Below are positions 1-64,000 of a DNA stretch of 64,000 nt, piece after piece. Origin of the DNA: Phyllobacterium myrsinacearum (GTDB lineage: Bacteria; Pseudomonadota; Alphaproteobacteria; Rhizobiales; Rhizobiaceae); NCBI RefSeq assembly GCF_002980555.1, contig NZ_PVBT01000004.1, forward strand, positions 1 through 64,000, written 5' to 3'. Every line of letters starts with the position of its first letter. The stretch's first letter is position 1. The notes beneath the pieces were generated by a model. The model ran no database searches and was not told the origin of the DNA. It worked only from the letters and a program-made list of their open reading frames with translations. A program made the position numbers and the translations under genes.

Positions 1-663
1 CTGTTGCAGGATAAGCTGAATTTAACACAAACGAGCGCCAAAGAGTCTCATTCTGAGCGCCACAAACAAAATTCAAATACCAAATCCACTTCTGATCTTG
101 AACCTGGCTTTAGAAAAGACCAAGGCCGGAACGACACACACAATCCCGACGGGGAAGGTTTGAGCGAACCGCAGCAAGGGCAAGACAAGGCAGCGGAAAA
201 CCCGGACCGGACCCTGGACGCGGAGATGAGCGGGGCCGCCGGGCTGCCGGCAGATGTGTCCGGCCGCGGCATTGATCTTTCCGGGCTGGGCGCGGATGCC
301 TTCGAGGCCAAACCGGTTCCGCTCGGGCTGGTGCGCCAGGCCTGCCCGGATATTGCGGCCTATGCCAAAAACGGCCTGGCCAGCTGGTCCGAGCTGATGG
401 GGGCGGCCATTGTCGTGCGCTCCATGCTCGGGGTCAGCCCCTCCGCCTATGAGGAGGCCTGTGCGGTGCTTGGCCAGGAAAACGCCGCCATTGCCGTGGC
501 CTGCATCCTGCAAAGGGCCGGGCAGATCAATTCGGCCGGCGGGTATCTGCGCTCCCTCACCGACAAGGCGGCCAAGGGCGAATTCTCCGTCTGGCCGATG
601 CTGCTGGCCCAGCTCAGGGCCAACGGCTCCCATGTCCGCCTCGTCAAGGGACAGATGGAATGA
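1..663 (+). CDS. repC: Plasmid replication initiator RepC, C-terminal part
   Basis: The reading frame is open at the left edge, so only the last 220 or so residues of a protein usually about 400 long are present. The conserved RepC C-terminal domain occupies the last 110 residues. It is recognised by an ACPDI segment, a block reading AIVVRSMLGVSPSAYEEA and the signature ILQRAGQINSAGGYLRSL. The preceding 100 residues form a low-complexity, charged linker, as is usual in this family. RepC initiates replication of repABC replicons, and the origin normally lies inside repC, so the origin is probably just outside the window or in the linker. repA and repB would lie upstream. I recognise the family with confidence; the true start is not visible. 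Confidence 0.9.
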   Translation: MLQDKLNLTQTSAKESHSERHKQNSNTKSTSDLEPGFRKDQGRNDTHNPDGEGLSEPQQGQDKAAENPDRTLDAEMSGAAGLPADVSGRGIDLSGLGADAFEAKPVPLGLVRQACPDIAAYAKNGLASWSELMGAAIVVRSMLGVSPSAYEEACAVLGQENAAIAVACILQRAGQINSAGGYLRSLTDKAAKGEFSVWPMLLAQLRANGSHVRLVKGQME

Positions 664-713
664 CACCGATGCGGAGCGTGCCATCCATGACCGCCGGCTT
701 GTGCCCGCGCCCG

Positions 714-1019
714 TCAGCCGGGGAGCGTCTCGGCTGCCACGGCCAGCGTGTAGCGGTTGCTGCCGGCAAAGCGCCCGCCTTCATCCCACGGGCCGGCGCC
801 GCTCAGATATTCCGCCAGCGCCAGCGCCTGCAGGCTGAGCGTGCTGCCGCCGCCGAAAGCCACCGCCGTCTCGGCGCAGTCCTGCCAGGCGGCAATCCGC
901 GCATCTCCTGTTGCCGGAGCCAGGGCATCGCCAGCCCCGCTCAGTTCCAGCATGCGTTGCAGGATCTCGTCCTGCGCCCGCCGGTTCAGGATGATCTGCA
1001 CCATCGCCATTGTCTCCAT
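714..1019 (-). CDS. Small conserved-looking hypothetical protein
   Basis: An alanine-rich 101-residue frame lies tail-to-tail with repC, 50 bp from its stop. A TGAGGG ribosome-binding site stands a few bases before the ATG, and a second ATG four codons in could also serve. The protein has no signal peptide, membrane segment or recognisable motif; the middle contains a glycine run GGGST and the C-terminus a GPWDEGGRF stretch. Base composition matches neighbouring coding DNA. I do not recognise the family. It may be a remnant of a larger gene. Confidence 0.4.
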   Translation of the reverse strand: METMAMVQIILNRRAQDEILQRMLELSGAGDALAPATGDARIAAWQDCAETAVAFGGGSTLSLQALALAEYLSGAGPWDEGGRFAGSNRYTLAVAAETLPG

Positions 1020-1712
1020 TGCACACCCTCAGTCCTGCCGTTTCAGTCCCTCTTCGAAACGTCCCCTAGCGCCTCAAGGTTGCAGGGGCGTGATCGCATG
1101 GGCCAAACCGCGCCGCTTGGCCGGCAAACAGCGGTGACACCGCCGGAAAACCCGCCATGTACAAACTCGCAAGTCACAAGAAAACGAACAGTTATATATG
1201 CCGATAAGACGAAAACAGGCACGAGCCGGCGGGTGACGGGAAAAAGCCAAGAGGGCAGGGGACACCGGAAAACCTTCAAAACCAATGCTGTACAGCCGAG
1301 CAGAACTGCAAATACTGTGATAAACCGGTAGATGGACGGCCACAGTGCGCAATCGCTCTTATAAGGCAGCTCAGGAAGCAAGCGTCACATCGTTGAGCAA
1401 TATTCTTAGTCCGTAATGAGGAAGTTAGCGTCATTATAATTGCGGAATAAGGCAATTAATATAATGAAAACAACACTAACTAATCTGGGTTTGGTGTTGG
1501 AGCTCGTTTCGGATTGGGGTAAATGGGGTAAATTTTGTGGCCGCAATGAGCCTGCAGACATTGGTCCGATCTGATCTCTGGAACTGATGGTTGAGCCAAA
1601 AAGCATGTGCACCATCCGCTCGTCATTGCGAGCACTAACGGTCAGTGAGCTAATGACATCAAATGACCGCGATGGGGCCGAAACCATCTGACTTCAACAG
1701 GAGTACCTGACG
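1020..1712. other. Intergenic stretch without a convincing gene
   Basis: Some 690 bp separate the small leftward gene from the rightward hydrolase. A leftward 112-codon frame with two hydrophobic stretches (1043-1381) has no good start signal, and its C-terminal half looks random. The segment at 1400-1500 is AT-rich and probably holds the hydrolase promoter. No repeat, hairpin terminator or RNA gene was seen. Confidence 0.5.
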
Positions 1713-2837
1713 ATGACCGCTTTACGTCAATCAATGGATTTCGCCATCCTCCCGACGCTCGACCGGCGTGCCGTCCTTATCGACATGTGTGCGGCGGCGC
1801 TGTCCGGCACGGCGTGGGGAGCGTCCACGCCGCCGTTGTCGTCGCGCACCGTCAGCACGGATCGCCACACCACCCATTACCTTGAAAGCGGGCCTGCCGA
1901 TGGGCCGCTGATCGTCTTCGTTCACGGCTTTCCGAGCTCAAGCCTGATATGGCGCGCTCAGATGGAGGCCTTTGCCGCGGAGGGATGGCGTTGCATTGCT
2001 CCCGACATGCGTGGCTATGGCGGTTCTTCGGCACCTTTGGCCAAGGACGCCTACGCCATGAAGGAAATCGTGAAGGACATGGCAGAACTTCACGATCACC
2101 TTGGCGGCAATCCCGCCGTCTGGGTGGGGCACGACTGGGGAAGCATCGTCGTCGGTTCGCTGGCCGCCCATGAAACCAAACGATGCAGTGGCGTCGTGTT
2201 GACCTCCTGGGCGTATTTTCCGCAGGGCAACAGCCTGGACACGCTCGTCTCGCTGGTCGACCGCGATATCTATCCCGCCGACGCGTATCCAGACGGCCAG
2301 TGGGATTACGCCCGCTACTACAATACGCATTTCGACCAGGCGATCGCCGACCTCGATACTGACAAGGCCGCATATCTTGCATCGGCCTATCGATCCGGCA
2401 GTCCTGCTTCCGTCGGTACGGTTTCGCCGATGGCAAAGGTCACGCGCAACGGAGGCCGCTTCGGAGCTGCCCACCGTGCCCCGCCGCGCCAGCCCGATCC
2501 AGCTCTTTGGCCCGTTGCAGACTTCGAGGCGCTGGTAAAGTCGTTCGACGCGCATGGCTTCCGTCCGCCTTGCTCCTGGTATGTGAATGACAAAGCCAAC
2601 ATTGCCTATGCGGGGGAAGCGCCCGATGAAGGTCGATTGTCGTTACCGGTGCTGTTCGTCAACGGCGACTATGACCAGATCTGCAGCATCCTCGGCAATC
2701 GCCAGGGGGATCCAATGCGCGCCGCCTGCCGTGACCTGAGTTTTGTGAGCTTGCCCAGCGGCCATTGGCTGCCGTTGGAACGCAAGGCTGAGCACATTCG
2801 GGCGATCCGCGATTGGCTCGACAGAAAGAACTTGTAG
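1713..2837 (+). CDS. Alpha/beta hydrolase, epoxide hydrolase-like, probably exported
   Basis: A 374-residue alpha/beta-hydrolase. The oxyanion-hole motif HGFPSSS lies near residue 70, DMRGYGGSS near 98 and the nucleophile elbow GHDWGS near 138. Asp in the elbow instead of Ser is typical of epoxide hydrolases and haloalkane dehalogenases. The C-terminal GHWLPLE supplies the catalytic His and the NGDYD stretch a likely acid. The first 37 residues include a double arginine followed by an Ala-rich hydrophobic run ending GTAWGAS, which suggests Tat-type export. An AGGAG site precedes the ATG. Role by inference: hydrolysis of an epoxide or activated ester. It faces a second epoxide hydrolase. The exact substrate cannot be read from the sequence. 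Confidence 0.85.
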   Translation: MTALRQSMDFAILPTLDRRAVLIDMCAAALSGTAWGASTPPLSSRTVSTDRHTTHYLESGPADGPLIVFVHGFPSSSLIWRAQMEAFAAEGWRCIAPDMRGYGGSSAPLAKDAYAMKEIVKDMAELHDHLGGNPAVWVGHDWGSIVVGSLAAHETKRCSGVVLTSWAYFPQGNSLDTLVSLVDRDIYPADAYPDGQWDYARYYNTHFDQAIADLDTDKAAYLASAYRSGSPASVGTVSPMAKVTRNGGRFGAAHRAPPRQPDPALWPVADFEALVKSFDAHGFRPPCSWYVNDKANIAYAGEAPDEGRLSLPVLFVNGDYDQICSILGNRQGDPMRAACRDLSFVSLPSGHWLPLERKAEHIRAIRDWLDRKNL

Positions 2838-3080
2838 CACCGGTGAAAAGCAGTGGTGTCGATCCCATCTCCGGTACGGAAACCAGATGGGCTCAGCACG
2901 ATGGGTAACCGGCCCCGCAACGAACTCGAGGCACAGGGGAGTCAAAGTGAGGCCTAGAGCACCACTGAGCTGGTGCACTTGAACGACCGAGATAGAGCCG
3001 CTTGATAGCTTCCTTCGTTCGACCTCCCAGTGACGCTGCACGAGCATGGCAAAGCTTCGTCCGCTGCGCTACTGGTGCAT

Positions 3081-4250
3081 TCAAACCGCTGCGGCGGTTA
3101 TCGGCGCGCGAGACACGCGGAATGAATCCTGAATATCGCGAACCAAGAGTTCGGGCTGTTCAAGCGCGGCGAAATGCCCGCCTTTCGCCATATCTGTCCA
3201 TCGCCGCACATCGAATACACGCTCGACCCATGAACGCGGTGGAGTCGGTAGCTCCTTCGGGAAATGTGCGAACGACATCGGTACGCTTACGTTTGAAACA
3301 TCCGGAAACGAAAAAGGCTGCAGCCGGTTTTCCTTGTACATGCGAAGGGATGAGTCGATGGTGTTTCCAAACCAGTAGATTGATACATTCGTCAGCAACG
3401 CATCTGCGGATATCACCGTCTGCAGGTCGCCGTCACAGTCGGACCAGCTCGCGAACTTTTCGGCTATCCAGCCGAGCAAACCGACAGGACTGTCTGACAA
3501 GGAGAACGAGAGTGTCTGCGGCTTGGTCGCCTGCAGCAGTGAATAGGCACCCTCTACGCTCGCGAACTTTGTGGCACGGTCCAGGAACTGCTGTTCCTCA
3601 CTTGTAATGGCCGGATAATCCGCCCCCAAAGGCGGCCGAAAACTTCCGGGAATGTAATTTAAGTGAATTCCGTCGACGGAGGCCGGATAGAGAGCGCCAA
3701 GCCAGGCCGATACTCCCGCCCCGATATCGCCACCCTGTGCAAAATATCGCTCATAGCCAAGTTGAAGCATCAGCTTCTGCCAAAGTCCGGCAACCCGCCG
3801 GGCATTCAATCCAGGTTGCCTCGGCGCTGCTGAGAAGCCGAAACCAGGAAGCGAGGGCACCACAACGTCAAATGCATCGCGCGGGTCACCTCCGTGTGAA
3901 CCGGGGTCCGTCAACAGTGGAATTACTCTTTCAAACTCTACGAAGGAGCCCGGCCAGCCGTGTGTCAATATAAGGGGCCGTGCATTCGGTCCCACGCCCC
4001 TTTTATGGATGAAATGAATGTCTTGCCCATCGATATCAACGGTGAATTGGGGCAACTCGTTCAATTGCGATTCCCTCGCACGCCAATCAAACTCTTCCGA
4101 CCAATGTGTTGCAAGTTTTTGAACGAGTGCGAGGCTCACCCCATCCTCGTCCCCGCCCTGAAATATCGAGCCGGGCCAGCGCGTTTGGCGCACGCGTGTT
4201 TTTAAGTCCTCGATCTGTTCGTCGGTGATCCTGATCTGGAAGGGCTTCAT
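3081..4250 (-). CDS. Epoxide hydrolase with EHN N-terminal domain
   Basis: A 389-residue protein of the microsomal-type epoxide hydrolase family. The N-terminal 110 residues form the EHN lid domain (ITDEQIEDLKTRVRQTRWP near residue 8). The hydrolase domain follows, with HGWPGS near 108, SLPGFGFS near 143 and the nucleophile elbow QGGDIGAG near 180. A C-terminal GGHFAALEQPE supplies the catalytic His. Length and motif order are those of a complete enzyme converting epoxides to diols in the cytoplasm. It is the most distal of three leftward enzyme genes (hydrolase, glutathione transferase, this one) that could all be controlled by the LysR gene at 6139-7047. Substrate unknown. Confidence 0.9.
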   Translation of the reverse strand: MKPFQIRITDEQIEDLKTRVRQTRWPGSIFQGGDEDGVSLALVQKLATHWSEEFDWRARESQLNELPQFTVDIDGQDIHFIHKRGVGPNARPLILTHGWPGSFVEFERVIPLLTDPGSHGGDPRDAFDVVVPSLPGFGFSAAPRQPGLNARRVAGLWQKLMLQLGYERYFAQGGDIGAGVSAWLGALYPASVDGIHLNYIPGSFRPPLGADYPAITSEEQQFLDRATKFASVEGAYSLLQATKPQTLSFSLSDSPVGLLGWIAEKFASWSDCDGDLQTVISADALLTNVSIYWFGNTIDSSLRMYKENRLQPFSFPDVSNVSVPMSFAHFPKELPTPPRSWVERVFDVRRWTDMAKGGHFAALEQPELLVRDIQDSFRVSRAPITAAAV

Positions 4251-4472
4251 GTAGCGGTTCCTTCAACGATGTGTTTTGTACTTCCACACTCCGCTACGTT
4301 TCGGCGGCTGCCATTTCATGCGTAGTCGGGAATAGCCTGTCAATGATCAAGGCGGAGCGGCATCACCATCTTTTTTCAGGTAATCGCCTGGGAGATCTGC
4401 GTCGTTAGTCGTGGTGATCGACTTGGGCTTTCGCCATCGTGCAAGGGCGTGCCGCGGGCGTCAACCAACTGC

Positions 4473-5108
4473 TCACAGGGATAGTAGGATACTTCTTTCT
4501 TTTTCAAGCACCCGACGAGTTGCCGGTCGCTCTATCAGACGATCTTTCAGGGCCATGAGATTGGTCAGGTCGCTGATCGGCAACCCAAGATCGCGCCCCC
4601 AAGAGAAGAACACCAGGGCGTATGGATCAGCAACGGTGAAGTGACTACCCATCATCCACGAACGACCTTCCATGATACGATCCATTTCCTGAAGGTGATT
4701 CCAATAGTTTTCCTTGCTTTTCGCCTTTACGGCTAAAAACAGGCCCGGCTCCGAAACCACCTGTTCAGGATGGTAAAACTTCGTGAATGTGGGATGGACG
4801 GTACCGGAGAGCCAGGCACAGGTCGCAATTGTCTGCGCCCGTTCAAACGGATCTCTGCCGAGGAGTGCTTGATCTGGAAAAGCATTCCCAATCCAGCCGA
4901 GAATGGCGGTGGATTCCAACAGAACCTGACCATCGTCGAAGCGAAGTGCCGGCACCTTTGCCCGCGGGTTGATCTCGCGGTACTCAGGTTTGAACTGTTC
5001 GCCCGTTAGGATGTTTACCTTCTTCAATTCGAAGGTAGCTCCCGCCTCTTCCAGTGCGACGTGGGAAGCCATTGAGCAGGCATGTGGAAAGTAATAAAGC
5101 GTCAACAT
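4473..5108 (-). CDS. Glutathione S-transferase
   Basis: A complete 211-residue cytosolic GST. The thioredoxin-like N-terminal domain begins LYYFPHACSMASHVALEE and includes NPRAKVPAL with the cis-proline near residue 53. The LLESTAILGWI segment binds the gamma-glutamyl part of glutathione. The all-helical C-terminal domain contains HFTVADPYALVFF, the N-capping box of this fold. The SMA motif resembles beta-class bacterial GSTs, which use a cysteine (here in HACS) for catalysis. It would conjugate glutathione to electrophiles or reduce peroxides. The neighbouring epoxide hydrolase and alpha/beta hydrolase suggest detoxification of reactive compounds. Confidence 0.9.
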   Translation of the reverse strand: MLTLYYFPHACSMASHVALEEAGATFELKKVNILTGEQFKPEYREINPRAKVPALRFDDGQVLLESTAILGWIGNAFPDQALLGRDPFERAQTIATCAWLSGTVHPTFTKFYHPEQVVSEPGLFLAVKAKSKENYWNHLQEMDRIMEGRSWMMGSHFTVADPYALVFFSWGRDLGLPISDLTNLMALKDRLIERPATRRVLEKERSILLSL

Positions 5109-5183
5109 GTGGAGTAATCCTTATTTGTAACCGGATGTAGCAATCGCTGCATCGTTCTATCTGTGCGGCGGGGATCCGCTACG

Positions 5184-5954
5184 CTAGGCCTGGTTCACTC
5201 CACAATCCGCCGTGGCTCTTGCCGCCTGCACAATCGTCATGGCGATGGTTTCGGGTTGGGTCATGTAGATCGCATGGCTGCCGGCGACTTCAACGACGTG
5301 CGCCCCGGCCCTCTCTGCCATCCGGCGCTGAAGGCTGGGGTGGACAAGTCTGTCGTCTGTGGCCACCACGTACCAGTTGGGTTTAACACGCCACGCGGCA
5401 GCAGTGACCTTGCCGGCCATTGATGCGATGGCCCAAGGCTTGAGCGCCGCTGCCATAAAGCCGCTTGTTTCGGGAGGAATATCCCCGCCGAAGACTTCGG
5501 GGAATTTGGAGGTGTCAAACAGGAGATAGCCATCCCCGGTTGGCAGGAAGGGTGGTTTCGATCCGACCGGCACATGATTGGCTGTCAATGTCTGGACCGA
5601 CTCCCCCGCATCGGCGATGAAGGCAGCGACATATACGAGGGCAACGACCTTTGGGTCATTGCCCGCTTCTGAGATGACGACGCCACCATAGGAGTGGCCA
5701 ACAAGGATCACGGCACCTGGTGCTGCAGCGATCGCGCGCCGCGTATTGGCTACATCATCCTCAAGCGATCGGATGGCGTTCTGCACGACTACGACACGAT
5801 AACCGTTGCGGTTCAGTCTATCGTGCACCGCTCGCCAACCCGAACCATCCACAAACGCCCCATGCACCAGCACAATAGTTATGCCGGGCGCGGCCTCTTT
5901 GATATCTTCTTGCATGGAAGTCGTGCGGTCGTGTGAAAACTCTGCCGTAGCCAC
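5184..5954 (-). CDS. Alpha/beta hydrolase, serine type
   Basis: A 256-residue alpha/beta-hydrolase with the HG oxyanion motif (LVHGAFVDGSGW near residue 34) and nucleophile elbow GHSYGG near residue 86. ATDDRLVHP carries the probable Asp, and the His lies in AGSHAIYMTQPE near the end. The family (salicylate-esterase or hydroxynitrile-lyase-like, often called AB hydrolase fold 6) acts on small esters or amides. The gene lies between a LysR regulator and a GST gene on the same strand, so the group may be one operon with 75-185 bp gaps. The first 15 or so residues are poorly conserved, and an internal start at the second Met is possible. Substrate not predictable. Confidence 0.85.
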   Translation of the reverse strand: MATAEFSHDRTTSMQEDIKEAAPGITIVLVHGAFVDGSGWRAVHDRLNRNGYRVVVVQNAIRSLEDDVANTRRAIAAAPGAVILVGHSYGGVVISEAGNDPKVVALVYVAAFIADAGESVQTLTANHVPVGSKPPFLPTGDGYLLFDTSKFPEVFGGDIPPETSGFMAAALKPWAIASMAGKVTAAAWRVKPNWYVVATDDRLVHPSLQRRMAERAGAHVVEVAGSHAIYMTQPETIAMTIVQAARATADCGVNQA

Positions 5955-6138
5955 GATTCTACCTCCTTCATAATACGGGCGAGGATCTGCGAGGCTACAA
6001 AGAACTCACAACACCGCCGCTTGCCGAAAACCTATCTAGCGGCTGCGTCGGGAGCGGAGAACTACGCAAATCGACAAGACATTATTTCATTAAATGGAAG
6101 TATCGCGCCCACTCGACGGTTTACGATGGTCGTGGGGC

Positions 6139-7047
6139 CTATGATAGGCTTGCGAGGTCACTGCGAAGCCGCGGTGCGGCAAAGTCCAGGAAACGGCGGA
6201 GTTTGAGCGGCAGCGGAGCCTTTGATGTATGGAGCAGATGAACAGGAGACGGGGCCGGTTCCATCTCTTCGAGAACAATCCGCAGCGTTCCGGCTCTTAC
6301 AGCATCGGCCACTTGATAATGAAGGAGTTGCGTCAGCCCAGCCCCCAGGATTGCCGCCGCCGCTGCCGCCTCCGGCGTTGTTACTGTCAGGCGAGATGAC
6401 AATGGCGGAATGCGTGCGTCCAGGGAGCCGGGGACACCAAAGCGCCACTGTGCGACTGGAATGGGCATGTTTACCGCAATTGAGGGAAAGTGCGCGACGT
6501 CATCCAGTGCGCGCGGTTCACCCTTGTCTGCAAACAAACGGGGACTGCCACACAGGACGGTCCGGATCGATCCCACACGGCTAATGGTCATGGCGCTATC
6601 TGGTAGCTGGCCGATCCGGATCGCCACATCAACATTCTCCTCGACTAGCGCCAGATTGGTGTCGATCAGCACCAACCGCACGTGAATTCCGGAGTAACGT
6701 TCCAGAAACTCAGTGATGATCGGTAAGACATGAAGGCGCCCGAACATCGTGGGAGCTGTTACGACCAATTCGCCGATCGGCTCAATGAACTCGCCTGCGA
6801 CTTCGCGCTCCGCTTGTTTTACCTTATTGAGAATCTCTCGTGCGGCGGCGACGTAGACAGCGCCGGCATCGGTCAGCATGATTTTGCGGGTCGTGCGCGT
6901 GAGCAGGCGGGCGCCAAGCAAATCCTCCAGTTCAGAAATCCGACGGCTCAGCGTTGGCAGCGATACCCGCATCGCCCGCCCGGCAGCGGAGAAACTACCA
7001 CGATCGACAACTTCCAGCAGCATCGACATGGCCTCAAGGCGATCCAT
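6139..7047 (-). CDS. LysR-family transcriptional regulator
   Basis: A complete 302-residue LysR regulator. The N-terminal winged helix has the typical FSAAGRAMRVSLPTLSRRIS recognition region at residues 19-38, followed by the LGARLLTRTTRKIMLTDAG wing. The periplasmic-binding-like effector domain runs from about residue 90 to 290. The DRLEAMSMLLEVVDRGS start places it in the large subfamily that often controls nearby detoxification or redox genes. It is transcribed away from the CoA-transferase relic and towards the hydrolase/GST genes, so those are the likeliest targets. No clear T-N11-A box was found by eye upstream. Confidence 0.9.
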   Translation of the reverse strand: MDRLEAMSMLLEVVDRGSFSAAGRAMRVSLPTLSRRISELEDLLGARLLTRTTRKIMLTDAGAVYVAAAREILNKVKQAEREVAGEFIEPIGELVVTAPTMFGRLHVLPIITEFLERYSGIHVRLVLIDTNLALVEENVDVAIRIGQLPDSAMTISRVGSIRTVLCGSPRLFADKGEPRALDDVAHFPSIAVNMPIPVAQWRFGVPGSLDARIPPLSSRLTVTTPEAAAAAAILGAGLTQLLHYQVADAVRAGTLRIVLEEMEPAPSPVHLLHTSKAPLPLKLRRFLDFAAPRLRSDLASLS

Positions 7048-7102
7048 CCGATCCTCTCAATAAATGGAATAGTCATTTCTAACCGCAACTCATAGTTCAT
7101 GC

Positions 7103-7539
7103 GTGGTTGGAATGCTAGTTGGCGCATGTCACATGACGCTCAACCGGGGCAAGAAGTCCGTGGTGCTTGACCTGAAGAAGGAAGATGATCTGGAGGCCAT
7201 GCGGCAACTGACAGCATCGGCGGACGTCTTCATCACCAATGTCCGGGAGAAGGCGCTGGCTCGTCTCAATATGGGTTACGAGCAAGTCAAAGCGCTCCAT
7301 GAAGGCATCGTCTACGTGCATTGTGCAGGCTTCGGCTCCGCGGGGCGGTACCGTGATTTACCGGCTTACGACGACGTCATCCAGGCGACGACCGGAGCGG
7401 CTACATCAGCATCGTGCTCTACACGGATAAGATTGCCGCTGACATAATTGATCTGATTGGTGACAAGAAGTTGAAGGAAGACGGCAGGTTCAAGGACCGC
7501 GAGGGGCGCATGCTCAACGCGCGGCATCTCAATGACTAA
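7103..7539 (+). pseudogene. Relic of a family III (CaiB/BaiF) CoA-transferase
   Basis: The translated frame reads NRGKKSVVLDLKKEDDLEAM, then ADVFITNVREKALARL and AYDDVIQATTGA. These are hallmarks of the N-terminal third of family III CoA-transferases. The catalytic N-terminus (about 50 residues) is missing. After the AYDDVIQ block the sequence jumps, with a frame change, to a segment beginning GYISIVLYTDK and ending in EDGRFKDREGRMLN. In intact enzymes that segment lies well over 100 residues further on. The gene has therefore lost its 5' end, an internal block and its 3' end. The remains cannot encode a working enzyme. Confidence 0.75.
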
Positions 7540-7721
7540 GAAGCGGCCGACAATGGCTCGTCCGGTTTCAGGCTCGCTCAAAGAACAGCTGCCCTTCGGC
7601 AACCGACCTGATGCCGAAGTTCCTTGGAACAGCGGCTTGCAAAAATTTATGGGCGCTGTCGGAATCCGTTCGTCAAATTCGTCTTTGAACAAGGTAGCGG
7701 CTTGAAGAGGAGATCGCGTCA

Positions 7722-8189
7722 ATGTTCAATGTGACTGCTAGTGACCTGCATGCCTATTTTGGTTTCGATCCGGAGCGAGAGTCAGACCTCAAGAAATTGG
7801 ATGGATTGATCCGCAGCGCTGCTCCCTCACTCAAGTGCTATTTTCATGAGGGTAAACGGGCAGGAAGCGCCGGTATGCGTATGAAAATGATAGGCTACGG
7901 CAAGTTTCGCTATTCAATAAAGTCCGGCAAATCGACCGACTGGCCGGTGATCGGCGTCGCTCTTCAGAAGAACTATATAAGCGTCTATTTCTCCGTCACC
8001 ATCGATGGCCACCCGATCGTTGATTGCTACAGGGGCAAACTTGGGGAAAAGCGATCGGGGAAGAACAACTTCAGCTTCGCGAGATTTGACGAACTGAAGA
8101 GCGGAGAAGTTGTCAAACTGGTTGTGGAAACAGCCAAGGCATTCAACAGGGATCCCGAGAATCCTGTTTATTACCGGGAGGGTTCATGA
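7722..8189 (+). CDS. DUF1801-domain protein (YdhG-like)
   Basis: A 155-residue cytoplasmic protein with the frataxin-like DUF1801 fold. Recognisable parts are the N-terminal LDGLIRSAAPSLKCYFHEG helix-turn, a central KMIGYGKFRYSIKSGKS, and IGVALQKNYISVYFS, followed by KRSGKNNFSFARFDEL near residue 115. No enzymatic activity is established for the family. The gene has its own start after an AGAGGAGAT ribosome-binding site and stands alone among decayed genes. Its coding quality suggests it is intact. Confidence 0.75.
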   Translation: MFNVTASDLHAYFGFDPERESDLKKLDGLIRSAAPSLKCYFHEGKRAGSAGMRMKMIGYGKFRYSIKSGKSTDWPVIGVALQKNYISVYFSVTIDGHPIVDCYRGKLGEKRSGKNNFSFARFDELKSGEVVKLVVETAKAFNRDPENPVYYREGS

Positions 8190-8343
8190 ATGGCGCAATC
8201 CACCCGTCTTGGAAACTGCAGTAACCTAAGCGGACCGGCTACTGTTCGGAGTCGCAGAGGCGGCTGAAGCGACCAGCATGGGTCGCATTGTCGCCCGGCA
8301 GCATTGGCAATATGGCCTGATGTCTTGAAGGAGGAGCGCTAGG

Positions 8344-8505
8344 ATGAGCACCGACCTGGATACCGTGCGGTCCTATGATACGGTCGCGGCCCAGTACGCT
8401 GCTGAAGCCGCCGCGATGCCCGAATGGGTCGCGACAGAGATCGATGCGTTCGTGACCGCGCTGGGCGGCTCGGGCAGGGTGCTGGAGATCGGAAGCGGGG
8501 AATAG
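8344..8505 (+). pseudogene. Truncated class I SAM methyltransferase, N-terminal stub
   Basis: A strong AAGGAGG site precedes an ATG whose 53-codon product contains VRSYDTVAAQYA and ends VLEIGSGE-stop. The last residues are motif I of Rossmann methyltransferases, where an intact protein would continue with GTG and at least 150 further residues. The stop therefore falls inside the cofactor-binding loop. I see no continuation in other frames of the next 130 bp. The 5' end and ribosome-binding site are intact, the rest is lost. Confidence 0.65.
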
Positions 8506-8641
8506 CCAGTTGTGGCACGACTATGAACTCCAGGCGGTCACTGCAATGTCGGCTTCAAGGCGAAGGCGAAGATCGCCTCTGTGGTAGACATCGGGCGCAA
8601 AGGGTGCGACGGCGCCTATGAGTTCGCCAGGATGGCGCCTA

Positions 8642-9316
8642 TTAAAGAACCCCTCCATCTGCCTGCATGTAATCCGCGACGCTGTAGCAATGGCTCGCCT
8701 GATAGGCATTACGCCCCCGGTTCATGTGCGTCAGGTTGAACGTCCGAATGGCGCGCACCATGCGGCGGCTCGTCAGGAATTTGCGGATCGAGACGGAACC
8801 ATGCACTTTGATGCCGAAAATGTCCGCACCACGCGGGAAGAAATAGCTGACGTGCTCCGGTATCGCGACACTTTGCTCGAGCAGGGGTTCGTCCACCCGG
8901 CTCGGCGTGGCTGAACGATCCGTTGTGAAATCCGAAAGATGCACGATGAATCTGGCGCGGATATCTTCGTCCTGGGCATAGAGCGTGAAAAGCTCCATCC
9001 AGCTCGCATTGACGCGGACGAGCGGTTTGTCCGAGGTCGACGGCAGACAGGAAACCGACCAGTAGTAGCGCTCGGTCTTGCGCGGGATCGGAATGCAGTT
9101 TGGACCGTACAGCCCGAGAATTTCCAGGACTTCCCCTGCTTGCGGGCGACCAAGCAGCTTCTCAAATCGCGCCAGGTATTTGAAACGCTGTTCCAGGGAT
9201 TCCAAGCGGTCGGCCGTGTCCGGCAAGTCGATCTTGCCCTCTATCCAATCGCGCTGTTGTTCAAGATCAAGGAATTGCCGTAGGCCGGTGGTTCTAGGCC
9301 GAGAGGTTGCACCCAT
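8642..9316 (-). CDS. Hypothetical protein, 224 residues
   Basis: A soluble 224-residue protein with no signal peptide or membrane helix. The N-terminal 60 residues are predicted helical with many charged residues (LDLEQQRDWIEGKIDLPD). The middle contains an aromatic stretch ERYYWSVSC and a strand-rich part around VNASWMELFTL. The C-terminal 70 residues hold a basic segment SRRMVRAIRTF and a HCYSVADY end. A stop codon lies in frame just upstream of the ATG, so the start is bounded. I do not recognise the family. The gene is isolated among degraded genes and could itself be recently acquired. Codon use looks genuine. Confidence 0.55.
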   Translation of the reverse strand: MGATSRPRTTGLRQFLDLEQQRDWIEGKIDLPDTADRLESLEQRFKYLARFEKLLGRPQAGEVLEILGLYGPNCIPIPRKTERYYWSVSCLPSTSDKPLVRVNASWMELFTLYAQDEDIRARFIVHLSDFTTDRSATPSRVDEPLLEQSVAIPEHVSYFFPRGADIFGIKVHGSVSIRKFLTSRRMVRAIRTFNLTHMNRGRNAYQASHCYSVADYMQADGGVL

Positions 9317-9588
9317 ATCAAAAGCCCTGCGAATTTCGTGTGCTCATCGTCGGCCGACTCCTGTGTTCTCGCTTGGGCGTTTGCAAGTCTGAGCACCGCG
9401 CCCAACGCCCCTCCGAATGATATCTCGCAGAGGGGGAATTTGGAATGTCTGTGCGACCACGAAGGTAAAGTCACGTTGATCGTCCGTTTGGCGCTTTCAC
9501 TCGACTGCCGTCCTCCACGGGAGTCGAGCTTACGCAGGGCGGCCATGCGATTTTTGGGTCATGACGCAATCACACCAAGGAATATAGC

Positions 9589-9717
9589 ATGTTAACAAAA
9601 CTGGCCAAGGTGCTGGGGCTAAGGCATTCGAACGGTTCGAGTGCAGAGCACGCTCTTGCAGTCTTAGCTTTGAAGGGCAAATGCGCCGGCGATGCCTATT
9701 ACCATCACGTGGACTAG
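9589..9717 (+). CDS. Possible small protein of 42 residues
   Basis: A short frame begins with ATG preceded by AAGGA at suitable spacing. It encodes a protein starting MLTKLAKVLGLRH, continuing with an Ala/Leu-rich helix, and ending DAYYHHVD. It is below the size at which coding potential can be judged by eye and has no recognised relative. It is listed because the ribosome-binding site is good and no other gene explains this stretch. Confidence 0.25.
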   Translation: MLTKLAKVLGLRHSNGSSAEHALAVLALKGKCAGDAYYHHVD

Positions 9718-9784
9718 TCGACCTTCACGCGATCGCTCAGCATCACACTTATGATAGTGGTACTTGGTTCACACAGATCGTCGC

Positions 9785-10048
9785 TCAAGCAAGATGCGAA
9801 ACGAGACGCTTGATCTTTCCTGCCAGGACACTTTTGGCCTCCTCCATGCCCAGGCCAATTTGCTCGATCAGATCGAACACAAGGCACGGTTCGACGCATT
9901 TGCGCAGAATCTTCCTGTGCTTGACATTGGATATTTCGTGGATGACCAACCGGACTGTTCGGTGAAGCCGTTCATAAATATTCCAGTCGAGCTCTGCATT
10001 TATTTGTGGAGAGTGGGGTGCTACGTCGCGGTAGTCTTGTCGCGGTCC
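9785..10048 (-). pseudogene. Start-less coding fragment, unidentified
   Basis: A leftward frame of 87 codons runs from an upstream TGA to a stop and has no plausible start codon near its beginning. The translation looks like real protein: APHSPQINAELDWNIYERLH, then RLVIHEISNVKHRKILRKC and a final amphipathic helix GMEEAKSVLAGKIKRL. It could be the C-terminal end of a regulator or a small effector; I cannot name the family. The most economical reading is the 3' end of a gene whose front was lost when the neighbouring transporter cluster arrived. Nothing else convincing occupies 9720-10160. Confidence 0.35.
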
Positions 10049-10163
10049 TCAGGTCGGGGACCATAAAGAACTGTGGGGCAACTGTTCCTGAGTGCCGATC
10101 CAACAGAAACGAACTTGAACCGGCAATCGCCCTACGTTTTTTTGGCTCCCAAGCTCTTTAATA

Positions 10164-10892
10164 TCAGTGGCGAAGGATCTTGCTGAGGAAGGCACGGCTG
10201 CGATCGGTCTTTGGATGAGAGAAAAAATCTTCCGGTGTACCACTTTCCACAATGCCACCTGCATCCATGAATACGACGCGCTGTGCGACCTTGCGCGCAA
10301 AACCCATTTCGTGGGTGACAACCATCATGGTCATGCCTTCTTCGGCTACGCTGACCATGACGTCGAGCACTTCGCTGATCATCTCGGGGTCGAGGGCTGA
10401 TGTCGGTTCATCAAACAGCATGATCTTGGGTCGCATGCAAAGGCATCGGGCAATAGCGACCCGCTGCTGTTGTCCTCCGGAGAGCTCCGATGGGTAAGCG
10501 TTGAACTTGTCGGCGAGCCCAACTCTTGCGAGTAACTCGCGCCCAGCCGCTTCGGCGGTCGAACGGGCGATTTTCCGCACGTGAATCGGCGCGAGTGTAA
10601 CATTCTCCAATGCAGTTTTGTGCGGATAGAGATTGAAGGATTGGAACACAAAGCCAATTTCGGCGCGCAGATCGGTCATGTTGGTTGCCGGATCGCCGAC
10701 GCGTTGACCGTCGACGATGAGATCACCGTCCTTTGTGGTCTCAAGACCGTTGACGCAGCGGATCAAGGTGCTTTTGCCGGAACCGCTTGGCCCGCATATC
10801 ACCACCACCTCGCGCGGTTCGATGCTGAGGGTGATATCCTTGAGCACATGCAGTGCTCCAAACCATTTGTTGACACCGCGAAACTCAATCAT
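10164..10892 (-). CDS. Polar amino-acid ABC transporter, ATP-binding protein
   Basis: A 242-residue ATPase of the HisP/GlnQ class. It has Walker [10 protein letters not shown] near residue 37, the Q-loop FQSFNLYPH, signature LSGGQQQR near 140 and Walker [14 protein letters not shown], followed by the switch VTHEMGF. The frame extends 53 codons upstream, but that part is not protein-like. The chosen ATG has a GGAAGG site directly before it. It would energise import with the two permeases encoded just upstream (10930-11604 and 11601-12278) and the binding protein at 12383. It is the last gene of the leftward series. Confidence 0.92.
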
Positions 10893-10929
10893 GCCTGGGT
10901 ACCTTCCTTGATGGTGTATCTGCCAGAGT

Positions 10930-11604
10930 TCACAATTGCACCTCGCCATGAGCCGTTCCCATGCGACGTTCAAGTTTGCGGGCAAGCAAGATGAGGGGAT
11001 AGCAAACGATGAAATAGCCAACGCCGACAATGGCGAACACAAGCAGCCCATTGGGTACCCGTTGCACCACTAGCCAGCCAACCCGGGTGAGGTCGGTCAA
11101 GCCGATTGCTGAGACGACAGAGGAATCCTTGATAAGGAGAACATATTGCCCCACCAGTGGTGGCAAAGACATTCGCATTGCTTGTGGTAACACTACTTGC
11201 TGTATTCGCTGTCGGCGCGACAGGCCCGATGCAAGCGCCGCCTCGACCTGGCCGTTTGGAACGGCGCGGATACCAGCGGCAACGATTTCGCAAATGAAAC
11301 ACGCCGCAAGGTTGGACAGTGCAATGATACCAGCTGTGAAAGCATCAAGCTCAATGCCCAACTCCGGTAGGATGAAGAAAATCAGAAAAATCTGCACAAG
11401 GAATGGAGTTCCACGTATCAGGTCGACCCAAGCGCCGATCACGCGACTGATCAACTGATTGCTGCCAGTCCGCACTATACCGAGGGCAAAGCCGATGAGC
11501 GTGCCCAGAACAAGACTGATCAATGACAGCGCCACAGTCATGCCAAGGCCCCGCAAGGCCAGCGGATAGCTCCCGATGAGACCTTGGAATTGTTGCCAGA
11601 TCAT
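10930..11604 (-). CDS. Polar amino-acid ABC transporter, permease
   Basis: A 224-residue inner-membrane permease of the HisMQ type with about five membrane helices. The EAA loop [18 protein letters not shown] lies near residue 130. The start is the ATG preceded by GAGGAGCCGAAC. An ATG 29 codons upstream lies within the preceding gene and is unlikely. Its start overlaps the stop of the next permease by four bases (ATGA), so the two are translationally coupled and should form a heterodimer. Confidence 0.9.
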
Positions 11605-12278
11605 GTTCGGCTCCTCATCGGCTGTGAACCAAGCCAACGCCCTGACAGGGCCGCCAGACCCTTCAATCCATAGTAGAGGATGAGATAGCACGCTGCGGTT
11701 GTTATAAAACCCTCCGCCGGCATGAAGCGGTCAGAGGCGAGAAGCTGCCCGGCCCGCGTTAGTTCGGAAACGGAAATCAGGGACAGCAGCGCGGAATCCT
11801 TCACCAGCACAATGGCTTGGCCGAGGAGGGGGGGAATGGTCACGCGAAAAGCCTGAGGCAGGACCACCAAGCGCATGCGCTGCATGTAAGTCATGCCGGA
11901 CGCAATACCCGCTTCCACCTGCCCGCGGGCGATCGAAAGGATGCCCGCCCGGATGATCTCGGCGATATAAGCTCCACTGTTCAACGATAGAGCAAGAATG
12001 CCGACAACGAGTTCCGGCAGTACGATACCCAGTCGCGGCAAACCAAAATAAAGAAAATAAAGCTGCGCCAGCAGAGGGGTTGCACGGATGGCATCGATAT
12101 AGATCTTTGCCGGAACTTTGGACAAGCGGGAGCGTTGCAAATTCATTGCACAAAGCACAATTCCAACCGCCAGTGCGCCGGCGAAGGAAACGACGGACAA
12201 CCAAAGCGTGGCAAGGAAGCCGTGTCCGAACAGCGGCAGGTACTCGGCAATGGTGCGAAAGCTGAAATTTTCAAGCAT
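11601..12278 (-). CDS. Polar amino-acid ABC transporter, permease
   Basis: A 225-residue HisMQ-type permease. It begins with a short cytoplasmic tail (MLENFSFRTIAEY) and a first helix LWLSVVSFAGALAVGIVL. The coupling loop is ASGMTYMQRMRLVVLPQA near residue 138. The DAIRATPLLAQLYFLYFGLP stretch before the third helix is characteristic of this permease class. A GAGGA site stands eleven bases before the ATG. It pairs with the permease whose start overlaps its stop. A gap of about 105 bp separates it from the binding-protein gene. Confidence 0.9.
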   Translation of the reverse strand: MLENFSFRTIAEYLPLFGHGFLATLWLSVVSFAGALAVGIVLCAMNLQRSRLSKVPAKIYIDAIRATPLLAQLYFLYFGLPRLGIVLPELVVGILALSLNSGAYIAEIIRAGILSIARGQVEAGIASGMTYMQRMRLVVLPQAFRVTIPPLLGQAIVLVKDSALLSLISVSELTRAGQLLASDRFMPAEGFITTAACYLILYYGLKGLAALSGRWLGSQPMRSRT

Positions 12279-12382
12279 GTCCGGGATGATTCCTCAGGCG
12301 ACTGTGCAGACGATAATCGGGCAGACGGGTGGCCGTGGACAGGTTGAAAAACCAGCACGCGACCACCCAAATCTATCCCTGT

Positions 12383-13171
12383 CTAGTGATCTTTCTTCCA
12401 TGCGTCTGAGTTGACCCAGTAATCCAGATTCTTCTGGAGGCGACCGTCAATGGCGACCTGATCGAGAAACAGATTCATCCAGATGAGGAGATCCTGTTCG
12501 TCATAACGTGTCGCAAAGGCCAAAGGCTCTTTCGACAGCATTTCCGGCATGATTGTGAAGCTTCCGACCGGATAGGCAGCTGACTGGCCTTTCACAGCAG
12601 AGACATCGTTGACGCCGCAATCGGCCTGACCATTGTTGACGGCGTCGAGGAGGAGTGGGCCACCACCCTTGTAGCTCTTGATGTCAGCATCCGGGAATGT
12701 GGCTTTGGCGACCTTTTCACCGGTAGCACCCAATAGTACCGCGATTTTGGCGCCGGCTGCCTTGCAGGAATCGATCGTGGTGAACTTACTGCCCGCTTTT
12801 GCAAAAACGGTACTGCCCGTGAACATGAAAGGTTTGGTGAAGGCGACTTTCATGGCGCGCGGCAGAGTCGGGGTCATGTCCGCAACCAGCAGATCGGCCT
12901 TGCCGGACAGGAGCGCCGGAATAAGCCCATCCCAGTCGAAGTCGAGAAAACTGATTTTCACGCCCATTTCCTTTGCCATCAGTTCGGCAAGTTCCACAGA
13001 ACTTCCTGTGCGCTTACCGGCTTGATCAACCATGGAAAAGGGTGGGCCTTGTGTCTGGACTGCGACACGCAATTCTCCGCGCTTGACGATATCATCGAGC
13101 GTTCCGGCGCTTGCGGCGCCAGCGGCGGTGAGTATCGCAAGACCTGCGATGAACAAGTTGGCAATCTTCAT
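12383..13171 (-). CDS. Periplasmic polar amino-acid-binding protein
   Basis: A 262-residue family 3 solute-binding protein. The signal peptide ends around AAGAASA, and the mature protein starts GTLDDIVKRGELRVAV. The ligand-site landmarks are present: PPFSMVDQAGKRTGSSVELA, the ADMTPTLPRAMKVAFTKP loop and a conserved C-GVNDVSAV aspartate strand. A GAGGAGG site precedes the ATG. The segment MTPT..R..KVAFT fits a carboxylate- and ammonium-binding pocket, so the ligand is probably an amino acid or relative. It heads the second transporter of the cluster and follows the Lrp gene on the same strand. Confidence 0.9.
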   Translation of the reverse strand: MKIANLFIAGLAILTAAGAASAGTLDDIVKRGELRVAVQTQGPPFSMVDQAGKRTGSSVELAELMAKEMGVKISFLDFDWDGLIPALLSGKADLLVADMTPTLPRAMKVAFTKPFMFTGSTVFAKAGSKFTTIDSCKAAGAKIAVLLGATGEKVAKATFPDADIKSYKGGGPLLLDAVNNGQADCGVNDVSAVKGQSAAYPVGSFTIMPEMLSKEPLAFATRYDEQDLLIWMNLFLDQVAIDGRLQKNLDYWVNSDAWKKDH

Positions 13172-13195
13172 TTCCGGTTCCTCCTCGTTATATGT

Positions 13196-13210
13196 CGTCT
13201 ATTTTAGACG
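13196..13210. promoter_or_regulatory. Palindrome CGTCTA-TTT-TAGACG, possible Lrp-type operator
   Basis: Perfect six-base arms flank an AT-rich three-base centre, 25 bp before the ATG of the binding-protein gene and 45 bp after the stop of the Lrp-family gene. Lrp/AsnC operators are commonly 15-bp dyads with an AT-rich middle. The fit in size and place makes this a candidate site for the neighbouring regulator. No experiment or alignment supports it. Confidence 0.3.
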
Positions 13211-13222
13211 TTCTTGGTATGG

Positions 13223-13239
13223 GTCCGATCTCCTCGGAC
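13223..13239. repeat. Inverted repeat GTCCGA-N5-TCGGAC
   Basis: Perfect six-base arms around TCTCC lie 17 bp after the stop codon of the Lrp-family gene (leftward). No U-tract follows on the leftward strand, so it is a poor terminator. It may be an RNA hairpin separating the regulator from the transporter genes or a second binding site next to the dyad at 13196. Confidence 0.3.
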
Positions 13240-13255
13240 AAGATTTTCAGAATGA

Positions 13256-13762
13256 CTATTCGCTGTGTGGCACCTCTGTGCTTTCGGACCAGCATCCTTC
13301 AGGCAGATTGACCCATTTGTTGCACGATGCCATCACCACGAAGGTTTCCGTGCGGACGATTTCTCCCAGATCGCCAACCGCCGGAATTAACTCGCTGGTG
13401 ACCCGATAAAGGTCTGCTACATCCCCGGCAACGACAACATCGACAATAATATCGAACCGTCCTGTCACGACAGATGCGGAATTGACGAAGGGTAGTTCTG
13501 CAATGCGGCGTGCGATCTCCCGCGCGCGGCCCCGCCCTTGAGCGTTGACGCCGACAATGGCTGAAATCAGTTCCGGACGCTCGGTCAGGTTCAGCAGACC
13601 TGTAATCTTGAGAAGGTTCCGGTCAAGCAGATTGCGCAGCCGTGTCCGTACTGTCGGTACGGATATCTCCATCATCTCAGCGAGCCGCGTAATACCTAGC
13701 TGGGCATTCTGTGAAAGCAGTTTGACGAGCCGGCGATCGGTTTGGTCGAGATGATCTCGCAA
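13256..13762 (-). CDS. Lrp/AsnC-family transcriptional regulator
   Basis: A complete 168-residue Lrp/AsnC regulator. The N-terminal DNA-binding domain begins LDQTDRRLVKLLSQNAQLG and has the recognition helix SVPTVRTRLRNLL near residue 33. The C-terminal ligand-binding RAM domain (residues 70-150) contains FVNSASVVTGRFDIIVDVVV. The start is a TTG; an in-frame TGA directly upstream excludes a longer protein. Such regulators respond to amino acids. Its place between the flavoenzyme/pheS genes and the second transporter suggests that it senses the substrate of this cluster. Confidence 0.88.
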   Translation of the reverse strand: MRDHLDQTDRRLVKLLSQNAQLGITRLAEMMEISVPTVRTRLRNLLDRNLLKITGLLNLTERPELISAIVGVNAQGRGRAREIARRIAELPFVNSASVVTGRFDIIVDVVVAGDVADLYRVTSELIPAVGDLGEIVRTETFVVMASCNKWVNLPEGCWSESTEVPHSE

Positions 13763-14108
13763 GGAGCCTAACTTTCATAAACGGAAAAAAATGGAGAGAA
13801 ATTTTTGCAATAGACCACATCCTACGCATGGGATATTGAAAATACAAGAGCTGTACCCGGTCTGATCCGCACGCTGCGACCATTGACGGGAAATGGGCTG
13901 TACTTCAAGCGGTCCGCCAGATTGATCATTTTCAAGCAGCTTATGGATTTGTACAATCGGCAAAGCCCGAACCAAATCCGAGCTGATCCAGCGGCTGCCT
14001 TTCGGATTTTCAACGCGCTCCAGAATATTGGCGACCCCGTCAATCAAAACCGCTTTCCGGATAACGCTGCCGCAACTCCCAATTTCTCTGCGCGTCGTTT
14101 ACCGTAGC
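13763..14108. other. 346-bp gap downstream of pheS
   Basis: This lies between the stop of the extra pheS gene and the TTG start of the Lrp-family gene, both leftward. Two overlapping leftward frames of 73 and 90 codons exist here, but neither has a ribosome-binding site or a recognisable domain. In particular there is no trace of pheT, which would follow pheS in a normal operon. The segment presumably holds a promoter for the Lrp gene. Confidence 0.5.
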
Positions 14109-15176
14109 TCAGAGTCCTCCAAACAAAGTTGGAATATCGAGCGGACGAAAGCCATAGTGATCGAGCCAACGCACGTCGGCGTCAAAGAAGGCGCGCAGAT
14201 CAGGCATTCCGTATTTCAGCATAGCGATCCGATCTATGCCCATGCCCCACGCAAAGCCTTGATAGATGTCAGGATCAAGCCCGCAATTACGCAGCACATT
14301 TGGATGTACCATTCCACAACCAAGGATCTCCATCCATTTGTTGCCTTGCCCGATCCGAAGTTCCCCGCCTTCTGTTGAACAAAGAATATCCGCCTCCATA
14401 GAAGGTTCGGTAAAAGGGAAGAAGGATGGGCGAAAGCGCATTTTCAGATGTTCGACCTCGAAAAACGCTTTCAGGAAGTTTTCAAGAACCCACTTCAGGT
14501 GGCCCATATGTGAGCTCTTGTCTATGACAAGTCCCTCAACCTGATGGAACATTGGTGTGTGCGTCTGATCGCTGTCGTTGCGATAGGTACGGCCGGGGAT
14601 GATGACACGGATCGGCGGCTCAACGTTTTCCATAGTCCGGATCTGGACCGGAGAGGTATGCGTTCGCAGAACTTTGCGGTGGCCACTCACATCCGCATTC
14701 ATAAAGAACGTGTCATGCATTTCCCGAGCCGGGTGACCGATTGGGAAGTTCAACGCAGTGAAATTATAGAAGTCCGTCTCGATTTCGGGGCCTTCCGCGA
14801 TCGCAAATCCCATATCAGCAAAAATGGCGGTGATTTCATCGATTACTTGCGATACAGGATGAATTCGTCCGTGAGTTTCGGAGCCGGAGCGCACTGGCAA
14901 GCTTACGTCGAGCCCTTCCTGAGCGAGCTTCGCACTTACATTCAATTGCTTCAGGTGGATTTTTCGTTCTGACAATGCCGACTGAACGACATCGCGCAAC
15001 CCATTGATCTCTGCGCCCCGAAGCTTGCGATCCGCTATGGACATGGAGCCGAGCGATCTGAGCTGGGCAGTGATTACCCCCTGCTTTCCGAGCGCTTCGA
15101 TACGGATTGCCTCGAGCTTTTGCTCGTCGCTTGCTTCAGCAATTCCGGACAGGAATTCTGCGATGATTTTCTGCAT
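14109..15176 (-). CDS. pheS: Phenylalanyl-tRNA synthetase alpha subunit, orphan copy
   Basis: A full-length 355-residue PheS. The N-terminal 90 residues form the tRNA-binding coiled-coil arm. The class II catalytic core follows, with motif 1 around [22 protein letters not shown], motif 2 near [19 protein letters not shown] (about 195-212) and motif 3 [10 protein letters not shown] near 311. All expected active-site blocks (FHQVEG, FPFTEPS, GFAWGMG) are present. By hand alignment to remembered E. coli PheS, Thr251 and Ala294 correspond to Thr256 and Ala309 here and are kept. The usual small residues next to the substrate pocket are changed to Met260 and Ala262. No pheT lies in the window. The ATG follows the oxidoreductase stop by four bases, so it is the last gene of a catabolic operon. 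It probably pairs with chromosomal PheT. Its role is unknown; protection against an amino-acid analogue is an inference. Confidence 0.93.
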
Positions 15177-15180
15177 GGGT

Positions 15181-16653
15181 TTATCTCATCACCGCATTCT
15201 TCGCTGCCTGGCTTTGCGGCATCGACGCAATCTCTTCCAAGGTTATAGGCTTAATCGGCATACGTAAGTGCAGATGGCCAACCTCATGCACAGGCACACC
15301 GCGCTGTTCGGCAATCAGTTCGATTATGCTCGATCCGCACATCCGCCCCTGACAAGGCCCCATGCCTGTGCGCAGATACGCCTTAAGTTGGTTTGGCCCC
15401 TGCACATTCAGGTCATTCACTACGTCCCGGATTTGCTGCGCTCGAACTTCCTCGCACCGACAGATGATTGTTGATGGGTCTGTTGGGCGCAGCATCGGTT
15501 GCGTAGGGCAAAAGAGACGGTCGATGAAAGCCCGGCCGCGCGCAAGCCGCACTGCTTGCTTTTTCAAGGGACGCGACATTGTATTCCGCGATGCGACATC
15601 AATCCGGCCAAGCGCGGCAGCGGCTGCAATCGCCGCCATTTTTCCACGAACGGCAGCGCTGGGTGCCCCTGCGATACCGGCACCGTCGCCAGCGATCCCG
15701 ATCCCCGCTACCGAAGATTCCAGCCAATCGTCTACAACCGGTGTCCACGCATGCACCGACTCATCCCAGAACAGCTCACAGCCTAGCGCGCTGGCCATAT
15801 TGATGTTGGGGATGATGCCGTGATGCAGTAATACATGATCGCACTCAATGCTTCTACTTATTCCGTTATCGTTAAAATCAATACGCTGCACACAATCACT
15901 GCCAACTATACTAAGACCGCTGACCTTTCTACGCATCGGCAGTGAGAAGCGGCTCTTTGCCAGAAGTTTTAAACCGTAGAGAGCATAAGTCGAGCACAGA
16001 AAGTCCGCCAGTTGCGGCAGGGCTGCGGTGAAATTACCCCTTGGCGTAGTCTCCAGAACGGCAACAATGTTGGCGCCCGACCGCTTCAACTGGTCGGCTA
16101 GCAAAAGCAGAAGGGGGCCGCTGCCGGCTATAATGGTTCGACCCTCCGGCACAAGACCGGAGGATTTAAGCGCAATCTGTGCCGCCCCTGCGGTCATAAC
16201 GCCCGGCAAGGTCCAGCCGGGTACTGGCACAGGGCGTTCTATTGCCCCGGTTGCTAGAATTAGGCGTCTCGCTCGAATGAGCCGGGCCTTGCCGGTCTGG
16301 GACAATCCAACTTCGAAATGCGTCGGCTCGATCAGCTTACCAGTATCATCAAGGGCGGGTTCAACTGACCACACGACAGTCCTCGCCGTGTAATCAACCA
16401 CGGATTTTTCGAGATCATGCACGAGGGCAAGGCCTTCCCAATAGGCGCTACCAAGGACACTGCGACGTTTTACGGGCGTGGTGGTTATAGCGCGATAAAT
16501 CTGACCTCCAGGGCTGATATTTTCATCCGCTAAAAGGGTTGTTAGACCCAGTTGGTTAGCCTCGGCCGCCGCAGCAAGGCCGGCCGGTCCCGCACCAACG
16601 ATCACAAGATCGTAACGATCGGCGATGCTATCAATGTTGTCGATTCTGTTCAT
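15181..16653 (-). CDS. FAD/NAD-binding oxidoreductase with C-terminal 2Fe-2S domain (HcnB/opine oxidase A-like)
   Basis: A 490-residue flavoprotein subunit. The first Rossmann motif [20 protein letters not shown] lies near residue 17, and [11 protein letters not shown] is typical of HcnB and opine-oxidase A subunits. A second nucleotide motif [16 protein letters not shown] lies near 170. The C-terminal BFD-like domain has ICRCEE near residue 393 and GPCQGRMCG near 427, providing four cysteines for an iron-sulphur cluster. It overlaps the preceding small ferredoxin-like gene by four bases. The three-subunit complexes of this family oxidise glycine, opines, proline or N-substituted amino acids and pass electrons on through the cluster. 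Substrate unknown here. Confidence 0.85.
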
Positions 16654-16997
16654 TGATCGGTGTTCTCCAATGCGTCAACTGTGCGTGCGCCGCGCTGCGG
16701 TTCGACAACCATGCCCTGACGTACCGGCGTGAGGCACGCCTGACGATTTCCGATACCATCGACGACGACAAGGCAATCGAAGCAGACACCCATCAGACAA
16801 TAGGGACCGCGCTCAGTACCCGAAATCGAGGTTCGGCGGAACGCATTCACACCATTGGCGAGCAGGGACGCCGCCAAGGTATCGCCGTTGCGCGCGCGCA
16901 TCAGGCGTCCGTCAAAGGTGAACTCGATGATCAGATCGAGCGGATTGCTGGGCTGATCGGTGGCTTGTGACAGCTGTCTGCTAATTGGCCGGAACAT
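16650..16997 (-). CDS. 2Fe-2S ferredoxin-like subunit (HcnA/opine oxidase C-like)
   Basis: From the chosen ATG the protein has 115 residues. It carries the plant-type ferredoxin-like pattern of HcnA: YCLMGVCFDCLV followed eleven residues later by ACLTPV, giving C-x4-C-x2-C-x11-C. RARNGDTLAASLLANGV precedes the cluster, as in the family. A GAAGAGG site stands before this start. An ATG nine codons further upstream lies deeper in the previous gene and is less likely. It overlaps the upstream DAO gene by 17 bases and the downstream flavoprotein by four, showing one coupled operon. It should transfer electrons between the two flavin subunits. Confidence 0.85.
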   Translation of the reverse strand: MFRPISRQLSQATDQPSNPLDLIIEFTFDGRLMRARNGDTLAASLLANGVNAFRRTSISGTERGPYCLMGVCFDCLVVVDGIGNRQACLTPVRQGMVVEPQRGARTVDALENTDQ

Positions 16998-18111
16998 GGA
17001 ACCTCTTCGGAGTGAATGCGGCAAGAGTTTCAGGCAGCCGTGCGTTTTGTGCCAGCGCGGGTCCCAGCGTCATGGCGTGGACGCCAGCGAGCGTGACGCC
17101 CGAATGGCAGCTCGTTACGAAGGCTGGGGGATCACAACTCGTCTGATCATAGATCGGGAAACCATCCGGGCTCATGACACGAAGCGCGGACCAGGTGCGC
17201 ACCACATTGAGGTGTCGCAGCCGCGGAAACATCTGGATCGCCCGGTCCGCCATGACCGAAAGTACACCTGTGCCGGTGACGTTTTCGAATCCGGCATCTT
17301 CTTTGCTGTCGCCGATCAGGACTCCGCCTTCATTCGTCTGGCGGATTGTGACCATCGGATTGTGCAGGAAGGGAACGGTTTTTTCCGTGACGATCAATTG
17401 CCCGCGGCTGGGTTTGACAGGAGCCTCAAGTCCCACCATCGGAGCCAATCTGGCATTGCCAAGACCGGCTGCCAGAACCAGCTTCGCTGTCCTGATCTCG
17501 CCCCAGCCGCCTTTAACCCGGAAGCCCTCTGGCGTCCGCTCGATGATCTCGACCGCATGGGTCGGCCGGTATTCGCTTCCCTTCATCGCTAAATAGCTAT
17601 GGAGTGCGCGCATGAGTAGCAGCGGGTTTGCATGCCCATCGAGAGGGCTAAAGACGGCACCGACGACTTTGTCTCCGATATGCGGCAGGCGTCTTTTCAC
17701 CTCGTCATGGTCAAGGATTTCGTACGGGAAGTGCGCGACATTCGGCTGACTGTGAAATTGCTGCAATTTTGTAAGCCGCGCATCCACCTCTTTCTGGGAG
17801 AGACAAAGAGTGAAACCTCCCGGCTGGCTATGCGCGATATCAATACCGGTCTCGCTGCGGAGAATCGCAGCAAGGTCATTCCATTCCTTGGCGGATCGCT
17901 GTGTCCAGGCAGCGTAAGCGGGCATTGCCAGGCCTTTCGATTGCACCCAGACCAGAGCGAAATTACCGCGCGAAGCCCGAAACGCGATATCTCCTTCATC
18001 AAGCAATATGACACTTTCGCCGCTTCGCGCGAGGCCAAATGCGATCGATGCACCTACTATACCACCACCAACAACGACGGTATCGGCCTCTGTCATCTTA
18101 TATCGTAACAC
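16981..18111 (-). CDS. FAD-dependent amino-acid oxidoreductase (DAO family, HcnC/opine oxidase B-like)
   Basis: A 376-residue DAO-family flavoenzyme. The dinucleotide motif VVVGGGIVGASIAFGLARSG starts near residue 12, and a GNFALVWVQSKG block near 51 resembles HcnC and OoxB. The C-terminal half has RTWSALRVMSPDGFPIYDQT near 308 and a TSCHSGVTLAGV end that closes the flavin site. The first codon is GTG; an ATG five codons later (18096) is an equally good start. With the two following subunits it forms an oxidase or dehydrogenase for an amino acid, imino acid or opine-like secondary amine at the membrane. It begins 112 bp after the amidase gene. Confidence 0.88.
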   Translation of the reverse strand: MLRYKMTEADTVVVGGGIVGASIAFGLARSGESVILLDEGDIAFRASRGNFALVWVQSKGLAMPAYAAWTQRSAKEWNDLAAILRSETGIDIAHSQPGGFTLCLSQKEVDARLTKLQQFHSQPNVAHFPYEILDHDEVKRRLPHIGDKVVGAVFSPLDGHANPLLLMRALHSYLAMKGSEYRPTHAVEIIERTPEGFRVKGGWGEIRTAKLVLAAGLGNARLAPMVGLEAPVKPSRGQLIVTEKTVPFLHNPMVTIRQTNEGGVLIGDSKEDAGFENVTGTGVLSVMADRAIQMFPRLRHLNVVRTWSALRVMSPDGFPIYDQTSCDPPAFVTSCHSGVTLAGVHAMTLGPALAQNARLPETLAAFTPKRFHVPAN

Positions 18112-18222
18112 GTCATTTCTTTCAGTTTTTTGTAACTGGTAAGCTCAACGGCTTTAACGAAAGGAATAGCCCTCGCGCCATGTACCTTCAATGAGCTCGC
18201 CGCATAAGTCTATTACTTGGGG

Positions 18223-19590
18223 TTATAGTTGAGCAGCAATCAGCGCTTCTTGAATAGCGATGCCGATTGAAAGGAGATCGCGGTCGCACTTGTTATGGCC
18301 GACGAGCATCAAGCCTACCGGCGCCGTACCTGGCAAATGAATTGGTATGGACAATGCAGGTCGGTCGAGAAAGTTCGCCAGATTGCAGTTGCGCAGAATG
18401 AGTGCGCTCATGGCCTCGAAGGCTTCGGGCGTCTGCACATCGGCAATGGGTGGTGCGACGACAGGACAGGTGGGCATGATGATCGCATCAAAGCGGTGTG
18501 TTTTCGTGCAAACCACTTCCGTAATTGTCTGTCTCTGTCGGAGAGCGTCGACGTAGTCGGATGCACTGACTGTTGCGCCCTTCCGAAGACGAGCCAGAAA
18601 GATCGGATCGATCAGTTCCGGACTTTTGGCGACCAGATTCCGGTGAATAGCGAAAGCTTCGGCAGGAGAAATGCCTCCTCTGGCATTAATATTACGAATT
18701 TCCGCAATCTCGGGCAGAGAGAAGTGGGAGAGGCGAACACCTTGCTCAGACAGTTGTGACAATGCCACAGAGTATGCCCTCGCGACTTCGAGGGCCAGAT
18801 CTTCCAAAGGTTCTCCCTCAACGATGCCAATATGAAGGCCTTTGACTGATTTACTACGCGGGTATGAAATCGGTATTCTATCGTCACCGGACATGGCGGC
18901 ATTGAGGATGGCGCAACAGGAGACCGATTTCGCGATTGGGCCGACAGTATCCAACGAGTAGGATCTTGGAAAAACGCCTTCGAGCAGAGCAGGCGAAAAC
19001 GTGGGTTTGAAACCGGAAATGCCGCAAAGAGCAGCGGGCGCCCGAATAGATCCGCCTGTGTCTGTGGCAAGCGAACCTGCACACATCCCATCAGCAACGG
19101 CGACAGCAGATCCTGACGAAGAGCCGCCCGGAATCCGTCCCGCGTGCCGGTCATAGGGGTTGCTGGGCGTGCCGTAATTACGATTCAGGCCGATGCCTGA
19201 AAAAGCGAACTCCGACATGGTGGTCCGGCCAATAAGAATGGCACCTGCGGCGCGTAGTCGCCTGACAGGTTCTGCGTCGAACTTAGCCGTCGGCTCGTGA
19301 TGACGTGCTACAGACCCGGCTCGCGTGATTTCACCGGCCACATCGAAAGCATCTTTGATCGAGATTGGAATACCGCAGAGCAGTAGCCGCTCGTCGCGCC
19401 ATACAGCATGGCGGTCGATATGATCGGCAAGATCACGAGCGCGATCGTGCCACACAGTCATGAAAGTCCGACTACCCTCGCCACGAGGGTCATCGATCCG
19501 CTCCAGGGCTTCTTCGACAAGTTGTCGGGCGGTTACAGCTCCAGCGCGCAGATTGTCTGAGAGTTCCGCAATTGTCTTGTTGTGCAACAC
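18223..19590 (-). CDS. Amidase-signature enzyme
   Basis: A 455-residue member of the amidase-signature family. The Ser-cisSer-Lys triad is visible: Lys in GIPISIKDAFD near residue 79, the glycine-serine core IPGGSSSGSAVAVADG at 153-168, and the nucleophile in TDTGGSIRAPAALCG near 181. Length matches GatA-like and aliphatic amidases, but there is no gatB or gatC here. It begins with a GTG 13 bp after the ABC ATPase gene. It therefore probably hydrolyses an amide or N-acyl bond in whatever the Ehu-type transporter brings in. No signal peptide, so the reaction is cytoplasmic. Confidence 0.88.
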   Translation of the reverse strand: MLHNKTIAELSDNLRAGAVTARQLVEEALERIDDPRGEGSRTFMTVWHDRARDLADHIDRHAVWRDERLLLCGIPISIKDAFDVAGEITRAGSVARHHEPTAKFDAEPVRRLRAAGAILIGRTTMSEFAFSGIGLNRNYGTPSNPYDRHAGRIPGGSSSGSAVAVADGMCAGSLATDTGGSIRAPAALCGISGFKPTFSPALLEGVFPRSYSLDTVGPIAKSVSCCAILNAAMSGDDRIPISYPRSKSVKGLHIGIVEGEPLEDLALEVARAYSVALSQLSEQGVRLSHFSLPEIAEIRNINARGGISPAEAFAIHRNLVAKSPELIDPIFLARLRKGATVSASDYVDALRQRQTITEVVCTKTHRFDAIIMPTCPVVAPPIADVQTPEAFEAMSALILRNCNLANFLDRPALSIPIHLPGTAPVGLMLVGHNKCDRDLLSIGIAIQEALIAAQL

Positions 19591-19603
19591 GATGGGCTGC
19601 TCA

Positions 19604-20350
19604 CTATAGTATTTGCGAAAGGAACAGCTTCGAGCGTGGATGTTGCGGGGTGGAGAAAAATGCCTCAGGTGCGTTTGTCTCTACAATCTGGCCAGCATCC
19701 ATAAAAATAACCCTGTCAGCGACTTCACGCGCAAAGCCCATCTCATGGGTGACACACAGCATTGTCATTCCGTCGCTCGCGAGCGACACCATTGTGTCAA
19801 GCACTTCCTTGACCATTTCCGGATCAAGGGCCGAGGTCGGTTCGTCGAAAAGCATGATTTTGGGGTTCATGCACAAACTCCGCGCAATAGCGACCCGCTG
19901 CTGCTGTCCGCCTGAAAGTTGACCCGGATATTTATGTGCCTGTTCAGGTATCTTGACCCGCTGGAGATAATCCATCGCGACTTCCTCCGCATCACGACGG
20001 GACATTTTCCGTACCCAGATGGGGGCGAGTGTGCAGTTTTGCAAAATGGTCAGGTGCGGAAAGAGATTAAAGTGCTGAAACACCATGCCGACATCCCGGC
20101 GTACTTCATCGACTTTTTTCAGGTCATTCGTCAGCTCTGTATCACCAACGACGATTTTTCCGCGCTGGTGTCCCTCAAGGCGATTGATGCAACGGATCAT
20201 TGTTGACTTTCCTGAGCCTGATGGTCCGCAGATGACGATCTTTTCACCTCTTTTGACGGTCAAATTTATATCCGTCAGAACCTGAAACTTTCCGTACCAT
20301 TTGCTGACATTGGAAAGTGCAACAGCGATGGGTGGCAATGCAGATTGCAT
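19604..20350 (-). CDS. Ehu/polar amino-acid ABC transporter, ATP-binding protein
   Basis: A 248-residue ATPase with Walker [10 protein letters not shown] near residue 42, Q-loop FQHFNLFPH, signature LSGGQQQR near 146, Walker [14 protein letters not shown] and switch VTHEMGF. It resembles the ATPase at 10164 but is clearly a separate gene; the two differ throughout their N-terminal and helical regions. AAGGA stands before the ATG. It follows the permeases at 20380-21691 and would drive the transporter headed by the binding protein at 21688. Confidence 0.92.
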
Positions 20351-20379
20351 GGTTTTGATCCTTGGAATTTGAGTATGGC

Positions 20380-21042
20380 TCAGCCCGCTTTAGGAGAGAG
20401 ACGCAAACGCGACTCGATAACCTTGACAAGCCCTGAGAAACAAAGCGCCAGTGTGAGAAAGATTATGCCGACCACCGTCATAGGCTCGGTGTAGCGGAAG
20501 GTCTCAGAAGCAATTTCAAGTGCGACCGACAACATTTCTGGTACCGCGATAATTGCGAGGTAAGGTGTCGCTTTAAGCAGGGACACAAAGTAGTTTCCCA
20601 TCGGAGCGGCGACGTTACGAAGCATCTGAGGCGCTATCACGAACATAATGAGCTGCAATCGCGATAAACCGAGAGCCTTTGCTGCTTCGAACTGGCCTGC
20701 GGGGATTGAATCAATTCCCCCTTTGAATACCTCGGCGAGATAGCCGCTGTAATAGAGGCTCAAGGCAAGAACACCGACCACGAGTCCAGGCAATGTGAGA
20801 CCATATTCTGGTAAGACAAAGTAAAAAAAGTAGATTTGCACCAGCAGTGGTGTCGATCTTATGAAGTCAATCAGGAATCGCATTGTATAGCGACCAGGCT
20901 TGCTCGATCGCCGTACAATTTCCCAAAGAAAGCCAAGGGCCGCGGCGCCCATACATCCAATTATAGTGGCAAATAACGTAGTCGTTATGGTGCTGAGAAT
21001 ACGTGGTAGGATCGACAATGCGAACTCAGGATCAAAGGTCAT
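20380..21042 (-). CDS. Amino-acid ABC transporter, permease (EhuD-like)
   Basis: A 220-residue permease with about five helices, including [20 protein letters not shown] and the coupling loop [18 protein letters not shown]. The ATG chosen has GTGAGG eight bases upstream. A GTG six codons earlier would give a longer overlap with the preceding permease gene and is less likely. It overlaps that gene by 11 bases. With its partner it forms the membrane channel of the first transporter. Confidence 0.88.
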
Positions 21043-21691
21043 GGGAAACCTCACGTCCACGGCTCACCCGACGCTCAATCATCCGTCCGACGATTGTCGC
21101 TGGATAACACATCAAAAAGTATACGATCAGAAGAGCCGTGTAGATCTTGGCGGGGGCGTAGTGAATTTGAGACAGAGCTTTGGCAAGAAAGGTCATATCG
21201 GCCAGGGTAACCAAAGATACCAGCGACGTTCCTTTTACGAGCTGGATGAACTGGTTGATGAAAGTCGGCGTCATCGCCGCCAATGCCTGTGGTAGTTCAA
21301 TCAGATATAAAATACGGAGGCGACGAAAGCCGAGAGCATAACCTGCTTCAACCTGTCCCGGATCGAGCGCCTGGAGGGCGGCACGAACGGCCTGACTGCC
21401 ATAGCCGCCAATGTTCAGACCCAACACCATAGCTCCCACAGTCATGGCTGACAGATTGATGCCAAGACCAGGCAGGGAGAAGTAGAAGCCGTAGATCAAG
21501 ATAATTACCGGGGAACTTCGCCAAAACTCAATGATGGACGTTACGATCAGCCGAGGAATGCCATTGGTGAAATGCTGCGCCACACCAAATACAAAAGCGA
21601 ATGGAACCGCATAAAGCATACCGTACAACGTCACCTTCATGGTGACGTTGATGCCGACAAGAATACTGGCCATAATATCGAACAAACTCAT
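21032..21691 (-). CDS. Amino-acid ABC transporter, permease (EhuC-like)
   Basis: A 219-residue HisMQ-type permease beginning MSLFDIMASILVGINVTMKV. The third helix region reads IEFWRSSPVIILIYGFYFSL, and the coupling loop is ALGFRRLRILYLIELPQA. The chosen ATG overlaps the stop of the binding-protein gene as ATGA, the usual sign of coupled translation. An upstream alternative start lies eight codons inside that gene. Confidence 0.88.
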   Translation of the reverse strand: MSLFDIMASILVGINVTMKVTLYGMLYAVPFAFVFGVAQHFTNGIPRLIVTSIIEFWRSSPVIILIYGFYFSLPGLGINLSAMTVGAMVLGLNIGGYGSQAVRAALQALDPGQVEAGYALGFRRLRILYLIELPQALAAMTPTFINQFIQLVKGTSLVSLVTLADMTFLAKALSQIHYAPAKIYTALLIVYFLMCYPATIVGRMIERRVSRGREVSHDL

Positions 21692-22575
21692 TTTGGCTGT
21701 TCCGGTTCTGAACAAAGCCGATCGGCAGTCTTGTTAGGAGGAAGGTTGTCTTCTGTGAAGCCAGTGGCGAGGATGATCTTCTCCAGTTCGCCGCTCTCCT
21801 TGAGCTTCCTGAGTTGCTCATTGTATAGATCCCGCAGATCGATATCGTCCGGACGGAATGCAATTCCCGTAACCAACGCAACATCGTTGCCTTCCGCGTC
21901 TTTCAAAGGAACAAACGGCTTGGCTTTCTCGATCCCCTTCACGTTTGGATCGGACATGGTTGCGATAATCGTGGCCGCCGACATGATGACGGCATCGACA
22001 CGCTTAGCAACGAGTGCAGACACCATTGACTCAACGTCTTGGAACTGTTGGATCTGGGATGTTGGCACACCTGCCTGAATAGCATGTGCCGCATTGGCTG
22101 ACCCCCTCGCGCCAGCTAGCCTGATATCCGGATTGTTCTTGATATCCTCAAAGCCATGGATCTTCAACGGATTGCCGGCTGCAACAAGCAACCCATCCCC
22201 ACTAGTGAGATCTGGCTCGCTGAAGATAACAGACTTACAGCGCGCTGGCGTAATGGCAACGCCTGCCGCCGTCATATCAAAACGACCGGCCAACAGGCCG
22301 GGGATCATCGTATTAAATTCGCCGATCACAAACTTTACATCAGTTACGCCGAGGGGCGCCAGGGCCGCCCGAATGATCGAGGGCTGCAGACCTAAAACGT
22401 TGCCTGCTTGGTCGCGATAGCCCCATGGAACGCGATTGTGAATGCCGATGGTCACGCTCTTCTGCGACAAGATGCGTTCCTTGGTCGTTTCCGCCTGCGC
22501 GGAAGAGCAAGCAAGGCCGACCGTGATCGCAAACGTGAAAGCAGATGCGCCAAGTGTTGGATAAAGTCGTGTCAT
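21688..22575 (-). CDS. Ehu-type periplasmic solute-binding protein
   Basis: A 295-residue family 3 binding protein with a signal peptide ending near SSAQAET. Several blocks resemble EhuB, the ectoine/hydroxyectoine receptor of Sinorhizobium: GLQPSIIRAALAPLGV, FNTMIPGLLAGRFDMTAAG, ITPARCKSVIFSEPD, GLLVAAGNP and a closing DRLC. The mature protein begins with VTIGIHNRVPWGYRDQAG, where the aromatic and charged ligand residues sit. Family membership is firm. Ectoine as the ligand is only one option, because no ectoine-degradation genes are nearby. An AGGGG site precedes the ATG. First gene of the long leftward series. Confidence 0.88.
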   Translation of the reverse strand: MTRLYPTLGASAFTFAITVGLACSSAQAETTKERILSQKSVTIGIHNRVPWGYRDQAGNVLGLQPSIIRAALAPLGVTDVKFVIGEFNTMIPGLLAGRFDMTAAGVAITPARCKSVIFSEPDLTSGDGLLVAAGNPLKIHGFEDIKNNPDIRLAGARGSANAAHAIQAGVPTSQIQQFQDVESMVSALVAKRVDAVIMSAATIIATMSDPNVKGIEKAKPFVPLKDAEGNDVALVTGIAFRPDDIDLRDLYNEQLRKLKESGELEKIILATGFTEDNLPPNKTADRLCSEPEQPK

Positions 22576-22643
22576 GATGATCCCCTGACATATTTTTGCT
22601 TAGAGACCGCGGTGTTGCGAGAACATCCTTGGTCTGGCAAAGG

Positions 22644-22671
22644 ATCATAATATGCGAACCTGCGAGGGCAA
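22644..22671 (-). promoter_or_regulatory. Candidate promoter of the leftward cluster
   Basis: Reading leftward, a -35 element TTGCCC (22666-22671) is separated by 16 bases from a -10 element TATGAT (22644-22649). Transcription would start near 22637, about 60 bases before the binding-protein ATG. The dyad at 22691-22709 would then be centred near -63, the classic position for LysR-type activation. Confidence 0.4.
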
Positions 22672-22690
22672 TTGACCGCGAGACAATGCT

Positions 22691-22709
22691 CTATAATCTG
22701 CGGTTATAG
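22691..22709. promoter_or_regulatory. LysR-type binding box CTATAA-N7-TTATAG
   Basis: Perfect six-base arms around seven bases contain the T-N11-A pattern as ATAA-N7-TTAT, the standard core of LysR sites. The box lies between the end of the LysR gene and the binding-protein gene. The CCTATAAC half recurs in front of the lyase operon at 23695, so the LysR protein encoded between them may control both directions. Confidence 0.45.
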
Positions 22710-22723
22710 GCAGGGAGGGGCTA

Positions 22724-23641
22724 TCAGATGAGATCGCGTTGGCTTTTTGCCCCTGTCGGCGGCAAGCTTCGTGCCTGCATCAGAGCAGCAGCCATGGCGT
22801 TCACGATACGTGATCTTTGCACGTCGGGCCTAAAGAGAAGGTGGCTCTTGAAATGAACATCAGGTGTGAATGGCCTAACTTCCAAGCCACGCTCGGAATA
22901 TCCCTCGGCAGCAATCGGATTTGCTATGCCGACGCCGATACCTTCCAGAGCTAACGCACAGACGGTTGACGAGTTTGGGGTCTCAACGACAATCGACGGT
23001 ACAGCTTCATGCTTTCTGAAAATGAGATCCAGCTCAGTGCGCGCACGATCGCCCGGTGCCAGAGCAATGAAAGGTTCGCGATGGAGAAACTCGGGTCTGA
23101 TTGCCTTTTGAGAGGTCAACGGATGGTTGTGGGGGAGAACACAAACAGCTTTGAAACTGGCAAATCGTTGGTGATCGACACCAGTAAGATCGATTTCGTC
23201 TGCAGCCAAACCAATATCGAATTGGCCCTTCGCGACAAACTCTTTCACATTCGGAGAGGAATCTACGTGGAGCGTGACGCCAACGCCCTTATGTTCTTCC
23301 TGAAACAATTTGATTGCCCGCGGTATCAGAGTCGATCCCATCGCGGCCAGACTTGCAATACGAATATGTCCGGACCCGAGATCGCGGATTGTAAGTGAGG
23401 ACGCTTTAAGGCGATCCATTGCCAGGAACGCATTCGCTACTTCTTCAGAAAAGAGCTGTCCCTCTGGCGTAATCACCAGCCGACCGCGGACCCGATTGAA
23501 CAGCGGAAATCCGAGCGAAGCTTCGAGATCGGTAATTGAACGGCTAATCGCTGGCTGTGATATATCCAGCAACTCAGAGGCTCGCGAAGCCGAGCCACCG
23601 CTAATTACCGCTCGGAAAATCTCCAATTGACGAAAGTTCAC
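22724..23641 (-). CDS. LysR-family transcriptional regulator
   Basis: A 305-residue LysR regulator starting at GTG (NFRQLEIFRAVISGGSASRA). The recognition helix is LLDISQPAISRSITDLEASL at residues 24-43, and the effector domain spans about 90-295. An SDLTGVDHQRF-like effector loop and GIGVGIANPIAAEGY support the usual fold. It lies between the leftward transporter/flavoenzyme operon and the rightward lyase operon. A shared CCTATAAC motif occurs on both sides. It is the leading candidate for pathway-specific control. Confidence 0.92.
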   Translation of the reverse strand: MNFRQLEIFRAVISGGSASRASELLDISQPAISRSITDLEASLGFPLFNRVRGRLVITPEGQLFSEEVANAFLAMDRLKASSLTIRDLGSGHIRIASLAAMGSTLIPRAIKLFQEEHKGVGVTLHVDSSPNVKEFVAKGQFDIGLAADEIDLTGVDHQRFASFKAVCVLPHNHPLTSQKAIRPEFLHREPFIALAPGDRARTELDLIFRKHEAVPSIVVETPNSSTVCALALEGIGVGIANPIAAEGYSERGLEVRPFTPDVHFKSHLLFRPDVQRSRIVNAMAAALMQARSLPPTGAKSQRDLI

Positions 23642-23694
23642 AAGCCTTCTGCTCCCCTTTTTTAGCGCAGCATTAGCAAGATTTTATGCATCCA

Positions 23695-23708
23695 CCTATA
23701 ACAAGATT
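23695..23708. promoter_or_regulatory. Second copy of the CCTATAAC motif
   Basis: CCTATAAC followed by AAGATT lies 79 bp before the lyase ATG. The box at 22691, read leftward, is CCTATAAC followed by CGCAGATT. The match in sequence and the placement upstream of the divergent operon suggest the same regulator binds both. The second dyad arm is degenerate here. Confidence 0.3.
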
Positions 23709-23786
23709 GCATGGAGCTAGAACCCGTAGTCAATTGAGTTCAGTTCGCATCGGCGTTTTCTGTGGGGAGAGAAAGGTACCCTGCCG

Positions 23787-24986
23787 ATGTACGACCAGAC
23801 CAAGTGCGTTCACCATCCAATAGTTTCCCTAGAAGGCTATGTAAGCATCGGCGTAGCGACTTATCGCGCCTCGACCATTGTCTTTGACGACGTCCAATCC
23901 TATGCGGATCGCCATACACGTGGACCGACCGGCTACAGTTACGGTCTTTACGGCACTCCGACGAGCCGCACGCTCGAGGCGCAACTCACACAGTTGCATG
24001 GCGGTGTGGGGACGGTCCTCTTACCTTCGGGGCAAGCTGCCATAACGAGCATTATGCTCTCGGTCCTTCGTCCTGGTGATCGTGTTCTGATACCGAGTAG
24101 CGTTTACCCGCCGGTGATGACGCACTGTGCGACTTACCTTAGAGAATTTGGCATCGACCATACAATATATGATCCGCTTTGCGGTTCTGGAATAGAACAG
24201 CTGATTGATTCTCGGACCAAGCTTGTCTGGGTAGAAAGCCCGGGATCGACAAGCCTTGAAGTACAAGACCTTCCAGCCATCGCGGATGCGTCTCATCGTG
24301 CGGGCGCTCTTGTTGGCTGCGACAACACATGGGCTTCGCCTCTGTTATGCAAGCCACTTACTCTCGGTGCTGATTTCGTGGTGGAGGCCTTGACCAAATA
24401 TGCCGGCGGTCACTCAGATGTGCTTCTGGGCTCGGTCACCGTACGCGACGAACCAAATGACACAAAGCTTCGCGACTGGTTACGCACGATGGGCATCGGC
24501 GTCTCTCCTGATGATTGTACGCTTGTTTTGCGTGGGTTAGAGACAATGGGCGTACGGCTTGCGCATGTGGGGCGCGTAGCAGCCGATATCGCTCGCAAAC
24601 TTGGTCGATCCACTGCCGTGCAGCGGGTGCTTCATCCTGCTTTGCCGGAACATCCTGGCAACGCAAGCTTTGTCAGGGATTTCACAGGAGCAAGTGGACT
24701 GTTCAGCGTTGAACTGAAGCAGCAGGCCGTTCCGTTACTCCCTATGGCGCTCGAGGGGCTGAAGTATTTTAAAATCGGCGCTTCCTGGGGCGGAACCCAT
24801 AGCCTGCTGGCGCCGATTACACTCGCAGCAACGCAAAGTACGCGTTCTCGGTGCAAGAGCCGCACCTATCTCAGGATCAGTATCGGTCTTGAGGACCCTG
24901 ATGACATCTGGGACGACCTGAATACGATTTTCTACCGGCTCGAGCGTCAGCTGCAAAACATCTCGCTCCCAAATAAAGACTATTGA
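23787..24986 (+). CDS. Cystathionine beta-lyase-like PLP enzyme (C-S or C-N lyase)
   Basis: A 399-residue Cys/Met-metabolism PLP-dependent enzyme. Landmarks are YSYGLYGTPTSRTLEAQL near residue 50, LPSGQAAITS near 80, WVESPGS and CDNTWASPLL near 180, and the PLP lysine in EALTKYAGGHSD near 205. The active-site arginine lies in RTYLRISIGLED at the end. Length equals MetC. Enzymes of this subgroup break the bond to the beta-carbon of cystathionine, S-substituted cysteines or, in mimosinase, a ring nitrogen. They release pyruvate through an enamine/imine. The RidA gene directly downstream supports that chemistry. It is probably a dedicated catabolic enzyme rather than housekeeping MetC. Confidence 0.88.
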   Translation: MYDQTKCVHHPIVSLEGYVSIGVATYRASTIVFDDVQSYADRHTRGPTGYSYGLYGTPTSRTLEAQLTQLHGGVGTVLLPSGQAAITSIMLSVLRPGDRVLIPSSVYPPVMTHCATYLREFGIDHTIYDPLCGSGIEQLIDSRTKLVWVESPGSTSLEVQDLPAIADASHRAGALVGCDNTWASPLLCKPLTLGADFVVEALTKYAGGHSDVLLGSVTVRDEPNDTKLRDWLRTMGIGVSPDDCTLVLRGLETMGVRLAHVGRVAADIARKLGRSTAVQRVLHPALPEHPGNASFVRDFTGASGLFSVELKQQAVPLLPMALEGLKYFKIGASWGGTHSLLAPITLAATQSTRSRCKSRTYLRISIGLEDPDDIWDDLNTIFYRLERQLQNISLPNKDY

Positions 24987-24999
24987 AAGGAAACAAGAC

Positions 25000-25350
25000 A
25001 TGACTGTCAAGCGACACGTCCAGACACCCATCATGCACCGCGTTGTCGAGGCTGCCGGCCTGATTTTCATCGGCGGTACAACTGCGGATGATAAAAGTGC
25101 GGGTATCGAGGGGCAAACCAACCAGATTCTGTCAAAACTGGAGAAGCTTTTGCAGCAGGGAGGGAGCGACAAGAATCACGTTGTCCAGGCAACGATCTAT
25201 CTCTCCGACCTGTCTCTCAAAGCGGAAATGAATGAGGTCTGGACCCGTTGGTTCGCGGCCGACAGTCTCCCTGCGCGCGCTGCCGTTGGAGTAGCAGAAC
25301 TTGCAAAAGGCACCCTGGTCGAAATTACCTTTATCGCTGCGAAAGTCTGA
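25000..25350 (+). CDS. ridA: RidA-family enamine/imine deaminase
   Basis: A 116-residue RidA/YjgF-fold protein. The conserved AGLIFIGGTTADD near residue 20, VVQATIYLSDLS near 62 and the LPARAAVGVAEL segment with the catalytic arginine near 92 are all present, followed by a VEITFIAAKV end. RidA proteins form trimers and hydrolyse reactive 2-aminoacrylate or related imines left by PLP lyases. The gene begins 13 bp after the lyase stop with a good AAAGGAAAC site. This is strong contextual support for a beta-elimination pathway. I am confident of the family; whether it is the RidA subgroup proper or a relative is less certain. Confidence 0.88.
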   Translation: MTVKRHVQTPIMHRVVEAAGLIFIGGTTADDKSAGIEGQTNQILSKLEKLLQQGGSDKNHVVQATIYLSDLSLKAEMNEVWTRWFAADSLPARAAVGVAELAKGTLVEITFIAAKV

Positions 25351-25420
25351 TCGAGACGCACCCAGCACCATCTGCAAACTGGTGATTTGCCGCGAATACG
25401 CATGTAAAGGAAGATACACT

Positions 25421-25978
25421 ATGCTCGGAATCGGCGACAGGCTGCCTGAATTCGAAGTGACCGGGGTAAAACCCGGTTTCCAAACCATCGAAGAGAACGG
25501 AGTGAGCGCATTTGAGGCGCTGACGCGCGACAGCTTTCCTGGAAAATGGAAGGTGATCTTTTTCTACCCGAAAGATTTCACATTCGTATGCCCGACCGAG
25601 ATTTCAGAATTTGCGCGGCTGGCAGAAGAGTTTGCCGAACGGGACGCCGTTGTCCTTGGCGGTTCGACGGACAACGAATTCTGTAAACTTGCTTGGCGAC
25701 GGGACCATCCTGACCTGCAGCGGTTGGCGATCTGGTCGTTTGCCGACACAAATGGGAGTCTTGTGGACGGACTGGGGGTGCGTGCTCCGGAAGGCGTCGC
25801 ATATCGCTATACGTTCATCGTTGATCCAGAAGATGCGATTCAACACGTCTATGCGACCAACCTGAATGTCGGTCGCAATCCCGGTGATACACTGCGGGTT
25901 CTGGATGCCCTTCAGACCGACGAACTTTGCCCCTGCAATCGTCAGCCTGGTGGCGCGACCATCAGCGTTGCAGTGTAG
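25421..25978 (+). CDS. ahpC: Alkyl hydroperoxide reductase C-type peroxiredoxin
   Basis: A 185-residue AhpC peroxiredoxin. The peroxidatic cysteine is in DFTFVCPTEIS near residue 59. The resolving cysteines are in TDELCPCN near the C-terminus, an arrangement like the three-cysteine mycobacterial AhpC. RDHPDLQRLAIWSFADT and YRYTFIVDPED are family blocks. The ATG follows an AAGGAAG site; an upstream in-frame extension overlapping ridA is not protein-like. It would reduce peroxides, with AhpD encoded 14 bp downstream as its reductant. Confidence 0.92.
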   Translation: MLGIGDRLPEFEVTGVKPGFQTIEENGVSAFEALTRDSFPGKWKVIFFYPKDFTFVCPTEISEFARLAEEFAERDAVVLGGSTDNEFCKLAWRRDHPDLQRLAIWSFADTNGSLVDGLGVRAPEGVAYRYTFIVDPEDAIQHVYATNLNVGRNPGDTLRVLDALQTDELCPCNRQPGGATISVAV

Positions 25979-25992
25979 GCAGGAAGTAACGG

Positions 25993-26511
25993 ATGGCGCT
26001 CGAAAAACTGAAAAGCCAAATCCCGGAGTTTGCTAAAGACGTGAGGCTAAATTTGTCTCTTTTTGCCCAGGATGAGGCATTAACTGCTGCTCAGAAGGCT
26101 GGTCTCGCGCTTGCCTGTGCTATTTCTAGTCGCAATCAAGAAGTTCAAAAGGCTTGCAACGCTTATGCCTCGTCCATTCTGGACGAGGCGGGTTTATCTG
26201 CGGCGCGAGCCGCCGCGAGCATCATGGCGATGAACAATGTCTATTACCGGTTCACCCATCTTGTTTCGGACGACAGTTATTCGCGCATGCCTGCAGGCCT
26301 GCGTATGAATGTGATCGCCAATCCAGGCGTTCCCGCTGTCGATTTTGAGATCTGGTGTCTGGCGGTGTCCGTGGTCAACGGCTGCGGCCGCTGCGTGGAT
26401 GCTCATGAGCAGACGCTGCGGAAAGCTGGAGTGGCTGCAAATGTAATTCATACCGCAGTAAGGCTTGCGGCCATCTTGCAATCTGCTGCAATCGCTCTTG
26501 AGGCCGCCTGA
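25993..26511 (+). CDS. ahpD: Alkyl hydroperoxidase AhpD
   Basis: A 172-residue AhpD of the carboxymuconolactone-decarboxylase fold. It aligns along its length with mycobacterial Ahp[21 protein letters not shown] at the start, [11 protein letters not shown]-like helix near 77, and [15 protein letters not shown] near 100. The catalytic C-x2-C is [18 protein letters not shown] near 130-147, where the Glu and His of the proton relay are kept. AhpD transfers electrons to AhpC. Being paired with AhpC and a PLP lyase suggests the pathway makes peroxide (the flavoenzyme of the neighbouring operon is a candidate source) or reactive sulphur. Confidence 0.92.
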
Positions 26512-26631
26512 CGATGGAATTGCATGAAGAACAGCAGCCTATCCGATACGTGTATTCTGATATCAGGCCTTTCACCAGTTAAATGCTGGAATGTTAATTT
26601 CCAAGCAATACCGCAAGCAAGAAAATAGGCA

Positions 26632-27318
26632 GTGATTACCGCTATGGAACAGACCTATCCCACGTGGCATCTCGATCCAACCGGTGAGGCGGTGATGGAA
26701 GACATTCACACGCCCTACTGGCGCCATTTCATCAACATTATTCTTGAACAAAACTTATCTGATTGCACGGTTCTGGATTTCGGCTGCAGCCGAGGCGGTT
26801 TCTTACGACTTCTCCACGACAGCCGGCCTTTTGCCAAAGGTGTAGGTGTTGATATCGCATCCACATCGATTGGCGACGCCAGCGAGTTGGCGGGAAAACG
26901 CCCCCTCAGCTATCATGTCACTGGCGATCCCAGCCAGCTTGGCGTGGTATTCGATTTCGCCTTCAGTTATGAAGTGATCTACCTGCTCCAAGATCTTTCA
27001 GAGCATGCGCGGCAGATAAAGGACGTCTTGAAAGAGAACGGAGTTTATTACGCTGTTACTGGTTGCCATACTGAATCTCCGCTGTGGAACAGACGGAAAG
27101 AGGTTATTTCGAGCAGCAGCAGCAGCCGGGTTCTCAGTTATTCGCCGGATGATTATATTGATGCTTTTGCCTCACAAGGTTTCAAGGTGACCCTTCGTCG
27201 CTTCGGGTTCAACGATTTCGTACCGCCGCCGGTCAATCGCAAATTCCACCCCAGTATAATGGATGCTTTAACTTACAATTCTGAGGAGAAAATCCTCTTC
27301 CGATTCTGCAAGAAATGA
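26632..27318 (+). CDS. Class I SAM-dependent methyltransferase
   Basis: A 228-residue Rossmann methyltransferase. Motif I is VLDFGCSRGGFLRLL near residue 46, the acidic residue after strand 2 lies in GVGVDIASTS, and motif IV is the FDFAFSYEVIYLLQD segment near 108. A run of five AGC codons at 27112-27126 gives SSSSS near residue 160, a possible slippage site. The frame starts at GTG; an ATG four codons later (26644) is an alternative. It ends the lyase operon 120 bp after ahpD. The substrate is unknown; methylation of a thiol or amine released by the lyase would make sense but is inference. Confidence 0.82.
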   Translation: MITAMEQTYPTWHLDPTGEAVMEDIHTPYWRHFINIILEQNLSDCTVLDFGCSRGGFLRLLHDSRPFAKGVGVDIASTSIGDASELAGKRPLSYHVTGDPSQLGVVFDFAFSYEVIYLLQDLSEHARQIKDVLKENGVYYAVTGCHTESPLWNRRKEVISSSSSSRVLSYSPDDYIDAFASQGFKVTLRRFGFNDFVPPPVNRKFHPSIMDALTYNSEEKILFRFCKK

Positions 27319-27319
27319 T

Positions 27320-27664
27320 TCTGGTGGGGTTGGAGATCGTCCTGGGCCGGGCGGCAAGGAGGGCCAGACCGCCGTCATCAAAGTCGATGCCATTCCGGAA
27401 CCAGATGCGCAGCAGCTGGAAGGCGCGGCGGCCAAGGAGCTGCAGAGCATCATTCCCACCGGCAATGCCCAGCGCATGCAGAACCTGGTATTCCCCGTCG
27501 CCATTTGCCCGGATGTGACCCTCATCAACGTCGATGGCAAACCTATGCCGCTCTCTCCTGGCATGTCCGTGACCGTGGAGGTGAAGACCGGAAAGCGCCG
27601 CATTCCCGAATATCTCTTCTCGCCGCTCGCCGAAATCTCGTCACAGACCATGCAGGAAAGGTGA
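27320..27664 (+). pseudogene. C-terminal relic of an HlyD-type secretion adaptor
   Basis: Immediately after the methyltransferase stop, in another frame, lies an open stretch. It contains AVIKVDAIPEPDAQQLEGAA, then RMQNLVFPVAICPD and PLSPGMSVTVEVKTGKRRI, and ends EYLFSPLAEISSQTMQER. These are the last 100 or so residues of HlyD-family membrane-fusion proteins of type I secretion. There is no start codon and no upstream remainder of the 400-residue protein. The break at 27320 therefore marks a recombination boundary at the right end of the lyase operon. Confidence 0.7.
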
Positions 27665-28004
27665 GGGGAGATGCTACCGACCACAGTAGAAAGACAGAAT
27701 TTATGGAAAACAGCGTCCATGATACCGGTTACCCAAGGATCAGGATTGGGTGAGTTTTTATCCGCGCGTACGTAAACATCATGCCACGACAGTATTCGCG
27801 GACATTCCATTTGTGTTCGACAGGTCGAACTATCAAGGACAGCACGTGACGGTGGTTAAGGTGCAAATAAGGGTAGCTTATTTTCCTGCTGCCAGCGGCG
27901 ATTTTACGTCCGGTTGTTGCGCGAGGCGGCCGATGATTGTTTGGTCTCCCTCATTCCCATTATTGGGCAAGATAACGCCCAAATCGGAATAGGTATGCAG
28001 TAAA
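27665..28004. other. 340-bp region with no gene recognised
   Basis: Between the HlyD relic and the convergent AraC-type gene. Short frames on the plus strand lack start signals or recognisable protein. It is somewhat AT-richer than its surroundings. No hairpin terminator was found. Confidence 0.4.
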
Positions 28005-28889
28005 CTATTTCAGCGGCAGAAACAGTTCTGTAATCACTTCATGTGCTGATACCTCTGGAATGAACGACAGCCGGCGTTGGCAATAGATTGGGAAATCGCG
28101 CGCTGCTTCGCCGCTGATCGGAAGCCAATCCCGGTAAAGGTAGAGCGCAGCGGGCTCCAGATTGTTGGTATTGCCTGGATAACGCAATACCGCGCAACGC
28201 CCGCCAGGAATCACGCCGGCCTTCATTTGCTCATGGTTCGCCTCAATCGGCTGATCAGTACCGACACATAAATCCATGCTATAGTCGGCGGCGATCGCAG
28301 GCTCTCTTTCGGAGCGGAAAACCATGAAAGTAGGGTTTGTCTCCGGCGATAAGTTGTTCGCCTTGCTCCAGGCCCTGAATCGCCTGAATGTGTCTGCGAG
28401 TCTCGCCCGGTCTCCCCGATGCTGCATGACAGCCACCGGCGTGGCGGGGACATCTCGTATCGTTACGTCGTCGTGGTCAAAGATTATATGCATGAACTTG
28501 TTCCTTGCGTTGTCAAGCGGCCCCAAGGCCATAAGCCACGTCCCCCAATCGGGAGTTTTACGGAACGATGAAGGCGATTGCCCTACCCGTTGCCGAAATG
28601 CGCGGGCGAAGGCATCCGGTGCTTCGTAACCGGCATCCATCGCTATATCAGTGACGCTTTGAGCGTCTTTGCGGGCAAGCCGGTACGAAGCACGTTTCAT
28701 ACGGGTGAGCTGGACATAGCGATGCACGGACAAGCCAAACGTTGCCGTAAATTGCCGCTGGAAATGGAACTTCGAGAATGCCGCGATGCGGCTCAAAGTT
28801 TCCAAATCCAGATCGTCATCAAGGTGCTGATCTATGTGAATCAGCACCCGCTGCATTCGGGCGCGATAGTTTTCAGGTGCCGTCTTCAT
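28005..28889 (-). CDS. AraC-family regulator with GyrI-like effector domain
   Basis: A 294-residue regulator of the Rob/SoxS-like two-domain class. The N-terminal AraC DNA-binding domain (residues 8-110) shows LETLSRIAAFSKFHFQRQF and the second helix-turn-helix VTDIAMDAGYEAPDAFARAF. The C-terminal GyrI-like domain (140-290) contains VAVMQHRGDRARLADTFRRF and AGVIPGGRCAVLRYPG. The latter fold binds lipophilic drugs and metabolites. GGAAAGAG precedes the ATG. Its targets are not evident; nearby genes on both sides are also regulators or small proteins. Confidence 0.9.
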   Translation of the reverse strand: MKTAPENYRARMQRVLIHIDQHLDDDLDLETLSRIAAFSKFHFQRQFTATFGLSVHRYVQLTRMKRASYRLARKDAQSVTDIAMDAGYEAPDAFARAFRQRVGQSPSSFRKTPDWGTWLMALGPLDNARNKFMHIIFDHDDVTIRDVPATPVAVMQHRGDRARLADTFRRFRAWSKANNLSPETNPTFMVFRSEREPAIAADYSMDLCVGTDQPIEANHEQMKAGVIPGGRCAVLRYPGNTNNLEPAALYLYRDWLPISGEAARDFPIYCQRRLSFIPEVSAHEVITELFLPLK

Positions 28890-28974
28890 TGTCTCTTTCC
28901 CTGTGGCGACATTAGCTACGCCTTTCCGGGTATTTCACGCTCGACCGATCTTGCGATTTCAATCAGAGAAATAT

Positions 28975-29766
28975 TCATTTTCCTGATGTCGTTCTGACAA
29001 TCAGGTCGGTCTCATGGTCGGCGGGATAGAGCATTTCAAGTGCGATTTCCGAGATCGTCACGTCCACGGGTGTGCCAAAGATGGTGACCGTGCTGAAGAA
29101 TGACAGAGGGCCAAGTCTGGTCTGGATACGCAACGGGATCGCAAGTGCGGAAGTGTGAGGTGAATGAGCCGCCTTCTTTGACGGTCTGTGCAATGTCTCG
29201 GCCTCCTTCAGCAGCTCGCACAGTCGAGGGTCGGCCGTCAGTTCGACCTCGCGCCGCAATCTCGTTAGGAGATGGTCCGCCCAGTCGTCGAGATTGAGGA
29301 TTCGCGGCGCGAGACCATCGGGGCGGAGCGATAGACGCATAACGTTAACTGGCGGTTCCAGCAGATCGGCGCTTACCCCCTCATATAACTCCTGAAGGGC
29401 GGCATTCGACACCACCACATTCCACTGCCGGTCAATCGCAAAAGCGGGAAAGGGTTTGTGTGCCTCGATGGTACTTCCGATGGCGGACAGCAAAGGCTGG
29501 ATCGAAGCATCGTGAAGCGGCGTTTCGTGAAAGACAGGCGCAAAGCCCGCTGCAACCAGCCAGACATTCCGCTCGCGCAAAGGAATGTCCAATTCCTCTG
29601 CCAGGCGCAGCAGCAAGCCACGGCTTGGCGCGGCTCGGCCCAGTTCCACGAAGCCCAGATGGCGCACGGATACGTTTACCCGTAATGCGAGAGCGAGTTG
29701 CGAGAGCCTGCGCCTGTGGCGCCATTCGCAAAGGTGCTTCCCGAAGCTTACGGTCGCTTGCAGCAT
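28975..29766 (-). CDS. XRE-family regulator with MmyB-like ligand domain
   Basis: From the chosen ATG the protein has 263 residues. An N-terminal Cro/C1-type helix-turn-helix contains LCEWRHRRRLSQLALALRVN and VSVRHLGFVELGRAAPSRG. The MmyB-like PAS-related domain follows, with PAFAIDRQWNVVVSNAALQ near residue 115 and DVTISEIALEMLYPADHETD at the end. A frame continues 26 codons upstream (to 29844) but is not typical of the family, and GGAAAG stands before the internal ATG. It is divergent from the NTF2-like gene at 29935, its most likely target, as MmyB-type regulators usually sit beside what they control. Confidence 0.87.
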   Translation of the reverse strand: MLQATVSFGKHLCEWRHRRRLSQLALALRVNVSVRHLGFVELGRAAPSRGLLLRLAEELDIPLRERNVWLVAAGFAPVFHETPLHDASIQPLLSAIGSTIEAHKPFPAFAIDRQWNVVVSNAALQELYEGVSADLLEPPVNVMRLSLRPDGLAPRILNLDDWADHLLTRLRREVELTADPRLCELLKEAETLHRPSKKAAHSPHTSALAIPLRIQTRLGPLSFFSTVTIFGTPVDVTISEIALEMLYPADHETDLIVRTTSGK

Positions 29767-29934
29767 CTCTATCTGACTTTCCTGTGATTGCGCGGATAAT
29801 TGCTCATCCTGAAAATAGTACAGAGAATAGATCTCAAAAATCATCCTGAAAACTACCTTTCAGGTAGCTGACTTGATGCTTGGCATTGCCGCATTATCGG
29901 CTGGCTATGCAACTTCAGCGCAGGAAAAAGCGAT

Positions 29935-30315
29935 ATGACAACCGATCTTGATAAACTGGCGAACCGGTATGTTGCCGTCTGGAATGAGCCGGATCAGACG
30001 AAGCGCCGTAACGGCATCGAAAGGCTATGGGTGCAGGACGGTTTGCATTTCACGCCCACCAGAGAAGTTAAAGGTTATGACGCATTGGAAGCCCGAGTTG
30101 AGGAGTCCCATAGCAAGTTCGTCCGAGACCAGGGATTTATTTTCCGGGTGTCGGGCGAGCCGCTGGGCCACCACGGCCTCGTCAAGTTCTATTGGGTGAT
30201 GGTCGATCCGAAATCGGATACTGTCAACGCCGTTGGCTCCGACGTCGTGCTGCTGGATGCAAGCGGCTGTATCATCTCCGACTATCAATTCACCGAACCG
30301 CTCTCGCGAGCCTGA
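29935..30315 (+). CDS. NTF2-like (SnoaL-type) protein
   Basis: A 126-residue single-domain protein with the cone-shaped NTF2 fold. The LANRYVAVWNEPDQTKRRNG helix at the start is typical, followed by IERLWVQDGLHFTP and a C-terminal GSDVVLLDASGCI strand pair. Members include SnoaL cyclases and many uncharacterised proteins. The function is not predictable. It is divergent from an MmyB-type regulator and 13 bp upstream of an ABM-fold gene with which it probably shares an operon. Confidence 0.8.
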   Translation: MTTDLDKLANRYVAVWNEPDQTKRRNGIERLWVQDGLHFTPTREVKGYDALEARVEESHSKFVRDQGFIFRVSGEPLGHHGLVKFYWVMVDPKSDTVNAVGSDVVLLDASGCIISDYQFTEPLSRA

Positions 30316-30328
30316 AGAGGAGCGGCCC

Positions 30329-30658
30329 ATGTCTATCACTTATATCATCACGTTTGATGTCGTCGCTCAGCAACGGTCCCGCTTCCTTTCGCTTCTTGAG
30401 GGCGTGCTCGACGCAATGAGATCGGAGCCCATGTTCCATGAAGCGGTCCTGCACAGCGATCCGGTTTCGAATTGCCGCTTCATGCTTTATGAGACCTGGG
30501 AAGATCACGACGACGTGCTGAATGTGCAACTACAGCGGCCTTACCGGCAGGCGTGGCACGAAGCGCTGCCCGAATTGCTTGAGAGAGACCGCGACATTTC
30601 GATCTGGAAGCCTGTCCGCTCGGATCGCGCGCGAGTCTTTCGCAGTGCGATCAAGTGA
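30329..30658 (+). CDS. Antibiotic biosynthesis monooxygenase-fold protein
   Basis: A 109-residue dimeric alpha+beta-barrel (ABM) protein. YIITFDVVAQQRSRFLSLLE, HEAVLHSDPVSNCRFMLYE and the typical TWEDHDDVLNVQLQ segment are present, and the conserved W of ETWED is kept. Members act as quinol or haem-type cofactor-free monooxygenases or have unknown roles. The frame continues upstream into the NTF2-like gene, but the ATG after GAAGAGGAGCGG is the sensible start. It probably works with its NTF2-like neighbour under the MmyB regulator. Confidence 0.8.
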   Translation: MSITYIITFDVVAQQRSRFLSLLEGVLDAMRSEPMFHEAVLHSDPVSNCRFMLYETWEDHDDVLNVQLQRPYRQAWHEALPELLERDRDISIWKPVRSDRARVFRSAIK

Positions 30659-30780
30659 TCGTTTTTTATGACTTCCAAGTTTGTACAATTGGCACGGATC
30701 GAATTTGTCTTGCATTTACTGTGGCGCCTACAGATGTTCATCGGCCATAGAAGAAAGAACTACTAACTTTGGAGGAGTCA

Positions 30781-31561
30781 TGTTTCAGGTTGGAAAAACA
30801 ATCTACCTAATGGTTCTGGTTTCTTCCATCTGGAATGTCGCAATCCGTGCATATGCTGCTGAGGATATCAACAGCCAGCGGCATCCGATGCGGATTGCCA
30901 TCGTGCGTGAGGCTGAACATCAATGCGAACCTATATGTCCTGAGTGGATATATGCATTTGGTTCAATTGAACCCACGACACCTTGCTGAATAAGGTCTTC
31001 CGCCAAATGGGTAACCGCCGGCTGCCGATCATCATCGAGTCGCAAGGGGGTGACTTAGACGCGGGGATAAAAATGGGACGGATGGTCCGCAATCGAGGGC
31101 TTAACGTTGCCGTGGGCCACACCCGTTTCGAGGTATGTCGGCCGGAGCTCAAATCCTGTAAGCCGCTATTCTCAAAAGATATCGCCTTTGCAGGAACGGC
31201 TGTTCCCGAAAGAGCCAATTGCGACTCGGCGTGCCAGTATGTGCTGGCTGGAGGGACAAGGCGAATTGCGAGCCCATACAATTATTTGGGCGTCCACAAA
31301 CCATTCAAGCCAAATCAAAATGTTGAGAAGGCTGTTGCACGGGTTAAGCCCATGCTCAAAGACTTCTTTTCTGAAATGAACGTTGATCCGACCATCGTTG
31401 ATCTTGCATATGCATCGACGAAAATGACCGATCTGACATCAAAACAAGCTACGGATTTTCGTTTGATCACAGAGCCGGGTGACGTGTTCAACCTGATGGC
31501 GGTTGATGTTTGCAAGCAAGTGCCTTTGCCGGAGAATTGCATTACTCGTACCGGTAAATGA
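30781..31561 (+). pseudogene. Frameshifted periplasmic ClpP-like protein (COG3904 type)
   Basis: A strong GGAGGAG site and ATG begin a frame with a signal peptide and the start of a mature domain (AEHQCEPICPEWIYAFGSIE). It stops at 30987. The protein continues in the next frame from about 30983 with LLNKVFRQMGNRRLPIIIES, QGGDLDAGIKMGRMVRNRG and ERANCDSACQYVLAGGTRR. Together these make one periplasmic protein with a ClpP/crotonase-like fold, where Ser and Gly residues around DSACQ correspond to the active site region. A single insertion or two-base deletion around 30975-30985 explains the break. It is either a recent pseudogene or a sequencing error; the rest is well preserved. Confidence 0.65.
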
Positions 31562-31711
31562 TTTTCAAATGCCACGCTCAGGCTAAAGTTACGATGCCGT
31601 AAACTCGGTGCTGCAGTTCTATGGCCTTTTACACATGATGACGGTCATGAGAGCGTATGGTTTGGACAAATCTTGTCGTCGCCCGGTTAAGCGCAGTCAA
31701 GTTGTGTTAAG

Positions 31712-32098
31712 TTGGGTAAAATTCCACTGCCTGCGCGCGTTTGCGCCTTATGGATGGCCGGCATTGGCCTGACTTTCGGGTCATTCGCGATTGCGGCCTT
31801 CTATTTCCTGTTTGGGTATCTGGTATTTGCTTATGTCTCAGCTCGCGAATCGGTCGCTCTGGACGGGCTTTTCGGCGACGCTTACCGGGAATATCGCCAC
31901 AAGGTTCCCGCCTTCTTCCCTCGCCTCAGACGAAGCGCCTGCAATGTCGCGCATCAGTTGCCTATGACCTTCAACCCTGTTGCACTGAAGCGTACGGCTA
32001 TCGACAGTTCTTGCTTTCTCCTGGCAATCCCCGCGTCCAAGCTTATAGAGTCATTGCAATTGGCAAGACTCCTTAAGCCGGTATTGCATCTCTTTTGA
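31712..32098 (+). pseudogene. C-terminal fragment of an isoprenylcysteine/phospholipid methyltransferase-like protein
   Basis: The first half of this frame contains two hydrophobic helices (LTFGSFAIAAFYFLFGYLVF) and then FGDAYREYRHKVPAFFPRLR, the C-terminal signature of ICMT/PEMT-type membrane methyltransferases. The SAM-binding GPYAIVRHPMY block that should come earlier is missing. The sequence after residue 75 is not family-like. No start signal precedes the frame (it would be TTG). I read it as a remnant. A separate intact relative lies at 35047-35715. Confidence 0.5.
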
Positions 32099-32179
32099 TA
32101 GCTGCTGTCCGCCTGGTGAAACAGTTTCGTTGAGCCTGCGTGCGGTTGTTGCCGCGCCATCAGGCCGGCGCTTCGGGAC

Positions 32180-32202
32180 AGCCGGCGCTGTACACGCCGG
32201 CT
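32180..32202. repeat. Inverted repeat AGCCGGCG-N7-CGCCGGCT
   Basis: Perfect eight-base GC-rich arms with a seven-base loop. There is no T-run on either side, so it is not an obvious intrinsic terminator. It lies between the methyltransferase fragment and the lipoprotein gene and could be a transcript-end hairpin or part of a dispersed intergenic repeat. Confidence 0.35.
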
Positions 32203-32312
32203 GAAGACCGAGACAGACCGCAGGGTTTACCGAACTTTACACTGCCTTTACCGCCAATAACGCTGAAGCCGTTAAAGCTTGGGCCCGTGATCCCGGTTCA
32301 GGCGATTTGACA

Positions 32313-33173
32313 ATGATCTTGAAGCTTCGACAACTTGAAAGGCGGCGGCGGGCGGCGCTCTGCGTGGCCCTATTCTCATGGTTGTCCGCTTGTACAAGTG
32401 TGCCTTTGCCCGAGGGAAACTCCCTCAGTTCCCATGCAGGAATGAGCCCATCGCGCGGTACCCTCATGCCAGCAAAATTGCGCGTGGATTCGACGGCGGT
32501 GCTTACCGCACAGACGGTGCGCATCGTACCGACCTCGACACAGATCGACAGTCGTGCCTTCGATCCCAACGACCTGGCGCTCGTCACCAATGCGATCGAC
32601 CGCGCACTCTGCACTGATCTTAGCGATCGTTTCAAGATTGTGGCCATAAACCAGCCGGCGGACCTCATCGTCCACGCGACGGTTACAAACATCGTTGCGA
32701 CGAACCGGTCAGCAGCGGTGACTTCCACCGTCGCTTCATTTGGTGGTTCGGCAGCGCTCGGGATTCCGATTCCACGCCTTCCCATCGGCCTCGGCGGCCT
32801 GGCCATCGAGGCCGAGGCGGTCGGCGAGGATGGTTTGCAGAGGGCGGCAATGCTCTGGTCGCGCGGCGCTAACATGATCACGACAAGGGCCCGGGTGTCT
32901 GCTGTCGGGGACGCATACTCCCTCTCCTCGGCCTTCGCCGCCGCCTTCAGCCGCATGCTTGTCACGGGCAAGGACCCGTTCAATAGAATGCTGGCGATAC
33001 CGTCGATGCAAAGATTGCGGGCCTCGCTCGGCGGCGATCCGAAATACGATGCCTGCAAGGCGTTCGGAACGGCTCCCGGCATCCCGGGAATCGTCGCCGC
33101 CCGATTTGGTCTGCCACCCGCCTGGACCGACAAGGGTGCGGGATTACCCTCGCGGGGTGGCGCAGCGCATTGA
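32313..33173 (+). CDS. DUF3313-family outer-membrane lipoprotein
   Basis: A 286-residue lipoprotein. After a basic N-terminus (QLERRRRAALCVALFSWL) the lipobox LSAC places the lipidated cysteine near residue 27. The mature protein has the DUF3313 pattern: VRIVPTSTQIDSRAFDPNDL, ADLIVHATVTNIVATNRS and a glycine-rich central part (ALGIPIPRLPIGLGGLAIEA). AAMLWSRGANMITTRARVS near residue 195 closes the domain. No biochemical role is known. The ATG was preferred over a TTG two codons earlier. It stands alone. Confidence 0.82.
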   Translation: MILKLRQLERRRRAALCVALFSWLSACTSVPLPEGNSLSSHAGMSPSRGTLMPAKLRVDSTAVLTAQTVRIVPTSTQIDSRAFDPNDLALVTNAIDRALCTDLSDRFKIVAINQPADLIVHATVTNIVATNRSAAVTSTVASFGGSAALGIPIPRLPIGLGGLAIEAEAVGEDGLQRAAMLWSRGANMITTRARVSAVGDAYSLSSAFAAAFSRMLVTGKDPFNRMLAIPSMQRLRASLGGDPKYDACKAFGTAPGIPGIVAARFGLPPAWTDKGAGLPSRGGAAH

Positions 33174-33416
33174 GGTTGCCCCTGTTGCGCGCGCCTATCG
33201 GACAACTTCCGTTCTGCAACCGATTCCAATCTGGATTTTGCAGTCTTCGTTAGGGATGCCTGAAGCGAACAGGCACGACGAACCATCCTGGCCACTCCGC
33301 GCACGCAGCAGACGATTTTTGCAGCCGTGGCGGTGCATGACCCCGGAAACCGGTCTACTGCATGGATAGTTGGGGATACTTGCGCTTCCGGCGCGGGTCG
33401 GTTAATACTGAACTAT

Positions 33417-33773
33417 ATGGTTCTGTATTTAAGTTCTACCCTCGATCTATCGTTTGCGGCGCTGTCCGATGCAACCCGCCGCGGCATCATCGATCAGCTG
33501 GGGCGAGGGGACGCGTCGATCACCAGTCTTGCGGATAAGTTCCAGATGACGCTGACCGGCATGAAGAAGCACGTCCAGGTTCTCGAGCGGGCGGGGCTCG
33601 TCGTCACGCAGAAGGTCGGACGGGTGAGAACCTGCAAGCTTGGGAACCACGGTCTCAAGGCGGAGGCCGAGTGGATCGAGGCGCATCGCAGGCTCTTCGA
33701 AATCCGCTTCGAAGCACTGGATGAAATCATCGGCGAAATGAAACGGGAGGACAGCGATGAACCAGAAAATTAG
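33417..33773 (+). CDS. ArsR-family regulator
   Basis: A 118-residue winged-helix protein: LDLSFAALSDATRRGIIDQL at the N-terminus, KFQMTLTGMKKHVQVLERAG as recognition helix, and GLVVTQKVGRVRTCKLG as the wing. It has no metal-binding cysteine pair, so it belongs to the ArsR subgroup that accompanies AHSA1-type genes. The reading frame extends upstream, but this ATG gives the family's usual N-terminus. It overlaps the following AHSA1-domain gene by 17 bases and should autoregulate the pair. Confidence 0.9.
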   Translation: MVLYLSSTLDLSFAALSDATRRGIIDQLGRGDASITSLADKFQMTLTGMKKHVQVLERAGLVVTQKVGRVRTCKLGNHGLKAEAEWIEAHRRLFEIRFEALDEIIGEMKREDSDEPEN

Positions 33774-34260
33774 CAGTGCAGATGGTGTGCAGAACCGCAC
33801 GACAGTCGAGCGCCGAGGTGATCGCGAACTCGTCGTAACGCGGATATTCAATGCGCCGCCGAGCATAGTTTACAGGGCGTGGAGCCAGCCCGGGCTGTTC
33901 CAGCGCTGGTGGGTGCCAAAATCGGTATCCGGCGTTTCGCTCGTATCGTGTGAAATGGACGTCCGTACCGGCGGCAGATATCGGCTGGAATTCGGTGCCG
34001 GTGGTTCGGACACCATGGCCTTCTACGGGAAGTATCTGGAGGTGGTACCGAATGAGCGCATCGTCTGGACCAACGATGAGGGCGAAGAGGGCGCGATCAC
34101 GACCGTGACCTTCGAGGACCAGGGCGGGAAGACACTGCTGAATTTCCACGAAGTCTATCCATCCAAGGAGGCGCTTGAGGAAGCGCTACAGGGTTCGGCG
34201 GCCGCATTGCCGGAGCAGTTGGAACAGCTCGACCAATTGCTTTCCAGTATAGGCGGATAG
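33757..34260 (+). CDS. SRPBCC/AHSA1-domain protein
   Basis: A 167-residue protein of the START-like AHSA1 family. RELVVTRIFNAPPSIVYRAW lies at residues 24-43, PGLFQRWWVPKSV near 45, VRTGGRYRLEFG near 70 and YLEVVPNERIVWTNDEGEE near 92. The fold encloses a hydrophobic cavity; ligands are mostly unknown. Its start lies inside the ArsR gene, a very common bacterial pairing in which the regulator controls both. No signal peptide. Confidence 0.9.
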   Translation: MNQKISSADGVQNRTTVERRGDRELVVTRIFNAPPSIVYRAWSQPGLFQRWWVPKSVSGVSLVSCEMDVRTGGRYRLEFGAGGSDTMAFYGKYLEVVPNERIVWTNDEGEEGAITTVTFEDQGGKTLLNFHEVYPSKEALEEALQGSAAALPEQLEQLDQLLSSIGG

Positions 34261-34483
34261 CGCAGGTCGGGGGAAACTGGCCTTGAGCGAACGCCCGCTT
34301 TTGGGAAGTGACTTCCCCAGCCTTTCTGGCCGGAGTGGGAGGCAAACCCCCAGATAGCCGCCAATCACCAACTATTTTCAATCGAACAATGGTAAGTTGC
34401 CCGTTCCGGCTGTTCGCGTCGAGGCTTGGTGGGATCGCCTGCCGCTCATCGGAACTCGCCCCCGTGTCAACCGATGAAGAGCA

Positions 34484-34945
34484 TCAATCTTCGCCGCGCG
34501 CTTTCCAGCGCCTAAGCGCCTGTTCCGTCGCATCGCCGATCATCCCGTAGAATTCGGCCATTTCGGCGATGCGTTCTCGCGGGCCACCCTGTTCTGAGCG
34601 CTTGCGGAGAAGGTCGGCCAAGGCCGTGACCAGCCTGATCTGGCCGGTCATTATCCCCTCGTAATTGTCAGATGCTTCATAAAGGGCGCGCTTGCTGCCC
34701 GCTTCGCCCCGGCGGCGCGCGAGGGTATATTGCTCGAGAAGACGTGCGGCGACGCTGGCACTGCTCTTGCTCATCTCAAGTTCGGCGGCGATGCAATCGA
34801 GGCTCGCCGGTTCGGGACGCAACAGCAGGTAACCATAGAGGCGCGCGGCGGTCTGCGGCACGCCCCAGGGAACGAGCAATCCGGCCACATCCTCGATGAA
34901 GGTATGATCGCGGCCAGCCAGACCTTTGTTTGACATATTCGACAT
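34484..34945 (-). CDS. GbsR/MarR-family transcriptional regulator
   Basis: A 153-residue regulator with the GbsR-like start FIEDVAGLLVPWGVPQTAAR. The winged helix is PASLDCIAAELEMSKSSASV followed by LLEQYTLARRRGEAGSKRAL. The C-terminal helical region carries dimerisation residues. It is divergent from the ICMT-type gene at 35047 across about 100 bp, so that gene is the probable target. Ligand unknown. Confidence 0.88.
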   Translation of the reverse strand: MSNMSNKGLAGRDHTFIEDVAGLLVPWGVPQTAARLYGYLLLRPEPASLDCIAAELEMSKSSASVAARLLEQYTLARRRGEAGSKRALYEASDNYEGIMTGQIRLVTALADLLRKRSEQGGPRERIAEMAEFYGMIGDATEQALRRWKARGED

Positions 34946-35046
34946 ATTTCGAATATAAAGAATGCGCAGGATGGGGTCCAGACGAAATTTGCGGGCGCTG
35001 ACATATCTATGCCCATCCGTTGCCGAGGCGTCGACAGGAGCAAGGC

Positions 35047-35715
35047 ATGATCCGCTATGTGTTGCAGCTTCTGGCCTGGATGGTCTTCATGGCTGCCGTG
35101 ATACTGTGGCCGGCGGGCACGCTCAATTATCCCGCCGCGTGGGTTCTGATCGCGATCTTCACGCTCGGCGGCGCGGCGATGGTTCTCTGGCTGGGCAAGC
35201 ATGATCCGAAGTTGCTGCGCGAGCGCATGGCGTCGCCTGTGCAACGCGGGCAAAAGCCGTGGGACCGCATCTGGCTAACGCTCTTCATGCTCGGCTTCTG
35301 CATCTGGCTGCCACTCAGCAGCTGGGATGCGGCGCGCTCCGGTTTCACGGCTGTTCCTTTCTGGTTGCAGGCGCTCGGCGCCGTCTTCATTCTGATCGAG
35401 GGCGCCGGCATCTGGTGGACCTTTCGCGAGAACAGCTTCGCGGCGCCGGTAGTGAAGCTGCAGGAGGGGCAGCGAACGATCGATACAGGTCCCTACGCCA
35501 TCGTCCGCCACCCAATGTATGCAAGCGCCTTGTTTCTGTTCCTGGGGGTACCACTGCTGCTCGGTTCGTGGCTGGGACTGGTGTTTGCAACTCTCTTTGT
35601 CTTCGCGATTGCATGGCGCGCCGTGCATGAAGAAATGGCGCTCCGCGCCGAACTCGACGGCTACGAGGCCTATGCAAAGCGCGTGCGCTATCGGCTTCTG
35701 CCGGGCGTCTGGTGA
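35047..35715 (+). CDS. Isoprenylcysteine carboxylmethyltransferase-family membrane protein
   Basis: A 222-residue integral membrane methyltransferase with about five helices. The SAM-binding hallmark is IDTGPYAIVRHPMYASALF near residue 145, followed by EEMALRAELDGYEAYAKRVR at the end. An ACAGGAG site precedes the chosen ATG; a start nine codons earlier is less likely. Bacterial members methylate unidentified lipids or proteins. It is divergent from a GbsR/MarR gene. Confidence 0.85.
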   Translation: MIRYVLQLLAWMVFMAAVILWPAGTLNYPAAWVLIAIFTLGGAAMVLWLGKHDPKLLRERMASPVQRGQKPWDRIWLTLFMLGFCIWLPLSSWDAARSGFTAVPFWLQALGAVFILIEGAGIWWTFRENSFAAPVVKLQEGQRTIDTGPYAIVRHPMYASALFLFLGVPLLLGSWLGLVFATLFVFAIAWRAVHEEMALRAELDGYEAYAKRVRYRLLPGVW

Positions 35716-36079
35716 TAACCACGCTTCGACCTACCGCGACGCGATACCCAGCAGTGTGGCGCCCACGGTCCGGACCGGATACTCCGCTGTCTTGATCGGG
35801 TTTCGATCTTCGCATTGCGAGGGATCAACTTGGGACCAGCCAGGGTTCGATGGCAAGCTCCCCCGCGCGGCAGCCATGTTCGTCCACCAGTTTCGAGTGC
35901 GCCAATGGAGCTGCGTTGTCGCCGCGCGTTGCGACTACTTGCTGTTACCCACACCGCCAGTGATTACAGGTGCTGGACTTCTTTCCCGCATTGCAGCCTT
36001 GGCTCGTTGGCATGCAAGCTTGTCGCAGCACGCATTGTTGGACTATTCATGCAAGAAACCCTGATCCTAGACTAAGGAA
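35716..36079. other. 364-bp region between convergent genes, nothing recognised
   Basis: This lies between the rightward membrane methyltransferase and the leftward secreted hydrolase. Short overlapping frames on both strands lack start signals and familiar motifs. No terminator with a T-run or repeat was identified. Confidence 0.4.
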
Positions 36080-37156
36080 TCATGGTGATACGTTACTATT
36101 GATCGCATTCGGTGCAAGCGTGAGCGCTCGATCGAAGAATGCCGGGACTTCTTCGCCGAGTTGCTTCAGAAATTCGGCGCGATCGAAGCCGGGCGGATTG
36201 GCGCTGATGTCGCCATCCAATGTCGGGATCGGTGCGCTGGCGGGATTCATGAATGCGAAGTGCCCGGCATTGGCGACAATGCGATAGGTTGCGCCAGGAA
36301 GGTTCTGCCCGATCCACGCCGCGTGAAAGCGTGGCGGCAGCCAGCGATCCTTTTCCGCGGCGTAGATCAGTGCCGGAACGGTGATGGTCTTCAGGGATTG
36401 CTCCGTGAACATGACGCCAACGGGTGCCATGGCAACGATTGCGCGGACACGCGGATCGGTGGTCGACTCGAGCACAAGCGGCGCATGCATGTGGTGAACG
36501 TCGCGGACCATGCTGCAAGAGATCGGGTCCTGCGCGGCGTCCTTCGCGCAATGCGCGCCCATCCGGGATAGATCGACCCGCCCTCCCGCCAAGGCAACCA
36601 CCGTGTAGCCGCCGGCCGAATGCCCGGCGGCACCAATCCGCGGACCTTTGGCATCGGTCGCGATGCGGTCCTTCCATTCGGGATCCGCAAGCAGCGCATC
36701 AATCAGGCGCGAGACCTGGCGGGGCCGCTCTGTGAAGTAGGCGCCCAGTGGTTTTTGCCACAGCGAACCGTCTTGGTAATTGTCGCCCGGGTGACGCAGC
36801 GCCGCCACCAGATAGCCGTCCCGCGCGAGAGCTTCGGCCAAGCTGCTTTGGCCGAATTCCGAACCGCCTGTTCCGTGGCTGATCACGATGAGGCCTTTGG
36901 TCTTTGCCTCGGGGACGGCCATGGGGGTCGCGTGGATCGTGAACGACCCCACCATGATTGAGCGCATGGGCTCCTGCGTCGGGTAGAACAGAGCGACCGG
37001 GATCTTCTCGGCGTTGGTGTTGGAGGGCGGGACCTCGTAGGGCCGCCAGCCTGCCTCGGCGGCGCTCGCTGCGCCAAAGAGCAGACCCATTACCACCGGT
37101 GTGCTGCAGAACAGCAAGGCGGCCGAGTGGAACCGCTTGGAAAACGCGAATGTCAT
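36080..37156 (-). CDS. Secreted alpha/beta hydrolase (dienelactone/PAF-acetylhydrolase-like)
   Basis: A 358-residue protein with a signal peptide ending near AASAAEAG. The hydrolase domain shows LIVISHGTGGSEFGQSSLAE near residue 88, AALRHPGDNYQDG near 117, the nucleophile elbow AAGHSAGGYTVVALAG near 174 and the His in VANAGHFAFMNPA near 300. The pattern of a long insertion after the nucleophile and the HGTGG start match predicted dienelactone hydrolases. It would act on esters in the periplasm. It is divergent from the LytTR regulator across 90 bp. Confidence 0.85.
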   Translation of the reverse strand: MTFAFSKRFHSAALLFCSTPVVMGLLFGAASAAEAGWRPYEVPPSNTNAEKIPVALFYPTQEPMRSIMVGSFTIHATPMAVPEAKTKGLIVISHGTGGSEFGQSSLAEALARDGYLVAALRHPGDNYQDGSLWQKPLGAYFTERPRQVSRLIDALLADPEWKDRIATDAKGPRIGAAGHSAGGYTVVALAGGRVDLSRMGAHCAKDAAQDPISCSMVRDVHHMHAPLVLESTTDPRVRAIVAMAPVGVMFTEQSLKTITVPALIYAAEKDRWLPPRFHAAWIGQNLPGATYRIVANAGHFAFMNPASAPIPTLDGDISANPPGFDRAEFLKQLGEEVPAFFDRALTLAPNAINSNVSP

Positions 37157-37246
37157 TGATGCACCTCCTATGAACCGCTATCCTGTTATGTAAGGGCAAC
37201 CGAGCAGGTCGAGCCCGTTTTCGCGAACGGTAGGGTTTATTCGCCA

Positions 37247-38035
37247 GTGACCATTCCCGGCATCCTCTCGGCGGGTGCGCCCCTTCAGTGGCACCGTCCC
37301 GCAGCCCTCTTGCTCCCGCTCGTCGTCGCGATGGCGCTCGCCGTAACGGGTGCGTTCGGCACCTATGTCAGCATGACGCTTGCGCTCCGCTTGTTGCATT
37401 TCGTCGGGGTTGCCATTGCCATCTACGCGATCGTCTTTGCGCTCTGCGAAATCGTTCAGCGATTTTGGTTCGGCGGCACATTGCCGTTTTGGGCGATGCT
37501 CGCCATTGGCGTCATCACAGCTCCGGCTGGCGGCTGGATCGTTCTCGAAGCCTTGGGCTTATCGGCGCCGCGCGCGCTTTCGCACGTCACCTATTCCGAG
37601 CTGACCACTCAGGTGCTGGTGTCCAACCTCGCGATCGGAAGCCTCGTCTGGATATTGCTCCGGCAATCCCGCACACGGAGTGCCGCATGCGAGGCGCAGC
37701 GTCAGCCGCGTTCGAATTCCGGCCAAGCGTTGCGCGCGAAGCTTCCGCTCGGGATCCGCAACGCTGCCATCCTCGCCCTCAGCGCCGAGGACCATTACGT
37801 GAGAGTACGGACCGACCGTGGCGATGCCCTGATCCTGATGAATCTCGCGGCCGCGATTGCAGCACTCGGCAAGGAGGCTGGCGTGCGTATCCATCGCTCG
37901 CATTGGGTGTCGTGCCAGTTCGCTGAAAAGGCGTCGATGCGAGGCCGCCTGCGCGGCGTCCGCCTCAATGACGATACGGTGCTGCCGGTCAGCCGTTCGG
38001 GCCGGAAGCTTTTGAACGAGGTCTGGACGAGCTAG
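37247..38035 (+). CDS. Membrane-anchored LytTR-domain regulator
   Basis: A 262-residue protein starting at GTG. The first 150 residues hold four hydrophobic helices (AALLLPLVVAMALAVTGAFG, LLHFVGVAIAIYAIVFAL and two more). The C-terminal 100 residues form a LytTR DNA-binding domain with ALSAEDHYVRVRTDRGDALI near 180, GVRIHRSHWV near 215 and a closing LPVSRSGRKLLNEV. The layout is that of the membrane LytTR regulators common in Alphaproteobacteria, which sense something at the membrane without a separate kinase. It is divergent from the secreted hydrolase, a likely target. Confidence 0.88.
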   Translation: MTIPGILSAGAPLQWHRPAALLLPLVVAMALAVTGAFGTYVSMTLALRLLHFVGVAIAIYAIVFALCEIVQRFWFGGTLPFWAMLAIGVITAPAGGWIVLEALGLSAPRALSHVTYSELTTQVLVSNLAIGSLVWILLRQSRTRSAACEAQRQPRSNSGQALRAKLPLGIRNAAILALSAEDHYVRVRTDRGDALILMNLAAAIAALGKEAGVRIHRSHWVSCQFAEKASMRGRLRGVRLNDDTVLPVSRSGRKLLNEVWTS

Positions 38036-38115
38036 TGGACTCCGGCTGGAGTTACGGCGCTCTTTTGAGCATCGTCCTTGCGAGCGGCTGGAACGGGGAA
38101 CCGGCATGCAATCGC

Positions 38116-38146
38116 TTGACATAATTTCGGTTCGTGCCAATTTACT
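38116..38146 (+). promoter_or_regulatory. Possible chr promoter
   Basis: A consensus -35 element TTGACA (38116-38121) lies 108 bp before the chrB start, followed at a slightly long 19-base spacing by TTTACT (38141-38146). The -10 match is poor, which would suit a promoter that needs chromate-relieved repression. Confidence 0.3.
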
Positions 38147-38229
38147 ATGCATGGGGATTGCGATCTCCCCACGAGGCGTCAGCCCAAGTATCGCGTCCAA
38201 TAAACCCGACTTTAACGGAAGGACGCGAC

Positions 38230-39048
38230 ATGTCTTCGACCACAACTATTGCACATGACAAATTGGCACGGCTGATTGGAACACCCGGCTGCCCGGTACT
38301 CATTGACGTGCGGATCGATGAGGATTTTGACCTCGATCCGCGATTGATCCCCGGCGCGCGCAGGCGATCCCACAGGGATGTTGACGTTTGGGCAAATGAG
38401 CTTCACGGCAAACGATCAGTCATCATCTGCCAGCAGGGCAAGAAATTGAGCGAGGGCACCGCTGCCCTGTTGCGGTATCATGGCGTCGCCGCTGAAAATC
38501 TGGTCGGTGGCCATGAAGCCTGGAGCAATGCCGGGCTTCCCGCCGTTCCCCTGGCAAAACTCCCCGCTCTCAATCCTCTGGGAAGGACGGTATGGGTCAC
38601 ACGGGCACGGCCGAAGGTGGACCGGATTGCCTGCCCCTGGCTGATCCGCCGCTTTATTGATCCGGATGCGGTCTTCCTGTTCGTCACGCCTGCAGAAGTA
38701 GAAGCGGTTGCCGACCGGTTCAACGCGGCAGCCTTTGACATTGAGAATGTCTTCTGGAGCCATCGCGGCGCGCTTTGCACCTTCGACGTGATGATCGAAG
38801 AATTTGGGCTCAACACGGAGCCGCTGTCTCGGCTGGCGGCCATTGTGCGGGGGGCAGATACGGCCCGTCCCGATCTTGCACCGGAAGCACCGGGGTTGCT
38901 GGCAGCTTCACTTGGTCTGTCGCGCCTTTTCTCCGACGATCTGGAGCAGCTTGAAGCCGGCATGATACTCTACGACGCATTCTACCGGTGGTGCCGGGAT
39001 GCCACCGACGAAACGCACAACTGGCCCAACAGAAGGCCGGGAGCGTGA
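38230..39048 (+). CDS. chrB: Rhodanese-ChrB fusion, chromate resistance regulator/sensor
   Basis: A 272-residue two-domain protein. Residues 10-105 form a rhodanese-like domain starting PVLIDVRIDEDFDLDPRLIP. The expected active-site cysteine is present in IICQQGKKLSEG near residue 64. Residues 115-260 are the ChrB C-terminal domain, recognised by VWVTRARPKVDRIACPWLIR, IDPDAVFLFV and YDAFYRWCRD. A GGAAGGA site precedes the ATG. In other bacteria ChrB controls chrA expression in response to chromate. The classic N-terminal ChrB domain is replaced here by rhodanese. It ends one base before chrA. Confidence 0.88.
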   Translation: MSSTTTIAHDKLARLIGTPGCPVLIDVRIDEDFDLDPRLIPGARRRSHRDVDVWANELHGKRSVIICQQGKKLSEGTAALLRYHGVAAENLVGGHEAWSNAGLPAVPLAKLPALNPLGRTVWVTRARPKVDRIACPWLIRRFIDPDAVFLFVTPAEVEAVADRFNAAAFDIENVFWSHRGALCTFDVMIEEFGLNTEPLSRLAAIVRGADTARPDLAPEAPGLLAASLGLSRLFSDDLEQLEAGMILYDAFYRWCRDATDETHNWPNRRPGA

Positions 39049-39049
39049 G

Positions 39050-40450
39050 ATGGTCCAGATTGTCGGCGCTGAAAGGGAGGTTGCTTCGGCAACCTCCAGA
39101 GACCACGATATTTCCTTTGCTGAAGCAGTACGCGTCTGGGTGTGCATTGCCGCGTTGAGCTTTGGCGGACCGGCCGGGCAGATAGCGATGATGCATCGCA
39201 TCCTCGTTGACGAGAAACGATGGATCGGCGAGGGCCGGTTTCTGCATGCGCTCAATTATTGCATGCTGCTACCCGGACCTGAAGCCCATCAACTTGCCAT
39301 CTACATCGGATGGCTTCTGCACAAGACCAAAGGCGGACTTGTCGCAGGCATTCTATTTGTCCTGCCGGGCTTTCTGTCGATACTTGCCCTAAGCTACATC
39401 TATGTCATCTTTGGCAATGTCGGTGTCATCGAAGGATTGTTCTTCGGCCTGAAAGCGGCTGTCCTTGCCGTCGTGTTGCAGGCGGTCGCGAGGATCGGCA
39501 GGCGGGCACTCAAGAATGAAGTGATGGTGCTTATTGCCGTCGCGGCGTTTTTGGCAATATTCGCATTCCGTGTGCCGTTCCCGCTCATCATTCTGGCCGC
39601 TGCAATCATCGGTTATTTTGGCGGCCGCGCGGGATCACAATGGTTTCAGCTGGGCGGCGGACATGGACGTTCGGATCCCGGACTTGCGGACCGGGATTCT
39701 GTCCTTGGCGAAGAGACACCGGCACATGCGCGCCCAAACCTTCTCTGGTCGTTGAAGATATCGGCCGCCTTTTTGCTCCTCTGGCTCATCCCCGTGGCAG
39801 CTCTTCTATTGATCCTCGGGCCGGACAATGTGTTCAGCCAGATCAGTATCTTTTTCAGCAAGATGGCAATGGTGACGTTCGGCGGCGCTTATGCGGTGCT
39901 GTCCTATGTGGCACAGGAAGCTGTTCAGAACTATGGCTGGCTCAAGCCGGGCGAAATGCTCGATGGTCTTGGTATGGCCGAAACCACGCCGGGGCCGTTG
40001 ATACAGGTCGTGCAATTTGTCGGATTCATGGGCGCATTCAGGAACCCGGGGACGTTATCACCACTGATGGCTGCAACCTTCGCTTCCGTCCTGACGACCT
40101 GGGTGACCTTTGTTCCGTGCTTTCTCTGGATATTTCTTGGGGCACCCTTCATCGAAGGCTTGCGCGACAACAAGGCGCTGACGGGAGCCATGTCAGCAAT
40201 CACGGCAGCAGTTGTTGGTGTGATCATGAACCTGGCAATCTGGTTTGCCCTTCACCTGCTGTTCAACAAACTCATCCACTGGCAAGCATATGGTATCGAG
40301 CTGGACGTTCCCGTAGCAAATTCAATCCATGTATCGTCACTGCTGCTGACACTTGCCTCCATCGTTGCGATCTTCCGCTTCAAGTTCGGGATGATCCCAG
40401 TGCTGCTGATGTCGTCATGTGCCGGAATCATCTGGAACGCAGTGACGTGA
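39050..40450 (+). CDS. chrA: Chromate efflux transporter ChrA
   Basis: A 466-residue inner-membrane transporter of the two-domain CHR family. The N-terminal half begins FAEAVRVWVCIAALSFGGPA and carries MLLPGPEAHQLAIYIGWL; the second half repeats the pattern with KMAMVTFGGAYAVLSYVAQE and GMAETTPGPLIQVVQFVGF. About ten helices can be counted, with an extra hydrophilic loop near residues 210-250. The ATG one base after the chrB stop was preferred to an earlier in-frame start within chrB. It exports chromate using the proton motive force. Confidence 0.95.
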   Translation: MVQIVGAEREVASATSRDHDISFAEAVRVWVCIAALSFGGPAGQIAMMHRILVDEKRWIGEGRFLHALNYCMLLPGPEAHQLAIYIGWLLHKTKGGLVAGILFVLPGFLSILALSYIYVIFGNVGVIEGLFFGLKAAVLAVVLQAVARIGRRALKNEVMVLIAVAAFLAIFAFRVPFPLIILAAAIIGYFGGRAGSQWFQLGGGHGRSDPGLADRDSVLGEETPAHARPNLLWSLKISAAFLLLWLIPVAALLLILGPDNVFSQISIFFSKMAMVTFGGAYAVLSYVAQEAVQNYGWLKPGEMLDGLGMAETTPGPLIQVVQFVGFMGAFRNPGTLSPLMAATFASVLTTWVTFVPCFLWIFLGAPFIEGLRDNKALTGAMSAITAAVVGVIMNLAIWFALHLLFNKLIHWQAYGIELDVPVANSIHVSSLLLTLASIVAIFRFKFGMIPVLLMSSCAGIIWNAVT

Positions 40451-40735
40451 AATATCTGAGGTTGAGTGTGGAGAGCGCCAGGGCCTGGCCGGGTGCCGCT
40501 GCATCGCTTTTACAACAAATGGGGCTGCGGGCGGGAGCTTCCGGCTTGAAGTTCGGATCAAGCATCCCCACGTGATTCATAAGTGAAATCAGCGCGTTTG
40601 CTGGTTTTACAGACAACGACCGAAACGCAGAAAGGAGCGAGACGGTGCGTATGAAACGACGGGCTGTCATCCTTCCGGTATACTGAGCGCAACAACGCGC
40701 CTGCTGCCGAATCGGGTTCGGCCAGGAGGTGCGTT

Positions 40736-41053
40736 ATGAAGCGCATTCACATCCACAGAACGATTATATCCGTGCTTGCGGCAATCTTGATTACTGCGAG
40801 CGGCACCACTGCCAATGCACAGGACATCGTCTGTGCAAAGCATGCCCTGATTGTCGAGTATTTGAAGGGTGAGTTCCAGGAACTTCAAAGGGCTTTCGGG
40901 CTGGTTGGAGACAAGGCAATCCTTGAGCTGTTTCTTTCACCCCATGGGGCCACCTGGACCATCGTTATCACAGATGTTTCAGGCAGGAGCTGCATTCTTG
41001 CAGCTGGCGATTCCTGGGAGCAGAGGCTTGAGGTTCCGGAATTGAAGACGTGA
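40736..41053 (+). CDS. Small exported hypothetical protein
   Basis: A 105-residue protein with a clear signal peptide (helix TIISVLAAILITASG, cleavage after TANA or NAQ). The mature part starts DIVCAKHALIVEYLKGEFQE and ends with two strands around TWTIVITDVSGRSCI, with two cysteines that could pair. AGGAGG stands before the ATG. Similar short periplasmic proteins are common in Brucellaceae and Rhizobiaceae, but I know no function. Confidence 0.7.
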   Translation: MKRIHIHRTIISVLAAILITASGTTANAQDIVCAKHALIVEYLKGEFQELQRAFGLVGDKAILELFLSPHGATWTIVITDVSGRSCILAAGDSWEQRLEVPELKT

Positions 41054-41270
41054 GGGTGGCCGCTGAAACCTATGACAGGTTTGTCCAGGGAGCGTGCGCA
41101 TATGATTGATCCGTTTGAAAAGCGGCCCGATGGGTTATCGTACTTCTCCATATAATCCGATCACTTCCGTGATACGTGGATTGTCAAAGGATCTTGACGA
41201 TCTGTGCGCGCCGACGGAGTGATAATGGCTGCTGAATTTCCACACTATTGTCAGGCGGTGATACGTATCC

Positions 41271-42311
41271 ATGTCTAAGAGAACGATAATCAGCATTGCG
41301 ATTGCGTGTCTCACTCTTTCGCCCGTATCCGCCGATACGGTCAAAGGCCCCGCCCGTTGGATTGGCAGAACAGATATTGCTTCAAAGCGTTTTGCTTGGC
41401 CGGGCAGCGGTGTTGAACTGCGCTTTATTGGAACGAGGGCCGAGATCACGCTTATCGATGATGGCAATAACAGCGTTATGGTCGAGCTCGATGGTCAGGC
41501 GAACCGGCTCGATCTCGCCAATGGTCGCAAGACATATGTGCTGGCAGAAAACCTTGAACAACGCGCGCATACTATCAGGCTCACACGGCGCACTGAGGGG
41601 CAATTGGGACCGACGCAGTTCGTCGATGCAATCACTGATGGTACTTTTGTCGGGGCAGGGACACCTGAAAAGCAGATTGTCGTCATCGGCGATTCCATCT
41701 CGGCAGGCTATGGTATCGAAGGCAAAAGCCACACATGCGCATTTTCGCCTGATACTGAAAACCAGTATCTTACCTATGCTGCGATTGCGGCGCGCAGTTT
41801 TGGTGCGGAAATTACAACGCTCGCTGCCTCTGGCCGCGGTGCAAGTATCAATGCCGACGGCACGTTAAATGGCACTTTACCACAACTGATGGACCGGACG
41901 ATGCCTTTCGATGATGCCCCATTGGCTAATGCCGAAGAGGCTGGCAGGCCCGATGTAATTGTCGTGCATCTCGGCACGAACGATTTTGGTAACAAAAGGC
42001 GGCCAAGAACTTTTGAGAAAGACTATGGGTACCTGTTGACCAAGCTTCGCGCAGCACACCCTGATGCGATCATTTATGCTGCCATTGGCCCCATGCTGGA
42101 TCAATATGATTTTCCGATTGCGCGCGATTCAATCGCCGAAATTGTATCGGCACGGGTCAATTCGGGAGACAAGTCACTTCGCAAGCTTGTCTTTGAACCT
42201 GGCATTGGTGGGATTGGTTGCGACTGGCATCCTGATACGGAAGCAAACATAGAGATGGCCAGGCAACTTGAGGCAGCTATCATCAGGGACCTCGGTTGGA
42301 ATATCCGATGA
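41271..42311 (+). CDS. SGNH/GDSL esterase of the CE2 type, exported
   Basis: A 346-residue protein with an N-terminal signal peptide (IISIAIACLTLSPVSA). A jelly-roll domain follows, about residues 25-130 (RWIGRTDIASKRFAWPGSGV). The SGNH domain has block I VVIGDSISAGYGIEG near 143, block III with HLGTNDFGNKRR near 233 and the catalytic Asp-His pair in GCDWHPDTEAN near 322. A jelly-roll followed by SGNH is the arrangement of carbohydrate-esterase family 2 acetylxylan esterases. It may deacetylate a surface or plant polysaccharide; the acyltransferase encoded next door could be its counterpart. Confidence 0.85.
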   Translation: MSKRTIISIAIACLTLSPVSADTVKGPARWIGRTDIASKRFAWPGSGVELRFIGTRAEITLIDDGNNSVMVELDGQANRLDLANGRKTYVLAENLEQRAHTIRLTRRTEGQLGPTQFVDAITDGTFVGAGTPEKQIVVIGDSISAGYGIEGKSHTCAFSPDTENQYLTYAAIAARSFGAEITTLAASGRGASINADGTLNGTLPQLMDRTMPFDDAPLANAEEAGRPDVIVVHLGTNDFGNKRRPRTFEKDYGYLLTKLRAAHPDAIIYAAIGPMLDQYDFPIARDSIAEIVSARVNSGDKSLRKLVFEPGIGGIGCDWHPDTEANIEMARQLEAAIIRDLGWNIR

Positions 42312-42453
42312 TTTTACCCAGCTTGACAGGCCGGGAGCTTTCGAAACTCTTGCCCTTCCTGGCGCGAATACTCCGGGCCATCCAATATTAATATGGATCG
42401 ACTTACCACTTACACGCGATTAAACAGGAGCTAGCACCAAGCTGGGGGATAGC

Positions 42454-43560
42454 GTGAACAACAAATCAATGCAGCTGAAATCATTGCAACAGGGCCGTGG
42501 GTTAGCGGCGATGGCGGTCGTTGCCTTTCATCTTTCCTTGTTGCTGCAGGAACCCCGATACCTCGGCAAAGCAATCCTTCTCGACTTTACCCATCGTGGC
42601 AATCTGGGGGTCGACTTCTTCTTCGTTTTGTCGGGCTTCATAATCGTCTTCGCCCACCAAGGAGATATCGATCATCCGCGGCAGGTCGCCGACTATTTAA
42701 TGAAACGCTTGATCCGCCTTTTTCCGGTGTATTGGCTTTACACGGCAATTTTCTGCACATTGGTAGGACTTGGATTTGGAAGCGCGGCAATTTTTCCGGA
42801 AACGTCCGGCAACTGGATTTCGACGATCTTTCTGATCCGTCTCGACAGTTTTGAATTACCCATCACGCCGGCATGGACACTGATCCATGAGGCAGCCTTC
42901 TATCTTGTCTTTGCCACTCTGATATTCAATCGAAAACTGGGCGTTCTGGTTATGGTTGCGTGGATCATTGCCGGCGGCATCGTATTCCAGTATCCAAATG
43001 AGGGTTTTAGATCGCCGTTAACGACATATTTCTCGCCCCTGAATTTCAATTTCATAATCGGCATGGCCGCATTCTATCTCTGGAAAACGTCGCGATACCA
43101 AGCCCTCAAAATCGCCTTTCCAGCAGGACTGGCGCTCTTGGTCATAACTTACGTCATTGAAAGTAACTGGCTTCCCTACGAATACGTCCAGATCGCTTAT
43201 GCTGTATCGTTCGGTCTGCTGATTGCAGGCGCGGCAGCATGGGAGGCAGATGGCTTTCCGGCTTCCCGTTTTCGCCTACTCAGCTTGATTGGCGATGCTT
43301 CCTACACAATTTATCTCACCCATCTCGCCTTTCTCGGGCTCATAGCCAAGTTTCTGACCAAAGTATCAGGCCTTGTCCCGATAAATTCATATGTTTTCTA
43401 TTTCGTCGCATTCGTAGCCGCGGTTTTCAGCGGCTGCATTCTCTACCTTTTTGTAGAGCGTCCATTGCTGAAGGCCTGCAGAAAATATTTACTTGGCGAC
43501 AAGCCAGCACCGTCCCTTGCAACCAAAGTTGTCTCGCCCAACTCTCCTTGCGCGCGTTAG
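42454..43560 (+). CDS. Acyltransferase 3 (OafA/YrhL-type) membrane protein
   Basis: A 368-residue membrane acyltransferase starting at GTG after GGGGGATAGC. The family start LKSLQQGRGLAAMAVVAFHL includes the catalytic-region arginine and His. HRGNLGVDFFFVLSGFIIVF follows near residue 50, with about ten helices thereafter. LIGDASYTIYLTHLAFLGL near 286 is another family mark. Such enzymes O-acetylate or succinylate exopolysaccharide, O-antigen or Nod factor from the cytoplasmic side. It lies between a CE2-type esterase and an O-antigen-ligase-like gene. Confidence 0.9.
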   Translation: MNNKSMQLKSLQQGRGLAAMAVVAFHLSLLLQEPRYLGKAILLDFTHRGNLGVDFFFVLSGFIIVFAHQGDIDHPRQVADYLMKRLIRLFPVYWLYTAIFCTLVGLGFGSAAIFPETSGNWISTIFLIRLDSFELPITPAWTLIHEAAFYLVFATLIFNRKLGVLVMVAWIIAGGIVFQYPNEGFRSPLTTYFSPLNFNFIIGMAAFYLWKTSRYQALKIAFPAGLALLVITYVIESNWLPYEYVQIAYAVSFGLLIAGAAAWEADGFPASRFRLLSLIGDASYTIYLTHLAFLGLIAKFLTKVSGLVPINSYVFYFVAFVAAVFSGCILYLFVERPLLKACRKYLLGDKPAPSLATKVVSPNSPCAR

Positions 43561-43627
43561 CGCAATGGATATGGATTGATTGTTGCTTCCCATTACATGA
43601 AATATTGCGACGTATGGCATAGTGATA

Positions 43628-45028
43628 CTAGTCAGGCTTTGACACTATTTGCACGCGGGCCTGCAGCCGCAAACCAAATACAGAAAACATAAGGGCAAAC
43701 CACAAAGGGCTACCGCTCTGGAAAAACAGGCTTTCCACACAGGCCGTATAAATAGCATAGAGCCAAATTCGGACGAACAATCTTGTAACATCAGGGTTAT
43801 TCGAGGAGGCATAAGCTTTCGAAACATCGATCAAAGGAAGAAGCCAAAGCCATAAAAGCGTCAAGACCAGCCCAGGCACCCCCGCCGAAAGAAGTGTTTC
43901 CACGTAAGCATTGTGAGCACTGGTTGCGTTGACTGCCCATGTTTCCAGCCGCCCTCCACTGTAGACTAGGTCGGACGTTTGCCAGAACGCCTGAAGGCCA
44001 TAACCGGTGATCGGCTTCTTGGCTATGGCCGAGATTGCGAACTCCCATATGTCCGACCTATTGGTGAACGTCGTGTCCACGCCTAATGATTTGACGAAAG
44101 AACGGATTGGTTCGTTGACAACTGAACCAAGGGTGACGGCGTTGACTGCGACAATCCCTCCCATAGCGATTGGTATCCGGCTCCATCGCCACTTTTCAAA
44201 CCACCATGCAATTATCAGGATCGCGGGCAAGGCCGCGCTGGATGTTTTACCGCCGGTATTGAAGAGGAATATCGCGGACAGCAGAACGACAGCAATGCCA
44301 AGCAAACGCATTCCGGAACTGTAGACAAACAGCCCAAAAAACACCCCTACAACCATTATCGCAGCGGCTGCATTCTTGTGAATAAATTGGCCGCGCCAGA
44401 AGCCCGCCAACATTGGTTCTCGTATATCCGAGGCCTGATGGATACCAATGTTCGGGATAAAGATAACCCCGAAATAGGCAACGACAAGCATGATAAGCGC
44501 ACCAACTCCAAGCAGCTTAGCAAAGTGAGCATCAGACCGCGGAAGGAGCAAAATAACACCTGCATTTATGCATGTCATGAAGGCCAGGACAACGCGCTTG
44601 ACGGCGATATCTGAATGCGCGGAGAGAACTGACACGATCAGATACCAAGAGAAGAGCAGGCACAACAGAATGCGTGGTTGCAGAATGGTAGAGCGCAAAG
44701 GACTGCGAAGACCAACAATCAGCAGACTGCCGGAGAGCAATAATGTGACGATCTGGTTGATTAAGTTGGAATTGCCTGCGAGAGGATCGGCGCTCGACGT
44801 GTTCAGCGATACAGAATAAGGGCTTGTCGTAACCCAAAAGAAAAGGAATAGGGCGATGAACAGAAAAGCGCCTGTTTTTCCTGGTTGCTCTACGCTTTCG
44901 TAGGTCTCATTTCCAAATGTAGACAAACATACCGCCTGATGTGCCCCCCAGAAATACATTGGCGCAAGGGGTTTACCCGTCAATGCAATGAGAACAAGAT
45001 AAGCCGCAATTTTATATCCATTTATCAA
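43628..45028 (-). CDS. O-antigen ligase / polysaccharide polymerase-like membrane protein
   Basis: A 466-residue protein with about eleven hydrophobic helices and the Wzy_C/O-antigen ligase periplasmic loop around FWRGQFIHKNAAAAIMVVGV near residue 217. KPITGYGLQAFWQT follows near 342 and SAHNAYVETLLSAGVPGLV near 374. The KxxxxxxV..H-N pattern is the family's active region and resembles ExoQ. The frame begins at TTG inside a 35-bp palindrome; an in-frame stop lies just upstream. An ATG at residue 24 (MYFWGAHQ) is another possible start. The 5' end may have been altered by the event that made the palindrome. Confidence 0.8.
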   Translation of the reverse strand: MINGYKIAAYLVLIALTGKPLAPMYFWGAHQAVCLSTFGNETYESVEQPGKTGAFLFIALFLFFWVTTSPYSVSLNTSSADPLAGNSNLINQIVTLLLSGSLLIVGLRSPLRSTILQPRILLCLLFSWYLIVSVLSAHSDIAVKRVVLAFMTCINAGVILLLPRSDAHFAKLLGVGALIMLVVAYFGVIFIPNIGIHQASDIREPMLAGFWRGQFIHKNAAAAIMVVGVFFGLFVYSSGMRLLGIAVVLLSAIFLFNTGGKTSSAALPAILIIAWWFEKWRWSRIPIAMGGIVAVNAVTLGSVVNEPIRSFVKSLGVDTTFTNRSDIWEFAISAIAKKPITGYGLQAFWQTSDLVYSGGRLETWAVNATSAHNAYVETLLSAGVPGLVLTLLWLWLLPLIDVSKAYASSNNPDVTRLFVRIWLYAIYTACVESLFFQSGSPLWFALMFSVFGLRLQARVQIVSKPD

Positions 45029-45050
45029 TGATGATCATTGATAAATGGAT
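45016..45050. repeat. 35-bp palindrome (17-bp arms, 1-base centre)
   Basis: The left arm ATCCATTTATCAATGAT (45016-45032) is followed by a single G and its exact reverse complement (45034-45050). It is AT-rich and covers the first codons of the O-antigen-ligase-like gene. A hairpin with a one-base loop is unstable in RNA, so an operator, a recombination scar or an inverted end-joining product is more likely than a terminator. Confidence 0.8.
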
Positions 45051-45411
45051 TTTGAGCCACATTAAAGCCCCCCAAACTGGACCATGCGCGTTTGTAGGAC
45101 TAAGCCAACCGCTTGGCAAGTTGAGCTTCAAACCTGTTCCGCACAAAAGAGCCCGCGGTAACCCAGGCCGTCCAATGGGCGCTGTTATCTTGTCTTGGGT
45201 TGAACGAATTGTTGCAACTGATCAGGGGGTGAAACAGCGCATTGCCGCAACGTTCGAGATGCTGGACGCCAGCGATGCGATAACGCTTTCTCATGGAGCC
45301 ATGCAATGTACTTATTTGCTGTCATGCCCGGGTCAAAGTACCGTTTTGCACCGGCCAATGCTCACTCAGTCCAAGTCGAGGCCGTGATAATAATCAAGGG
45401 GAGAGGCGGAA
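45051..45411. other. Promoter region of the PotFGHI-like operon
   Basis: About 360 bp between the palindrome and the rightward binding-protein gene. A plus-strand frame starting within the palindrome and running to 45387 has no recognisable protein character. No dyad or terminator was noticed apart from the palindrome. Confidence 0.35.
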
Positions 45412-46464
45412 ATGAAGCATCGCTTAACAGGTCGCATACTGACTTTGTCGCTGGTGGCGCTTGCGCTGCTTTGTTCGAATACTGTGCGAGCGCAAGATGC
45501 GCTTTCGGTCATGAGTTTTGGTGGCGCTTACCAGGAGGCGCAACGCAAGGCGGTGTTCGAATCCTATACCGCCGAGACCGGGGCCAAGATCGACGAGCAG
45601 GAGTACGGCGGCGAGATCGCCAAGATCAAGGCGATGATCGAATCCGGCAACACCACCATCGATGTCGTGGATGTCGACGCGCCAACGCTTCTGCAGGGAT
45701 GTGACGAAGGGATTTTCGAAAAGATCGACTGGGCGAAAATCGGACCGCAGGACGATTGGATCAAAGGCACAACGTCGGAATGCGGTGTCGGCACGATCGT
45801 CTATGCGACGGCCATTGCCTATGATGGCGCCAAACTGCCGGACGGCCCAAAGACGATTAAGGACTTGTTCGACATCAAGAAATTCCCGGGAAAGCGCGGT
45901 CTCTGGAAAAATCCGGCCACCAATCTGGAATTCGCATTGCTTGCTGACGGCGTGCCGCCTGATCAGGTCTACGAAACGCTGTCGACACCGGCGGGCGTGG
46001 ATCGGGCCTTTGCCAAACTCGACACGATCAAGCACAGCATTGTGTGGTGGGAAGCTGGCGCCCAGGCCCCCCAGTTGCTCGCTTCGGGTGAGGTGACGAT
46101 GACGACCGCGTGGAATGGCCGCATCTACAACGCCAACAAAGAAGGCAGAGATTTCCGGATCGTCTGGGACAACCAGATCCTCGATTCCAATTATTGGGTC
46201 ATCCCCAAGGGCGCTAAGAATGCCGATGGATCTCTGGCATTTATTAAGTACGCTGTTGAGCCCAAGGTGCTCGCGGGTATAACCAAATATATTCCTTACG
46301 GCCCGGTCCGGAAATCGGCGGCCCAGTTCGTGGCGCCGCAGGACGCGAAGAATCTGCCAACCAGCCCACAGAACCTGACGGTTTCCCTGACCCTCAACAA
46401 TGGCTTTTGGGCTGATAACGGAGACGAAATACGCAAGCGGTTCACCACCTGGCTCGCGCAGTAG
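45412..46464 (+). CDS. Spermidine/putrescine-type periplasmic binding protein
   Basis: A 350-residue PotD/PotF-fold binding protein with a signal peptide ending at TVRAQD. The mature start LSVMSFGGAYQEAQRKAVFE is typical. IESGNTTIDVVDVDAPTL near residue 76, FPGKRGLWKNPATNLEFALL near 160 and WNGRIYNANKEGRDFRIVWD near 235 line the expected ligand cleft. The family binds polyamines and other cationic nitrogen compounds. The creatinase gene beyond the permeases suggests creatine or a related guanidino compound, which is inference. GGGGAGAGGCGG stands before the ATG. Confidence 0.9.
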   Translation: MKHRLTGRILTLSLVALALLCSNTVRAQDALSVMSFGGAYQEAQRKAVFESYTAETGAKIDEQEYGGEIAKIKAMIESGNTTIDVVDVDAPTLLQGCDEGIFEKIDWAKIGPQDDWIKGTTSECGVGTIVYATAIAYDGAKLPDGPKTIKDLFDIKKFPGKRGLWKNPATNLEFALLADGVPPDQVYETLSTPAGVDRAFAKLDTIKHSIVWWEAGAQAPQLLASGEVTMTTAWNGRIYNANKEGRDFRIVWDNQILDSNYWVIPKGAKNADGSLAFIKYAVEPKVLAGITKYIPYGPVRKSAAQFVAPQDAKNLPTSPQNLTVSLTLNNGFWADNGDEIRKRFTTWLAQ

Positions 46465-46489
46465 TGAAGATTTCCGGAGGAGAGCATTG

Positions 46490-47611
46490 ATGAACTTTTC
46501 CCAGCGAATGTCACTTGCAACGGACAGGCCAGTTGATGCTCTCGTTCGGTTTGAGGATGTAAAAAAATCCTACGATGGCATCAACTTCGTCGTGAAGGAT
46601 CTTAACCTCGACGTCTTCCGCGGCGAGTTCCTGACCATGCTGGGACCTTCCGGCTCCGGCAAGACCACGACGCTGATGATGCTGGGCGGTTTCGAGCAGC
46701 CTACGCTTGGCCATATCTTGCTCGATGGCAAGCCTGTCGAGCGCTTGCCGCCGGAGAAGCGCAACATTGGCTTTGTGTTCCAGAACTATGCGCTGTTTCC
46801 ACACATGACAGTGGCGGAGAATGTTGCGTTTCCACTGCGCTATCGTGGCATCACGGGCGCTGCCGCCAAGGAAAAAGTCCGCCAGGCCCTTGGCCGCGTC
46901 AGTCTCGAAGCGCTGGGCGACCGTCGTCCAGCGCAGCTTTCTGGCGGCCAACAGCAACGGGTCGCGTTGGCCCGCTCTTTGGTGTTCGAGCCTGCATTGG
47001 TGCTGATGGACGAGCCGCTCGGCGCGCTCGACAAGCAATTGCGTGAACGCATGCAGATCGAAATCAAGCAACTGCAGACCTCGCTCGGCATCACCATGGT
47101 CTACGTTACGCATGACCAGTCCGAAGCATTGACCATGTCGGACCGTATCGCTGTGTTCCATGACGGGCGCATCCAGCAGCTTTCAGATCCGGAAACGCTG
47201 TACAACGCGCCAGCCAACCGCTTCGTTGCCTCCTTTATCGGCGAGAACAACTCGCTGCCATGCACGTTGCTCGGGTGGGAAGGGGGACTGGCCGTCGTGC
47301 GCATGGCCGACGGCACGACGCTCAAGGCAGCCGGTGCCAATGTGTCCGGCATGGGCGTAGACATGAGTATATCCATACGACCGGAGAATATTTCGCTGGC
47401 AGGCCAGCGGCCCCATGCCGGGTTCAACCGCTTTTCGGGCATGGCACGCGATGTCTTCTTTCTCGGCGACCACATGCGGTTGTCGATCGAGGCATTTGGC
47501 GGCCAGCTTGTCACCGCGCGCATACCGGCGCTGCAAGCGCGGCATTTCGCATTAGGCACGGATGTCGCCTTTGAGTGCAGCATTTCCGAATGCCGTTTGC
47601 TGGAGGAGTGA
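46490..47611 (+). CDS. PotA/PotG-type ABC transporter ATPase
   Basis: A 373-residue ATPase: Walker A GPSGSGKTT near residue 55, Q-loop FQNYALFPHMTVAENV, signature LSGGQQQR near 154, Walker B LVLMDEPLGALDK and switch VTHDQSEALTMSDR. The last 110 residues form the TOBE regulatory domain (SISIRPENISLAGQ, ARDVFFLGDHMRLSIE). The ATG lies after GGAGGAGAGC; the frame upstream overlaps the binding-protein gene and is not coding. It powers the transporter with the two permeases that follow. Confidence 0.93.
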   Translation: MNFSQRMSLATDRPVDALVRFEDVKKSYDGINFVVKDLNLDVFRGEFLTMLGPSGSGKTTTLMMLGGFEQPTLGHILLDGKPVERLPPEKRNIGFVFQNYALFPHMTVAENVAFPLRYRGITGAAAKEKVRQALGRVSLEALGDRRPAQLSGGQQQRVALARSLVFEPALVLMDEPLGALDKQLRERMQIEIKQLQTSLGITMVYVTHDQSEALTMSDRIAVFHDGRIQQLSDPETLYNAPANRFVASFIGENNSLPCTLLGWEGGLAVVRMADGTTLKAAGANVSGMGVDMSISIRPENISLAGQRPHAGFNRFSGMARDVFFLGDHMRLSIEAFGGQLVTARIPALQARHFALGTDVAFECSISECRLLEE

Positions 47612-47614
47612 GCC

Positions 47615-48844
47615 ATGACCGCAGTGGAAGTAGACCGCATAAATGTCTTCATGGCCGTGCGCAGAGCCCAGAGACCCGCCCGGCGTGCCGCGCTTTCGCT
47701 AGCCCTGCCGCTGATCGTCTTCTTGGCGATCGCCTTTGTAGCTCCAATCCTTTACCTGCTTGTCACGGCGGTAGGCAATCCGGAGACACGTGAGGTGTTG
47801 CCGCAGACATTGCGGGCCCTCGAAAGCTGGGATGGTATTTCGACACTGGACGAGCCAGTCTACGCCGCGTTCGCTAACGACTTGAAGGTCGCCAAGGACA
47901 AAAGCACGGCCGCCTTGCTCGGCAAGCGTCTCAACTATGAGATTTCCGGCATGCGTAGCCGCGTGCTGGCGGCTGCGCGGATGGTCGAAAAACTGGATAC
48001 TGGTCCGTACAAGGAGAAGTTCCTCGAACTCAACAAGGATTGGGACTCGCGGGAAACCTGGGAGATCATCAAGCGCAACGGTGCTTCCTTCACTCCCTAC
48101 TATATGCTGACCGCGCTCGACCTCCAGCAAGCTAACGGGTCGATCAAACGCGTGCAAGGCGACCAGGCGATCTTCCTTGACGTGCTGGCTCGTACGTTGT
48201 TTGTCGCTGGGCTGGTAACCCTGTTCACCCTCATCCTGGGCTATCCCGTCGCCTATGTGCTGACCATAGCGCCCAAGGCAATTGCCGGCTTCATGATGCT
48301 GATGGTGCTGCTTCCATTGTGGACGTCGTTGCTGGTACGCACCACCGCATGGGTCGTGCTGTTGCAGTCGGATGGCATCATCAACGACGTGCTGACGGCC
48401 TTGCATCTGACAAGCGAGCGGCTTCAGCTGATCTTCACACGCACCGGAACGGTCATCGCAATGACGCACATCCAATTGCCCTTCACCATCCTGCCGATCT
48501 ACAGTGTCATGCGCTCGATTCCCGCTACGCAACTCAGGGCGGCTCGCTCGCTCGGGGCTCCGCCATCTTCGGCCTTTTGGCGAATCTATGCGCCGCAGAC
48601 GCTGCCTGGCGTCGTTGCCGGATGTTTGATGACCTTCATCCTGTCACTTGGCTACTACATAACGCCAGCGCTTGTCGGCGGGCCACGCGACCAGATGGTG
48701 TCCAACTTCATCTCGGTTTACATCAATCGCGATCTCAATTGGGGTTTGGCGGCCGCTCTCGGCGTGGTCCTGCTTGTTGTGACGCTTGCAATTTACCTGT
48801 TGTTCCTGCGCCTCGTTGGCGCGGACAAGATCAAGCTGGGGTGA
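47615..48844 (+). CDS. PotB/PotH-type ABC permease with a large periplasmic insertion
   Basis: A 409-residue permease; typical PotB is near 290. After the first helix (LALPLIVFLAIAFVAPILYL) comes an extra hydrophilic region of roughly 125 residues (about 57-182). It is rich in charged helices, such as LNYEISGMRSRVLAAARMV, before the core begins at DVLARTLFVAGLVTLFTLIL. The EAA coupling loop is AARSLGAPPSSAFWRIYAPQ near 308. The start is three bases after the ATPase stop with GGAGGAGTGAGCC. The insertion probably projects into the periplasm and may touch the binding protein. Confidence 0.9.
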   Translation: MTAVEVDRINVFMAVRRAQRPARRAALSLALPLIVFLAIAFVAPILYLLVTAVGNPETREVLPQTLRALESWDGISTLDEPVYAAFANDLKVAKDKSTAALLGKRLNYEISGMRSRVLAAARMVEKLDTGPYKEKFLELNKDWDSRETWEIIKRNGASFTPYYMLTALDLQQANGSIKRVQGDQAIFLDVLARTLFVAGLVTLFTLILGYPVAYVLTIAPKAIAGFMMLMVLLPLWTSLLVRTTAWVVLLQSDGIINDVLTALHLTSERLQLIFTRTGTVIAMTHIQLPFTILPIYSVMRSIPATQLRAARSLGAPPSSAFWRIYAPQTLPGVVAGCLMTFILSLGYYITPALVGGPRDQMVSNFISVYINRDLNWGLAAALGVVLLVVTLAIYLLFLRLVGADKIKLG

Positions 48845-48848
48845 CGCT

Positions 48849-49658
48849 ATGTGGCTGCCTTCTTACACGACGCCATCCGAACGCCTGATGCGCACGCTGG
48901 TATTGGCGTTCGCCGTTGCAGTGCTTCTGTTCTTGATTGCACCGCTGTTCATCATTGTGCCGCTGTCCTTCTCGAAGGACCCGTTCTTCACCTTGCCCGT
49001 ACGGGAGTATTCCCTGCGCTGGTATGCCGATTTCTTTGGCAATACGCGCTGGATGAATGCCATCTTCAACAGCGCGGTTGTCGCGGTGATGACGACGGTC
49101 CTGGCGACCACGCTTGGCACGTTGGCGGCACTCGGCATCTCGCGCGCCGATTTCCCCGCCCGGCGGCTGATCATGGCCCTGCTGATCGCGCCGATGATCG
49201 TACCGATCGTCATTGTGGCTGTCGGCAGCTATCTCTTCTTTGGCCAGTTCGGTCTGACGAACACGCGTATAGGACTCGTCCTGGCGCATACTGCTCTGGC
49301 GACGCCTTTCGTGGTCATCACGGTAACGGCGACGCTCTCCACCTATGACACAAATCTGACGCGTGCGGCATTGAGCCTCGGCGCATCGCCGTCGTCGGCG
49401 TTCTTTCACGTAACGTTGCCAAACATCATGCCGGGTGTGGTGTCCGGCGCGATCTTCGCCTTTGCGATCTCGTTCGATGAAGTGGTCGTCGCGCTGTTCA
49501 TGACGGCGGCAGAACAGCGAACGCTTCCCGTGCAGATGTTTTCCGGCATCCGCGACCAGATCAATCCAACCATCATGGCCGCCGCGACTCTGTTGCTTGC
49601 GTTGTCGATCATCCTCTTCACGATACTGGCTCTCATGACCCGGCGTCGGGTGAAGTAG
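48849..49658 (+). CDS. PotC/PotI-type ABC permease
   Basis: A 269-residue permease of about six helices. YSLRWYADFFGNTRWMNAIF near residue 53 is the standard PotC segment, and the coupling loop is AALSLGASPSSAFFHVTLPN near 174. The chosen ATG lies just after the stop of the preceding permease; the longer frame would overlap that gene by 20 codons. It closes the four-gene transporter operon. Confidence 0.92.
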   Translation: MWLPSYTTPSERLMRTLVLAFAVAVLLFLIAPLFIIVPLSFSKDPFFTLPVREYSLRWYADFFGNTRWMNAIFNSAVVAVMTTVLATTLGTLAALGISRADFPARRLIMALLIAPMIVPIVIVAVGSYLFFGQFGLTNTRIGLVLAHTALATPFVVITVTATLSTYDTNLTRAALSLGASPSSAFFHVTLPNIMPGVVSGAIFAFAISFDEVVVALFMTAAEQRTLPVQMFSGIRDQINPTIMAAATLLLALSIILFTILALMTRRRVK

Positions 49659-49699
49659 TCAGTTATGATCTCTCTTCGGCGCGGGTGCCAAAGTGGTTC

Positions 49700-50593
49700 T
49701 CAATCGACCTTGGCTGTACCTTCGCCGGCGACGAACATATCGGCGAATCGTGCAGCAAAACTCTGTGCTACGGTCGACCGCTTGCGGTCAGGACTGACAT
49801 AGATGCCGACCACGACATCGGCAAGCCGGGGCAGGTGGCCCGACGGTTCGACGATCCTGAGTTTCGCGGGAATGATCCGGCGCGCCAGTACCGTCAGGCC
49901 GAAGTCTGCGCCCACAGCGGCCTCGAGGCCGGCGAGACTTGGGCTCGTATAGACGATCTCGAAATTACGACCATCGCGCTGCAGCGCGGTCAGCATGTTG
50001 CGGCGATAGAGGCATCCTTCGGGATAGCAGACGATGCGCAGTTCGCTTTGTCTTGCAATCTCCTCCGCCAGTTTTGGGGACTGGGCTCCACAAACCCAGG
50101 CTAGTGTCTCCTTCCAGGTCATGAATGCGCCTTCGGAAGGCCCGTCCGCGGTCATCGCCACGACAATGTCAAAGAGACCATTGCGCAAGCCTTGCAGCAA
50201 ATTATGCGACAGATCGCATACGACGTCGAAGGTCAGGTCGCCGCCATCATGTGCCAGGCTAGCCATCAGCTTGGGCAGGAAATGATCGGCGTAGTCGTTG
50301 GGAATGCCGAGCCGAAGCCGGCCCTTGCTATCACGCTTGGAGAGCTTCAGCATCATGTCGTCGTTGAGAGCCAGGATCTGGCGCGCATAGCCGGCAACGA
50401 GTTCACCCTGTTCTGTGGTCTGCGCGCTGCCTTCCTTGGCAAAGAGCGAGACCCCAAGCAGCTCTTGAAGGCGCTTCATCTGCAGGCTGATGGCTGGCTG
50501 CGTGCGGCCAAGCTTTTCTCCTGCTCGCGTATAGCCACGCAAGTCGATAACGGTGATGAAGGCGCGGAGAAGGTCGGTTGGGATGCTGCGCAT
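49700..50593 (-). CDS. LysR-family transcriptional regulator
   Basis: A 297-residue LysR regulator: SIPTDLLRAFITVIDLRGYT at the N-terminus, recognition helix GRTQPAISLQMKRLQELLG, and effector domain from about residue 90. The ATG with GGAG seven bases upstream is preferred over a GTG four codons earlier. It lies tail-to-tail with the transporter operon and about 100 bp downstream of the creatinase gene on the same strand. It is therefore the nearest candidate regulator of creatine use. Confidence 0.9.
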   Translation of the reverse strand: MRSIPTDLLRAFITVIDLRGYTRAGEKLGRTQPAISLQMKRLQELLGVSLFAKEGSAQTTEQGELVAGYARQILALNDDMMLKLSKRDSKGRLRLGIPNDYADHFLPKLMASLAHDGGDLTFDVVCDLSHNLLQGLRNGLFDIVVAMTADGPSEGAFMTWKETLAWVCGAQSPKLAEEIARQSELRIVCYPEGCLYRRNMLTALQRDGRNFEIVYTSPSLAGLEAAVGADFGLTVLARRIIPAKLRIVEPSGHLPRLADVVVGIYVSPDRKRSTVAQSFAARFADMFVAGEGTAKVD

Positions 50594-50693
50594 GGTTAAC
50601 TCCACATTTACCGATTAGATCACGGCGCTCCAAACACACGCAAACGGGCCCTCCTATCCAGGAAGACCCGTCAGGATTCACGCTCGTCGACGA

Positions 50694-51929
50694 TCACGCC
50701 TTGACGATGTTATGCTCCGGACCAAACGGGAACTTGGTAATGTTTTCCGCGCCGTCGTCGAGCATAACCAGAATGTCGTGCTCGCGATAGCCGCCGGCGC
50801 CCGGCAAACCTTCCGGGATAGTCAGCATCGGTTCCATCGAGACAACCATACCTGGTTGCAGCACGGTATTGATGTCTTCACGCAGTTCAACGCCTGCTTC
50901 CCGGCCGTAATAATGTGACAGCACGCCGAAGGAGTGACCGTATCCGAACGAGCGGTAACCGAGCAGATTGTGACTGCGGTAGATTTCGTTCAGCTCCGTA
51001 GCGACGTCGCCGCAGCGTGCACCAGGCTTCAGAAGTTCCAGACCGCGACGGTGAACATCGCAGTTGATCTCCCAGATTCGCAAGTGCTCATCGCTGGCAT
51101 GGTCGAGGAACAGCGTACGCTCAAGCGCGGTGTAATAGCCCGAAATCATGGGAAAGCAATTGAGTGAAAGGATATCGCCTTTCTGGATCTTGCGTGATGT
51201 CACCGGGTTGTGAGCGCCGTCAGTGTTGATTCCCGATTGGAACCAGACCCACGTGTCCATCAGTTCTGCATCCGGAAAGGTTTCGGCTATATGCCGGACC
51301 ATGGACTGTGTGCCGGCCAACGCGATCTCATACTCGGGCACGTTCTCGCGGATAGCCTTGTAGATCGCCGCGCCGCCGATGTCGGCGGTACGCGCACCTT
51401 CCTTTATCAGAACGATTTCCTCTGCCGACTTGATAGTGCGCAGCCACATGGTCGGCGCGCCAATGTCGACGAACTCGACGTTTGGGAAAGCGTCCTGCAA
51501 AAGCTTCCGGAATTCGAGGTTGACGTGGTCGAATTCGATACCGATGCGTTTTACGCCCGGCAGTGTCTTTTGCAGAGCGTGGAAATAGTTGTCGCGTTGC
51601 CAGTCGGTGTAAGTGATGTTGTCACCGAAGGTGCGGCGCCAAGGCTGGCCTGCATCAATGCCCGCCGAAACCGACAAGGCTTTCTCGGCGGTGACTACGA
51701 AGGCATAGCGGCGACCGAAATAGCAGAACATGAAGTCCGAGAAATAGCAGATGTTATGGTAGGAGGTCAGTACTGCCGCGTCGAGTTTCAATTCCGCCAG
51801 AATACTGCGCAGCCCATCCTGACGGCGCGTCATCTCGGCGGCGCTGAAGGTGGCGACGGCCTTCTCGCCATTATGCATCTTCTGCAGACGCAACAATTCA
51901 TTGGGCATACCCGTGGCGTAGACGTTCAT
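50694..51929 (-). CDS. Creatinase (creatine amidinohydrolase)
   Basis: A 411-residue enzyme of the pita-bread fold that cleaves creatine to sarcosine and urea. It aligns along its whole length with remembered Pseudomonas creatinase: TSYHNICYFSDFMFCYFGR near residue 55, QPWRRTFGDNITYTDWQRD, LMDTWVWFQSGINTDGAHNP near 223-242, LSLNCFPMISGYYTALERT and FGYGHSFGVLSHYYGREAG. The His in GAHNP matches the catalytic base. The metal ligands of M24 aminopeptidases are not all present, as expected for creatinase. A GGAGG site five bases before the ATG fixes the start; a start six codons upstream is less likely. No creatininase gene is nearby. Confidence 0.92.
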   Translation of the reverse strand: MNVYATGMPNELLRLQKMHNGEKAVATFSAAEMTRRQDGLRSILAELKLDAAVLTSYHNICYFSDFMFCYFGRRYAFVVTAEKALSVSAGIDAGQPWRRTFGDNITYTDWQRDNYFHALQKTLPGVKRIGIEFDHVNLEFRKLLQDAFPNVEFVDIGAPTMWLRTIKSAEEIVLIKEGARTADIGGAAIYKAIRENVPEYEIALAGTQSMVRHIAETFPDAELMDTWVWFQSGINTDGAHNPVTSRKIQKGDILSLNCFPMISGYYTALERTLFLDHASDEHLRIWEINCDVHRRGLELLKPGARCGDVATELNEIYRSHNLLGYRSFGYGHSFGVLSHYYGREAGVELREDINTVLQPGMVVSMEPMLTIPEGLPGAGGYREHDILVMLDDGAENITKFPFGPEHNIVKA

Positions 51930-52226
51930 TCTTTCCTCCGCATCCAAATCGGCTCAGGTTGGAAGCGGACTATAAAAATTTGTCCGTGCTGCAGGAAATG
52001 AGAAGTCGATATCAAGCGATTAGTGTTCTTAATCGCCGAGCAAAGTTACAAACAAGTCTGCCCTCGGGATCAATGGCGTGCAAGCTTCAGCAATGGGTGA
52101 GGCGTTCATTGACGCTACCATGTCAATCGGCTGGAGAGTGCCTGGATCCAGATCTTATGGTGTGTCAATTCGAGCCACATCTTTTCGGGAAAACAGCAGA
52201 CTAATTTTACGCGTTGCTTCTAAACA
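51930..52226. other. Gap between creatinase and GlxA-type regulator
   Basis: 297 bp upstream of the creatinase gene. Two short plus-strand frames look random. It should contain the creatinase promoter and any regulator site; no convincing dyad was found by eye. Confidence 0.35.
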
Positions 52227-53219
52227 TCATGGTTGCATTCCGCGTACGGATGCTCTGACTTGAGTGGGGGTCTGGCCGTATATGCGCTTGAAAGATCGCG
52301 CGAAGTGAGACGCATCACCGAAACCCACATCGAGTGCTATGTCAATCATTGGTGATTTGGTTTGCATCAGCAGTTTCTTTGCCCATTCCATTCTAATTTT
52401 AATATAGGCCTGCCCCGGGGACATCCCCGCCTTTTGGTGAAAGAGGCGTTCGAGCTGGCGGCGGGACAAGCCAACGGAGGCCGCCAGACCATCAAGAGAT
52501 ATCTCGCGATCAAGTTTCTGTTCCATCATGATGAGGGCGGTCTTAACTCGATCATCATCGCAGTCGAGGTGAAGCGGTCGCCTGGGTTGGACGTCGTGAC
52601 CAAAACGGACATTTTCAATCTGTAGAACCTCTAATGCGTTGCGCTCTGCTGCCTTGCCAATGTATTGCCTGACCAGTGAAGCAGCCAGATCGGCACTGCT
52701 GGTACCTCCTGCACATGACCCCCTGGATTTGTCCAAAGCAAAGATTCTGTCCGATCGGACTTCATGGTCCGGAAATCGCTCGTGAAATGCTTGAAAGTGC
52801 AGCCAGCTCACGCAAGTCTCGTGATTTTTCATAAGCCCAGCGTCTGCCAAAATGAAGGAACCGGTACAAAGACCGATCAAACAGATGTTCTTAGCGTCGG
52901 CTTCCTTAAGAAAGGCAATTGTCTGTCGGTCGATAGGCTCTTCAACCGATAACAGCCCCCCAACCACGACAATGCAGTCAAATTTTGCGGGGTCGGTGAG
53001 ATTGGATGTCGGGGCAACCTGGATTCCGCAGCTCGCAGTAATGAGGTGTTGCGTGCTGGCGAGAACTTGCCAATCTGCCGATACGCGACCCGAGCGATCC
53101 AGCTCATCGCTGGCTAGCCTCAACGTGTCGGTGAACAATGCGAAGGCAGATAGGGTGAACGATCTTGCGAGTATGAAGCCAATCTTCAACCTGTTTGCTT
53201 TTACAATTGAGCGCTGCAC
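52227..53219 (-). CDS. GlxA-family AraC regulator
   Basis: A 330-residue regulator starting at GTG. Residues 10-180 form a DJ-1/PfpI-like domain with the nucleophile-elbow region LIGLCTGSFILADAGL near 114. The C-terminal 100 residues are an AraC domain with LDGLAASVGLSRRQLERLFH and IDIALDVGFGDASHFARSFK. Relatives in pseudomonads sense glycine betaine, carnitine or sarcosine. The adjacent creatinase gene, whose product is sarcosine, makes a role in creatine/sarcosine use attractive. It is transcribed towards creatinase. Confidence 0.9.
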   Translation of the reverse strand: MQRSIVKANRLKIGFILARSFTLSAFALFTDTLRLASDELDRSGRVSADWQVLASTQHLITASCGIQVAPTSNLTDPAKFDCIVVVGGLLSVEEPIDRQTIAFLKEADAKNICLIGLCTGSFILADAGLMKNHETCVSWLHFQAFHERFPDHEVRSDRIFALDKSRGSCAGGTSSADLAASLVRQYIGKAAERNALEVLQIENVRFGHDVQPRRPLHLDCDDDRVKTALIMMEQKLDREISLDGLAASVGLSRRQLERLFHQKAGMSPGQAYIKIRMEWAKKLLMQTKSPMIDIALDVGFGDASHFARSFKRIYGQTPTQVRASVRGMQP

Positions 53220-53305
53220 GCGTTACCCTTCCCACAACATGATCAGTTCTTCGAAAGCGCCCGAGCTTTTGGTGAGCAGCTTTAAGCCCGCCACGCATAA
53301 CAGAT

Positions 53306-53597
53306 TTACGCCCGGCCTCGTGCAGCCGAATATGCCTGCAGCAGCAGCGCCGTTTTAATCCAGGAATGCCTTAGCCATCGCTGCGGGAGGTAGACTGTGC
53401 CGCTCCCGTAGCAGGCAAAATAGTCAATATGGTCCTCAAGAGAAACAAGATCGACTTTCCTGCAGCATTCAAAAATCATTCTGACTGCCAGCATATTCCG
53501 GGCATTGTCGGATTCAACGTAAATCGGTGTGAAGAAGAAGTCTAGTTCGGCTTTGTCACGTTGCCTGCAGCCTAATCGTCGTCTGCCGGGCGCATCT
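53306..53597 (-). pseudogene. Start-less coding fragment, unidentified
   Basis: A leftward open stretch of 96 codons. The translation looks like protein: DKAELDFFFTPIYVESDNAR, RMIFECCRKVDLVSLEDHI and YFACYGSGTVYLPQRWL. It has no initiation codon with a ribosome-binding site near its front; the only internal ATG is at 53494. I do not recognise the family. It could be the 3' end of a lost gene or a short real gene of 62 residues starting at that ATG. Confidence 0.3.
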
Positions 53598-53789
53598 CAA
53601 CAGCGAGACGCCGACCTCGGCTGCCAACCGCTTCCTCGATCTCGTTCTTTCCAATAAATGGCGGCGGCGGGCTGGAATTTGTTTTTGCCTGAGGCTCTGT
53701 CGGGACAGCTCTCGCGCTCATGAGGAGGCGAGTGTCGCAATGGGGCTAGACCTTCGGTGCGGTTGTTGTTATCCGCAAGACGTGTTGCG

Positions 53790-54479
53790 ATGCTGAAGAC
53801 GTCGCCGAAACATCTGCGTAGACACCTAGGGCTCCGTAAAGTGAAAAAAGTAACACGTGGTTTTGCCATCGAGTACAAATCGAGGCGGCGAAAATCGGAA
53901 CCCAAATCGAACGCGATTTGGGGAAATCTAGATCTTAAGACTGTTATTCAAGACCTGCAGAACGAGGCAATGCCCCTTTTGCAAACAGACGCTCAGGATA
54001 GTAATCTCGATGACGATTTATTTTTGTCCGAAGAACAAGCGGGGTCATTATTGACACCGCCGGTCGGACAGCCGACAACTGCGCAAGATTTACAGGAGAC
54101 AAAAATGACCGACGAAGAAAACACGACGCTTGATGTTGGAGCTCCAGCCGCTGCGGGAGCCGATATACCTAAGAAGCCGCGGAAACCTCGCGCCAAGAAG
54201 GTAATCGGTGAAACGCTGTCCGGCGAAGTTGCTACAGCGTTGGCAGATGGAAAGCAGAAGAGGGGACGTAAGCCTAAGTCTGATCAAGGTGGGAGCCACG
54301 CCAAACAAGTACGTCGCAAACGTGCTTCGAACGCGGTGCAAACAGCAACGGCATCGTCGACAAATGAGATCGCCGATCTTCAGAAACTTGACGAGGAGAA
54401 CCAAAGACTGCGCAAGCTGCTGGCTGATAAGCTCCGTGCTGAAAATGCCGATCTCCGAAAGCGGCTCAACCTCGGCTGA
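53790..54479 (+). CDS. SyrB-like regulator with N-terminal extension
   Basis: The last 124 residues (from an ATG at 54105 with a strong ACAGGAG site) resemble the SyrB family of rhizobial regulators. They have an Ala/Pro/Lys-rich linker with PKKPRKPRAKK and GRKPKSDQ basic patches, then a leucine-zipper-like end LDEENQRLRKLLADKLRAEN and ADLRKRLNLG. The frame continues 105 codons upstream and also looks coding (TRGFAIEYKSRRRKSEPKS, then IWGNLDLK, which I recall from related proteins). Either a two-part protein from 53790 or a short SyrB-like protein from 54105 is made, or both. It is likely a DNA-binding or nucleoid-type regulator. The basic low-complexity composition is unlike its neighbours. 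Confidence 0.6.
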   Translation: MLKTSPKHLRRHLGLRKVKKVTRGFAIEYKSRRRKSEPKSNAIWGNLDLKTVIQDLQNEAMPLLQTDAQDSNLDDDLFLSEEQAGSLLTPPVGQPTTAQDLQETKMTDEENTTLDVGAPAAAGADIPKKPRKPRAKKVIGETLSGEVATALADGKQKRGRKPKSDQGGSHAKQVRRKRASNAVQTATASSTNEIADLQKLDEENQRLRKLLADKLRAENADLRKRLNLG

Positions 54480-54704
54480 TCGGCAGAACGCGGTCAAGCG
54501 TTTGTCTCATTTTTGCGCTTACCAAGATATGCATTCAGCAGAGTGCCGGATAAAGAGAAGGATCTGCCTAAGTCGAGTTCTCTTCGATCAAAAGGCTGCT
54601 ACTTTGACGTCTCTCGGCACCACTCTTGAAATGATTGCGGCTCGCCATGCTAGCGAAACTGCAGATCCGGTTACACGGCAACTTGAATATGCGCGTGGAG
54701 AATA

Positions 54705-54720
54705 GGGGTTTGTTGCAAAC
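54705..54720. repeat. Putative terminal inverted repeat of an IS6-family element
   Basis: GGGGTTTGTTGCAAAC resembles the ends of IS6/IS26-type elements, which typically read GG(C/T)xxTGTTGCAAA. It lies at the far end of a deleted IS6 transposase remnant and would be its surviving right end. The matching left end was not found near the dgoD stop. Confidence 0.5.
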
Positions 54721-55135
54721 TTTCAGTAAGGCGATATGAACCACTGTGACTTGAACGCCTGCTTGATTGATTCAGCTGCCGCCGCTTTTCAATCCATAGT
54801 CGGCAAGGGAGTCATCTTCGGCCTTGAAGCCGAGTCGCTCGAAGAAGGCCTGGCTGCGATCAGGCTCGGTCGCATGGCGGTTCCTCCGGAAGCGGCACTA
54901 TCGGCACTGGCTTCCAACATAATGCAAGCCACGAATATCGTGCACTCGGGAAGTAGGCCTGGAAGCCCGGAAATGGAGATACAACCCCTTTACCTGTTTG
55001 TATGTCTCGTCGAAATTCCAGTTGCGGGTAATAATGCGCGTCCTGCGATTGAACCGTTCGAGCAATTTAGGACTGACATAAATCGCCCAGCGATGGATCG
55101 TGAAATATTCGATTAAAATGACGGCCCTTGAACAT
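54705..55135 (-). mobile_element. Deleted IS6-family insertion sequence
   Basis: Reading leftward from an ATG that overlaps the dgoD stop, the frame starts MFKGRHFNR, the N-terminus of IS6 transposases. After a jump and frame change it continues TIHRWAIYVSPKLLERFNRR, then RNWNFDETYKQVKGLYLHF. In intact proteins these form the STIHRWA...W.xDETYxKV block, which contains the first catalytic Asp. About 40 residues between the two parts are missing, and the rest of the catalytic domain is absent or degraded. The putative terminal repeat lies at 54705-54720. Length is about 430 bp against roughly 800 for a complete element. It cannot transpose by itself. Confidence 0.7.
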
Positions 55136-56283
55136 CACCATTCGGCAAAAGAGCCGTCTTTATGCCGCCAGATCGGATTGCGCCAGCGATGTCCTTCCCT
55201 GGCGCGTTCGATGACATATTCCTCATCGATCTCGATGCCGAGGCCGGGACCTTCCGGAATTGTCACATAGCCATCCTCGTAGTGAAAGACGGATTTGTCC
55301 TTGGCGTAGTCGAGCAGATCATTGGTGCTGTTGTAGTGGATACCGAGGCTCTGTTCCTGGATGAAGGCGTTGTAACTGACGGCATCAAGCTGCAGACAAG
55401 CTGCCAGTGCAATCGGGCCAAGCGGGCAATGGGGTGCCAGAGCCACGTCGTAGGCTTCGGCCATGGCTGCGATCTTGCGGCATTCCGTAATGCCGCCCGC
55501 GTGGGACAGATCCGGTTGGATGATATCAACGGCCCCTTGCTCAAGAACGCTCTTGAAATCCCAGCGGCTGTAAAGGCGCTCGCCCAGTGCAATCGGCGCC
55601 GAGGAAAATGCTGCAATTTCCTTGAGCGCCTCACGGTTTTCGCTCAAGACAGGTTCTTCGATGAACATCAGGCGGTAGGGATCGAGCTCCTTGACCAGGG
55701 CCCGGGCCATCGGCCGGTGGACACGGCCGTGAAAATCGACCGCAATGCCGATGTTCGGTCCCACTGCTTCACGGACAGTCGCGACACGTTCGATGACGGC
55801 ATCGATCTTGTCATGGCTATCGACGATCTGCAGTTCTTCCGTCCCGTTCATTTTGAGCGCGGTGAAACCCCGGCTGGTGACGTCAAGGGCACCGGCGGCG
55901 ATGTCAGCCGGCCGGTCACCGCCGATCCAGGAATATACCTTGATACGGTCGCGCAGTTTGCCGCCGAGAAGTGCATGGACGGGCACGCCCAGCGCCTTGC
56001 CCTTGATGTCCCAAAGCGCCTGATCGACACCGGCGATCGCACTCATCAGGATGGGGCCGCCGCGATAGAAGGCGCCGCGATACATCACCGTCCAGTGGTC
56101 CTCGATCAGACGCGGATCCTTGCCGATCAGATAATCGGCAAGTTCTGTGATTGCAGTTTCAACCGTATGCGCCCGGCCTTCGACAACGGGTTCGCCCCAG
56201 CCGCTGACACCTTCGTCGGTTTCAATTTTCAGAAAGAGCCAGCGCGGGGGAACAATGAATGTCTTGAGTGCGGTGATTTTCAT
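55135..56283 (-). CDS. dgoD: D-galactonate dehydratase
   Basis: A 382-residue enolase-superfamily enzyme, exactly the length of E. coli DgoD. The start [20 protein letters not shown], the lid [16 protein letters not shown], the metal-binding [12 protein letters not shown] with Asp near 183, [14 protein letters not shown] with Glu near 209, and [10 protein letters not shown] near 234 are present. [16 protein letters not shown] near 285 supplies the His of the catalytic dyad. It converts D-galactonate to 2-dehydro-3-deoxy-D-galactonate. It is divergent, together with its FadR-type regulator, from the sugar-transport operon. Intact to the last codon although an IS remnant begins at its stop. Confidence 0.93.
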
Positions 56284-56297
56284 CGTCTGTCTGACCT

Positions 56298-57059
56298 TTA
56301 ACCGGTTTTGCCTGTATTGATGGATTTTGCCGCGGCAAGATCGCGGGCGGCGAGGTCCAGGATGTCACTGGCGGCCTGGCGTGCCGCGGCAGCGTCGCGC
56401 ATCCGCAATGCCTCGACCATGGCGCGGTGCGCCTTGATCGCTTCGCTTCTCTGGTCGTTGGACGTGGTGGCAGTGGTTTCGAGAACGAATTTCAGTGCCG
56501 CGTCGATCAGCCCGCCAATCTGACGGAACACCGGATTGTGGCTTGCCGCATACAGAATCTGGTGGAACGCTATGTCAGAACGCGAGAACTGTTCCACGTC
56601 GTTCGCAGCGTCGGCCATGCCCTGCCAGGCAAGTTCGAGATCGGCGATTTCCTGCAGCGTGGCCCTGCTCGCGGCAAGTTCCGCAACCAGTGGTTCTATG
56701 GCGCGGCGTGTTTCAAGGATGGCGTCAAACAGGCGGTCGTCCAGGAGGTGCGGCGCATGCCATTCCAGTACCTGGGGGTCGATGATGTTCCAGTTATCCG
56801 GATCACATACGGTTGTTCCGATGCGCGGACGGCTGCTGACCAATCCCTTGGCAGCCAAAACCTTCAGCGCCTCCCGAATAACCGTCCGGCTAACGCCATA
56901 GGCGTCGCCGAGGTCGCTTTCCCGCGGCAAAAGGCTGCCGCTTGGATAACGTCCGGCAAATATGTCACGTGCAAGCGCACGCACCACATCCGGCATCACG
57001 CGGGGGCGGCGTGTTTTCTGCGCGCCTGCAATCGACGGATCAGTGGCCTGGCTCATCAT
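56298..57059 (-). CDS. FadR-subfamily GntR regulator of sugar-acid catabolism
   Basis: A 253-residue GntR regulator. The winged helix has [20 protein letters not shown] and [17 protein letters not shown]. The FCD effector domain (about 110-235) has [37 protein letters not shown] and the metal-binding histidines, including [12 protein letters not shown]. The ATG after GAGGGGAAGA was chosen; a longer frame begins 15 codons upstream. It is 14 bp from dgoD, like DgoR, and divergent from araF. It probably binds the dyad at 57141-57175 and is released by a sugar acid such as galactonate or arabinonate. Confidence 0.9.
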
Positions 57060-57140
57060 TTCTTCCCCTCTGTGACGCGACGGCGTCACAGCCTTATCGA
57101 TCATCGTGCCGAGAATTCCAATCCCTCGAGCAATAGACTA

Positions 57141-57175
57141 TTTATCATACCAGAGCAATTGACGGGTATGATAAA
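57141..57175. promoter_or_regulatory. Operator dyad TTTATCATACC-N13-GGTATGATAAA
   Basis: Perfect 11-base arms (57141-57151 and 57165-57175) flank 13 bases that contain the -35 hexamer of the araF promoter. It lies between the FadR-type regulator gene and araF. The half-site with GTATGAT resembles operators of FadR-subfamily regulators, so the product of 56298-57059 is the obvious ligand-controlled repressor. Confidence 0.55.
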
Positions 57176-57187
57176 AATGATTAATTG
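57159..57187 (+). promoter_or_regulatory. Candidate araF promoter
   Basis: TTGACG (57159-57164), a 17-base spacer and TAATTG (57182-57187) would start transcription about 40 bases before the araF ATG. The dyad arms lie on the -35 side and within the spacer, so a bound repressor would block RNA polymerase. Confidence 0.4.
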
Positions 57188-57234
57188 TAGCACCACGATC
57201 GGAAAACGGGATCGTGCTTTTGGGAGGAATGACA

Positions 57235-58227
57235 ATGAATTTAATCAAGACGGCGATTCTCGCCGGCGCACTCGCAACGATGTCTGTCGTGTCCATGGTT
57301 CCTGCCAGCGCGCAGGATGCCAAGATCGGATTCATCGTGAAACAGCCGGAGGAGCCCTGGTTCCAGGATGAGTGGAAATTTGCCGACCAGGCAGCCAAGG
57401 AGAAGGGATTTACTCTCGTCAAGATTGGCGCCGAGGATGGCGAGAAGCTGATGTCGGCAATCGACAATCTTGGCGCGCAAGGCGCTCAGGGCTTTGTCGT
57501 CTGCACGCCCGATGTGAAGCTCGGACCGGGCATTGTGGCCAAGGCGGCTGCGAACAATCTCAAGATGATGACGGTCGATGACCGTTTGGTCGATGCCGCC
57601 GGCAAACCGCTTGAGGACGTGCCGCATATGGGCATTTCCGCCACCAAGATCGGCGAAGCCGTCGGGCAGGGCATCGTTGACGAGATGAAGGCGCGCGGCT
57701 GGAAGCCGGAAGAGGTGGGGGCCATTCGCGTTTCCTACGATCAGCTGCCGACCGCCGTCGACCGTGTTGAGGGTGCTATTTCGGTGCTGAAGGCAAACGG
57801 CTTCAAGGCTGAGAATATCTTTCCGGCCCCACAGGCAAAGACGGATACCGAAGCTGCTCTGAATGCTGCGACCGTGGTGTTGAATGCCCATGCCGGTATC
57901 AAGAAATGGGTGGCTTTCGGCCTCAACGACGAGGCGGTGCTCGGTGCCGTGCGCGCGACGGAGAGCGTGGGCATTCCGGCAGATGGTGTGATCGGCGTCG
58001 GCATCGGTGGGGCGGACTCGGCAATCAACGAGTTCAAGAAGCCGACTGCGACCGGTTTTGTCGGGACTGTCATCATTTCCCCCAAGCGTCACGGCTATGA
58101 AACGGCCACCAACATGTATGAGTGGGTGGCGAACGGCAAGCAGCCGGAAAAGCTTACCCTGACATCGGGCGCTCTCGCCAAGCGGGATACCTTCCAGCAG
58201 GTGCGCAAGGAACTCGGTATCGAGTAA
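57235..58227 (+). CDS. araF: L-arabinose-binding periplasmic protein
   Basis: A 330-residue family 1 sugar-binding protein with a signal peptide ending PASAQD. The mature start AKIGFIVKQPEEPWFQDEWK is diagnostic of AraF, as are FVVCTPDVKLGPGIVAKA near residue 92, MTVDDRLVDAAGKPL near 115, and GLNDEAVLGAVRATE near 232. The ATG lies after GGGAGG; earlier in-frame starts are less well placed. It binds L-arabinose, and family members also bind D-galactose. First gene of the araFGH transport operon. Confidence 0.92.
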   Translation: MNLIKTAILAGALATMSVVSMVPASAQDAKIGFIVKQPEEPWFQDEWKFADQAAKEKGFTLVKIGAEDGEKLMSAIDNLGAQGAQGFVVCTPDVKLGPGIVAKAAANNLKMMTVDDRLVDAAGKPLEDVPHMGISATKIGEAVGQGIVDEMKARGWKPEEVGAIRVSYDQLPTAVDRVEGAISVLKANGFKAENIFPAPQAKTDTEAALNAATVVLNAHAGIKKWVAFGLNDEAVLGAVRATESVGIPADGVIGVGIGGADSAINEFKKPTATGFVGTVIISPKRHGYETATNMYEWVANGKQPEKLTLTSGALAKRDTFQQVRKELGIE

Positions 58228-58292
58228 TCCTCGCCGTATATTGAAATCCCTGGCGGCGGTTCGTTCCGCCGCCAAGCTGAAGGGGAAGCCAC

Positions 58293-59804
58293 GTGTCGTT
58301 TTTACAATTCTCAAATCTCACGAAGACCTATCCTGGCGTGAAAGCGCTGTCCGGCATCAGTTTCGATGTGCGCAAGGGTGCCGTGCACGGATTGATGGGT
58401 GAGAACGGTGCCGGTAAATCAACCCTCATTCGTATTCTGTCCGGAGATCAGCATGCCAATGAGGGCGAAATACGCATTGACGGCGACGTTCAGGCATATG
58501 GCTCTTCAAGAGACGCCTTCGAACATGGTGTGATCGTCATCCACCAGGAGCTGCAGCTCGTGCCCGAGTTGACCGTGGCGGAAAACCTGTATCTTGGCCG
58601 GTTTCCGGCAAGGGCGGGTGTGGTTGCTTCCGCAAAAATGTTCGCTGATGTCACCGAAAAACTGAAAATTGCAGGAATCGATATCGATCCGCGCCGGAAG
58701 GTAAAGACACTGTCCATCGGTGAACGGCAAATGGTGGAAATCGCCAAGGCAGTGATGCTCGATGCACGGGTGATTGCTCTTGATGAGCCGACCTCGTCGC
58801 TTTCTTCCCGCGAAAGTGAAATTCTTTTCACACTGATTGACCGCTTGCGGGCTGAAGGCAAGGTCATCCTCTATGTTTCGCATCGGCTGGATGAGGTTTT
58901 CAGGCTTTGCGACAGTCTGACGGTTTTGCGCGATGGCAAGCTCGCAGCACACCATGAGACGTTGCAAGGTGTCACGCGTGATCAGATCGTTGCCGAAATG
59001 GTCGGGCGGGAAATCAACGATATCTGGGGCTGGCGTGGCCGTGAGGCAGGCGCCGTGCGTCTGAAGGTGGAGAATGTTTCCGGAGAACGCCTGCCGGAGC
59101 CTGCGAGCTTTGATGTGCGCGCCGGCGAGATTGTCGGCTTCTTTGGCCTTATCGGTGCGGGCCGTTCCGAACTGATGCGACTGGTCTTCGGAGCCGATCC
59201 GCAGTTTTCCGGTGTAACCTCGATCGATGGCGTCCAGGTGAAAGCCGGGAGCCCGCGCCAGGCGATCCGGTCGGGGATTGTTCTGTGCTCGGAGGACCGC
59301 AAGCATGATGGTATTCTCCAGGGACGCTCGATCGAAGAGAACATCAATGTTTCGTCACGGCGCCATTACAGCCCGTTCGGATTGCTTGACCGGAAGAGGG
59401 AGGTGGAGGTTGCGGAAACCTTCATCAAGCGCCTGAAGGTACGCACCCCTTCGCGCAAGCAAGACATCGTCAACCTCTCCGGCGGCAATCAGCAGAAAGT
59501 CATATTGGGCCGTTGGCTGGCGGAGCAGGGTGTGAAGATACTGATCGTCGATGAACCGACGCGCGGGATCGATGTCGGCGCCAAGTCCGAAATCTACGAG
59601 ATTCTCTACGAACTTGCCGAAAGCGGGATGGGCATCGTCGTGGTTTCGAGCGAGCTGCCCGAGGTAATGGGTATCTGCGACCGTATCCTTGTCATGTGCG
59701 CCGGGAAAATCGCGGCCGGGTTAAACCGTGCCCAGTTTGAAGAAAATGCGATCCTGGCAGCGGCGCTTCCGGACGTGAAGCAGCCGACAGAAATTGCGTA
59801 TTGA
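58293..59804 (+). CDS. araG: L-arabinose ABC transporter ATPase
   Basis: A 503-residue double ATPase. The first half has Walker A GENGAGKSTLIRILSG near residue 38, signature LSIGERQ near 141 and Walker B VIALDEPTSSLSS. The second half has a degenerate P-loop GLIGAGRSELMRLVFG near 288 and LSGGNQQKVILGRWL near 397, followed by LIVDEPTRGIDVGA. The layout equals AraG/MglA/RbsA proteins, and the FDVRKGAVHGLMGENG start favours AraG. It energises uptake with AraF and AraH. Confidence 0.93.
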   Translation: MSFLQFSNLTKTYPGVKALSGISFDVRKGAVHGLMGENGAGKSTLIRILSGDQHANEGEIRIDGDVQAYGSSRDAFEHGVIVIHQELQLVPELTVAENLYLGRFPARAGVVASAKMFADVTEKLKIAGIDIDPRRKVKTLSIGERQMVEIAKAVMLDARVIALDEPTSSLSSRESEILFTLIDRLRAEGKVILYVSHRLDEVFRLCDSLTVLRDGKLAAHHETLQGVTRDQIVAEMVGREINDIWGWRGREAGAVRLKVENVSGERLPEPASFDVRAGEIVGFFGLIGAGRSELMRLVFGADPQFSGVTSIDGVQVKAGSPRQAIRSGIVLCSEDRKHDGILQGRSIEENINVSSRRHYSPFGLLDRKREVEVAETFIKRLKVRTPSRKQDIVNLSGGNQQKVILGRWLAEQGVKILIVDEPTRGIDVGAKSEIYEILYELAESGMGIVVVSSELPEVMGICDRILVMCAGKIAAGLNRAQFEENAILAAALPDVKQPTEIAY

Positions 59805-59814
59805 GGACACAGGC

Positions 59815-60765
59815 ATGACCAATCAGTTGAAGAAGATTTTGCTGGGGGACCAGGGCATCGTCCTGATCTTCATCGTGGCCTTCACGATCGTGGCATTGCT
59901 GGTTCCCAATTTCCTGACAGAGCGCAATATGCTGGGCCTGCTGCAGTCGGTGGTTACGGTGGGGATTGTCGCCTGCACCATGATGTTTTGTCTCGCAGCG
60001 CGGGACTTCGATCTCTCGGTCGGCTCGACGGCCGCGTTCACAGGGATGGTGGCTGTCATGGCGTCGAATACCACCGGATCAATACTGGTCGGGATCGGCG
60101 CGGCACTTCTGTGCGGAGCGTTCGTCGGGTTCGTCAACGGCTTCGTCATTGCAAAGTTCAGGATCAATGCGCTCATCACCACACTGGCGACCATGCAGAT
60201 TGTGCGTGGTCTTGCGCTGATATCGTCGGACGGGCGCGCCATAGGTATCAATGATCCGGGTTTCTATCAGTTGGCGCTCTCGAAATTGTTCGGTATCCCG
60301 ACTCCGGTCTGGATACTTGCTGGCCTCTTCGTGATCTTTGGCTTTGTCTTGAACCGCACGGTCTTCGGCAAGAATACCCTGGCCATTGGCGGCAATCCGG
60401 AGGCGTCGCGCCTTGCCGGCGCCAATGTCGACAAGACCAGAATCTGGATTTTTGCCTTGCAAGGTGTGGTCTGTGCCGTGGCGGGGATACTGCTCGCGTC
60501 CCGTATTACCTCAGGCCAACCCAATGCAGCCGTCGGCCTTGAACTTTCAGTCATATCCGCCTGTGTTCTCGGCGGCGTATCGCTTGCGGGCGGACGAGCC
60601 ACGATGGCAGGTGTTATTGTGGGCGTGATGATCATGGGCATTGCGGAGAACGTCATGAACCTTATGAACATTCCCGCCTTTTATCAGTATATCGTGCGCG
60701 GCCTTATCCTGCTCTTGGCGGTGATGCTCGACAATCTTCGGTCCAGCGCATTCATCAGGCGATAG
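59815..60765 (+). CDS. araH: L-arabinose ABC transporter permease
   Basis: A 316-residue permease of the BPD_transp_2 class with about nine helices. LAARDFDLSVGSTAAFTGMV near residue 59 and GGNPEASRLAGANVDKTRIW near 196 are typical, as is VLGGVSLAGGRATMAGVIVG near 250. The ATG lies 10 bp after the araG stop with GAGGACACAGGC; a start seven codons upstream overlaps araG and is less likely. Confidence 0.92.
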   Translation: MTNQLKKILLGDQGIVLIFIVAFTIVALLVPNFLTERNMLGLLQSVVTVGIVACTMMFCLAARDFDLSVGSTAAFTGMVAVMASNTTGSILVGIGAALLCGAFVGFVNGFVIAKFRINALITTLATMQIVRGLALISSDGRAIGINDPGFYQLALSKLFGIPTPVWILAGLFVIFGFVLNRTVFGKNTLAIGGNPEASRLAGANVDKTRIWIFALQGVVCAVAGILLASRITSGQPNAAVGLELSVISACVLGGVSLAGGRATMAGVIVGVMIMGIAENVMNLMNIPAFYQYIVRGLILLLAVMLDNLRSSAFIRR

Positions 60766-60766
60766 A

Positions 60767-61681
60767 ATGCCATCCGGGAAACAGTCAGTTCCAGTGGATT
60801 TTCTGGTCCTGCACAATGCGCGTATGACTGTCCGCGTCGCCTCAAAGGGCGGTGCTGTGGTGGATGGCAAAACGTCGGATGGCCGTTTCTTTCTGCGTCC
60901 CTACATCGGGACGGAACAGGAATTCACGGTGCAACGGGCGGCATGTTTTCCGCTTGTCCCAATCGGAAACCGGGTCGCCGGCAACGGTTTCCACTTTACC
61001 GGTAGGCGTCGATCATTCGTTCCGAATACGCAGGAAAGCCTTTATCTCCACGGCGATGGCTGGCTTGGCGACTGGAATGTGCTGGAGGCATCTGTTGAAG
61101 CGGTGACAATGGCGTTCAGCCGGAAGGCGGATGAAAATTCCCCTTATGCTTACAGGGCAACGCAAACAATCCGGCTCACAGGCGCCACGCTCGACATGCA
61201 GCTTTCCATAACCAATCGCGGTGATGAGATACTGCCGTTTGGTATGGGATTTCACCCCTTTTTTCCGCGAACGCCCGAAACGACCTTGAAGGCATCGGCA
61301 GTCCGTTGGTGGACGGAGGCGCCATCGCATCTTCCCCACACCCTTGAAGCGCCGCCTGAGGATATGGTTTTTGCAGGTTCGACACCGTTACCGGATCGCT
61401 GGATCAACAATGCGTTCGAGGGTTGGGACGGCAAGGCCGCCATCGCATGGCCTGAGCAGAATCTGTCTCTGCGCCTGAAAGCCACGGAAGACTTCGCGCG
61501 GTTCATGCTCTTTGCGCCAGACACTGACCGGAGTTTCTTCTGCTTCGAGCCGATGAGCCATACACCGAATGCGCTGGCCTCTGTCGAAGCCGATCCTATG
61601 GGTCTCGCATTGCTGGCTCCGGGGGAAGAGATCAGCGGCGGATTATCACTGACAATTCTTGATGGGAGTAAAGTGCTATGA
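60767..61681 (+). CDS. Aldose 1-epimerase (mutarotase)-like enzyme
   Basis: A 304-residue galactose-mutarotase-fold protein. FPLVPIGNRVAGNGFHFTGR near residue 64 and LYLHGDGWLGDWNVLE near 90 contain the substrate Arg and His. MGFHPFFPRTPETTLKA near 160 has the catalytic-site His, and FCFEPMSHTPNALASVEADP near 264 has the catalytic Glu. It interconverts the anomers of the imported sugar so that the dehydrogenase gets its preferred form. It begins one base after araH and overlaps the dehydrogenase gene by four bases. Confidence 0.88.
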   Translation: MPSGKQSVPVDFLVLHNARMTVRVASKGGAVVDGKTSDGRFFLRPYIGTEQEFTVQRAACFPLVPIGNRVAGNGFHFTGRRRSFVPNTQESLYLHGDGWLGDWNVLEASVEAVTMAFSRKADENSPYAYRATQTIRLTGATLDMQLSITNRGDEILPFGMGFHPFFPRTPETTLKASAVRWWTEAPSHLPHTLEAPPEDMVFAGSTPLPDRWINNAFEGWDGKAAIAWPEQNLSLRLKATEDFARFMLFAPDTDRSFFCFEPMSHTPNALASVEADPMGLALLAPGEEISGGLSLTILDGSKVL

Positions 61682-62460
61682 CGAACCGACTTGCCGGAAA
61701 AAGGATAGTTATCACAGGCGCCGCGCAGGGGATCGGTCTGGCAATCACCGAGGCGTGTCTGGCGGAAGGTGCCCGGCTTTTTCTCATCGATCGGGACCGT
61801 GCATTGCTCAAAAGCACGGTGGATGAATTGCGGGCAAAGTCAATTTCCGTTGGATTTGCCGTTGTCGATATCAGCGATGGCGTGGCTGTTAACGCTGCAG
61901 TCAATCAGGCTGCATCTGAAATCGGTGCAATCAACGCCCTGATCAACAATGCCGGCATCAATGTGTTCTCCACCCCTCTTGAAACCTCGGAAGAGCAGTG
62001 GAATCGTAACTTTGATGTGAATGTCAAAGGCGCATGGAACTGCAGCAAGGCCGTACTACCTTCAATGCTGGAGCAGGGCGGCGGCGTCATCCTCAACATC
62101 GCCTCGACACACAGCTTTACGATCATACCGCAGACCTTTCCCTATCCGGTCGCCAAACATGCCCTGCTTGGCCTGACAAAATCGCTTGCACTCGAATATG
62201 CGGGTGAAGGCGTGCGGGTGAACGCGCTGGCACCCGGTTATGTGGAAACGCAGAAGGTGCTCGACTACTGGAACAGCTTTGAAGACCCGGCTGCAGCGCG
62301 CACCAAGACACTTGCTCTTCATCCCGGCGGACGCATCGCCTCGCCGAAAGAGATCGCGCAGGCGGCTGTGTTCATGATTTCCGATGAGTGCCCGTTCATG
62401 AACGCCGCCTGCCTTGTCGTGGACGGCGGACTCAGCCAGCAGCAACACCCGAATAATTAG
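61678..62460 (+). CDS. SDR sugar dehydrogenase (L-arabinose/D-galactose 1-dehydrogenase-like)
   Basis: A 260-residue classical short-chain dehydrogenase: TGAAQGIGLAITEA near residue 13, DRD after strand 2 (favouring NAD), NNAGIN near 89, the catalytic Ser in NIASTHSF near 141, and Tyr-x3-Lys in PYPVAKHALLGL near 156. The context (epimerase upstream, arabinonate dehydratase downstream) indicates oxidation of L-arabinose or D-galactose to the lactone. No lactonase gene lies in the window; it may follow or be unnecessary. Confidence 0.88.
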   Translation: MTNRLAGKRIVITGAAQGIGLAITEACLAEGARLFLIDRDRALLKSTVDELRAKSISVGFAVVDISDGVAVNAAVNQAASEIGAINALINNAGINVFSTPLETSEEQWNRNFDVNVKGAWNCSKAVLPSMLEQGGGVILNIASTHSFTIIPQTFPYPVAKHALLGLTKSLALEYAGEGVRVNALAPGYVETQKVLDYWNSFEDPAAARTKTLALHPGGRIASPKEIAQAAVFMISDECPFMNAACLVVDGGLSQQQHPNN

Positions 62461-62479
62461 CAAAGACAGAGCATCAATC

Positions 62480-64000
62480 ATGACGAAGAGACGATCCCAG
62501 CATTGGTTTGGCGGCAACGGTAAGGATGCATTCATCCATCGCAGCTGGATGAAAAATGGCGGGTTGCCGGATGATGCCTTTGACGGACGTCCGGTGATCG
62601 GCATTTGCAATACATTTTCTGAATTCACGCCGTGCAATGCGCATTTCCGCGGTCTCGTCGAACATATCAAGGCGGGCGTGCTGGAGGCGGGCGGGTTGCC
62701 GCTGGAATTCCCCGTCTTCTCCTGCGGCGAATCCAATCTGCGGCCAACGGCGATGCTGTTCCGCAATCTGGCGTCGATGGATGTCGAGGAATCGATCCGG
62801 GGCAATCCCATGGACGGCGTGGTCCTCATGGCAGGCTGCGACAAGACCACGCCATCTCTGGTCATGGGCGCGGCATCCTGCGACCTGCCGTCCATCGTCA
62901 TATCCGGCGGCCCCATGCTGAACGGCCGCTTCAAGGGAAAGCAGATCGGTTCGGGAACGGATGTATGGAAATTCTCGGAGGATGTCCGGGCGGGCGTCAT
63001 GAGCGAACAGGAGTTTGCCAATGCTGAAAGTGCCATGTCCCGGTCGCCGGGTCATTGCATGACCATGGGCACCGCATCGACAATGGCATCGATGGTTGAG
63101 GCATTGGGAATTGCCCTGCCGGGAAATGCCGCCTATCCAGCGGTCGATGCCCATCGCGCACGCCTTGCCCGCATGACCGGGCGCCGCATCGTTGAGATGG
63201 TGCATGAAGACTTGCGGCTTTCGGCGATCTTGAAGCGCGAAGCTTTCGCCAATGCCATCCGGATAAACGGGGCTATCGGGGGCTCGACCAATGCGGTTGT
63301 TCATCTGCTGGCCATTGCCGGACGGATCGGTTGCGAACTGTCGCTGGACGATTGGGACAGGTTCGGGCGTGACATTCCCACGATCCTCGACCTCATGCCA
63401 TCGGGGCGTTTCCTGATGGAGGATTTCTGTTACGCAGGCGGGCTTCCGGCCGTCATGAAAGAGATTGCCGGCCTGATCGAGCTTGATGCAATGACCGTCA
63501 CCGGCAGAACTGTGGGCGAAAACATTGCGCAGGCGGAAAATTTCGACCCGGAAGTCATCCGCCCGACGGAAAAAGCCTTGACGGCGCAAGGCGGCATTGC
63601 CGTGTTACGCGGCAATCTAGCGCCCTCGGGTGCGATCATAAAGCCGTCCGCTGCATCGCCTGGACTCATGCGCCATCGCGGACGTGCCGTGGTTTTTGAA
63701 GACATCGACCACTACAAGGCCATCATTGACGATCCGGCGCTGGATATTGACGAAACCTGCATCATGGTGCTGAAGAATTGTGGCCCCAAGGGTTATCCCG
63801 GGATGGCCGAGGTCGGCAATATGGCTCTGCCGCAGAAGTTGCTGCAGAAGGGCGTGCGGGACATGGTGCGTATCTCCGACGCCCGTATGTCAGGGACGGC
63901 TTTCGGGACGGTAGTCCTCCACGTCGCCCCGGAAGCGGCTGTCGGCGGTCCGCTGGCCTTGGTGCGCAATGGCGACTTCATCGAACTCGACGTTGACGCG
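62480..64000 (+). CDS. L-arabinonate dehydratase (IlvD/Edd family), cut by the window end
   Basis: An open frame of 507 codons begins at this ATG, 19 bp after the dehydrogenase stop, and runs off the right edge; the family has about 580 residues. Landmarks of [2Fe-2S] sugar-acid dehydratases are present: PVIGICNTFSEFTPCNAHFR near residue 39, VFSCGESNLRPTAMLFRNLA near 83, GVVLMAGCDKTTPSLVMGAA near 114, and RSPGHCMTMGTASTMASMVE near 188. GSTNAVVHLLAIAG follows near 270, and SDARMSGTAFGTVVLHVAPE near 470. The three cysteines for the cluster are kept (CN, CDKT, CMTMGT). The enzyme makes 2-dehydro-3-deoxy-L-arabinonate. The W-F-GGNGKDAFIHRSWMK start favours arabinonate dehydratase over IlvD. Confidence 0.9.
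   Translation, partial: MTKRRSQHWFGGNGKDAFIHRSWMKNGGLPDDAFDGRPVIGICNTFSEFTPCNAHFRGLVEHIKAGVLEAGGLPLEFPVFSCGESNLRPTAMLFRNLASMDVEESIRGNPMDGVVLMAGCDKTTPSLVMGAASCDLPSIVISGGPMLNGRFKGKQIGSGTDVWKFSEDVRAGVMSEQEFANAESAMSRSPGHCMTMGTASTMASMVEALGIALPGNAAYPAVDAHRARLARMTGRRIVEMVHEDLRLSAILKREAFANAIRINGAIGGSTNAVVHLLAIAGRIGCELSLDDWDRFGRDIPTILDLMPSGRFLMEDFCYAGGLPAVMKEIAGLIELDAMTVTGRTVGENIAQAENFDPEVIRPTEKALTAQGGIAVLRGNLAPSGAIIKPSAASPGLMRHRGRAVVFEDIDHYKAIIDDPALDIDETCIMVLKNCGPKGYPGMAEVGNMALPQKLLQKGVRDMVRISDARMSGTAFGTVVLHVAPEAAVGGPLALVRNGDFIELDVDA

Follow-up and report, generated by a model that had tools for sequence, protein, structure and literature searches.

Duplicate resistant synthetases occur in antibiotic producers and on agrocin plasmids, where they sit with the genes for the compound that targets the synthetase. 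The duplicates in producer clusters are complete synthetases. In contrast, the gene described here, PheS2, encodes one subunit of a heterotetramer, and it lies in a cluster that appears to serve uptake and degradation.

Among described systems, the canavanine operon of Pseudomonas canavaninivorans comes closest. It encodes a PLP lyase pathway for a toxic plant amino acid with CtdA adjoining, and there is a homologue in Rhizobium leguminosarum; CtdA is a stand-alone canavanyl-tRNA(Arg) deacylase related to the B3/B4 domains of PheT (PMC10018355). A translation-fidelity gene is thus found beside a rhizosphere PLP-lyase catabolic operon, as proposed here for the PheS2 island. CtdA edits tRNA(Arg) after charging, whereas PheS2 is a candidate replacement for the charging subunit of tRNA(Phe) and is without an editing domain. 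Pfam gave the PheS core and the N domain alone for PheS2, with no B3/B4 domain; its context is CtdA-like, in that a PLP enzyme and genes of a degradation type adjoin it in two genera. In Rhizobium sp. TAL1145, midABCD encode an ABC importer and a C-N lyase for mimosine, a toxic aromatic beta-substituted alanine. Compared by description only, this rhizobial set of importer and lyase resembles the island; unlike the island, it has no synthetase gene in the available parts of the reports that describe it (PMC11524260, PMC3333776).

A search of the open literature (titles and the beginnings of abstracts, with subscription journals mostly outside it) found no report of an orphan pheS in a catabolic operon, and the open literature likewise gave none of a second pheS or of PheRS self-resistance.

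PheS2 and the host genome

The window, which is the whole stretch of 64,000 nucleotides that was analysed, represents the first 64 kb of a 417,676-bp contig of Phyllobacterium myrsinacearum (assembly of 5.44 Mb in 44 contigs). An intact PheS of 355 amino acids was called at 14109–15176 on the minus strand. The original prediction of a complete pheS in this interval was supported by a score of 334.7 bits against TIGR00468 (cut-off 237.45), which assigns the protein to the curated PheS family, and by both Pfam domains, an N domain and a class II core (PF01409, PF02912). Its coordinates were right and its strand was corrected to minus, since the plus-strand frame over the interval contains three stops. 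The four-base gap that it noted was borne out: 4 bp separate the stop of a flavoenzyme subunit gene (15181–16653, minus strand) from the ATG of PheS2, which is the last gene of a conserved block.

As also predicted, the window contained no pheT. A single pheT match was obtained from the genome; it lies on another contig and adjoins a second pheS (PheS1) whose product is 70% identical to PheS2. Thus, the genome owns a pheS–pheT pair apart from PheS2, and PheS2 is no near-identical copy of the chromosomal gene. Because there is one pheT match, any role of PheS2 in aminoacylation would require the host PheT. The G+C content of the PheS2 gene (0.52) was lower than that of the chromosomal pheS (0.60). 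RepC, a plasmid replication family, had one match in the genome, on a contig other than those of the window and of pheST.

PheS2 has the domains of the usual bacterial PheS (TIGR00468) and shares its catalytic blocks and the pocket residues checked. It differs in that pheT is not adjoining, in its position at the end of a catabolic operon, and in a fixed divergent segment at residues 261–282. No tRNA gene that might partner the synthetase was found in the window, no PADLOC defence-system model matched PheS2, and scans for promoters and terminators gave sites no more numerous than in shuffles. A phage origin was rejected, as the viral contig scan gave no relative and the single PHROGs match was a family without function.

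The shared block and its distribution

Plasmid pAA02 of Aminobacter aminovorans KCTC 2477 encodes a PheS 82.3% identical to PheS2, the only one above 70% among the PheS matches of 56 plasmid records. A block of 14 genes was common to the window and pAA02 in the same order, with pheS at the end of both, and all 14 proteins matched in place at 67–88% identity. The pheS of pAA02 also has no adjoining pheT, and the spacing between flavoenzyme gene and pheS was 4 bp at one locus and 5 bp at the other. Eight of the 56 plasmid records, pAA02 among them, were examined; in five other annotated ones pheT directly follows pheS, one record has no annotation, and the match in another is a 28% identical hypothetical protein. 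The G+C content of the pAA02 pheS (0.55) was below the 63% of its host genome (PMC5146447).

The block consists of two arms on opposite strands (identities to pAA02 in brackets). One arm, on the plus strand of the window, begins at the outer edge with a methyltransferase at 26632–27318 (PF13489; 79%), continues with an AhpC-type peroxiredoxin at 25421–25978 (PF00578; 85%) and a RidA-family protein at 25000–25350 (PF01042; 85%), and ends with a PLP enzyme of the Cys/Met metabolism family at 23787–24986 (PF01053; 75%). The other arm, on the minus strand, starts from a LysR-type regulator at 22724–23641 (Pfam; 85%) and an EhuB-like substrate-binding protein at 21688–22575 (TIGR02995, 218.9 bits, cut-off 190.9; 79%). 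The amino-acid ABC importer is completed by two permeases at 21032–21715 (88%) and 20380–21060 (85%) and an ATPase at 19604–20350 (87.5%), all three named from syntenic gene annotation. An amidase at 18223–19590 (NF005460, 521 bits, cut-off 447; 67%), with biuret hydrolase as its nearest solved relative among PDB sequences, is followed by a three-component oxidase and then by PheS2. The oxidase comprises a DAO-type FAD subunit at 16981–18111 (Pfam; 85%), for which the nearest solved relatives in PDB sequences are glycine oxidases, a 2Fe-2S subunit at 16650–17024 (Fer2_4; 68%), and the FAD/NAD(P) oxidoreductase subunit adjoining PheS2 (Pyr_redox_2 and Fer2_BFD; 71%). The oxidase trio, the amidase and the EhuB-like importer would be compatible with the uptake and unmasking of an amino acid.

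The nearest solved chains of the PLP enzyme were MetC cystathionine beta-lyases and a cysteine-conjugate beta-lyase. Beta-elimination is not established for it, because its scores were under the NCBIfam cystathionine beta-lyase cut-offs (NF005456, 391.4 of 500; TIGR01324, 328.8 of 365.9). In the alignment it has YGLYG where E. coli MetC has YGRRG, so that an arginine usual in the family is missing. The RidA gene directly follows the PLP enzyme gene. RidA proteins hydrolyse 2-aminoacrylate, which is the product of beta-lyases.

An AhpD/carboxymuconolactone-decarboxylase-like gene (25993–26511, plus strand; PF02627) lies between the peroxiredoxin and methyltransferase genes in the window only, with no match in the pAA02 stretch. 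The methyltransferase gave a weak PADLOC match (mad2, 34.5 bits), which we took as a shared methyltransferase fold and not as defence.

The genes downstream of pheS differed between the two loci, an Lrp-type regulator and a second amino-acid importer in the window versus a TPP enzyme and others on pAA02. This makes pheS the border gene of a transferable block. The regulator and second importer (10164–13762) are likely the native flank of the island; the four importer genes were 88–94% identical to those on plasmid p_1 of Phyllobacterium sp. 628, and the last third of the regulator was 78% identical. Plasmid p_1 gave no pheS match. Further out, the region 8606–9488 resembled hypothetical genes of several Phyllobacterium and Sinorhizobium plasmids at 86–89% DNA identity, and the ORF at 8642–9316 matched neither Pfam nor PHROGs. 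A 155-aa ORF at 7722–8189 had no Pfam, PADLOC or PHROGs match, and a short ORF at 7103–7447 resembled, by eye, a broken CoA-transferase gene.

Parts of the block were found elsewhere. The Chelatococcus plasmid pCO-6 carries a related PLP enzyme, LysR regulator and importer (47–71% identical), with no oxidase or PheS in the stretch examined, and an Azospirillum plasmid carries the oxidase trio (52–58%) without PheS; neither belongs to the 56 plasmid records that matched PheS. On pCO-6, a succinylglutamate desuccinylase/aspartoacylase-like gene replaces the amidase and oxidase beside the EhuB-type importer. Since homologues of the flavoenzyme, PLP enzyme and importer occur without PheS, PheS is an accessory of one type of island, and the Chelatococcus module indicates that not every such pathway needs it. 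Both PheS2 loci found are accompanied by the flavoenzyme genes.

PheS2 was rare in the samples searched. These comprised 21 genomes of the genus, 297 of the family, 397 of the order, 115 of the class, and 10 and 4 of two further genera; the samples overlap, and the number of distinct genomes is 813 or fewer. PheS sequences identify the genus sample as Phyllobacterium, one of its genomes having a PheS identical to that of Phyllobacterium endophyticum, and the sample of 10 as Aminobacter. Only the genome of the window itself gave a match at E 1e-180 or better. In the family and order scans, some of the candidates were scored where a genome gave many at first look. Four of the 297 family genomes and five of the 115 class genomes gave no PheS match at all, and eight of these nine are less than 90% complete. 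A scan of genome contigs gave nothing above 74% identity to PheS2 among the best 80 of 583 relatives. For the island's PLP enzyme, the other 396 genomes of the order gave nothing at 1e-150, with up to four candidates scored per genome shown. Sampled genomes and plasmid collection together yielded two loci. The linkage of PheS2 with the operon accordingly rests on two loci, which share 13 neighbouring genes. The neighbourhood is conserved in another genus, on pAA02, but none of the 20 other genomes of its own genus has PheS2.

Active-site residues and segment 261–282

PheS2 was compared with 152 other PheS sequences, comprising 131 rows from Hyphomicrobiales (with PheS1 of the same genome present twice) and 21 from other alphaproteobacteria. 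Positions of E. coli PheS were mapped by alignment, and those of Thermus thermophilus via E. coli. A study of solved PheRS structures gives as pocket residues Phe258, Phe260, Val261 and Ala314 in T. thermophilus and Thr251 and Ala294 in E. coli (PMC3275996). Their equivalents in PheS2 are F253, F255, T256 and A309, each unchanged as in all 152 others. A309 corresponds to E. coli Ala294, so the alanine said to govern p-chlorophenylalanine sensitivity is indeed kept. The catalytic blocks were also intact as claimed: the class II residues checked, RTHTS (171–175), G307, G311, G313 and R316, were those of every other PheS, and W310 was shared by 133 of the 152.

The original prediction singled out Met260 and Ala262 beside the pocket and proposed that the altered pocket excludes a toxic analogue. 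Met260 proved ordinary, with methionine in 49 of the 152 others. Ala262 is unusual, since none of the 152 has alanine there and 144 have valine. Exclusion by means of the pocket is unsupported, because the known phenyl-ring contacts are those of all 152 others.

The main departure of PheS2 from other PheS was found directly after the strand that bears the pocket phenylalanines, in residues 261–282 (codons at 14331–14396, minus strand, a range calculated manually from the start of the gene). The two PheS2 proteins were identical at 22 of 22 positions here, compared with 11 of 22 between PheS2 and PheS1 of the same genome, a value below the lowest (0.59) among 130 ordinary rows compared with PheS1. 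For this difference the segment ranked first of all 22-residue spans, and its value was reached by none of 60 control pairs; these were ordinary pairs at 80–85% identity, nested among the compared sequences, so that the control favours the more isolated PheS2 pair. Twelve positions with at least 90% conservation in Hyphomicrobiales carry an atypical residue in both PheS2 proteins. The clustering of these 12 departures was modest, being reached in 485 of 20,000 random draws. At four positions, A262, L265, T268 and K280, the two agree on a residue present in 0 of the 152 others, and all four lie within 261–282; by alignment, the E. coli chain also has K at position 280. Outside the segment, the motif-1 region of PheS2 was 77% identical to PheS1, and conservation was lowest in the N-terminal region (62% between the PheS2 pair).

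Ancestry, proposed role and alternatives

In a tree of 47 rows, picked by hand and partly at random from 154, the two PheS2 were sisters (100/100) on their own branch inside Hyphomicrobiales (100/99), so that PheS2 forms its own clade. For this set, grouping of PheS2 with three Phyllobacterium PheS was rejected (AU p 0.0052). A faster tree, built from 78 of 134 rows, supported the pair with an SH-aLRT of 92 and placed it next to, but not within, the other Hyphomicrobiales. Neither placement makes PheS2 a recent copy of chromosomal pheS, and recent duplication is rejected on the 70% identity together with the AU test. Between the two PheS2 genes, pS was 0.765 and pN 0.111; the synonymous sites are saturated yet the protein is kept, which indicates that PheS2 is under purifying selection.

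Based on gene content and residue comparison, PheS2 may be a specialised alternative to the usual alpha subunit, one that joins host PheT and guards the synthesis of Phe-tRNA while a phenylalanine-like beta-substituted alanine is catabolised; we judge the chances of this to be about even. We infer the substrate, the order of steps, the induction, the PheT partnership and the altered discrimination. The LysR regulator would switch the island on when the substrate is present, and the importer would bring in an unusual amino acid, free or in masked form, which the amidase and the three-subunit oxidase would unmask. The PLP enzyme would then cleave a beta-substituted alanine to 2-aminoacrylate, to be cleared by RidA, and the peroxiredoxin would handle by-products of the oxidase. 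The free intermediate would resemble phenylalanine, a point we derive from the likeness of a ring-bearing beta-substituted alanine to phenylalanine. PheS2, made from the same operon, would assemble with host PheT and charge phenylalanine while being less harmed by the intermediate. The gene set is suggestive of mimosine as the substrate. Meta-tyrosine, by its chemistry, is not a substrate of beta-lyases, and for that reason it is not preferred here. It is a real phenylalanine mimic all the same (PMC4066437).

The unchanged pocket residues would also suit a PheS2 of ordinary specificity that provides dosage, adding alpha subunit or restoring PheRS lost to inhibition or to oxidative damage while the oxidase is active. 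Oxidase and peroxide-defence genes in the island are in line with this, as is the account that m-tyrosine arises under oxidative stress and must be edited by E. coli PheRS (PMC4066437). However, a fixed segment with four residues seen in 0 of 152 other PheS would be unexpected for a mere extra dose, and an excess of alpha subunit without more PheT should yield little, so we consider dosage unlikely, though not negligible. The amidase, for its part, might destroy a PheRS inhibitor such as a phenylalanine amide, and PheS2 would then be target-type resistance against the inhibitor rather than against a misincorporated amino acid. Alternative synthetases are known as resistance genes, but the importer, PLP enzyme and RidA better match the degradation of an amino acid, which makes such resistance distinctly unlikely. 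The orphan state of the gene, and the existence in NCBIfam of a PheS-related ligase (SrmL, NF051887), would agree with a PheT-independent PheS2 that serves the pathway by adenylation or ligation, in the manner of other stand-alone synthetase paralogues. This we find improbable, given that PheS2 reached 133.5 bits against the 300-bit SrmL cut-off, versus 334.7 bits for PheS, that it keeps the N domain and the aminoacylation blocks checked, and that its motif-1 region stays close to PheS1.

Production of a phenylalanine-like toxin by the block, with PheS2 as self-protection of the producer, could draw on the methyltransferase, oxidase and amidase as possible tailoring steps, and second aaRS copies are classic markers of self-resistance. 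It is nevertheless very improbable: an importer with a binding protein, a beta-lyase-like enzyme and RidA indicate uptake and breakdown, and no NRPS, PKS or export gene is among the 14 shared genes as annotated. We give least credence to PheS2 being a passenger that lies at the operon end by chance. With two loci only, some coincidence is conceivable, but saturated synonymous change at 82% protein identity, an intact frame at both loci and the spacing of 4 and 5 bp behind the flavoenzyme gene speak against it.

Self-protection is the best available reading, and by our estimate it stands evenly between right and wrong, though not by way of the changed pocket first proposed. Its more specific form is an inducible subunit swap, in which the operon's own catalytic subunit would protect the code, via the segment near the pocket, while a phenylalanine mimic serves as food; we advance this tentatively, as somewhat doubtful.

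If the proposal is true, this would be, as far as the searches go, the first synthetase specificity switch that has moved between genera within a degradation pathway. The analogue that PheS2 tolerates may provide a handle for finding a natural phenylalanine mimic and, beyond the known pocket residues, a shift in PheRS selectivity that evolved in nature. It would also mean that bacteria eating toxic amino-acid mimics can bring along a safeguard for translation of their own, in the form of one subunit of an essential enzyme.
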